Part shown: piece after piece, positions 1-34,544 of the stretch | Layout of the letters: every line of letters starts with the position of its first letter | Position numbering within the stretch: position 1 is the first letter of the stretch | From: an uncultured Clostridia bacterium | Lineage (GTDB): Bacteria > Bacillota > Clostridia > Oscillospirales > Acutalibacteraceae | DNA: 34,544 nt | Reading direction: 5' to 3' | Assembly (NCBI GenBank): GCA_944384855.1 | Contig: CALWUY010000043.1 | Span: forward strand, 1-34,544 | Made by a program: the position numbers and the translations under genes | Notes under the pieces: generated by a model | What the model was told of the DNA's origin: nothing | The model's database searches: none | What the model saw: only the letters and a program-made list of their open reading frames with translations

Positions 1-11
1 GGAATGTCCAT
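1..11 (-). CDS. Possible start of a gene running off the left edge
   Basis: A minus-strand ATG at 11-9 is preceded by GAAAGGA (26-20), with the AGG core 9 bases upstream of the ATG, so a gene may begin here and leave the window after three codons (M-D-I). A good minus-strand promoter lies upstream at 202-230, which would give a leader of about 185 bases. The product cannot be identified, and the start itself is uncertain. Confidence 0.25.
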
Positions 12-372
12 AGTGATTTTCCTTTCAGAATTGTTGTTGTCCAATCTCAATTCTACCACAGGTTTGTCACTATGGATACTTTTTTCTGTTTTCTTACTAT
101 TGCAGGTTCATTTTACAATGCGCCTAATTATAATTTTTTCATTTTTACTGTAATCACATAAATTTAGATGCCGATAATACATCTCCTTTCACTCATTTGG
201 AATTATAACGGATTTTGAACATACTGTCAGTATTATACGGCTCTTAAACTAATGAATTCATCATACGTCCAACATCTTATATCCGGTATAAAATAATGTT
301 GAATTTTCCCACTCTATTTATTAACAGGAATTCATTCAATTTAAAAAATATATAATACACGGCAAATATATA
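12..372. other. Intergenic region left of the oxidoreductase gene
   Basis: This AT-rich stretch separates the Gfo/Idh/MocA stop codon from the left edge. It holds the minus-strand promoter at 202-230 with an overlapping palindrome, and a 10-bp inverted repeat (TCCATAGTGA at 7-16, TCACTATGGA at 67-76). I see no clear intrinsic terminator just after the oxidoreductase gene, so readthrough to the left is possible. Confidence 0.5.
202..230 (-). promoter_or_regulatory. Sigma-A type promoter reading left, with palindrome over the -35
   Basis: On the minus strand, CTGACA (230-225), a 17-base spacer and TATAAT (207-202) match the sigma-A consensus at 11 of 12 positions. Transcription would start near 195. 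The palindrome ATACTGTCAGTAT (221-233, six-base arms around one base) covers the -35 box and could bind a repressor. It probably serves the gene beyond the left edge. Confidence 0.55.
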
Positions 373-1455
373 TTAATCAAAATAAATCGGCTTCCCTGAT
401 TTATCAGATTCATATATAGCTTCCAAAATCCGAGTAACTACATACGCTTGCTCAGGCTTTGTAACTACCTCGGTATCATTTATAATCGCATTTATAAATG
501 TGTCCGCCTCAACAACGGCTGCGTCACTTGAATTGGTTCCGGAATTGAATGCCGCGCCTGAATCGCCGAAGTTCGGGCTTTCGACAGTTTTTACACCATA
601 TTTAACTCTATTGATACGAACACCGGCATCCATATCGGCACCGGCAGCTGTACCGCAAAGTGTGGTTTTCGCCTCTCCGCAATTTAATGTATTCAAAGCC
701 CAGCTGCTTTCCAAAATAATTAAAGCATCGTTTTCCATAATAATAAAGCCGAATGCGGAGTCCTCAACATCAATATTAGTATCCCAATCTCCCCAGTCGT
801 TTCCGGTTTCTGTTTGTTTCGTGAGTTTTGCAAATGTTTTCCCAAAAACAACTTTCGGCTTATAATTCTGCATCATATATAATGTCAGATCAAGCGAATG
901 AGTACCTATGTCTATTAAAGGTCCTCCTCCCTGCTCTTCCTTGTTTGTGAATACGCCCCAGGTCGGAACACCCCTGCGTCTGACAGCATACGCCTTAGCA
1001 TAATAAATATCGCCTAACTCGCCTGCATCGCAAACCCTTTTCAAAAAACGGGAATCGTCTCTGAAGCGGTTTTGATATCCGATTGTAAGTTTCTTTCCGG
1101 TACGGACAGCCGCATCAACCATTTTCTTTGCTTCTGCAGAATTTATTGCCATAGGTTTCTCGCACATAACGTGTTTTCCTGCTTCCAAGGCGTCAACCGT
1201 TATGAAACTGTGTTCCCTGTTCGGTGTGCAAACATATACTACATCAAGAGTTTCGTCTTTAAGCAACTCCTTATAATCGATATACACCTTACTGTCCGGT
1301 TCTCCGAATTTTTTTGCCGTATCAACAGCCCGCTGTTCAATAATATCACAAAAAGCTGTTACCACGATATTTTTGTTTTGCATTAACGCAGGCAAATGCT
1401 TATTATTTGCTATGCCGCCGCAGCCTATAATTCCTGCTTTTAAAACTTTTGACAT
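373..1455 (-). CDS. Gfo/Idh/MocA family NAD(P)-dependent oxidoreductase
   Basis: This is a 360-residue cytoplasmic sugar dehydrogenase-like protein, the usual length for the family. The N-terminal Rossmann fold begins with GIIGCGGIA (residues 8-16), which binds the nucleotide. The family EKP motif follows (E99-K100-P101, in CEKPMA), with Lys100 the expected catalytic residue, and the DIGTHSLDL segment (182-190) supplies the usual Asp and His. Family members oxidise or reduce ring carbons of sugars and inositols, but the substrate here is unknown. The start is supported by GGAGG about 7 bases upstream of ATG. It is the last gene of the long minus-strand operon, 53 bases after the ThuA-like gene, a pairing common in sugar-catabolic clusters. 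Confidence 0.93.
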   Translation of the reverse strand: MSKVLKAGIIGCGGIANNKHLPALMQNKNIVVTAFCDIIEQRAVDTAKKFGEPDSKVYIDYKELLKDETLDVVYVCTPNREHSFITVDALEAGKHVMCEKPMAINSAEAKKMVDAAVRTGKKLTIGYQNRFRDDSRFLKRVCDAGELGDIYYAKAYAVRRRGVPTWGVFTNKEEQGGGPLIDIGTHSLDLTLYMMQNYKPKVVFGKTFAKLTKQTETGNDWGDWDTNIDVEDSAFGFIIMENDALIILESSWALNTLNCGEAKTTLCGTAAGADMDAGVRINRVKYGVKTVESPNFGDSGAAFNSGTNSSDAAVVEADTFINAIINDTEVVTKPEQAYVVTRILEAIYESDKSGKPIYFD

Positions 1456-1508
1456 AAAAAAACCTCCAAAACTTATATTGTAAACTTAAAACAGCATTAA
1501 CTTCATAA

Positions 1509-2225
1509 TTAATTATTTTTCATCGGCTTCTCAATCGGTCTGCAGCATAATGACTGCGGCGGACAATTAGGAGCTGCCCATAAAACGGCATTTCTGATAA
1601 TTTGTTCTACATATTGGTTATAAAACGACTTAAACGACTCATGTCCGGGCTGGAAATAAAAGACTTTTCCCGCACCCCTGTTCCAGCAACAGCCCGATCT
1701 CATCAGTTCACCGCCACTGAACCAGCCCGCAAATACAAGTTCATCAGGCTGCGGAATATCAAAACGTTCACCGTACATTTCTTCGGGATTAAGTTCAAAA
1801 TAATCCGGTATACCCTTTGCAATGGGATGCCCCGGCAAAATAGTCCAAACTCTCTCAAAATCCGCTTCTCTCCAGCTTAATGAACAGGATGTACCCATTA
1901 ATAGCTTGAACGGTTTGGAATCATGCGCCGAATGCAATCCAATAAATCCCATTCCCTGCAGTACACGGTCTCTTACTTTGCGGGCCGTTTCATCAGGGAC
2001 TTCGTCATGTGCCATATGTCCCCACCAAAGCATGACGTCAGTATTTTCAAGCACGTCATCAGTAAGTCCGCATTCAGGCTGATCAAGCGTAGCAATTCTA
2101 ACCTCAACATCTTGAAGCTGTTCTATTATTTCTTTTAGCCTGCCATGCAGTCCATTAGGATATATGGCTTTTATAAAGTCTTCTTTATCGTGTACGTTTT
2201 CATTCCAAATGGTTACTCTTATCAT
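1509..2225 (-). CDS. ThuA-like protein (trehalose utilisation family)
   Basis: This 238-residue protein has no signal peptide and matches the ThuA family, which adopts a glutamine-amidotransferase-like fold. Characteristic stretches are IRVTIWNENVHD at the N-terminus, DVMLWWGHMAHDEV near residues 63-76, GFIGLHSAHDSKPF near 92-105 and GRGAGKVFYFQPGHE-like sequence (NRGAGKVFYFQPGHE) near 182-196. ThuA proteins are found with Gfo/Idh/MocA dehydrogenases in disaccharide catabolism, where they are thought to act on keto-sugars, but the reaction is poorly defined. The start has an AGGAGG site about 8 bases before ATG. The gap to the upstream permease gene is 75 bases with no visible terminator, so it is probably in the same operon. 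Confidence 0.88.
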   Translation of the reverse strand: MIRVTIWNENVHDKEDFIKAIYPNGLHGRLKEIIEQLQDVEVRIATLDQPECGLTDDVLENTDVMLWWGHMAHDEVPDETARKVRDRVLQGMGFIGLHSAHDSKPFKLLMGTSCSLSWREADFERVWTILPGHPIAKGIPDYFELNPEEMYGERFDIPQPDELVFAGWFSGGELMRSGCCWNRGAGKVFYFQPGHESFKSFYNQYVEQIIRNAVLWAAPNCPPQSLCCRPIEKPMKNN

Positions 2226-2300
2226 TTTAAATTCCTCCTGTTTGACATATTAAAATAATTATTTCAATAATTTAAAATAAATAAATAAATATTTTTGTTT

Positions 2301-3227
2301 TTATCCTACAATACCGCTGTTTTGAATACCCTGAATCAGCGCTCTCTGCCCAAGCAGGTAAACTATAATCAGCGGAATCATCATCATTACGGTAGCAGTA
2401 TTCATCATAATTCCCGATAACGAATTCCCTATTGCACCGATTTCGTAAATAATAGAGACATCATTCACCAGTGTCATAAACATGTTTGTTCCTCTCAGGA
2501 ACACACCGGAATAGAAAGTGTCTGTCCAGAGCCAAGCAAAAGAAAGCAAAAAAACCGATACCATAACAGCCCGTGTCTGAGGCAAATTTATCTGCCAGAA
2601 GGTACGGATAACACCGGCTCCGTCAACCTTTGCAGCTTCGGACAATTCTTTGGGAACAGCGCGGAACTGCTGTATAAGTATCAGAATAAAAAGTCCGCAT
2701 TTAAGGCCGAGCGCCGTTGCCGAAAGCATATACATCGGTAAAAACGTATCCTGTAAATTGAGAGTAGGAAGCCCTAAGTTTCGAAAAATACCGAAAAAAT
2801 CGAAAAATCTGAATTTTGTATACATAGGTCCGAAAAGCACCTGAGGAGGAACAATAAGAGTCAAAAGTATCAAAATAGTTACGAGCGTTTTGCCTTTAAA
2901 ATTAAAATGCGATATGCCGTACGCCACTAAAGTTGTTGATAAGGTCTGAAGCACCGCACTTACAAAAGCAAACAAAAATGTGTTCAAAAGGCTGCCGAAA
3001 AAATCTCCGTATTTAATTACATTTTTGATGTTATCTAAGGTTGGATTTTTGGGAATCATCCATACAGTAGGATCAAGTATATCCGATTGAGACATAAATA
3101 CAGAAGATACCTTGCTTATAAGCGGGTATATGATTATAAAGCTTAAAGCCGCCAGGAATATGACGCAAACCGCCGATAAAACCCGGTTTTTAAATTTGTT
3201 GCTCTTCAGAATATATTCAATTTTCAC
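2301..3227 (-). CDS. ABC sugar transporter permease, MalG type (pair 1)
   Basis: This is a 308-residue inner permease subunit with about six membrane segments. The EAA loop that docks the ATPase is clear: EAAKVDGAGVIRTFWQINLP near residues 198-217. The long loop after the first helix (SQSDILDPTVWMIPKNPTLDN) is typical of MalG-type subunits. Translation begins at GTG (3227-3225), which overlaps the stop of the preceding MalF-type gene as GTGA, so the two are translationally coupled. An AAAGGCGG sequence lies upstream. It forms a heterodimer with the 3224-4132 product and needs an ATPase that is not encoded here. Confidence 0.92.
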   Translation of the reverse strand: MKIEYILKSNKFKNRVLSAVCVIFLAALSFIIIYPLISKVSSVFMSQSDILDPTVWMIPKNPTLDNIKNVIKYGDFFGSLLNTFLFAFVSAVLQTLSTTLVAYGISHFNFKGKTLVTILILLTLIVPPQVLFGPMYTKFRFFDFFGIFRNLGLPTLNLQDTFLPMYMLSATALGLKCGLFILILIQQFRAVPKELSEAAKVDGAGVIRTFWQINLPQTRAVMVSVFLLSFAWLWTDTFYSGVFLRGTNMFMTLVNDVSIIYEIGAIGNSLSGIMMNTATVMMMIPLIIVYLLGQRALIQGIQNSGIVG

Positions 3228-4132
3228 TGCTTAAACGCCGCCTTTCGCCCGATTAACACAACTATACCCAGAATTATTGCTATTATAGTGAAAAATATCC
3301 ACGCCATTGCCGACGCAACTCCGTATCCCGTGTTCTCGGTTGTGTCTTCAATAAGTATCATTATATTGTTGGTTGATGCTGACAGCAGATCTATGACTGT
3401 ATAAATCGCGCAGACAAATACGACCGGCGCAACCATAGGCAAAGTTATTTTCCAGAAAGATTCCCATGCCGTTGCCCCCTCTATTGCCGCAGCCTCGTAA
3501 ACCGAAGGTGAAATAGATTGCAGAGACGCCAGCAGCAGTATTATCTGAACGCCTGAATTATTGACAACCGAATAAATATTGTCAATAAACGTTATTATAA
3601 AATCTATTGCCCCTGTTCCTATGGACATTCCCTGTAGAGCTGCACTTATATCGGTGAGATTGAGTCCGCTTGATGTGCCTACCGACTCTCCCAGCTCATT
3701 TGCGGACGAAACTACGCTTTGAACCAGCAAATTACTGTCGGTTTTGGTCACAATGCCGGTCATAAGAATTACAGGTATAAAAAATATTGAACGAAAAATT
3801 GTGCGTCCCGGGATCTTGCGGTTAAGCAATGTTGCAATAAAAAGACTGAAAATCAAAACCACCGGTACCATAGTGAGCATATTCTCAAGTGCTTCCGCAA
3901 GCGCAGGCATAAATTCAGCATTTACCTGTAAGACCTCTTTATAATTTTTCAAACCCACAAAATTACTTACAAATGTTTTACCCTGAAAGGTCAGCTCCGA
4001 AAAGCTATAACTTATTGAAGAGAATATCAGATCTGCATAAAGGATTATAAACCCCACAACAAACGGCGCGATAAAAAGATAAGCAAATCTGTCTTCGTTT
4101 TTTTTCAGTTTGGATTTATTTTCTTTTTTCAT
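3224..4132 (-). CDS. ABC sugar transporter permease, MalF type (pair 1)
   Basis: This permease subunit is 302 residues long from the ATG at 4132. An open frame extends to 4177, but that stretch overlaps the end of the DUF5696 gene, and the later start gives the basic MKKENKSKLKKNEDRF leader usual for this family. The first membrane helix follows at about residues 15-35. The EAA loop reads YEAAAIEGATAWESFWKITLP near residues 212-232. The C-terminus overlaps the MalG-type gene by four bases. It probably works with either the 458-residue solute-binding lipoprotein or the giant binding protein. Which one cannot be told from sequence. Confidence 0.9.
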   Translation of the reverse strand: MKKENKSKLKKNEDRFAYLFIAPFVVGFIILYADLIFSSISYSFSELTFQGKTFVSNFVGLKNYKEVLQVNAEFMPALAEALENMLTMVPVVLIFSLFIATLLNRKIPGRTIFRSIFFIPVILMTGIVTKTDSNLLVQSVVSSANELGESVGTSSGLNLTDISAALQGMSIGTGAIDFIITFIDNIYSVVNNSGVQIILLLASLQSISPSVYEAAAIEGATAWESFWKITLPMVAPVVFVCAIYTVIDLLSASTNNIMILIEDTTENTGYGVASAMAWIFFTIIAIILGIVVLIGRKAAFKQ

Positions 4133-4148
4133 AAGAATAGCTTCACTT

Positions 4149-6713
4149 TCAATAATTTCTAATCTGAACTGCATCAAGTGCCGGAACCGTTACATTGTTA
4201 ACGGTATAATCTTCATCAGAATAGTTGACCACAACCGTTATACCGTTTTCATAGGTCACAGCGACAACCTGCGGAGTAATATATTTATGCTGTATAATTT
4301 CCTTATCGTATGTATCTTTAAGAATTTTATCAGCTTTTTCGGCGTTTTTCAGAATATTATCCTTATGATACGAATATTCAACTGAAAAATATTCTGTATG
4401 CTCTGAATTTAACAGGCAGTCCGTATTGCAGTATGCCAATGTATAAGCTAATTGTTCTCCGTTTTCCATAGCTTTAAGAAATGCTTTTTTACTGTCCGGC
4501 GCAGTATTTAACGGTTCTGAGCTGTAAGATATGCTGCCGTGAATCACCATCTGGACAAAAGGAACGCTGAAGCTTACATTCCGGTATAAACTCGAACTGT
4601 TTTTCAGTTCCCTTATGCCTGAGGCGTACTTATAAACATATTGATTTCCGCCCTTGAATTCAAGTTTTAAGGTCTGCGAAGCCTTTTCAAAAGCAGATAT
4701 GTAATCATCAAGAGAATCACTTCGTGAACCGGATTTTTTTGAGGAATCCGTATTTACAACACTGCCCAGCCATTCATAGCTTATTCCGTCAAGCAGCGGA
4801 CTGAGATTTTTTAAAAGCTTATCGTTATATGACTTGACGGATTGACTTTTAACAGTATAGCAAATTTTACTGTAATCTCCTAAGCTTGAACCTAAATTGT
4901 ACGGATAAATCCTCGCATACGAATTGTCAAGCTGATGTGAAGCGTTTCGGTAGGCTAAAAAGCCGTCAAACGCTTTATCTTTGTAAATATGAGAAATATT
5001 CACTTCCGGATAAACGGTTACGCCGCTTTCTTTTGCGTTTTCGACAAGCCTTTCAAATCCTTTTTTACCGCCGAGCTCCCTCATGATGCTGACATCGGAA
5101 AATACCGTATGGTCTATTCCGCCGTTCGCCCAGCCGATAAGGCTTACACTGAGATTTCCGGCGCCTTTTAATTCATTTATGATATTCTCACTGTCCTCAA
5201 AGGTAGTAAGCGGGAATATTCCGGTATCGCTTAACAGACCGTTCTTTTTGGCTTCAACTGCGCCTAAAAGCTCAATATGTATCCCTTTTTCAGGTACGTC
5301 GCTTTTTACAAGCTTTTGGTTTTCTTTGAGATAATTTCTGTAAGCGACTGCCATATCGCTGTATGACGGATTTTCAAGCATTATATATCTTATTGTAAAA
5401 TCGTCCTCATATCCGTTAGGCGAATTCCTGATATATTCGACATAATTCCCCTGTTCGGAATGAGTGAATTTTTCTGACGGACGTACATGGCAGATAAAGT
5501 TCGTATACCTCAAAGCAGTTTCGCTTTCGTCAATAACACTGTATACCGCAGCCTGTGCTTCTCCTTTTTCAACGGTTGCTATATAACCCGAACCCCGGCT
5601 GTTCTGACCGTAAACCGGCATAAGCGCCGTGGAAACAAATTCAAGAGAAGGATCATACTTGTATACACTGTCATTACCGTAAAGTTCCAATGTGATCGGA
5701 GAGCCGCTCCCCAAAACTCCCGTTTTATATTCGCTGACAGCTCCGGAACCGTCAGGTAAAAGGAAAAAGCCCTCATCTTCAAAACTGTCTGCCCCGAAAT
5801 ACGGAAGTATACTGATATTTGTAATACGGTATTCTGATTCGTCATAGATTATTTCGTCTATAGGTACCGTTACCTTTAGGTCACCGTTTTCCAAAGCATA
5901 TTTAAGCTTGAGTGTAAATGCGGCCGTATTCTCCTGCTCACTTTTGAGCTTGCCGTAAATTTTAATTTCATCTTCTTCTAAATCGTCGCGGGTATATCCG
6001 GCCTGGGCAAAAATGGATGCCAGCTTCTTTTTCACCGATTCCGCCGTATTCGTCCGCAGCGCGTAAACCTTAACTCCATCTGCCAAAGCGGGATAATCGG
6101 AAAGTGTTATCTTATCGTTTTTGTCACCTTTAAGCTTTATTTCACGGTAACTGCGTATCAGATAGTCATAATCTTTTTCATCAAGCTTTCCCTCAAGCTC
6201 CTCCGCGCGTTCTCCTGTAAGCACTTCCGGAACTACATCGCTTTCGGCAAGTTTCCCAATTGTCATGATAAATTCTACACCGTCATTATTTGTTTCGTAA
6301 TTTATCTGTCCGTAGGCCGCGGCGTCACTAAATGAGTTGAGAGTAAACTCCGAAAGTGTAGAATCCACATAAGTAAGAACCACCGCTGAGCTTAATTTCT
6401 GCGCCGTATCCGCAGTAATACCCGCAAAGCTTTCTTTTGCGGCAGGACTCGAAAACCAAACTGCCCCGTCTGTCTTTGACTTAAGCGCTATATTTGCCGT
6501 GTCGGGATCAAAGTAAAGTATCGCCTTTCCGTCTTCGGCCGCTGGCTTCATAGCTGCCAGATATTCGTCTTCGCCGGAATAAGCCACAACCGTAGCCTTA
6601 TTTCCTTTATAATCAGGAATATTTTCGGTTTCACTGCCGCTTCCCAAAACCGGCATAGCAGCTGTTATAACGATACTAATCACACAAATAACTGAAATAA
6701 TTTTTCTTTTCAT
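4149..6713 (-). CDS. DUF5696 family exported protein, possible glycosidase
   Basis: This 854-residue protein starts with a signal peptide (about residues 1-24, MKRKIISVICVISIVITAAM) and has no lipobox cysteine. I recognise it as DUF5696-like from its overall pattern and from its position among sugar ABC permeases; the assignment is from memory. The N-terminal half is rich in beta structure, with phrases such as DGAVWFSSP near residue 80 and LPDGSGAVSEY near 322. From about residue 480 the sequence looks like alternating strands and helices, for example KKGFERLVENAKESGVTVYP, and may be a TIM barrel. That would suit a glycoside hydrolase, but I cannot name catalytic residues. The start has GGAGGG about 5 bases before ATG, 14 bases after the NHL-TPR-YIP1 gene. 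Confidence 0.8.
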   Translation of the reverse strand: MKRKIISVICVISIVITAAMPVLGSGSETENIPDYKGNKATVVAYSGEDEYLAAMKPAAEDGKAILYFDPDTANIALKSKTDGAVWFSSPAAKESFAGITADTAQKLSSAVVLTYVDSTLSEFTLNSFSDAAAYGQINYETNNDGVEFIMTIGKLAESDVVPEVLTGERAEELEGKLDEKDYDYLIRSYREIKLKGDKNDKITLSDYPALADGVKVYALRTNTAESVKKKLASIFAQAGYTRDDLEEDEIKIYGKLKSEQENTAAFTLKLKYALENGDLKVTVPIDEIIYDESEYRITNISILPYFGADSFEDEGFFLLPDGSGAVSEYKTGVLGSGSPITLELYGNDSVYKYDPSLEFVSTALMPVYGQNSRGSGYIATVEKGEAQAAVYSVIDESETALRYTNFICHVRPSEKFTHSEQGNYVEYIRNSPNGYEDDFTIRYIMLENPSYSDMAVAYRNYLKENQKLVKSDVPEKGIHIELLGAVEAKKNGLLSDTGIFPLTTFEDSENIINELKGAGNLSVSLIGWANGGIDHTVFSDVSIMRELGGKKGFERLVENAKESGVTVYPEVNISHIYKDKAFDGFLAYRNASHQLDNSYARIYPYNLGSSLGDYSKICYTVKSQSVKSYNDKLLKNLSPLLDGISYEWLGSVVNTDSSKKSGSRSDSLDDYISAFEKASQTLKLEFKGGNQYVYKYASGIRELKNSSSLYRNVSFSVPFVQMVIHGSISYSSEPLNTAPDSKKAFLKAMENGEQLAYTLAYCNTDCLLNSEHTEYFSVEYSYHKDNILKNAEKADKILKDTYDKEIIQHKYITPQVVAVTYENGITVVVNYSDEDYTVNNVTVPALDAVQIRNY

Positions 6714-6727
6714 TTTGCCCTCCGCCG

Positions 6728-8845
6728 TTAGTATCTCAAACCTAACTCATTTGCAATTCCCGATATAAATCCTACTATTTTGCCGCCGAGATTAATAAAC
6801 AGGAATGTAAGGAAAACTATTACTGCCATACCTACAAGCGTAAAAATAACCGAAGCTATATTCTGACCGAATGAATAATCATGAATTGTCAGAATTCCGC
6901 TGAAAAGCAGCAGAGCCGTCCATATATAACCTATATATATAAACAAAGTTACAAATCCGGACTCATCGGATGTAAGAACATTAGATAGAATCATTACCGG
7001 AATTGCCGTGAGTATAAGCGGAACACAGGAATATCCGACTACCGTAAATATATCCTTGAATTTTCCTTTTCCGTTAGTAAGAGAGGTTAAACACCAGTTT
7101 GAAATGCAAAATACCAGCGCCGCTCCTAAAATAACGGTTGCTATAATTACCGGATTGACCGTTTTCCCGCCGTTGAACGAAAATCCCATAAAGCGGTATT
7201 GCATAGCAACCGCTGCCGCTGCCACGATCAGAAAAACTGCCGCAGCCCTGACTGATCCGCGCTTTTCATGCTTAATATCCCAAAATCCGTCAAAAGGACG
7301 GAATATAACATGTGCCGCATAAGCAGCATGACCTCTGAAGCTGTAGCATAAGGAAGATCCGCTGCTGTTGAATTTATTTAACCTTGAAAACGCAAAAGAG
7401 ACCGCGAAAATAACAACTATGGCTGTTATTGGTATCAAAAGAAAAAAATCGCCTAATACTTTTTCGCGGTAACGCGAAAAAGCTTCGTTATAATTATCCA
7501 TTGATAGCGCAGATTTAAAGTAATCCATTGCAAGTCCGTACTCACCCTGCTCTAAATACGAGCGCCCCAAACCAATGTACGCGGCAGTCAGATTGGAATT
7601 AATATGAAGAAGTTCTTCCCATTCTTTTGCAGCCTCATCGAAACGGCGCTCGGTTGTAAGACGGGATGCCGTATGTATTTTATTGCCGTACTCGGTTACG
7701 GCAAAAACCGTTATGACACCTTGGTTCTTATCAAGCGCATAAAGGTCTCCGTCATGATATTCAACTGCCACAAGGTTTGAAAACAATCCTGTCTGAGCAC
7801 CGGTCCCGCCGAATGCGTACAGTAAATTTCCGTTTTCGTCATATCCGAAAATTTTTCCGCGCTTGCTGTCTGCGCAATAATAACGCCCGTCATCCCCTAA
7901 AGTCACAGATACAATGGCCGACGCCCATAAAAGATCGGTGTCCTTCTCACCTTCGGGAACGCTTTTCTCAAAGGAAATATCGCCTGCCGGCGCAAAAAAA
8001 TCCATTCGTTTCAAAACGTCGTTGCCGGTAAAATTGAATTTTTTAACCGGCATGAACAATCCCGTTTTTTCGCCGTTTTGAATAAACATTGCAGTATCTT
8101 CCTTGTTAGGATTAACCTCGGTCGTGTATACAAATCCGTCTGAATCGACCACTAAATTATTAAAGTTGACCGGAACACTGCTTGTTGTCCGCTTTCTTTG
8201 TTCCTCAGTCTGAACCAAACGCCAAAACTTTTGAGAAAGTGTCAGACTGGTCTTCGGGGAACCCATGAATCCCTTGAATACACCGTTGCTGTCAAACTGC
8301 AGATAGCCGTTTGTCGAGGAATCTGAAATGCAGTACACCGTCCCCCATTTATCAACCGCTACTGCGCTCGGTGCGAAAATGAATCCTTCCGGCAAAAGCT
8401 CAGGATTTGGATCTGCTATTGTTCTTACAAAATTCATCTCCGTGTCAAATTCAATAATTCTGCCGTTTTCCTTATCGCATACAAACAGGTGACCCGTATC
8501 GTCAAAACAGAGTCCCATAGGATTTTTGATTTCATCCGGCTTTCCGTTGTTGTCAAACTCCTTTAGAACCGATGCAGATTTCAGCTCAACATCCGTTATA
8601 ATTACTCTGCCTCCCGCAGTATCCGAAATTGCCATTGTTCCGTTTGAACTGATTTTTATATCCGTCGGTGCATTTAATTCGCCTATTCCAAGTGTTTCGC
8701 CGGAAAATTCATTGACTACGGTATACGCATCAGGAGATTTTACTGCCTTACCTTCCGAATTATATGTATAACTTACAGCCCCGATTTTTAGGTTTAAGGT
8801 GGATATAAGCAACAATACTATGACAGCTGCAGTGAATTTTTTCAC
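6728..8845 (-). CDS. NHL-repeat, TPR and YIP1-like membrane protein
   Basis: This is a 705-residue three-part protein. A signal peptide (residues 1-23) is followed by an extracellular beta-propeller of NHL-type repeats (about 40-385), seen as recurring units such as NAPTDIKISSNGTMAISD, NPMGLCFDDTGHLFVCD and APSAVAVDKWGTVYCIS. Next come TPR-like helices (about 395-460, with AAYIGLGRSYLEQGEYGLAM). A membrane helix follows near 468-488, and a C-terminal region with about five more helices (500-705) resembles the YIP1 domain. Start is GTG (8845-8843) after a strong GGAGGGG site. It lies between the pair-2 permeases and the DUF5696 gene, spaced 15 and 14 bases. The role is unknown; an accessory part of the transporter is plausible. 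Confidence 0.82.
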   Translation of the reverse strand: MKKFTAAVIVLLLISTLNLKIGAVSYTYNSEGKAVKSPDAYTVVNEFSGETLGIGELNAPTDIKISSNGTMAISDTAGGRVIITDVELKSASVLKEFDNNGKPDEIKNPMGLCFDDTGHLFVCDKENGRIIEFDTEMNFVRTIADPNPELLPEGFIFAPSAVAVDKWGTVYCISDSSTNGYLQFDSNGVFKGFMGSPKTSLTLSQKFWRLVQTEEQRKRTTSSVPVNFNNLVVDSDGFVYTTEVNPNKEDTAMFIQNGEKTGLFMPVKKFNFTGNDVLKRMDFFAPAGDISFEKSVPEGEKDTDLLWASAIVSVTLGDDGRYYCADSKRGKIFGYDENGNLLYAFGGTGAQTGLFSNLVAVEYHDGDLYALDKNQGVITVFAVTEYGNKIHTASRLTTERRFDEAAKEWEELLHINSNLTAAYIGLGRSYLEQGEYGLAMDYFKSALSMDNYNEAFSRYREKVLGDFFLLIPITAIVVIFAVSFAFSRLNKFNSSGSSLCYSFRGHAAYAAHVIFRPFDGFWDIKHEKRGSVRAAAVFLIVAAAAVAMQYRFMGFSFNGGKTVNPVIIATVILGAALVFCISNWCLTSLTNGKGKFKDIFTVVGYSCVPLILTAIPVMILSNVLTSDESGFVTLFIYIGYIWTALLLFSGILTIHDYSFGQNIASVIFTLVGMAVIVFLTFLFINLGGKIVGFISGIANELGLRY

Positions 8846-8860
8846 TTTTCCTTCCCCTCC

Positions 8861-9721
8861 TTAATCCTTCATACCTGAGGTTGCCATCGTTTCGAGAATA
8901 TTAGATTGGGTTATAACAAACACAATCATCGGAACTATCATCATAATAACAGTTCCTGCCGCCGCCGCACCCGAACGTGCAATTCCGCCGGCCTGAATCT
9001 GAGAAAGCGCATAATTAATGGTTTTTAATTCTTCTTTATAAACATAAGCCGTGGATCCCGTATTCCAAAGCGCTTGAAAAGCAAATACGATAAGTGTGAG
9101 CCATGCGGGCTTAACAAGCGGCAGCGCGATTTTAATAAACATATAAATTTCACCTGCGCCGTCAATTCTTCCCGCTTCCAAAAGAGTGTCTGGAATCATC
9201 TGTTCAATAAACTGTTTCATCAGATACAGACCCATCGGCGACGCAAAACTCGGTATGATTACCGCCCAGTAGGTATCAACCATATTGAGTGACCTCAATG
9301 TCAAAAAATTAGCAATTGAAGTTATTGTACTGTTGAACATAAGAGACGCTACTATAACTTTGAACATGACTTCCCGGCAGGGAAAATGCAGCTTCGCAAG
9401 TGCGTACGCGCAGGCTGAAGAAAGTATTACCTGACCTACGGTTCCCAGAACAGAAACGAAAACGGTATTAAAAAGATATCGGCTGAGCGGCACTTCGGAA
9501 TTGTCAAACACCGAAAACAGCGTTTTAAAGTTCTGAATTGTGGGATTTTCAGCAAAAAATTTCGGCGGGAACAGGAAAAACTCATCCATAGGCTTTAATG
9601 CGGAACTCACTGCGTAAATCAGAGGCAGCAGCATAAATACCGCAAATATGCACAACAGCACCCATATTGCAAGAGTTCCGCCGAAAGAGCGGTTGATTTG
9701 TCTTTTAATTTTAAGTGCCAT
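8861..9721 (-). CDS. ABC sugar transporter permease, MalG type (pair 2)
   Basis: This 286-residue permease subunit has six predicted membrane helices, and its EAA loop reads EAGRIDGAGEIYMFIKIALP near residues 181-200. The N-terminus carries the basic stretch MALKIKRQINR before the first helix. The ATG at 9721 directly follows the TAA stop of the MalF-type partner, with GGTGGG just upstream, so the two are coupled. It belongs with the giant solute-binding protein, the first gene of this operon. Confidence 0.93.
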   Translation of the reverse strand: MALKIKRQINRSFGGTLAIWVLLCIFAVFMLLPLIYAVSSALKPMDEFFLFPPKFFAENPTIQNFKTLFSVFDNSEVPLSRYLFNTVFVSVLGTVGQVILSSACAYALAKLHFPCREVMFKVIVASLMFNSTITSIANFLTLRSLNMVDTYWAVIIPSFASPMGLYLMKQFIEQMIPDTLLEAGRIDGAGEIYMFIKIALPLVKPAWLTLIVFAFQALWNTGSTAYVYKEELKTINYALSQIQAGGIARSGAAAAGTVIMMIVPMIVFVITQSNILETMATSGMKD

Positions 9722-10627
9722 TTATGTACCCACCTTACTAAGCAGCTTTTGAATAACCTTATTGCATAAAATCATCATCGCAAACAGTACTGTTGCAATT
9801 GCTGACGCATATCCCACTTCAAATCTGGTACCTGCATAATCTGATAAATGGTTCATAATTGTATGTGCACTGTAATTTACAGTGGGATATCCGCAAAGAT
9901 TAGTTATAAGCGTTCCGACACCGAAACTGCTTGTAATACTCATAACCGCACTGAAAAGCAGCTGCGGTTTCATAAGCGGAAGGGTTATGTACCACAGTTC
10001 CTGCCAGCGGTTACGCAGACCGTCAATTGCACCAGCTTCATAATATGAGCGGTCAACGCCCTGCAGACCCGCGATGAAAACAAGAAAACTTGTTCCTAAA
10101 CTTGACCATAATGAAACAATGATAATTATCGGCATTATAGTCTCGGGGTTTTTCAGCCAGATCGTAGGCGTGCTGGAAATTCCCAAACGATAAAGAATAC
10201 TGTTAAGATATCCCTGAGAATCTCCGCTTAAAAACATCTGCCAGATAACAACCATGTTGCCTGATATAGACGGCGCATAAAAGCAAAAGGTTAAAATCGT
10301 TCTGACTTTAGGCCCGATCTCATTCAGCAGCCAGGCAAATATAAAAGAAAGTATATATCCTCCCGGTCCTATTACCAGCGCAAGTATAAAAGTGTTGCCC
10401 ATCGCTTTCATGAATATACTGTCCTGCAAAAACAGCCTTACATAATTGTCTGTACCGACAAAGTCCGGCATACTCAACATATTAAAATCAGTAAAACTCA
10501 TTATAACCGAGCCTAAAACCGGAATAATCGTAAACAAAAGAAAGGGCACAAAAAACGGTAAGGCAAGTATAAGCCCTGCCCTAACCTCATTTCTACTGTA
10601 ACTTTTACGCGGTTTTGCTTTTTTCAT
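9722..10627 (-). CDS. ABC sugar transporter permease, MalF type (pair 2)
   Basis: This permease subunit is 301 residues from the ATG at 10627. An open frame runs up to 10732, but it overlaps the end of the solute-binding protein gene. The ATG at 10627 has AAGGAG 9 bases upstream and gives the usual short basic leader (MKKAKPRKSYSRNEVRAG). The first helix (LILALPFFVPFLLFTIIP) and the EAA loop YYEAGAIDGLRNRWQELWYI near residues 196-215 are clear. It pairs with the 286-residue subunit that follows without a gap. Confidence 0.92.
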   Translation of the reverse strand: MKKAKPRKSYSRNEVRAGLILALPFFVPFLLFTIIPVLGSVIMSFTDFNMLSMPDFVGTDNYVRLFLQDSIFMKAMGNTFILALVIGPGGYILSFIFAWLLNEIGPKVRTILTFCFYAPSISGNMVVIWQMFLSGDSQGYLNSILYRLGISSTPTIWLKNPETIMPIIIIVSLWSSLGTSFLVFIAGLQGVDRSYYEAGAIDGLRNRWQELWYITLPLMKPQLLFSAVMSITSSFGVGTLITNLCGYPTVNYSAHTIMNHLSDYAGTRFEVGYASAIATVLFAMMILCNKVIQKLLSKVGT

Positions 10628-10667
10628 CCCGTAAAACTCCTTTTTTGATCGGTTGCAGAAATAAAAA

Positions 10668-13442
10668 TTATTCTTCCGTTTTTTCAAACTCCGCAATCTT
10701 ACGACTGATTTCTTCATTAAGCTCCTTAACATTTCTTATCAGTGCTCTTGAGGAATCCTCTGAAAGTGAATAGGCACTGTTAAATGAAAAATCAAGGGTT
10801 CGTGTTATATAATAACTTCCCGGTATCTGAGAAATCGTGTTGATATTTTCCCATTGTTTGCTTATAACTTTGAACTCTTGTGCTGACCACGGAAATCCTT
10901 TCACGACATCCAGATTCGCGGATGACTGCCTTGCTGCGGCACCCATCACCTTTTCCATCTCTATGCCGAAATTGATCTGCGTATCGGTATCGGTCCACCA
11001 TTTAAGGAAATCCCATGCAGCCTGCTTATCAGTAGTTGTGCGCAACATAACAGCACCTGTTCCGCTCGCTATTACGCTGTTATTTATACTGCCGTCGGCT
11101 TGTTTCATACCGGGAACAGACGTAAAACCCCATAGACCTTCTATTTCCGGAGCAAAAAGATAAAGTTGATTATACATTGTATACGGTACAATCCCTAAAG
11201 GCATATCCCCGCTTTTAAAGCGGTTGGCAAAGGAAAATTCAACCGGAAGATTATAGTCCGTATAAAGCTTCAGTGTTTTGGCAAAAGCGTCTATTGACTC
11301 AAAAGAATCAAGAACCGAAGCGTTCTGCTCTTTGTTGTAGTATTCCCCTCCGCTCTGGTAAAGCATAAGGTTGAACATATCCGTCCATGTTACGCCTACA
11401 GTAAGATTATTCTTTTGAAGCAACGCTACCGCTTCATAAAACTGATCCCATGTTTCTGGTATCTCAATACCTAAGTTGTCAAAGATATCTTTTCGGTAAA
11501 ACATAAGAGGAAAATCAAAACTTTCCGGCAAAGCGTAAACCGCACCTTTGTAACTGAACGGAATAAGCGCAGACGGATGGAAGCGTTCCGCAACCGTCTC
11601 AAAATCCTCAAGCTCAGTTAAATCCACTACTGCGCCTCTTATAGCGTAGTTAATCGGATCGGCGACCGCCGCGTTAAGATAAATGTCTATGGGAGAACCT
11701 GCCAAAACATTAGGTAAAAGCGCATCTGCCGAAACAAGACTTACCTTTGCCGATATACCCGTTTTTGCGGCATCGTTTTGCGAAAGCTTATCTATTATCT
11801 TACTCTGGTCACGTCCTGTGGCAATCCAAACATTTATCTGTTTTGTATCTCCGCTTTCGTCATCGTAGTCCGACGTAAACGAGGATAGAAAAATTCTGAA
11901 CTTGAACCAAAGATTTTTTAAAAAGCTTTCTTTTTTTCCCTCAATTTGATGATTCTCAGGAATTAAAGTTATACTGTCTATTTGCAGAGGCTGACTTGTA
12001 TATTCGTTTATCCAGCTTCCCAAAGCCGATAAAGTTTCTTTAAATTGAGAAAAATTCTGTGCTATTTTATCTGTTCTCTGCGACATTATATTCAAAATAT
12101 CGGCAAGTTTGTCAAGGGTTACCGTGCTGCTGCCGGAGCCCGAGGAAAGTTCTTTCAGACCAGTCGATATTTCCTCAAGTTCATCGGATTTCTTTTCAAA
12201 ATCTTCCAGTACGTCGGGAATAAGTTTCTCAAACCCGTAGTTACGGTAAATATCCGGAGAAGATCCGGTGTAGAACAAAATTTTGAGATAATCTTCATTA
12301 AGGTCACTCAAAATGGATGATATCCGTCTTAAGTATTCCGACATATCCCCCAATACCGCCTCAAGTGCGATTTCATGTTCGCCTTCACTTAAATAAAACA
12401 GCAGTTCCTCTTTTTCTGAAGAAACAGTGTAATTTTCATAGCTTTCGCTGAACGGAAATCGTATTACTTCTGCTTCTTTGAAAGGCACGGCGCCGTCTAT
12501 CATTATTTTTCTGCTTGAGACCGAGCCGGAGTTGACCGACTGTTTTGCATAAAGAGATATTTTATAATATCCGCTTTGTTTGACATCTACTTTCCACGAA
12601 ACCCACTGCCCGATCTTGCTGAAATTAGAACCGACAGTGTTAAGCAGCAGGCTTGATGCGCTGTTAGGAGTTACACTTGAGCTTGACCGGTCGCTTGCCG
12701 GTACGATTGTGCAATCTGATTTTCGGTATATTTTCTCAGCTTCTATTTTTATCGGATCGGCGTTTTCACTGTCTCCCTTACCGTTTTCATTCAGATACTG
12801 CTCATAGGAAATTTCCTCTTCCTGAGGACAAATTTCAATATAGTTCAGTTTGATATCGCTTCTTTCTGAGCTTAGCTTAACCGTATTGTTTCCGGCATTA
12901 AACGGCAGATATAACCCGCCGGAATGATATCCTGAACTATCACTTAAAATATACTCCTGCTCAGGAGTAACTTCTTTTATTTCAGGCTGAATGTCATTTC
13001 CCGAGGTATCTTTTTTAAATTCGTTATCCACTGTTTCAAAAACCCTGCTCAGGTTCAAAGCCGCTGCCTCTTTGTAAGGCACAGCGCCGTTTACTTCGAC
13101 GGTAAGCTCAATGGGAGATGAAAACAGGCTGTCGCCTGTTACGGCGGTATATCCGATTTTAAGACAATACAGTCCGCTTTGGGCAACCGTTACCGCAACA
13201 TCAACCGACTTGCCTTCCTCAAGTAAAGCTCCGTTTAATTCCACACGGGCTTTTTCGGAAGGTTTTTCAAGTTCAGAAACTTCCGCAAGCCACTCGTCGT
13301 ATCCCTTAAGGTCCCATATTTGTGAAACCTCATTGCCAGACGGAAGTGTGCTAGGTTCAGTTCCGTAAACAACCTGAGACAGTATTGTTAATATAACAGT
13401 CAGCACCAACAGCAAACTTAAATTCTTCTTAAGCGATTTCAT
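10668..13442 (-). CDS. Giant extracellular solute-binding protein with N-terminal jelly-roll-like domains
   Basis: This 924-residue protein is about twice the length of a normal family 1 sugar-binding protein. A signal peptide or membrane anchor (about residues 1-27) lacks a lipobox cysteine. Two beta-rich domains follow (about 40-205 and 229-365). Both contain the phrase (M/V)E/IDGAVPFKEA-like sequence (VEVNGAVPYKEA and MIDGAVPFKEA), so they are repeats, perhaps sugar-binding. A helical stretch rich in charged residues (about 404-480, DVLEDFEKKSDELEEISTGL) may form a coiled coil. The solute-binding domain occupies about 537-895, with QINVWIATGRDQSKI at its start and LPESFDFPLMFYRKDIFDNL inside. 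AAAGGCGG lies 7 bases before ATG. It opens the third block and presumably feeds permease pair 2. Confidence 0.86.
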   Translation of the reverse strand: MKSLKKNLSLLLVLTVILTILSQVVYGTEPSTLPSGNEVSQIWDLKGYDEWLAEVSELEKPSEKARVELNGALLEEGKSVDVAVTVAQSGLYCLKIGYTAVTGDSLFSSPIELTVEVNGAVPYKEAAALNLSRVFETVDNEFKKDTSGNDIQPEIKEVTPEQEYILSDSSGYHSGGLYLPFNAGNNTVKLSSERSDIKLNYIEICPQEEEISYEQYLNENGKGDSENADPIKIEAEKIYRKSDCTIVPASDRSSSSVTPNSASSLLLNTVGSNFSKIGQWVSWKVDVKQSGYYKISLYAKQSVNSGSVSSRKIMIDGAVPFKEAEVIRFPFSESYENYTVSSEKEELLFYLSEGEHEIALEAVLGDMSEYLRRISSILSDLNEDYLKILFYTGSSPDIYRNYGFEKLIPDVLEDFEKKSDELEEISTGLKELSSGSGSSTVTLDKLADILNIMSQRTDKIAQNFSQFKETLSALGSWINEYTSQPLQIDSITLIPENHQIEGKKESFLKNLWFKFRIFLSSFTSDYDDESGDTKQINVWIATGRDQSKIIDKLSQNDAAKTGISAKVSLVSADALLPNVLAGSPIDIYLNAAVADPINYAIRGAVVDLTELEDFETVAERFHPSALIPFSYKGAVYALPESFDFPLMFYRKDIFDNLGIEIPETWDQFYEAVALLQKNNLTVGVTWTDMFNLMLYQSGGEYYNKEQNASVLDSFESIDAFAKTLKLYTDYNLPVEFSFANRFKSGDMPLGIVPYTMYNQLYLFAPEIEGLWGFTSVPGMKQADGSINNSVIASGTGAVMLRTTTDKQAAWDFLKWWTDTDTQINFGIEMEKVMGAAARQSSANLDVVKGFPWSAQEFKVISKQWENINTISQIPGSYYITRTLDFSFNSAYSLSEDSSRALIRNVKELNEEISRKIAEFEKTEE

Positions 13443-13788
13443 TTTATACCGCCTTTCAAAGTTAGTGGATGATAGTTTATATATTCCCGCGACAGCTGTT
13501 AATTGGATGATTGTTAACAGTCATCAGTATAATTTTTGTAAAATATGGTTTTTAAATAATTTTAAATGCAATAAATAATCCAAAATCATAAATATATACA
13601 AAAATTTCAAATTTATTTTAAATATTATATTATATTTTTTATAATATGTAAATGTAAAAATGTCGCCAAAGTATAGCTAAATGTAACTTTTATTTTCAAT
13701 TATTAAATACTTAACTTACTTGATTCGTATCGCGTTCAACATATCGGATTTGAAACTATGCAGTCAGTAAAAACTGCTGCTTTCAAAA
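13443..13788 (-). promoter_or_regulatory. Control region of the giant solute-binding protein operon
   Basis: This 346-base AT-rich gap contains no gene. On the minus strand, TTTACA (13652-13647), 17 bases and TATAAT (13629-13624) form a fair sigma-A promoter, and a second overlapping TTTACA (13658-13653) also fits with an 18-base spacer. The start would be near 13617. A closer candidate -10, TATACT (13531-13526), abuts the palindrome at 13506-13525. The region is so AT-rich that chance matches are likely. A bulged hairpin at 13760-13780, just after the pectate-lyase-fold gene, lacks a U-tail and is a weak terminator candidate. Confidence 0.5.
13506..13525. promoter_or_regulatory. Near-perfect 20-bp palindrome, candidate operator
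   Basis: The sequence GATGATTGTTAACAGTCATC is its own reverse complement except for one base pair. It sits 64 bases upstream of the giant solute-binding protein start and directly next to a possible -10 box (TATACT at 13531-13526 on the minus strand). Its half-sites differ from those near the AraR-like regulator, so a second regulator would be expected. Confidence 0.5.
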
Positions 13789-16284
13789 TTACACGACGGT
13801 AATTTTATTTATATCGCTTCCGGATATTTTAGCCGCTTTTTTAAGCGCATAAGGGGTAGACAAATGAATGTTACCAAAAGCACAAAGCTCAGCTCTTTCA
13901 TCAAGAGTGGTAAAATCATTCTTAGTGCGTCTTATAAAAGACACTCCGCTTACGGTAGTTTTTCCACCTGCCGCCAGCACTCCGAAATCACCCGATTCAA
14001 AAAACACGCCGCCGTTTATATTAATCTCGCCGCTTTTCACCCTGACTGCTGAATCATGGATATTCCAAGGACAGAGATTATAAAAATCAATTCTGCCGGT
14101 AAAGCTATCGTTAGCCAAAACTGCGGTCGACTGATTTTCTTTCTTTTCCCAGGTTCCGACAAGCTGATTATCGAGAATAACAGAATCACTCTTGCCCTCA
14201 AGATAAAATCCCACAGATGAAAAATCAATGCCGTGGCTTATAATATAGAGTCCTTTAGCTCCGTTATCGATATGTACTCCTTTTACGGTGCCGAAGATAA
14301 ATGACATATATACGGTTTCATTCCTGCTTTCACCCACGTAATATCCTGTGACATTCTCAACCATATAACGCATAAATGTCCCGTTCCATGAGGTTATCCA
14401 GGATTCACGTTCGGTAAAGGGGTTATCCCATATCTGTCCAGGATTGGCATGAGCGTTGAGTATCACACCGTCCTCACTTCCTCCGCCGATTGAAATGCCG
14501 GTGCCGAATGCGGCAAATACAAAGCCGTCCACATAATGTCTGTCGCATCGATATGTGCTGAAATCAATGCCTATCCAGCAGGCAGTGACCGTAACACCTA
14601 TAACGAAAATATCGCTGCCCCTGCCTCTGATGGCAGGCGCGTATTCGCAAACCGTCTTTTCCCTGACTTTTGCGTAAGAAACGGAAATCCCCCTGAGTCC
14701 CGATTTTTCTTCCAATGTGAATAGCGCAGGCGCAGAAACATCACCCTTGCCGTAATCGGTAATGAAATAAGCCGTTTTCCCTATCGGATAGTGATAATGA
14801 GGCGAGGAACCTCTGAGCTCAACCCCTGATCTGACGGTGACCGGACTGTCGATTTTATAGTTGCCGGCAGGCAAATAAACAACACCGCCTTTGTCCGCAA
14901 TGCTGTCTATAGCAGCCTGAAGCGCTGCCGCAACATCCTCAGAATCTTCATTCACACCGAAATCCACCGCATTGACAAGCGTATTACCTTCTACCTGCGG
15001 ATTCCTTACGACGATTTTTGCCATTCGGTCATCAAGCGCCTGTTTATCGAGTGTCACATTAACATTTTCATTACTGTAAACCGCAGTATAAATATGCTTT
15101 TTGCTTTCTGTAATGTAATTGCCGTCTGAATCCCTGCAATTTGTAAGAGAACAGATATCCGGTACATCGGTATTAATTACCGTTTTACAATTAAAATCAC
15201 AGTTTACACCGCTGAAGCCTCTTGAGCTTTTAGCCTTAATGCCTATAGGAGCCGAAATTTTACTATCCTGAACCGCAACAACTGCGCGGTCAAGGAGCAT
15301 AATTCCCACACCCTCGCTCTCAATTTCGCAAGAGTTTACGCTTGCTGCCCCTTCATCCTGACAGGAGGATATTTTTAAAGCGACAGCATCGCTGCCGCCA
15401 ACGGCAGACAGCTTACAATCAAGAAGCTGGGTGCCGTAATAGGTCATATTTCTGAATTCGAGACAGGTTTTACACTCCTTAATATCGAGTTTAAAGGCTC
15501 TGCCGAAGCCGTTAAGAATTCTAACACCGACATTATAGCCTCTGACAGTAATCTCACCCACAAAGTGCCAGTCTATGTGACCCAAATCAAAAGCTACGGC
15601 ATTATTATAAAGCCAATTTTTAAGCTCAGCCTCATCGGGTACACCCGGCAGTCCTGATTTCAGCCACCAGTCGGGACGATAATCCATTTGAAGCTGGCGG
15701 CATACATCGGGAGCCTTATCGAACCAAAAGCCTTTATAAAGCGGAGTTCCGAAGATCCCCCGAACAAGCTGCTGAATGGTGTAATCTCCGCTGACGTCCT
15801 GGTTTATCGCATAATATGAATTGACAAAATTAAGATTTTCAAGGCTTGAAGGCAAAACCTCTGTCAGTACCGTTTCGGGATAAGCTATAGGCTGACCGCA
15901 AATAAAGTTTTGTTCAGGATACCAGAAGGTGAGTCCGTTGAGCGAAGCTGCCTTCCTAACAAAAAAGAAAGGCTTTTTATTCCCCTCGGCACAGGTTTTA
16001 GGATACAATGCCAAAATTGTACCTCCGGCCTTCGGGTCGGACTCGGTAGGCTTTTTAAAGTCTCCTAAAAGGGTTATACCGTCTTCTATAACCAGCTCGC
16101 TTGTCAGTTTATATATTCCTGCCGGAGCGTAAACAGCGCCGCCTTGTGAAATGGCATATACAAGCGCCTCTTTAAAAGCTTCAGTATCATCGGTAATACC
16201 GTCGCCCAAAGCGCCGAAATCATGCACGTTTGCGACGGCAACCGCACCGTTTGAATTGAGATAATCGGTTTTAATAAGTTCCAT
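13789..16284 (-). CDS. Cytoplasmic pectate-lyase-fold protein (two tandem domains)
   Basis: This protein is 831 residues from the ATG at 16284. A longer frame starts at 16308, but GGGAGAG sits 8 bases before the later ATG. It has no signal peptide, so it is predicted to stay in the cytoplasm. Two Pectate_lyase_3-type parallel beta-helix domains are seen. The first opens with VHDFGALGDGITDDTEAF near residues 16-33, the second with VDFGVNEDSEDVAAALQAAI near residues 437-456. The DFGAxGDGxTDD signature is typical of polygalacturonase-like and related enzymes. It is paralogous to the lipoprotein at 19101-22172 along its length. It follows the GH38 gene by 36 bases, so it probably acts on imported oligosaccharides. 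Confidence 0.87.
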   Translation of the reverse strand: MELIKTDYLNSNGAVAVANVHDFGALGDGITDDTEAFKEALVYAISQGGAVYAPAGIYKLTSELVIEDGITLLGDFKKPTESDPKAGGTILALYPKTCAEGNKKPFFFVRKAASLNGLTFWYPEQNFICGQPIAYPETVLTEVLPSSLENLNFVNSYYAINQDVSGDYTIQQLVRGIFGTPLYKGFWFDKAPDVCRQLQMDYRPDWWLKSGLPGVPDEAELKNWLYNNAVAFDLGHIDWHFVGEITVRGYNVGVRILNGFGRAFKLDIKECKTCLEFRNMTYYGTQLLDCKLSAVGGSDAVALKISSCQDEGAASVNSCEIESEGVGIMLLDRAVVAVQDSKISAPIGIKAKSSRGFSGVNCDFNCKTVINTDVPDICSLTNCRDSDGNYITESKKHIYTAVYSNENVNVTLDKQALDDRMAKIVVRNPQVEGNTLVNAVDFGVNEDSEDVAAALQAAIDSIADKGGVVYLPAGNYKIDSPVTVRSGVELRGSSPHYHYPIGKTAYFITDYGKGDVSAPALFTLEEKSGLRGISVSYAKVREKTVCEYAPAIRGRGSDIFVIGVTVTACWIGIDFSTYRCDRHYVDGFVFAAFGTGISIGGGSEDGVILNAHANPGQIWDNPFTERESWITSWNGTFMRYMVENVTGYYVGESRNETVYMSFIFGTVKGVHIDNGAKGLYIISHGIDFSSVGFYLEGKSDSVILDNQLVGTWEKKENQSTAVLANDSFTGRIDFYNLCPWNIHDSAVRVKSGEININGGVFFESGDFGVLAAGGKTTVSGVSFIRRTKNDFTTLDERAELCAFGNIHLSTPYALKKAAKISGSDINKITVV

Positions 16285-16320
16285 TAGTCTCTCTCCCTTT
16301 GGTAACAAATATGAACAGAA

Positions 16321-18990
16321 TCACTTGATAAAAAGCGTCGCGATTTCCTTGCCGCGCATATTAAGCAGAATTTCCCCGTGACCGAGAGGCTCAAATACTT
16401 CCTCGTTCATATTTGAAGTAAATATTTCGCCAAATGTATTAAGCCGCACCTCAAGATCCGAAACTGACGAATTGAACAGTCTGACTATATATCCCTCGCC
16501 GTTTTCCGAGCGCTTAAAGGCAGAAACAATAACGGCGCTGTTATTAACAGAAAGCAGACTTCCGCTTTGAAGGGAAACACCTTTATTCTTGTCCTCACGG
16601 TAGAATATTTCGGAAATATGAGTCCCCTGCACTGCGGGACGGCCTCCTGTAAATTTCTTGAAATCGGCAGGTACACAGTGCGCCAGCACAGGATTGCGGA
16701 AACTGCAAGAGACTGAAAGCAAACCCGAATTATCTCGTTTGGAATAGGGGTAAATCGCCGCCCTGCCGGAAATTTCTCTGATGCATTGATTTTCAGGCGT
16801 GAGCCATTGCGGCCCTGCGTTTTTATCAATAGCACCCGTGGCCCTGACTAAAGTAAATGCAAGAGTATCAAGTCCATACTTGGCGCATTCATGTGCGCCT
16901 TCCGTAAATACAGCGACACCGCCCGAGCTTTCCTCAATTGCGGCAAAGCTGGTATTGGGATGACATACATCTACCATTAAAGGATTAATATCGTCATCTC
17001 TTCGGGTTACAATATCAAAAGGTATATCTGCAATAAAGCTGTCAGACTCAGCGTCAGTCTTTACAAGAAGCCTCAGCCGGTGATCAGATGCCTTATTATC
17101 AATTTTATAATCGACATTCAGGAAACGGCTTCCCGCATCAAGAGTCAGGATAAGCTCACAATGCTCTAAAACCATACTTTTGCTTCGCCTTTTTAGTTTT
17201 TCGTCATAGCATTTGGGCAGTCTCATATCAAAAGAAATAACAGCCCGTGATCTATGGGGATTTTTCTCGGTCAGCTTAACTCTGCCGCTGAAACTGTGGC
17301 TGGATATTTCACTGTCTCCCGCATTTCCGAAAACATAAGAAGTTCCTATATCCGCAGTATCTTCGAGACTTATGCAGTCAGTCAAAATCCTGCCGTTTTC
17401 CTTAAGAGATATATTGACTTTTCCGTCGGGGGCTATATCAACTGTTAAATACTCATTTTCCAGCTTAACAGTATTATCTGACGGTTTTTCTGCTATGTTT
17501 AGTTTTCCTGATACAGGAGTAATCTTAAAGCATTCAAATGAATACGGCTTCATATCTCTGACGCTCAGATAAATTTTATAAACATCCACCAACATACTTC
17601 CCGGAAGATTAATAGCTGAGAAAATATCCATTCTCTCCCTTGTTTTTGAAACGGCGGTAAACTCAACCTCTTTTCCAAAGCTATCGGTTATAATAAAATT
17701 GTTTATCTTCTCAGTAGAAGGAAAGCGTACTACCGCCTCTGCTATTCCCGATACACTGCCTGAAACGGTGTTGGCGAGAATCAGCGAATAAGCGCCTTTT
17801 TCATCAGTAACAAGACTATTGTGATATCCTGCTATATCAAGCGCACGTTCCAGTAACTCTGCGCCCACCTCATTTACCCGGGCAAACCTGTCTTCCATAT
17901 GTGAGTGAACCTCATCACGGCTGCATCCGCAAATAGAATCATGCGGATGATTCTGCATAAGGGTTTTCCACATATAATTAAGATAATTATCGGGATAAAC
18001 TTCTTTGAATCCCGACATATCGAGCATACTGTAAAGCGGCTCTATACGGTTTTCAAGCATATTTTGAGTCAAAACATTTTGTACTTTTAAATAATGGCGC
18101 GAAGAAAGCGTACCCTGAAGGATTGTACTGTCCCCTCCGCAGCGCAGCTCACCGCCGAATTTTTGGAGTTCAATATGGTTTTGGTCAATATATGTCTTAA
18201 CATTTTTTATATAATCGGAAAGAAGCATCTGCTTAATCTCTCCGTTAATTTCATTTTTATTAAGTTCCTCTAATATGGGAAGCAAATCCTCCTGCGCTTC
18301 AAGGTGGTCAACACCGTTCATAAGAAGCAGATAAGGTGTGCAGCTGCCGCCCTCAAAGGATTGTTCAATATTTTTCACAAGCTCGATACTGCGCTCAATA
18401 TCGGCAGAGAAACGCTGCGCGTTATTATACCAGCAGCGCATGTGCACCGCCAACGCCTCGGTGCCGTCAGCGCCGCGCCAAATAAATTCCGAAGGTATTG
18501 GGATTAAATACTTTTCACCATTCTCATTAATTCCGTAAGGATTGAATCCCCGGCCAAATATAAAGTTATCTACACCGAAATTTTTAAGAATCTGCGGAAG
18601 CTGTGATATATTGCCGAACTGGTCGGGAGCATATCCGGCAGTGCCGCATTTACCAAAGGACTTTGCAAGCCTTGTACCCTTTAAAAGATTACGTATAGTG
18701 GCTTCACCGCTTGTAAGATAAAAATCGTTTTGAAGATACCAGGGTCCGACAATTATGTTGCCGCTGCTTATATAAGATTTCAGCTTTTCACGGTTTTCAG
18801 GATATATTTCAAGATAATCTTCCAAAACAACTGTTTGAGCATCTAAATGAAAGATATATTGGGGGTATTCCTCCAATATATTAAAAAGATTGTTGATAAG
18901 GTCACAAAGCCTCATCCTGAATCCCTCAAAGGAGCGATACCATTCTCTATCCCAATGAGTATGCGAAATTACACAGTAAATTTTTTTCAT
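16321..18990 (-). CDS. GH38 alpha-mannosidase, MngB-like
   Basis: This 889-residue cytoplasmic enzyme is close in length to Escherichia coli MngB. The GH38 signature HTHWDREW begins at residue 10, with His12 and Asp14 the likely zinc ligands. The segment APDQFG holds Asp123, the expected nucleophile and zinc ligand, and NHPHDSICGCS holds His348 or His350, the fourth ligand region. The C-terminal half is the long beta-rich region of the family. GH38 enzymes release terminal alpha-mannose. Homologues of this length have varied linkage preferences, so the substrate is open. ATG follows AAAGGAGAAGGAAA. It begins the intracellular pair with the pectate-lyase-fold gene. Confidence 0.94.
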   Translation of the reverse strand: MKKIYCVISHTHWDREWYRSFEGFRMRLCDLINNLFNILEEYPQYIFHLDAQTVVLEDYLEIYPENREKLKSYISSGNIIVGPWYLQNDFYLTSGEATIRNLLKGTRLAKSFGKCGTAGYAPDQFGNISQLPQILKNFGVDNFIFGRGFNPYGINENGEKYLIPIPSEFIWRGADGTEALAVHMRCWYNNAQRFSADIERSIELVKNIEQSFEGGSCTPYLLLMNGVDHLEAQEDLLPILEELNKNEINGEIKQMLLSDYIKNVKTYIDQNHIELQKFGGELRCGGDSTILQGTLSSRHYLKVQNVLTQNMLENRIEPLYSMLDMSGFKEVYPDNYLNYMWKTLMQNHPHDSICGCSRDEVHSHMEDRFARVNEVGAELLERALDIAGYHNSLVTDEKGAYSLILANTVSGSVSGIAEAVVRFPSTEKINNFIITDSFGKEVEFTAVSKTRERMDIFSAINLPGSMLVDVYKIYLSVRDMKPYSFECFKITPVSGKLNIAEKPSDNTVKLENEYLTVDIAPDGKVNISLKENGRILTDCISLEDTADIGTSYVFGNAGDSEISSHSFSGRVKLTEKNPHRSRAVISFDMRLPKCYDEKLKRRSKSMVLEHCELILTLDAGSRFLNVDYKIDNKASDHRLRLLVKTDAESDSFIADIPFDIVTRRDDDINPLMVDVCHPNTSFAAIEESSGGVAVFTEGAHECAKYGLDTLAFTLVRATGAIDKNAGPQWLTPENQCIREISGRAAIYPYSKRDNSGLLSVSCSFRNPVLAHCVPADFKKFTGGRPAVQGTHISEIFYREDKNKGVSLQSGSLLSVNNSAVIVSAFKRSENGEGYIVRLFNSSVSDLEVRLNTFGEIFTSNMNEEVFEPLGHGEILLNMRGKEIATLFIK

Positions 18991-19056
18991 TTTCCTTCTC
19001 CTTTGAAAATTTCAAACATTGCAATAGGTATATTTGAATTGTAATTTTACAGTAAA

Positions 19057-19090
19057 TCGTATGCTGCAGATAAAAAACTGCAGCATACGA
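19057..19090 (-). terminator. Hairpin between lipoprotein and GH38 genes
   Basis: A perfect 13-bp stem (19057-19069 with 19078-19090; arm TCGTATGCTGCAG) encloses an 8-base A-rich loop. It lies 11 bases after the stop of the pectate-lyase-fold lipoprotein gene. The downstream tract on the minus strand is only TTTACTG, so termination would be partial. It may instead protect upstream mRNA and lower expression of the GH38 gene. Confidence 0.6.
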
Positions 19091-19100
19091 ATAATAAATT

Positions 19101-22100
19101 TTATCTGAACGCGCTGCCAGATGTCTTCACGCCCGATGCAATCTGATATTTAGGGCTGCCGTCTATAAGATTGCCGAATGAAGTTACTGATTTTGTGCCT
19201 TTCTCGGCAATTATATCACCCATCGAACGGGTTCTTACAATAAGGCCTGACGCATTGACATTACCGCCCGTTGCCAAAATCGGGGCTTTGCCTGCCTGGA
19301 AGAAATATCCGCCGGCAATATTGACATTACCGCCGTCCACACGGATTGAAGCGTCATTCATCAGCCATGGACAGATATTGAAGATATTAAGTGTGCCGGT
19401 AAAATTTTTGTCAGCTACAACAGCTGTGGAAGTATAAGGATCGGAACTATATGAACCTATACACTGCGGATCAATAATTGTCACCTTGCTGTCGCCTGTA
19501 ATATAGATATCGTTTACCGAATAGTCTTGGCCGAAACCTATAATATAAAGCTCCGCGCCGTCTATATACGCACCTCTGTACGCACCGAAAGCAGCCTGCA
19601 TAAAGCTTACTTCATTAGTACAGTCACCAAAGTAGAAAAAAGTTGCGGTTTCATGCAGATGAGTCATTAAAGGTCCGGTCCAGTCACCGCTGAACTTGTT
19701 TGGATTAAATCCGGTAGACCACATTTCACCCGGGTTAGTGTGAGCATTTAATAACACACCGCCGTCAGAACCGCCGCCAATGCTTATACCTCTGTTAAAG
19801 GTGAAGAAATTAAGACTTTCTATGTAGTGATTATCACATTTGTAAGAGTTAAAGTCGGCAATACTCCAACCGCCCACTACAGTTGTATTAATGATATAAC
19901 AATCCTTGCCTGTTGCCTTAATTGAAGTGGCATAAGGACCTATGGTTTCCTGAGAAACCTTATCGTACACAACCGACAGACCTCTGATACCTGCCGATGG
20001 CTCAAGTGTAATAAGCGCTTCTGCATTCTCTTTGCCCGCTCCGTAATCGGTGAGCAAAGTGCTGAACGGAATTTCGGAATTAATGTAATGGAAATAGTCA
20101 TTAGCTCCGACAAGCTCAACGCCCGATTTGATTATTATCGGGGTTTCAATCCTATAAACGCCTGCCGGAATATAAACCTTTCCGCCGCCGGCAGCAGCCG
20201 CTTCATCAATAGCTTTCTGAATTGCAGCACCGATTTCAGGCTGTTCTCCTTGCGGAATTGCTACGGTGAAAAGCTGCATTTTGGCAGGCGCCTTATCCTG
20301 ATAAGCTCTGCGCGAATCTGCCGCTTTATACTCATCGGTCAAAAGCTCTATAGACTTATCGTCAGAATTATTTTCAATGTATACAGGGCTTTCAGTCTCT
20401 TTTTTAACCTTAAGTTCCCCTGAATTTGCCGTGCAATTGAGTAATTGGGTTTCATCGACGGTATTTAGAATTTCAACGTGATTTGAGCCGCCGCTGAAGG
20501 TGGAATTCATGACCGCTACCTTGCCCGACTTAACATAAAGGGGCGCTTCTGCATTCTCATCTGTAACGCTGAAGGAGCAGTTCTGAAGCGTCATATAAGA
20601 ACTGCCTAAATAGCTGACGGCATATTTGCCTGTACTCTCAAAAGTAATGGTATTTCCGCTGAAGCCCGAAGCTGCATTTTCCCCTACAAGCAACGCGACC
20701 GGATCTTTACCGCCGTTTGCCTTAAGCACGCCGTTGGTAAGCTGACCTCCGTAAGGAACGTCACCTTCTATATACATACAAACATTGCAGTCTGTGATGT
20801 TGAAATTGTAAATTCGGCCATAAAGTGAAGTGACATACATCCCTACATTATAACCCTCGATTTTCATATCAGCAACATAATGAAAATCAATCTTCCCGAG
20901 AGAAAATCCTATACCGTAGGTAATCAGCCAATTTTTCAGGATTTCCTCTTTCGGGGTTCCCTCAAGACCTGAACCTAACCAGAATTTCGGGCTGAAATCA
21001 AAATTTTGCTGACGGTCAGAGTCGGACGCCTTACCTGACATATATCCCACATGAAGCGGCGTACCGTAAATATTTTTTACCATTTGCTGATAATGGGCAT
21101 TGTCATAGCTGTCATGAGTGATGCCGTCGTAAGAATTTACAAGATATATATCCTCTATTGCAACATTTATCGGATCGCTAATACCAATAGTATAATTATA
21201 AGGAGTTGCCTCGCCCGAGGCTAAGGTCTGTTCGGGATACCAAATAGTTAAACCCTTAACACAGCTTCCCTGTCGCATAGTTATAAACATACTTTTGCTG
21301 CCGTCTGCAATAGTAGAAACCTTAGCGGCAAGGATTGTGCCTTCGGCTTTAGGATTTTCCCTTGACGGAGCATTAAAATCTCCTAAAAGGGTTACGCCTG
21401 AGGGAATAACAAAATCTTGTGTGAGTAAATAAGTGCCTTTTGGGGCATAAATTACGCCGCCTTTGCCTTCGAGCGAACGAATTGCCGTACGGAAAGCCAA
21501 GCTGTCATCAGTCTTACCGTCTCCTGCAGCGCCGAAATCCTTAACATTTGCTTCAATTATACGCCCATTTGACGTCTCATAATCGGTAGCCAGAAGTTGA
21601 GGATACTTCTGTTCAGAAATAGTATTTTCACTGATGCTTACCGAATGCAGCCACATGGTAGAAGCAGTATCCAGTTTTACGGTGAAATGCGATTTTGCAT
21701 CAGTGCTGAATTTAACCTTTTCCGTTTTAATCGACATACCGCCCCACACCGAACCTCCGGCCATTTCGTATGAGTTTTCCACATTGCCCGAAGCGCCTTC
21801 GTATCCGAGTTTAAATGTCTTCGAACTCGATTCATAGTATTCAAGCTTTATAAAAAGCGACTTGCCGTCCAGCTTTTCGCAATAGTCATTGTCGAGCTTG
21901 AAACTAAGTGTATTTTCTTTGCTGATTTTAGAATACTCTTTGCCGAGCACTGCTCCGTCATTTAACTTATCGGTACCGTTAATGTCAACTGTCATTCCGT
22001 TTTGCCTGATATTTTCACCAAATAAAACTATCGGACAATCAGATGATAAAATATCTTCGCCTTTAACGTCAGTTGAGGGCTCGTCAGATTTTTTCCCACA

Positions 22101-22172
22101 ACCCGAAATAGCTGCAGTCAGTAATATAACTACTGATAAAAGCACCGAGAGCAAACGAAAAGTGTTTTTCAT
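19101..22172 (-). CDS. Pectate-lyase-fold lipoprotein (extracellular paralogue)
   Basis: This protein is 1023 residues from the ATG at 22172. A longer frame reaches 22223, but GAGAGG lies 9 bases before the later ATG, which opens a good lipoprotein signal peptide: a lipobox ending ISGC with Cys25. A beta-rich region (about 35-170) precedes two Pectate_lyase_3-type domains. The first opens with VKDFGAAGDGKTDD near residue 207, the second near residue 634 (AIQKAIDEAAAAGGGKVYIP). Stretches such as GVTLLGDFNAP and KGLTIWYPEQ closely match the cytoplasmic paralogue at 13789-16284. It is predicted to be tethered outside the membrane and to cut or bind polysaccharide there. The catalytic type is not certain. 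Confidence 0.88.
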   Translation of the reverse strand: MKNTFRLLSVLLSVVILLTAAISGCGKKSDEPSTDVKGEDILSSDCPIVLFGENIRQNGMTVDINGTDKLNDGAVLGKEYSKISKENTLSFKLDNDYCEKLDGKSLFIKLEYYESSSKTFKLGYEGASGNVENSYEMAGGSVWGGMSIKTEKVKFSTDAKSHFTVKLDTASTMWLHSVSISENTISEQKYPQLLATDYETSNGRIIEANVKDFGAAGDGKTDDSLAFRTAIRSLEGKGGVIYAPKGTYLLTQDFVIPSGVTLLGDFNAPSRENPKAEGTILAAKVSTIADGSKSMFITMRQGSCVKGLTIWYPEQTLASGEATPYNYTIGISDPINVAIEDIYLVNSYDGITHDSYDNAHYQQMVKNIYGTPLHVGYMSGKASDSDRQQNFDFSPKFWLGSGLEGTPKEEILKNWLITYGIGFSLGKIDFHYVADMKIEGYNVGMYVTSLYGRIYNFNITDCNVCMYIEGDVPYGGQLTNGVLKANGGKDPVALLVGENAASGFSGNTITFESTGKYAVSYLGSSYMTLQNCSFSVTDENAEAPLYVKSGKVAVMNSTFSGGSNHVEILNTVDETQLLNCTANSGELKVKKETESPVYIENNSDDKSIELLTDEYKAADSRRAYQDKAPAKMQLFTVAIPQGEQPEIGAAIQKAIDEAAAAGGGKVYIPAGVYRIETPIIIKSGVELVGANDYFHYINSEIPFSTLLTDYGAGKENAEALITLEPSAGIRGLSVVYDKVSQETIGPYATSIKATGKDCYIINTTVVGGWSIADFNSYKCDNHYIESLNFFTFNRGISIGGGSDGGVLLNAHTNPGEMWSTGFNPNKFSGDWTGPLMTHLHETATFFYFGDCTNEVSFMQAAFGAYRGAYIDGAELYIIGFGQDYSVNDIYITGDSKVTIIDPQCIGSYSSDPYTSTAVVADKNFTGTLNIFNICPWLMNDASIRVDGGNVNIAGGYFFQAGKAPILATGGNVNASGLIVRTRSMGDIIAEKGTKSVTSFGNLIDGSPKYQIASGVKTSGSAFR

Positions 22173-22215
22173 TATATCAATCCTCTCATAGTGTTTGTGA
22201 TTTAAAGTATTTTCG

Positions 22216-22289
22216 GGGCGCAAAAACCCTTTTAGGCTCCTGAATTATGTCTTAATACACCGAAAGTGTCATAAAAACAGTTCGCGCCC
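22216..22289 (-). other. Structured intercistronic region after the solute-binding protein gene
   Basis: In the 235-base gap between the binding protein and the pectate-lyase-fold lipoprotein, GGGCGC (22216-22221) can pair with GCGCCC (22284-22289). The enclosed bases contain a small hairpin, ACAC (22257-22260) with GTGT (22266-22269). Such structures after binding-protein genes often stabilise their mRNA. I see no strong U-tract and no good promoter in the gap. Confidence 0.35.
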
Positions 22290-22407
22290 TCGAAAAAATT
22301 TATGCTTTAAGCTAAATTACATTATGCTGAAATCCAATTTGATCATACGTCTTATAAATACTCAAAATTGAATTAAAACGGCTGTTTAAAGCACTTTGTA
22401 ATAAGCG

Positions 22408-23784
22408 TTAGTTAAACATCTCATCTATGAGAGCCTGTATTCCCGCAGCATTGCCTTCGGTATACAGTGAGTATGTTGTATCAGTAAATATCGGCATTGC
22501 AACAGCACGCATCGTGCCGATGGAAATTTGCTCGTTAATGTTAAGCATAAGATTGGCATAATCAAGGCTGAATGTCGGAACTATATAATCGTTCATCATC
22601 TCAATATAAAGGTCGCGGTCAACAAAATTTGCAGACCCGTCTTGTATCTGAAGACTTTGGAAATCTTTCGACTTATCAGCCATTTTCTTAAGCACCTTAG
22701 CCGCGAGCTCGGAGGTTTCAGATATCGCGGGAATGGTTATAATATTAGTGTTGTGATACTGCGCGGATATATAATCACTTTCTTTATTGTACTTAGGATA
22801 TGGAATAATACCTATTTCGAATTTACCGCTGTCCTCACTGTCCGAAGTGTATCCGCCAAGCAGGAACAGGCAATTACCGTCCAAAAAGAAATTCTGTTGA
22901 GTTATACCGTCCATATCTCCGGGATAGAACATACCGTCATTTACTGTAAATGTAGTTTTGAACTTTTGCAGTGCAGTAACAGCGCTTTTATCGAGCATAT
23001 TGTATACAAGACGTCCGTCGGCATCTTTCTTGATCATCGGGACACCCGCTGCTAACCAAACAGGCACTAAGCCGTCATACGCCTGTGAAGTAGAACCCAA
23101 ACGGTCATTAGCGTCAAACTTACCGTCGTTGTTCATATCCTTCACAGCCTTTAGACTGTACTCACGGAATTTATCCCATGTCCATTCGCCTTTGCGGACA
23201 AGTTCCGCGGGATCGGTAAGACCCAAAGTCTTAATCATATCTCTGTTGTATAAACAACTCATTCCGGCATATCCCATAAGGCCATTGGAACCAACACCGT
23301 AAATACCGCCTTTAACACTTGCAATATTTGTTATTACGGAATTCCAGCGGTCAGAATTCACTTCCAAACTCTCAAGACCTGATAAATCCATAAGCAGATC
23401 CTGTGCCGCGAGGGGGCCGAAGCTGAAAAGCTGATGAATCATTAAATCAGCAAAACCGGTATCTCCGTTGGTTATAGAGGTCTGGGCAATAGAAGTGAAT
23501 TCTGTCGGAGAATAATAATCGATTTTTATGCGTATATTTTCCTCTCCCTCAATTTCAGTTATCATCTGACGGATTGCCTCGCCGTATTCCGTATCCTGAT
23601 TCCATGAAAATTCATCTTCATAATAAGCCGCCACAGCGATTGTAAAGGTTTGAGCGTTATCATCAGGCTCTTTTACAGAAGTTTTACCGCCATCCGATGT
23701 AGTTACTCCATTATCACAGGCGCCTAAAGTGAACAGCATAGCGAAGATTAATATAATCGCAAATATACTTTTGATTTTTTTCAT
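22408..23784 (-). CDS. Sugar ABC transporter solute-binding lipoprotein (family 1)
   Basis: This 458-residue lipoprotein has a lipobox ending TLGAC with Cys23. The mature protein has the family 1 binding-protein pattern: TFTIAVAAYYEDEF at its first strand, LMIHQLFSFGPLAAQDLLMDLSGL in the middle and NRDMIKTLGLTDPA later. A calcium-type loop DMNNDGKFDAND lies near residues 227-238, a feature seen in some relatives. ATG follows AAAGGCCGG located in the end of the preceding gene, whose stop is one base away. It presumably delivers oligosaccharide to one of the two permease pairs encoded further along. No permease gene directly follows it. Confidence 0.92.
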   Translation of the reverse strand: MKKIKSIFAIILIFAMLFTLGACDNGVTTSDGGKTSVKEPDDNAQTFTIAVAAYYEDEFSWNQDTEYGEAIRQMITEIEGEENIRIKIDYYSPTEFTSIAQTSITNGDTGFADLMIHQLFSFGPLAAQDLLMDLSGLESLEVNSDRWNSVITNIASVKGGIYGVGSNGLMGYAGMSCLYNRDMIKTLGLTDPAELVRKGEWTWDKFREYSLKAVKDMNNDGKFDANDRLGSTSQAYDGLVPVWLAAGVPMIKKDADGRLVYNMLDKSAVTALQKFKTTFTVNDGMFYPGDMDGITQQNFFLDGNCLFLLGGYTSDSEDSGKFEIGIIPYPKYNKESDYISAQYHNTNIITIPAISETSELAAKVLKKMADKSKDFQSLQIQDGSANFVDRDLYIEMMNDYIVPTFSLDYANLMLNINEQISIGTMRAVAMPIFTDTTYSLYTEGNAAGIQALIDEMFN

Positions 23785-23785
23785 A

Positions 23786-26700
23786 TTATTTACCGGCCTT
23801 TCTTTTTTTCTTAATAAGTATTATGGCTGTAGCCGCACCGCCTGCAAGCACCGCAAGTACTGCGACAGAAATACCTATCGCCAAAGCCATCTTTGTGAAA
23901 GCAGATACGTTAGCCTTATTTGAACCGTCGTTTGCGGATGCTAAATTCTGCTCGAGTTTGCCAAGCACTTCATCATCAAGTAAAACATCCGAAATGATAT
24001 AGGTCGCAAGGCGCGTAGGCTCATCCCAAATAATCTCTTTCTTGGCCTTATTATCAATACGGGAAAGCTTTCTGAACGATCCGTTAACATCCAGTCTGTA
24101 GAGATAAAATTCATCCATTGATGTAAGATTATCTTTCTTGAGATGCACTGTTACAGTATCGCTGAATAGATACTCACGTGTATCCTTATAAAATGTCGGG
24201 TCAAGAATAATGGTATTCTTATTATCCGCCTCAAACTCTTTAGCAACGATCTCAGGTATAATGCTCATATCTTTGGTTTCAACTACCAACTCGCCGTAGG
24301 CGGGAATAACATCCGGCTTGGCTGTAAGGTAAAGTTCATAACCGGTATTATTTGTCGTAATAACTGATTTTTCAATCTTAACCTCGCCGGACTTCGTAAA
24401 GCACATATTATCTATACGGAAGGTGATTTCCTTGCCGATATAGTTTTGCGCCGTGCCGGTATAAATCCGCAGAAAGTTAATTTTAGTGAAATCCACATCA
24501 CTTTCGCCCTTCCAATCAACAGTTTGACTTGCAAAATCAAACGAAAGCTTGACGTGATTCCAACCCTCGTTAAGATTCAGGTCACCTAGCCCCCAGGAAA
24601 TTTCGTTTTGATCCCATGTACCTGAACTTGTAAGCTCAATAGCACCGCCTGCAAATTCAAAGAAATCAGGATCGGAAACATATAAATCAAATTCTAACGC
24701 GTTATAGCCAGTAGAATCTACCTCGTTGCCTTCACCGGTACGGTAAACCCATACAAAGTTTCCTGTATCGACTGAAAATTTAAGAGATGACATACCTTGA
24801 GTTTTTTCTTCCAGATCCATTTCAAAGGATGTAAATACAGTCTCACGGTTCAAACCGAACATTTCTTCAAAAGGCTGGAACATCTTGGCGCCCTTTATTG
24901 TAGGCTCATAGCTTATCGGAAGAGCTGTAGTATCATCTGCGCTTACGCGAATATCATCGAGATATACCGTGCTTACCGGAAGGTCAGCAACCGGACCTTC
25001 TCCTAATTTTAGAGTGAAAGAAATAATCTTTGTTAAATCAGGTGTTCCCTGCTTTCTGGCTCTTGAAAACGGTAATACTATTTGATTCCAACCGTTTTTA
25101 ATTACCTGTGATGTCCAACCCTGCCATATAAAGCAATCTTCTTCTAATTCATGTGAGCTGCCTATGCGGCAGTATGAGCCGGTGTTTTTCTCGGCAAGTT
25201 CCTTAAGTTTCACATAGTCGTCTGTATAAATCCAAAATCTGATAGCGCCGGCGGTGCCGTTTTTGGTCACGTCTTTTATATTAAAGGTACGCTCCAAACT
25301 CTCGCCCCAAAATCCCATTCTTATAAGCCAGCCTTCATTAAAACCGGCTTCGGTTACAAATGTTGTGGCCTTATAGGATTTTTTACCGACCTTTGAAATA
25401 TCATTTGAAATACTGGCAGGCCATGCCTTTTCGCCGTATTCGTCATTCAAAAGGAGCAGCGGATCATCGTTAGAAGGTATTTCGGCAACATCAGCAAAGC
25501 TCTTATCGTATGCAGCGGCAATACGGATCATACGTATGTGCAGATCCTTGTCACTCTTTCCGTCTGACAGACCCAAACTAAACTGATTGAGATTATTGAG
25601 TTCTCCCTTATGCCATGAGCCGAGACTTATTTTAACCTCACACCATTTTCCCGGCACTACGCTTTCAAAACCTTTGGAAACATCAGCGGATGAAATCGGA
25701 TGATTTACACCGTTCGAATCAACAAATGAAATAGTAATTTTATTTTTATAATCTGCCCAAGCGCCATTATCTTCAATGAAAACATTAAATGTAACAACAT
25801 TGCAGTCAGTAAAACTTACCGGCTTATAAGAAGAAACTTCACTCCTGATAACATTTACGAAATTATAAATTTTATCCTCGGTCGGAAGATTATCGGTACG
25901 CGGCGTAAAGTTTATTGTCCTGTCAAAATTCATCGCATGATAATCGGAATTAAGACCGGGATGAACAATCGGCCATTCAGAACCGTCAAGCTTGGCAAAA
26001 ACAATTTCTTTTGTTTCCTCTTTATCGTCATCATCAGGCAAAACCGGGTCGGGCGACAAATCAGGAAAATCGGTAGTATACTCCGCACAAACATCAGTAA
26101 CGGTAATATGAAGAATCTTATCCGAGAATCCTTCACCTAAATAAAAGCTCAATCCGTTTACGGCAGATAAATTCTTGCTGCCAATGCTTCTGAGGCTTAT
26201 TGTGATTTTAGTGGGCTGACCCACTACAACATTTTTAAATGCCGCCTGAACGTCAGCTGAGGCTATCTGCAAACTGTCTCCTTGGGCAGTAGCCACTGAA
26301 ATATTAAGCTTATCTTTATATGTCTCCCATGCCCCGTTATCTTCTACGGTAAGCATAAATGTAAGCACATTATGCTTGGAGGCATCAATCGGTTCCATGC
26401 CTGCGGCATCTCTTAAAACATTAATATACGTTTTGACGTCACCGTTAGGGATAAAGGAAATGCGACGATCTAAATGAGTCGCGTCATAATCAGGGTTATT
26501 GTACTGACCGGAGAGTCCGGGATGACATATAGGCCATTCAGAACCGTCAAGCTTGGCTATAACGGCTGTCTTAGGCTTGGCAGGTCCCTCGTCTTCCGTT
26601 GCTATAACAGCTAAATCATCAATATAAATCGTAATAGAGGGAGAACCGTCAGGCAGTTTCATATATAATGTATCAATTTTTGTTGCGTCAGGCTGATTTG

Positions 26701-28306
26701 CTTCAATGCCGCAATCAGCAAACTTAAGTGTAATTTCATTCCAACCGCTTACAGTCACCTGATCCAACCAGTTTTCCCAACGGAAATAATTTCCGTCTAT
26801 GTTTTGGCAATCGCCGATTTTTATAATATTCGGAGTAGTAAGTGCCTTTATCTCCTCAAGATCCGCAATATCTTCAATATAAAGCCAAAAATGCAGTGCA
26901 CCGGAAGTGCCGTTTTCCGTTACAGCGGAAATATCCTTCTTAGGCAGCGCTTTAGAACCCCAGAAGCCCGCTCTGATAATCCAGCCTTCATATTCATATG
27001 TATTTACCTTAAGAGAATGAGTTCCTACTTTAGCAATCTCATCACTGACATTTGTTTCGATGAAATATCCTCCTTCTCCGGCTTCGTCATCTATAATCGC
27101 AACTCTGTCGGTAGCAGGCGGAATAATCTCACCGCCCGGTTCTTCCTGCCCGGGAGGCTCGGTCTTGACCGAAGGGTCGGCGCTGACTCTTAAATGGTCG
27201 ATATACATTTCAATCGAAGCAGAGCCGTTAGGGAGTTTGAAATTAAGAGTATCTATCTTAGTAAGATCGGGAGCTGTGCCTTCAACAGTGCAATCTGCAA
27301 ACGGAAGAACAACTTCGTTCCAACCGTCTTCAGTTACACTGTCAATCCAGTTATCCCAAACATAATAGTTGCCGCTCGCACTATGACAGTCGCCTATTTT
27401 AGCGACAACCTTATTGCCGCTTGCCTGGCGCTGTTTAATCGAATCAAGTACTGATACTTTTTCAACATACATCCAAAAACGGACAGCGCCGTCGGTGCCG
27501 TTATTTGTAAGACTTTTTATATCCTTCGGTTCAAGCGCGGGGGAACCGAAAAATCCGGCAATAATTATGTTAGAGCTTGTTGTGATTTTAAGAGAACGTT
27601 CACCGACAGCAACCTGTTCACCGACAGTATTTACAGCGGGTTTTCTTGTCTCTCCTGCCTCATCGTCAATAAGAAGCACATCTTCCGGAAGCACTTCTGC
27701 AACCATATTCTTTATTTTAATACCTAAATTCTTATCACAAGTACTGCCGGAAACCGAGAAAATGAATTTTTTGACACTTTTAACGGCATCCTCACCAACG
27801 CCTGAAAGCGGCAGACGTACCTTAACCTCTGTTCCGGGTTTTACAACCGAAAGCGCAGCCAGTACATCTGCCTGTGGAATTTCAACGGTTCCTGCATTTG
27901 TATCCAACTCAATTGATATATAATTTCTATAGCTTTCAAATGCTCCGTTATCTTCGACGGTAAGCATAAAACTCAGCACATCGTAGCCGGTTAAATCGGC
28001 GGCTTCCTCACCCATATCGGTTCTCGAAACAGTAACCGAAGTAAAAACTGTATTTATATTGGGCGTTTCTGTTCCGCTGCCGACAAAATTGAGTTTACGG
28101 TCAAGATTCATTGAATGGTAATCATTATTCATACCGGGATGAACTACATTCCATTCAGAACCGTCAAGTTTAGCGAATACAAACGGCTCGCTCGGCTTCA
28201 CAGTATCGGCTAACACTGAAGTTAAATTAACCGAAATAGCAGAAAATGCTATTATAAACACAAGCAAAACAGCCACAATCCGCTTTGGAATTGCAAGATT
28301 CTTCAT
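23786..28306 (-). CDS. Membrane-anchored multi-module surface protein (A/B modules)
   Basis: This 1506-residue exported protein has a signal peptide (about 1-33). Two beta-rich module types recur. Type A opens with AKLDGSEW and HPG...LDR (near residues 42, 583 and 770) and includes LTVEDNGA followed by Y(K/R). Type B opens with LIDDEAGE (near 205, 400 and 950) and ends in SIxxYIDDL-like strands, with GALxFWxYxED and GWNEIxLxFADC inside. The order is A-B-B-A-A-B. A further jelly-roll-like domain (about 1140-1295) and a C-terminal beta domain precede a membrane helix (about 1475-1496) and a basic tail KKKRKAGK. There is no LPXTG motif. GGAGG precedes ATG. The modules may bind carbohydrate; no catalytic motif is recognised. 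Confidence 0.82.
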   Translation of the reverse strand: MKNLAIPKRIVAVLLVFIIAFSAISVNLTSVLADTVKPSEPFVFAKLDGSEWNVVHPGMNNDYHSMNLDRKLNFVGSGTETPNINTVFTSVTVSRTDMGEEAADLTGYDVLSFMLTVEDNGAFESYRNYISIELDTNAGTVEIPQADVLAALSVVKPGTEVKVRLPLSGVGEDAVKSVKKFIFSVSGSTCDKNLGIKIKNMVAEVLPEDVLLIDDEAGETRKPAVNTVGEQVAVGERSLKITTSSNIIIAGFFGSPALEPKDIKSLTNNGTDGAVRFWMYVEKVSVLDSIKQRQASGNKVVAKIGDCHSASGNYYVWDNWIDSVTEDGWNEVVLPFADCTVEGTAPDLTKIDTLNFKLPNGSASIEMYIDHLRVSADPSVKTEPPGQEEPGGEIIPPATDRVAIIDDEAGEGGYFIETNVSDEIAKVGTHSLKVNTYEYEGWIIRAGFWGSKALPKKDISAVTENGTSGALHFWLYIEDIADLEEIKALTTPNIIKIGDCQNIDGNYFRWENWLDQVTVSGWNEITLKFADCGIEANQPDATKIDTLYMKLPDGSPSITIYIDDLAVIATEDEGPAKPKTAVIAKLDGSEWPICHPGLSGQYNNPDYDATHLDRRISFIPNGDVKTYINVLRDAAGMEPIDASKHNVLTFMLTVEDNGAWETYKDKLNISVATAQGDSLQIASADVQAAFKNVVVGQPTKITISLRSIGSKNLSAVNGLSFYLGEGFSDKILHITVTDVCAEYTTDFPDLSPDPVLPDDDDKEETKEIVFAKLDGSEWPIVHPGLNSDYHAMNFDRTINFTPRTDNLPTEDKIYNFVNVIRSEVSSYKPVSFTDCNVVTFNVFIEDNGAWADYKNKITISFVDSNGVNHPISSADVSKGFESVVPGKWCEVKISLGSWHKGELNNLNQFSLGLSDGKSDKDLHIRMIRIAAAYDKSFADVAEIPSNDDPLLLLNDEYGEKAWPASISNDISKVGKKSYKATTFVTEAGFNEGWLIRMGFWGESLERTFNIKDVTKNGTAGAIRFWIYTDDYVKLKELAEKNTGSYCRIGSSHELEEDCFIWQGWTSQVIKNGWNQIVLPFSRARKQGTPDLTKIISFTLKLGEGPVADLPVSTVYLDDIRVSADDTTALPISYEPTIKGAKMFQPFEEMFGLNRETVFTSFEMDLEEKTQGMSSLKFSVDTGNFVWVYRTGEGNEVDSTGYNALEFDLYVSDPDFFEFAGGAIELTSSGTWDQNEISWGLGDLNLNEGWNHVKLSFDFASQTVDWKGESDVDFTKINFLRIYTGTAQNYIGKEITFRIDNMCFTKSGEVKIEKSVITTNNTGYELYLTAKPDVIPAYGELVVETKDMSIIPEIVAKEFEADNKNTIILDPTFYKDTREYLFSDTVTVHLKKDNLTSMDEFYLYRLDVNGSFRKLSRIDNKAKKEIIWDEPTRLATYIISDVLLDDEVLGKLEQNLASANDGSNKANVSAFTKMALAIGISVAVLAVLAGGAATAIILIKKKRKAGK
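25971..26557 (-). repeat. Exact 26-bp repeat marking two A modules
   Basis: The same 26 bases occur at 25971-25996 and 26532-26557, 561 bases (187 codons) apart, where they encode the KLDGSEWP signature of the second and third A modules. Eighteen of these bases recur at 28151-28168 in the first A module. This identity at DNA level suggests module duplication within the gene. Confidence 0.7.
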
Positions 28307-28708
28307 ATAAATCCTCCGCTCTTATTTTGTGTGACAGCACTCCGGTCTGTCACAACTTCGTTCACCGTTTTTTACTACGGCTCACTTAGATTTTTTCAAA
28401 GCATCAGCATTGCAAAAATCCCCTATTGCGCCAAATTTAAAATTCGGCTTCAAAATTTTTTCAACCCGCCAAACTGAAAATTCAATTTTGCGGGAATGGT
28501 GGAGGTAGGCTCTGATACAGTACGCCAAACAGCTTTTACCGGATATAAAACCTTAACCACATCAAAGCATAATATCTGTATTTTCAAATATAGTTCGAAT
28601 ATTATGCTCAAAAGTATTTTCCTTAAAATTTAAAATTTATATTTCAGAACGTACCCGACTAATAATTAGTCGGGTACACCGCATCAATTAAACATTCAAC
28701 ACTGATTT
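28307..28708 (-). other. 402-base gap with several hairpins before the anchored-protein gene
   Basis: No gene is seen here. Inverted repeats are dense: 28331-28337 with 28347-28353 (GTGACAG and CTGTCAC), an imperfect hairpin at 28465-28494 (CCCGC with GCGGG), 28567-28575 with 28599-28607 (GCATAATAT), and the strong palindrome at 28651-28677. On the minus strand TTGAAA, 17 bases and TTTAAA give a weak promoter candidate near 28430-28460. The gap may hold a partial terminator and a leader that adjusts expression of the downstream gene. Confidence 0.45.
28651..28677 (-). terminator. Strong palindrome after the dockerin gene
   Basis: Two perfect 13-base arms (GTACCCGACTAAT and its complement) surround one base, about 30 bases after the dockerin gene stop. 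As RNA this gives an 11-bp stem and 5-base loop. The tail on the minus strand (GTTCTGAAAT) is not U-rich, so it may act as a partial terminator or RNA stabiliser. Confidence 0.55.
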
Positions 28709-31639
28709 TTACTTTACGCCGAATAAAATCTTACGTAATGCTATTAAATCGTTTGCATTAAACAGACCGTCATAGCAAACATCAAAGGCTCTCTGCATGG
28801 GGTCATTATCAAGCAGCGCTTTCTTTAGAACTATAAGGTCTAAAATATTACGTGCGCCGTCGTTATTGGCGTCACCGTACACTACAGAAGCAGCGCGGCT
28901 GTTAGATATGCGTATATCGTCTATATAGAAAGGATTCTCTCCCAAATCAGAACCGCAGGTCGAATAAATTTCTTCATAGATACCTTTACCGTCGGATGCG
29001 ATAATCTGAGGCATTCTGATATCAATATGGGTGATATTAGTATAATCAGGATTACCCGATATAGTTGAATTACCGAAATCAAGGATTATTTCGTTCCAGC
29101 CTACCTTTGTCACCTGGCTTACCCAGCCGTCCCATTTACGGTAATCTGTAATATCAACCTGATCCGCTGCACCGGTACCCATTCTGACAAAAGATTTCAC
29201 GCCCGTATAACTGCCGTCATCCAATGCTGTTTCGGCGTATGTAAGCGCCTGAAGAATGGCGTCGTTTTCCACATAGAACCAGAAACGCAGTGTACCGTCC
29301 TTACCGTTCGCGGTAGCTGTAGAAATATCTTTTGACAGCGGACTTGCCCCATAGAAGTTTGTGAAGACTAACCAGCCTTCATTTACAAGCTGCGCTCCGC
29401 CGGGAGCATTCGGATCAACCGTATATTTAAGCGAATTAACACCTGCTATAGAATTGCTGTTAGTAGATCTTACACGGCCGTAATTGGCGTCTCCGTTTCC
29501 GCTGATGTTAAGATTTTCATCATCAATAAGTATAACATCATCACCGGCAGCGGCAATATCGGTGGAATAATAAGTATCTGCAGTTACCTTGAGGTTATCT
29601 ACCGCAACTATTACATCAGACGAACCGTTACCAATCTTAAAGCGCATCGAGCAAATAGCTGTCCAATCGGTGTTAGGTTTGGCTTCCGGAGTGAACGGAA
29701 GAACAACCTCGTTCCAACCGGACCTTGTCAGCTGAGATGTCCATCCGGTCCAGAGAGCACCCCAGGGGCCGTCAGGATTACTTGAATCAATATTCTTATC
29801 ACCGATTGCTATTATATCGGTATAAGCCTGACAATTATGGAGATCATTAAGGGTATCATTATCTTTAACCCAGAACCAGAACCGAAGTGCGCCTTTGGTA
29901 CCGTTTGCGGTAACCTCAGATATATCCTTAGGAATTTCAAATAACGAACCGCCCCAAAAACCTGCCTGAAGGACAGTTGTAGTATATGTTTGATTTACGT
30001 ATGAATATGTTCCTACTTTAGCGATATCAATATCAGGCGCGCCCATAAACGGTGCTACCTCGCCGTTTTCATCATCAAGAAGAATAACTTCATCATTGTT
30101 ATCCATAGTAGCATAAATTTCATCGATCTTAATATGAAGATCAAGATCACAGGTGCTTCCGGCAACTTTGAATGTGAAATTGCTCGATTCTGTAAGAGCG
30201 CCCTTGTTAATGTCGTCAAGGTCAAGCTTCACAGAACCCTTAATACCCGGAACAACACCGGAAAACGCCTTTTCAACGGCAGCTTTTGAGAAAATCTGAC
30301 CGTCTATGGAAATCTCAAGATAATCTTTATAGAAATCCCAGGCGCCGTTATCCTCAACCCAGAAATTAAATGAAAGCTGATCATAAAGAGATATATCTAT
30401 GCGAGATCCCCAGTTATTAGCGGTTCTCTCAACATATACCCAATCTTTAACATCAGGGCGAATATCAGAGGTGAAATTAAGATAGCGGTTTAATGTAGCA
30501 ACACTTTCATCGGTATCTAAACCCGGATTTACTATCGGCCAATCCCAGTCTAACTTTGCATATTCCAAAGGCTCGGTAGGCAGAACTTCAGCTTTAACCT
30601 TGGTTACCGTAATCAACAAAGAACTATCACCAGTGTAATCCGCAAGCTTGAATTCAACCATATCTGCCGTATACAGCCTGGTTGTATCCATACCATCAAG
30701 GCTTATCGCTACCTTTTGGGTTTTTCCCGGAACAATATCGGCAAAAGCCGCTTCAAGATTCGCGTCCGGAATAGGCTGAGAATCGATAGTAATCTTAAAA
30801 TAATCTTTTAATTCATCCCACGTATCGCCCGCGGTGAAATTAAATGTAAGAACATCAGCACCCGAAATGTCTACTGCCGGATATTGCTTTTCCTGACAAT
30901 TGGTTCTGATGAAATTTACAAACGGAGCATCGGCGCTAAGAGACCAATTCTCAATGAGCCAACCTCCGCCCGGATTGACTATCGGCCACTCACCGCCGGT
31001 AAGTTCAGCTAAAGTTACCGGATAAACCTTTTCGGGAGAAAGCTCGGCAAATATCTGAGAAACAGTTATGTGCAGATTATCTGCCGTAGGCGGATTTTCC
31101 GCCTCAACTTTAAATTCTATATGATATATATTTGTCATTGCGGTTTTATCTAAACCGTCAAGGCTTATTCTTACTCTTGATGCTTTGCCCGGAACCACAT
31201 CTGCAAAAGCCGCTTTTAAATTAGCGTCCGGGATAGCAATTTTTTGGTTGTCCTGAGAAATCAAACTGATTTTAAAGTAATCCTTGTAAACAGACCATGT
31301 TTCGCCGACTGTGAAATTGAATACCAAGTCGTCAGCGCCCGAAAAATCAAGACCGGTTGCAGGATTTTCGGCTCGTGTAGCCGTGACATAATTATAAATA
31401 TAGTTACCCGGGTCTTCAACAAAATTCAAGTCACGATCTATTCTTTGACGGGATGTGCCTGTTCCGCCGTCGTTAAGTATAGGATTTGCCGTCGGAGGCC
31501 ATTCCGTTCCGTCTAACTTAACAAACTGTGCCGGATAGGTGGTTTCGGCAGAAACTGCCGTTGGTACTGCGATTACGCAAAAGTTAACTAAAAGCGCAAT
31601 ACCAAGAATAACCGAAAGAACTTTTTTAAATGATTTCAT
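28709..31639 (-). CDS. Dockerin-bearing multi-module extracellular protein (A/B modules)
   Basis: This protein is 976 residues from the ATG at 31639, chosen over an upstream ATG at 31678 because AGGAGG lies 7 bases before it and it opens a clean signal peptide (about residues 1-31). Three A modules follow (about 37-200, 205-355, 360-525; LDGTEWP, TGGEWPIVNPG, KLDWDWPIVNPGL), then two B modules (about 530-700 and 715-905; ILLDDENGE, ILIDDENLN). A C-terminal type I dockerin (about 912-975) has two calcium loops, DANNDGARNILD and DVCYDGLFNAND. Dockerins dock onto cohesins of a scaffoldin, so this protein is probably part of a cellulosome-like complex. Position 3 of the second loop is Cys instead of the usual Asn or Asp. 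The A/B modules are of unknown function, perhaps carbohydrate-binding. Confidence 0.88.
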   Translation of the reverse strand: MKSFKKVLSVILGIALLVNFCVIAVPTAVSAETTYPAQFVKLDGTEWPPTANPILNDGGTGTSRQRIDRDLNFVEDPGNYIYNYVTATRAENPATGLDFSGADDLVFNFTVGETWSVYKDYFKISLISQDNQKIAIPDANLKAAFADVVPGKASRVRISLDGLDKTAMTNIYHIEFKVEAENPPTADNLHITVSQIFAELSPEKVYPVTLAELTGGEWPIVNPGGGWLIENWSLSADAPFVNFIRTNCQEKQYPAVDISGADVLTFNFTAGDTWDELKDYFKITIDSQPIPDANLEAAFADIVPGKTQKVAISLDGMDTTRLYTADMVEFKLADYTGDSSLLITVTKVKAEVLPTEPLEYAKLDWDWPIVNPGLDTDESVATLNRYLNFTSDIRPDVKDWVYVERTANNWGSRIDISLYDQLSFNFWVEDNGAWDFYKDYLEISIDGQIFSKAAVEKAFSGVVPGIKGSVKLDLDDINKGALTESSNFTFKVAGSTCDLDLHIKIDEIYATMDNNDEVILLDDENGEVAPFMGAPDIDIAKVGTYSYVNQTYTTTVLQAGFWGGSLFEIPKDISEVTANGTKGALRFWFWVKDNDTLNDLHNCQAYTDIIAIGDKNIDSSNPDGPWGALWTGWTSQLTRSGWNEVVLPFTPEAKPNTDWTAICSMRFKIGNGSSDVIVAVDNLKVTADTYYSTDIAAAGDDVILIDDENLNISGNGDANYGRVRSTNSNSIAGVNSLKYTVDPNAPGGAQLVNEGWLVFTNFYGASPLSKDISTATANGKDGTLRFWFYVENDAILQALTYAETALDDGSYTGVKSFVRMGTGAADQVDITDYRKWDGWVSQVTKVGWNEIILDFGNSTISGNPDYTNITHIDIRMPQIIASDGKGIYEEIYSTCGSDLGENPFYIDDIRISNSRAASVVYGDANNDGARNILDLIVLKKALLDNDPMQRAFDVCYDGLFNANDLIALRKILFGVK

Positions 31640-31677
31640 AAATTTTCCTCCTGTAATTTTTTTATTTTTGGACAGCA

Positions 31678-31701
31678 TTAGTTTAAAGCGGCACGATACA
31701 C
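31678..31701 (-). CDS. Possible 7-residue leader peptide
   Basis: A very strong AAAGGAGG site (around 31712-31719) is followed, 11 bases later, by GTG at 31701 and the short frame VYRAALN ending in TAA at 31680-31678. Its stop overlaps an ATG (TAATG) that opens the extended frame of the dockerin gene. It could couple or attenuate translation, or the site may be unrelated to a peptide. Confidence 0.3.
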   Translation of the reverse strand: MYRAALN

Positions 31702-32005
31702 GCTTCTTTTCGCCTCCTTTTTGAGTATGTTTTTATCTGAATTTTTTTGAATGTATAACCATGATGCCAATTTGCGAATTGAATTTTCGCAAATCATAAT
31801 TTAACAAAAATGTACTACCGCAGCGCCTTTTTTCAATATAACAGCGAAATTATCAGTACCGTAAAAAAATCACGTCTGATACTAAGAAAGTTTCCTCTTT
31901 GCAATACACGACGCTGTTTCCAACCGCCCGGATTGCCGCATTGCATATAACAACCCTGCGAATATTTACCTTAATATATACGCTCTCATAAAAACCGCAC
32001 CATCT

Positions 32006-32023
32006 AATTGGTACGTACCAATT
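32006..32023. promoter_or_regulatory. Perfect AraR-like operator palindrome
   Basis: AATTGGTACGTACCAATT is a perfect 18-bp palindrome. It shares the GTACGTAC core and flanking AT pattern with the AraR operator of Bacillus subtilis (ATTTGTACGTACAAAT). It lies about 43-60 bases downstream of the predicted start of the dockerin operon, where bound repressor would block elongation. Confidence 0.8.
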
Positions 32024-32072
32024 TCAAAAAAAATGAATCAATTACGAAATTTTTATTACTTAATTATTGAAT

Positions 32073-32101
32073 ATTATAGCATTTTAGCTTTAAATTGTCA
32101 A
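32073..32101 (-). promoter_or_regulatory. Consensus sigma-A promoter of the dockerin operon
   Basis: On the minus strand TTGACA (32101-32096), a 17-base spacer and TATAAT (32078-32073) match the consensus at every position. The start would be near 32066. No other strong promoter is visible between here and the dockerin gene, so this probably drives the whole first block. Confidence 0.8.
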
Positions 32102-32120
32102 TATAAAACCATTATTTTTG

Positions 32121-32172
32121 CCAATTTTAACAAATAATTGGTACTATATAATTAGTATCTATGATACCAATT
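32121..32172. promoter_or_regulatory. Cluster of operator half-sites between the divergent promoters
   Basis: Half-sites of the 32006-32023 palindrome recur: CCAATT (32121-32126), AATTGGTAC (32136-32144) and TACCAATT (32165-32172). The last overlaps an imperfect palindrome, TTAGTATC (32152-32159) with GATACCAA (32163-32170), one mismatch. It ends 6 bases before the -35 box of the regulator gene. Its centre is about 146 bases from that of the perfect operator, close to 14 helical turns, so looping is possible. Confidence 0.6.
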
Positions 32173-32176
32173 TTTA

Positions 32177-32205
32177 TTGACATCAAATGCAGAATGCGTT
32201 ATAAT
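32177..32205 (+). promoter_or_regulatory. Consensus sigma-A promoter of the regulator gene
   Basis: TTGACA (32177-32182), 17 bases and TATAAT (32200-32205) match the consensus fully. The start would be near 32212, only about 10 bases before the ATG at 32222, so the mRNA leader is very short. GGTGAT (32213-32218) is the only ribosome-binding candidate. The adjacent half-sites suggest autoregulation. Confidence 0.8.
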
Positions 32206-32221
32206 ATATTTCGGTGATGAT

Positions 32222-33298
32222 ATGGAAAATAATACTAAATCAGTCAGAAAATATGAACTTGTATCCCATGAAATTTTAAAAATGGCAATTGCAAACCACC
32301 AACATGCCGGCGACCGTCTTCCCTCAGAAAGAAAACTGCAGACGGAATTGGGCGTCAGCAGAAGTACCGTTCAGCATGCTTTAAAAAAGCTGTCGGAACA
32401 GGGACAAATAAAAAGCAGTATCGGTTCGGGAAATTATTGGCAAATCAATCCTTTTCAGAGTGATTCAAAACACTATATACCTTTGCTGATAACTATTAAC
32501 GATTCTTCGCCTTTTTTTTCGGAGATCATATCTGGTGTAAAACAATTTTTCAAGGAAAATAATATGTTTACTTCCATATATATTACAGATTTTAATCAGG
32601 ATCAGGAAAAAAACCTTATCAACGATTTAGTGCGGCAAGGGTACAGTGTAATTGTTGTCTATTCCAACGAGATATACGACCTGGCGAGTTTTTACAGAGA
32701 ACATATGCGTAACGGCATACAGTTCATATTTATAGATCATATATATTGCGATATAAGCGGTGACCTTATATGCAGCGATAATATTAACGGCAGCTTCCTG
32801 ACAACAGAACATCTTATAAAAAAAGGTCATAAACGTATTGCTTTCGGTTTATCACACATTTTTTCCGGCAGTATGATCAGTTCCACCAATGACCGTTATT
32901 TGGGATATCAAAGCGCCCTTAAACAGTACGGTATACCTTTTAATCAGGATTATATTATCGACTTTACATATCCGTCGGATGACTACTCAAACATAAAAAT
33001 TCAGCTCGAAAAACTATTTGAAAATGAAAATCCTCCAACAGCTTTTTTTGCACTTAATAATTATTTCGCTTCAATATTCAGCGAGGTAATAGTGCAAATA
33101 CCTTCAGCGCCCAAAAATATCGAAATTATCGGCTTTGACCGATACAATATAGATTTTTACAATAATTTCCCCTGCGCAGTGCTTCAGCCTTTTTATGATA
33201 TGGGATATGCCGCCGCAGAACTTGCATTCCGTCGCCTGAACGGTGAGAGAGGCGCTTACATTACTAAAACTCTCCCTATTAAATTCGGTGTAAAATAA
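32222..33298 (+). CDS. AraR-like GntR/LacI chimeric transcriptional regulator
   Basis: This regulator is 358 residues from the ATG at 32222. A TTG at 32177 is in frame but lies in the -35 box of the gene's own promoter. The N-terminal GntR winged helix (about residues 8-72) shows AGDRLPSERKLQTELGVSRS and STVQHALKKLSEQGQI, with the wing in IKSSIGSGNYW. The rest (about 80-358) is a LacI-type sugar-binding domain: IPLLITINDSSPFFSEIISG, GHKRIAFGLSH and the region AFFALNNYFAS through EIIGFDRYNI. This is the architecture of AraR, which represses arabinose genes until sugar binds. The nearby palindromes fit such a regulator. It probably represses the dockerin operon and itself; the inducer is unknown. 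Confidence 0.92.
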   Translation: MENNTKSVRKYELVSHEILKMAIANHQHAGDRLPSERKLQTELGVSRSTVQHALKKLSEQGQIKSSIGSGNYWQINPFQSDSKHYIPLLITINDSSPFFSEIISGVKQFFKENNMFTSIYITDFNQDQEKNLINDLVRQGYSVIVVYSNEIYDLASFYREHMRNGIQFIFIDHIYCDISGDLICSDNINGSFLTTEHLIKKGHKRIAFGLSHIFSGSMISSTNDRYLGYQSALKQYGIPFNQDYIIDFTYPSDDYSNIKIQLEKLFENENPPTAFFALNNYFASIFSEVIVQIPSAPKNIEIIGFDRYNIDFYNNFPCAVLQPFYDMGYAAAELAFRRLNGERGAYITKTLPIKFGVK

Positions 33299-33357
33299 TC
33301 CTTTGCAAATTAAAATATAATACACAAAATTATGATATGTTATATTTATTTTTCATG

Positions 33358-33393
33358 AAAAAAATCCTCGCAATTTAAAACGAGGATTTTTTT
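33358..33393. terminator. Strong bidirectional intrinsic terminator
   Basis: AAAAAAATCCTCG (33358-33370) pairs with CGAGGATTTTTTT (33381-33393) around a 10-base loop. With A-tracts on one side and T-tracts on the other it can end both the regulator gene from the left and the SHOCT-domain genes from the right. It is the best terminator in the window. Confidence 0.93.
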
Positions 33394-33503
33394 CGCTTAC
33401 TTATAAATATGTTGCAAACCGGTATTACTATAATACTTATATATATAAAGATGATAATTATGTCACCGTATTTTAGCCAATAATATTTTATTTACGATGT
33501 ATT

Positions 33504-34181
33504 TTAATACTTTTTCAATATCTGTTTCTTCTTTTCTTCGAATTCCCTCGATGTTATAAGCCCGTTTTCTTCCATTTGTTTAAGTTGAATCAGATTATTC
33601 GTAATTGTTCCGATGTTATCGTTTCCAATACTGTTTTTTTGGCCATCGGTACGACTATTTTCAGCCCGGGAACTGCTTTTATATGATTTTTCTTTAAAAT
33701 ATTCAGCCATATCCAATTTTTCCACGATATTCTTGGCATATAATAAATAAATTATCAAAAAGACAGAAATTGCAATTAGCGTGGAATAAACTATTATAAT
33801 CCCGATTTTTAAATTGTTGTTAATGATCATAATCAATTTGTATGTATCTTCTAAATGCGACAAATAAAAAATAAATGAAATCCCAGTTCCTAAACATAGG
33901 AGCATAGAAACAAATATAGATTTATTGCCCTGTAAAACAGCATTTATTGATGGAACAGCCAATATAAAACAAACAAAATCAGCTGTCAGTAATATAAGGG
34001 CAGCTGTCTTATCCGAGGATTCAATAAGTTCTTTTACAGAATTCGGTAACAGAAAAGCCATGAATATTGTAATTAAAAGAGCGACAAGATTTATCATGAG
34101 TAAGCCAAATAAACAATAATTGAATGTTTTCATTGAAGATTGACAGTTAGGCGGCAAATCATTTAAAGTGTATTTTTTCAT
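33504..34181 (-). CDS. Membrane protein with C-terminal SHOCT domain
   Basis: This 225-residue protein has four predicted membrane helices (about residues 21-45, 61-80, 89-107 and 124-147), then a polar linker (about 150-190) rich in Ser, Asn and Asp. A C-terminal SHOCT-type helix pair follows (about 195-225, LIQLKQMEENGLITSREFEE). SHOCT domains are short C-terminal segments of unclear function, often thought to aid oligomerisation. The ATG shares a base with the stop of the preceding gene (TAATG), so it is translationally coupled to it. No link to the carbohydrate locus is evident, and the terminator at 33358-33393 separates them. Confidence 0.75.
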   Translation of the reverse strand: MKKYTLNDLPPNCQSSMKTFNYCLFGLLMINLVALLITIFMAFLLPNSVKELIESSDKTAALILLTADFVCFILAVPSINAVLQGNKSIFVSMLLCLGTGISFIFYLSHLEDTYKLIMIINNNLKIGIIIVYSTLIAISVFLIIYLLYAKNIVEKLDMAEYFKEKSYKSSSRAENSRTDGQKNSIGNDNIGTITNNLIQLKQMEENGLITSREFEEKKKQILKKY

Positions 34182-34426
34182 TATCTCTTTAACTCCAAAT
34201 ACTGTTTTCTTTTTTCTTCGTATTCTTCAGGTGTGATAAGCCCCTGATTTTCAAGCGATTTCAATTCTGAAAGTTTTTCGGCAATAACTTCATAATTTTC
34301 ACTTGTCACTTTTGATGTACTTTCAGTTTTTTCTGTGCTGTTCTGCCCGACATAAAAGCGCTCGAATAAATCGGGTCGATTTGCAAATTCCTTGTCAGTG
34401 ATTTCCTTTTTATATTTATTTTGCAA
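34181..34426 (-). CDS. Small SHOCT-domain protein, possibly 5'-truncated
   Basis: This 81-residue frame ends in a SHOCT segment, KLSELKSLENQGLITPEEYE, similar to the C-terminus of the next gene. Its only start in frame is TTG at 34426, with no convincing ribosome-binding site, and a stop lies 27 bases further upstream. The N-terminal part has no recognisable domain. The gene may be the remnant of a longer one whose 5' part was lost next to the hairpin repeat at 34481-34531. Alternatively it is a genuine short protein with a weak start. Confidence 0.55.
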   Translation of the reverse strand: MQNKYKKEITDKEFANRPDLFERFYVGQNSTEKTESTSKVTSENYEVIAEKLSELKSLENQGLITPEEYEEKRKQYLELKR

Positions 34427-34480
34427 ATTGCAATAGCAACCTGCAATAGTTCACAGAAAAGTAACGATTTGTAGCAGAAT

Positions 34481-34531
34481 GATGTTGGATTGCGAAGAGA
34501 GGGCGAAGCCCGAGCGGAGAAATCCAACATC
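34481..34531. repeat. Long hairpin repeat at the right edge
   Basis: Eleven-base arms GATGTTGGATT (34481-34491) and AATCCAACATC (34521-34531) are exact complements. Inside them GGGC (34501-34504) and GCCC (34508-34511) form a second stem around GAA. The pattern resembles short dispersed hairpin repeats of bacterial genomes, and its GC-rich core differs from the AT-rich surroundings. Only one copy is in the window. Confidence 0.55.
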
Positions 34532-34544
34532 GGAGCCGGCGACT

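Follow-up and report, generated by a model that had tools for sequence, protein, structure and literature searches.

The window analysed here is the full 34,544-nt stretch of contig CALWUY010000043.1 (GCA_944384855.1) from an uncultured Clostridia bacterium. Two intact reading frames on its minus strand encode proteins assembled from the same repeated modules, termed A and B. The dockerin-protein gene (28709..31639, minus strand; identified from the ORF, Pfam and module profiles) has the order signal peptide, A-A-A-B-B, dockerin. Its longest ORF runs over 28709-31678 (989 aa); the likely start is 31639, the second Met (MKSFKKV...), which makes a better signal-peptide start than 31678. The signal peptide region (31544..31639) was placed at the hydrophobic N-terminus, the only hydrophobic stretch of the protein. 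It is followed by A modules dA1 (31031..31534), dA2 (30575..31021) and dA3 (30095..30571), assigned with the A profile, and by B modules dB1 (29567..30094) and dB2 (28889..29542, with a long insertion inside), assigned with the B profile. The protein ends in a type I dockerin (28712..28882): PF00404 matched residues 934-984 over nearly the full profile, scoring 26.2 bits (cut-off 22.9).

The gene of the membrane-anchored protein (23786..28306, minus strand; ORF and module profiles) encodes 1506 aa in the order signal peptide, A-B-B-A-A-B-C, linker, transmembrane (TM) segment. A signal peptide region with a hydrophobic N-terminus (28205..28306) precedes mA1 (27683..28186), mB1 (27167..27682), mB2 (26588..27109), mA2 (26069..26569), mA3 (25499..26008) and mB3 (24926..25465), again placed by the A and B profiles. 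The membrane-proximal jelly roll, module C (24383..24895), leads into a linker domain (23894..24382). C, linker and TM segment together were 39.5% identical to those of the anchored protein of another locus in the same genome, on contig C35. The C-terminal anchor (23810..23893) is a hydrophobic stretch followed by the basic tail KKKRKAGK, and no LPxTG was found at the C-terminus. All of these features lie on the minus strand.

The A and B modules are real repeats. Pairwise identity was 28-44% among the six A copies and 32-51% among the five B copies. The profiles built from these modules returned six strong A copies (186-240 bits) and five B copies (215-264 bits) in the two proteins, scores that are high by construction since each profile was searched against its own members. 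The two proteins matched each other by blastp at E 3e-74 and 5e-74, which argues against chance similarity. The profiles thus recovered the order A-A-A-B-B-dockerin and A-B-B-A-A-B-jelly-roll-TM that the first-pass annotation had claimed.

The locus around the pair fits the description of a Gram-positive polysaccharide utilisation locus. One base downstream of the anchor gene lies a gene for the solute-binding protein (SBP) of a sugar ABC importer (22408..23784, minus strand; PF01547, E 1e-11), and beyond it a conserved neighbour, a beta-helix protein of pectate lyase/rhamnogalacturonase-like type (19101..22223, minus strand; PF12708, E 3e-27). The downstream order continues with GH38, a second PF12708 protein, a CBM35/CBM6-like SBP, two permeases, an NHL-TPR-Yip1 protein, a DUF5696 protein, two more permeases, ThuA and a Gfo/Idh/MocA oxidoreductase. 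Of these four permeases, two scored below the Pfam cut-off. Upstream, a GntR-HTH/LacI-type regulator is encoded divergently (32177..33298, plus strand; a mechanical ORF whose true start is probably further in). A Firmicute polysaccharide utilisation locus (gpPUL) has been defined by a degrading enzyme, a transport system and a regulator (PMC5320581), and the window holds all three: GH38 and beta-helix genes, ABC permeases with SBPs, and the GntR/LacI-type regulator. In the second SBP (10668-13442), CBM35/CBM6-like sequence scoring below cut-offs precedes the SBP domain, and a 957-aa SBP on contig C66 of the same genome is 37% identical to it. The block from 2301 to 13442 (SBP, permeases, NHL-TPR-Yip1, DUF5696) recurs collinearly on that contig, at L092. 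A search of an open-access literature library found no paper naming DUF5696.

A perfect promoter-like TTGACA-17-TATAAT with TG stands before the dockerin gene (32073..32101, minus strand), and the interval between dockerin gene and regulator (32073-32205) carries two perfect TTGACA-17-TATAAT sites, one per strand. Dockerin and anchor genes are separated by 402 bases. Within this gap, just 3' of the dockerin gene, the sequence can form a hairpin of 12 perfect pairs that lacks a T run (28651-28677), with a fold z of -3.4 and equal stability in 2 of 200 shuffles. The hairpin is perhaps an RNA-processing or attenuation site.

To what family the modules belong was examined with profile searches. 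Against Pfam and NCBIfam at curated cut-offs the window modules gave no family, and A and B gave none against PDB sequences. A first B/C iteration had taken in two A fragments and was therefore repeated with A regions masked; the masked profile took in 71 domains. The window jelly roll joined the B family at 126 bits in the unmasked iteration, and by this sequence comparison B and the membrane-proximal C module form one broad beta-sandwich module family. When a 42-row B/C profile was compared with PDB, the best matches were the CBM30 structures 2c24 and 1wmx/1wzx (C. thermocellum; E 2.3e-5), followed by a weak match to PbSGBP-B (E 0.066).

The predicted fold of B agreed with the profile result. 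The model of mB2 (35 rows; pLDDT 92, pTM 0.88) had 17 PDB fold matches at E<=0.001, 15 of which were carbohydrate-binding modules: six CBM30, three CBM11, two CBM4, two laminarin CBM X584, one CBM8 and one CBM16. The other two were a virus turret and chondroitinase ABC. The best six rows were all CBM30 (TM 0.54-0.59), consistent with the CBM30 beta-sandwich fold. At the level of Pfam families, CBM30 (PF21582) did not match the window proteins at E<=1; it matched 5 of the 42 B/C modules at E<=0.1 (best 0.03), and the whole anchored protein of contig C66 reached 31.3 bits against a cut-off of 27. SGBP_B_XBD matched 2 of the 42 modules (best E 0.013), and the dockerin protein of genome G161 matched it at E 8e-4 with 20.0 bits, below the cut-off of 26.4. 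B is thus best described as remotely CBM30/CBM11-like, with a predicted CBM-like fold. The first-pass annotation had proposed that the modules match no known CBM family, and this stands at curated Pfam and NCBIfam cut-offs but not for the remote relationship of B. Its suggestion of a carbohydrate-binding-like nature is supported for B by profile, model and fold matches, and more weakly for A. Neither a clear non-carbohydrate family nor a fold other than a beta-sandwich emerged from the searches and models.

Relatives of B also occur on enzymes. B-like modules were found in five more loci of named genomes (three caecum Clostridia MAGs, a goat-rumen Lachnospiraceae MAG and Niastella), carried by GH5-LamG proteins, a GDSL esterase, a beta-helix protein and two small TM-anchored proteins; on the GH5, esterase and beta-helix proteins they are accessory modules of carbohydrate-active enzymes. 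Within the family of the window genome, 12 of 250 genomes had B/C modules at E<=1e-5. The known modules closest to B/C, by profile and by fold, are CBM30 (and also CBM11) of C. thermocellum cellulases, yet identity is about 15% and the window modules stay below the Pfam cut-off. Unlike the cellulase modules, those of the window are strung together on proteins without catalytic domains, and their genes neighbour those for beta-helix and GH38 proteins. At L055:4943-8758, five B/C-like modules are followed by what appears by eye to be a calcineurin-like metallophosphatase, a region with no Pfam match at E<=0.1, and by a dockerin.

The A modules were far more restricted. No other genome carried A among 250 drawn from the family (E<=0.001) or among 394 drawn from the order (E<=0.01), two draws that overlap. 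A class-wide search of 391 genomes gave seven short partial matches at E 0.004-0.01, where about four are expected by chance; these were discarded, as was an A-like match at C66:111038 (E 0.16). An A-B tandem genome scan and a viral scan for A found no relative. Among the genomes searched, A is known from the two window proteins only.

A relation between A and B was seen only through the iterated B/C profile, and direct comparison of the A and B profiles gave nothing (probability 0.7%). Against the masked B/C profile the A alignment scored 40.4 with a probability of 90%; the best of 100 column shuffles reached 20.1 and a reversed profile 11.5. Masking had lowered the hhalign local probability from 94 to 90. 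Single A sequences matched weakly (3.1 to 15.4 bits) and in three of six cases barely beat shuffles or reversals: the observed score was equalled by 1 of 200 shuffles for mA3, 2 of 200 for dA1 and 1 of 200 for dA2, and reversed dA2 scored 4.5 against 4.9 forward. The A model (mA1, 6 rows; pLDDT 78, pTM 0.78) consisted mostly of strands with two short helices, and its conserved N-terminal stretch was ill-defined and of low confidence. At E<=0.001 Foldseek gave no PDB match to it, CBM30 structures included. The best rows were beta-sandwich proteins, and a CBM was named in 11 of the best 50 (CBM28, 8, 27, 4, 51 and 22 among them), beside reelin, agarases, a complex I assembly intermediate and capsids. 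With moderate support from profiles and models, the A modules probably represent a distant offshoot of the B/C superfamily. A, B and the jelly roll had been taken as separate things; instead the jelly roll falls into one family with B, and A is its probable far branch.

It could be that only B (and C) bind sugar, and that A serves as a spacer or in some other function, its cleft lost or never present. The divergence of A, its confinement to this locus and the low-confidence modelling of its conserved N-terminal stretch would agree with this. Set against it are residues kept in the A loops: Trp12 and Pro17 of the LDGSEWPIVHPG stretch were present in all six copies, and NGAW or NGAF in four of six. 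Such fixed loop letters, across copies of 28-44% identity, would seem to exceed what a pure spacer needs, and we consider a spacer role for A unlikely, if still worth weighing. If A does bind sugar, it would probably be the first member of a new CBM family.

The arrangement of an anchored protein beside a dockerin protein recurs. In the window genome, the B profile found nine further copies in a gene pair on contig C35: a 771-aa dockerin protein with four B modules and a 1252-aa anchored protein with five B modules, jelly roll, linker and TM segment. Gene order there is dockerin protein, (GH4), anchor, SBP and beta-helix proteins, as in the window, with identities of 42% for an SBP fragment, 38% for the beta-helix protein and 39.5% for the anchor C-terminus. 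Contig C66 of the same genome encodes two module proteins, of 944 and 844 aa, whose dockerin-like tails score below cut-off, an anchored protein of 1589 aa with nine modules, a GH38 detected by blastp with the window GH38, and GH53-like genes below cut-off. Upstream of these lies a seven-gene block (SBP, two permeases, a Yip1/NHL protein, a DUF5696 relative, two permeases) collinear with the window block at 27-58% identity. The pair was also found in G066 (same genus; two loci) and G161 (same family; one locus), where a multi-module protein with a C-terminal TM anchor stands beside module proteins with dockerin tails.

A search for C-terminal TM segments covered 11 loci and the window; some of these 12 depend on the search through which they were picked. 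Anchored multi-module proteins were found in seven of the 12 (window, C35, C66, L083, L095, L096 and L100), and six of the seven had a dockerin-tailed module neighbour. The neighbour's dockerin was above the Pfam cut-off in four (window 26.2, C35 33.2, L096 42.9 and L100 24.4 bits) and below it in C66 and L095. Among four dockerin tails in G066, one was above cut-off, two below and one unmatched. No dockerin partner was seen for the anchored pair of L083. This pair (L083:9818-12570) consists of two very similar genes in tandem, each encoding a small protein that combines two B/C modules with a TM anchor; a beta-helix protein and an SBP are encoded nearby. Genomes G118 and G068 contain the modules, and no pair was present in the two stretches examined in G118 or in the one examined in G068.

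Whether the two proteins of a pair see the same ligand, as the first-pass annotation had suggested, was assessed with a tree of 60 B/C modules from six paired loci (54 distal, 6 membrane-proximal), from which domains of <20 bits or <=80 residues were left out, so that the loci hold more modules than the tree. It is a quick tree and weakly resolved, with 12 of 57 inner branches starred and 29 open. For 40 of the 54 distal modules, the nearest relative outside their own protein lay in the same locus; 1000 label shuffles, which ignore relatedness, gave a mean of 7.8 and a maximum of 20. The count was 39 of 54 when membrane-proximal modules were allowed as neighbours. Similarly, a same-locus module of the other protein type was closer than a same-type module elsewhere for 40 of 54. 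By locus, the numbers were 9/9 in C35, 13/15 in C66, 4/5 in the window, 11/16 in G066b, 3/3 in G161 and 0/6 in G066a, where the contig ends within the dockerin protein and leaves a single module of it for comparison. Membrane-proximal modules behaved differently: none of six was nearest to a module of its own locus, and all six were nearest to another anchored protein. The role label (dockerin or anchored) needed 15 changes on the tree as a raw count. These contrasting patterns suggest that the anchor chassis is inherited across loci while distal modules are shared or exchanged within a locus. Such sharing is expected if both proteins must recognise the same ligand, and the likeness of distal modules within loci, a result at the level of sequence, supports one shared ligand per locus.

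Sharing of modules would also be favoured if A and B bound each other or themselves, as adhesive units joining two proteins or two cells; the same modules do sit on both partners and are alike within a locus. However, the B fold matches nearly all fall on glycan binders, related modules occur on enzymes, and modules that already linked the two proteins would presumably leave the dockerin without a purpose. We therefore regard self-binding as very improbable and favour a common glycan ligand.

The genome was searched for cohesins, the candidate partners of the dockerin. Three cohesin matches were found, one per protein (C54, C53 and C14), and each protein has a membrane-like segment: an N-terminal hydrophobic segment in the 217-aa protein, a start resembling a signal peptide and a hydrophobic C-terminus in the 365-aa protein, and a strong hydrophobic segment near the end of the 492-aa protein. 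No multi-cohesin scaffoldin was found in this 97% complete genome, a search that divergent cohesins could escape. Elsewhere, cohesins numbered three in G066 and one in G161, both genomes with pairs, and three in G118; none was found in G068 (79% complete). Proteins that combine one cohesin with a C-terminal TM helix have been described as possibly associated with the cell (PMC11557425). In Ruminococcus flavefaciens, CttA docks on the single cohesin of the surface-anchored ScaE (PMC5301203).

CttA, as that source presents it, is a close architectural parallel: putative CBMs and a C-terminal dockerin, a single-cohesin anchor on the cell, and a proposed part in adhesion and substrate targeting. 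It differs in having an X-dockerin dyad, and ScaE in having an LPXTG signal; in the window no LPxTG and no X module were recognised. In the window, moreover, the partner built from the same modules sits in the membrane itself, and the likeness to CttA is drawn at the level of architecture. Together, the single-cohesin proteins with membrane-like segments, the published record of such proteins and the CttA/ScaE parallel make it likelier that the dockerin protein is held than released. By sequence and analogy, it is probably held on the cell. The first-pass annotation had described it as released, a view not supported by the three cohesins, which lie in three proteins with membrane-like segments. 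A variant of that view, in which the protein belongs to a released multi-enzyme complex and brings enzymes to polysaccharide held by the anchored protein, draws on the dockerins of the genome (22 of 28 rows over, or counted over, cut-off), some of which belong to enzymes (one an esterase, another a beta-helix protein), and on the lack of any membrane segment besides the signal in the dockerin protein. With a single cohesin on each of three proteins with membrane-like segments and no multi-cohesin protein found, we judge a released complex improbable.

Taken together, it is fairly probable that the two proteins form a non-catalytic polysaccharide-capture pair at the cell surface beside the importer. 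The anchored protein, whose conserved C-linker-TM chassis bears six beta-sandwich modules of types A and B, would be a fixed multivalent glycan holder. The dockerin protein would be a second holder, its five A/B modules brought to the membrane by plugging into single-cohesin proteins. Enzymes with dockerins could use the same cohesins, which would keep substrate, enzymes and importer in one place. The pair would hold one polysaccharide within reach of the importer and of the beta-helix enzymes encoded nearby. Our guess at its identity, a tentative one that may well be wrong, is a pectin-type, rhamnogalacturonan-like polysaccharide, because of the enzyme set: PF12708 twice and GH38 in the window, with GH4, GH53-like and PL22-like enzymes in sibling loci.

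In Bacteroidota, SusD, SusE, SusF and the SGBPs are non-catalytic surface glycan holders encoded beside an importer; they are outer-membrane lipoproteins working with a TonB importer. The window differs in its TM anchor, dockerin and ABC importer, and the likeness lies in a similar putative way of working; the profile match to PbSGBP-B was weak (E 0.066). How polysaccharide is held before import is less clear in Gram-positive gut bacteria than in Bacteroidota. A study of Roseburia and E. rectale loci found nothing closely homologous to Sus and suggested that CBMs carried on enzymes serve instead (PMC5320581). Recurring dedicated, non-enzymatic putative glycan holders, one encoded 1 base from an SBP gene, make the question directly testable. 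Dockerin-borne glycan binders such as CttA and Sas20, and modules of CBM30 type, are already known. Sas20, a component of the cell-surface amylosome complex of Ruminococcus bromii, binds one polysaccharide through two unusual domains (PMC9112005); its starch-binding domains are of another make, and the abstract names no anchored partner with like modules. In the titles and abstract openings covered by a limited, open-access literature search, no paper described an anchored protein paired with a dockerin protein that shares its modules. As far as we found, the A branch, a B branch outside Pfam families and the twin design with module sharing within a locus are new. A broader reading is possible, if somewhat doubtful: that A is a new lineage-confined glycan-binding family, that such twins, encoded beside the ABC importer, play in Gram-positive bacteria generally the part of the Sus surface glycan-binding proteins, and that their distal modules are swapped together. 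If so, a locus would change substrate by exchanging modules in both twins while the anchor chassis stays fixed.

A dockerin gene directly adjoining a cohesin gene was seen at L057:6110-9407, near a contig end: the dockerin protein there has an SH3-like stretch (just below cut-off), and its neighbour is a single-cohesin protein with a membrane segment. In the same genome, L051:4910-5752 encodes a collagen-like protein with long GPQGPQG repeats.
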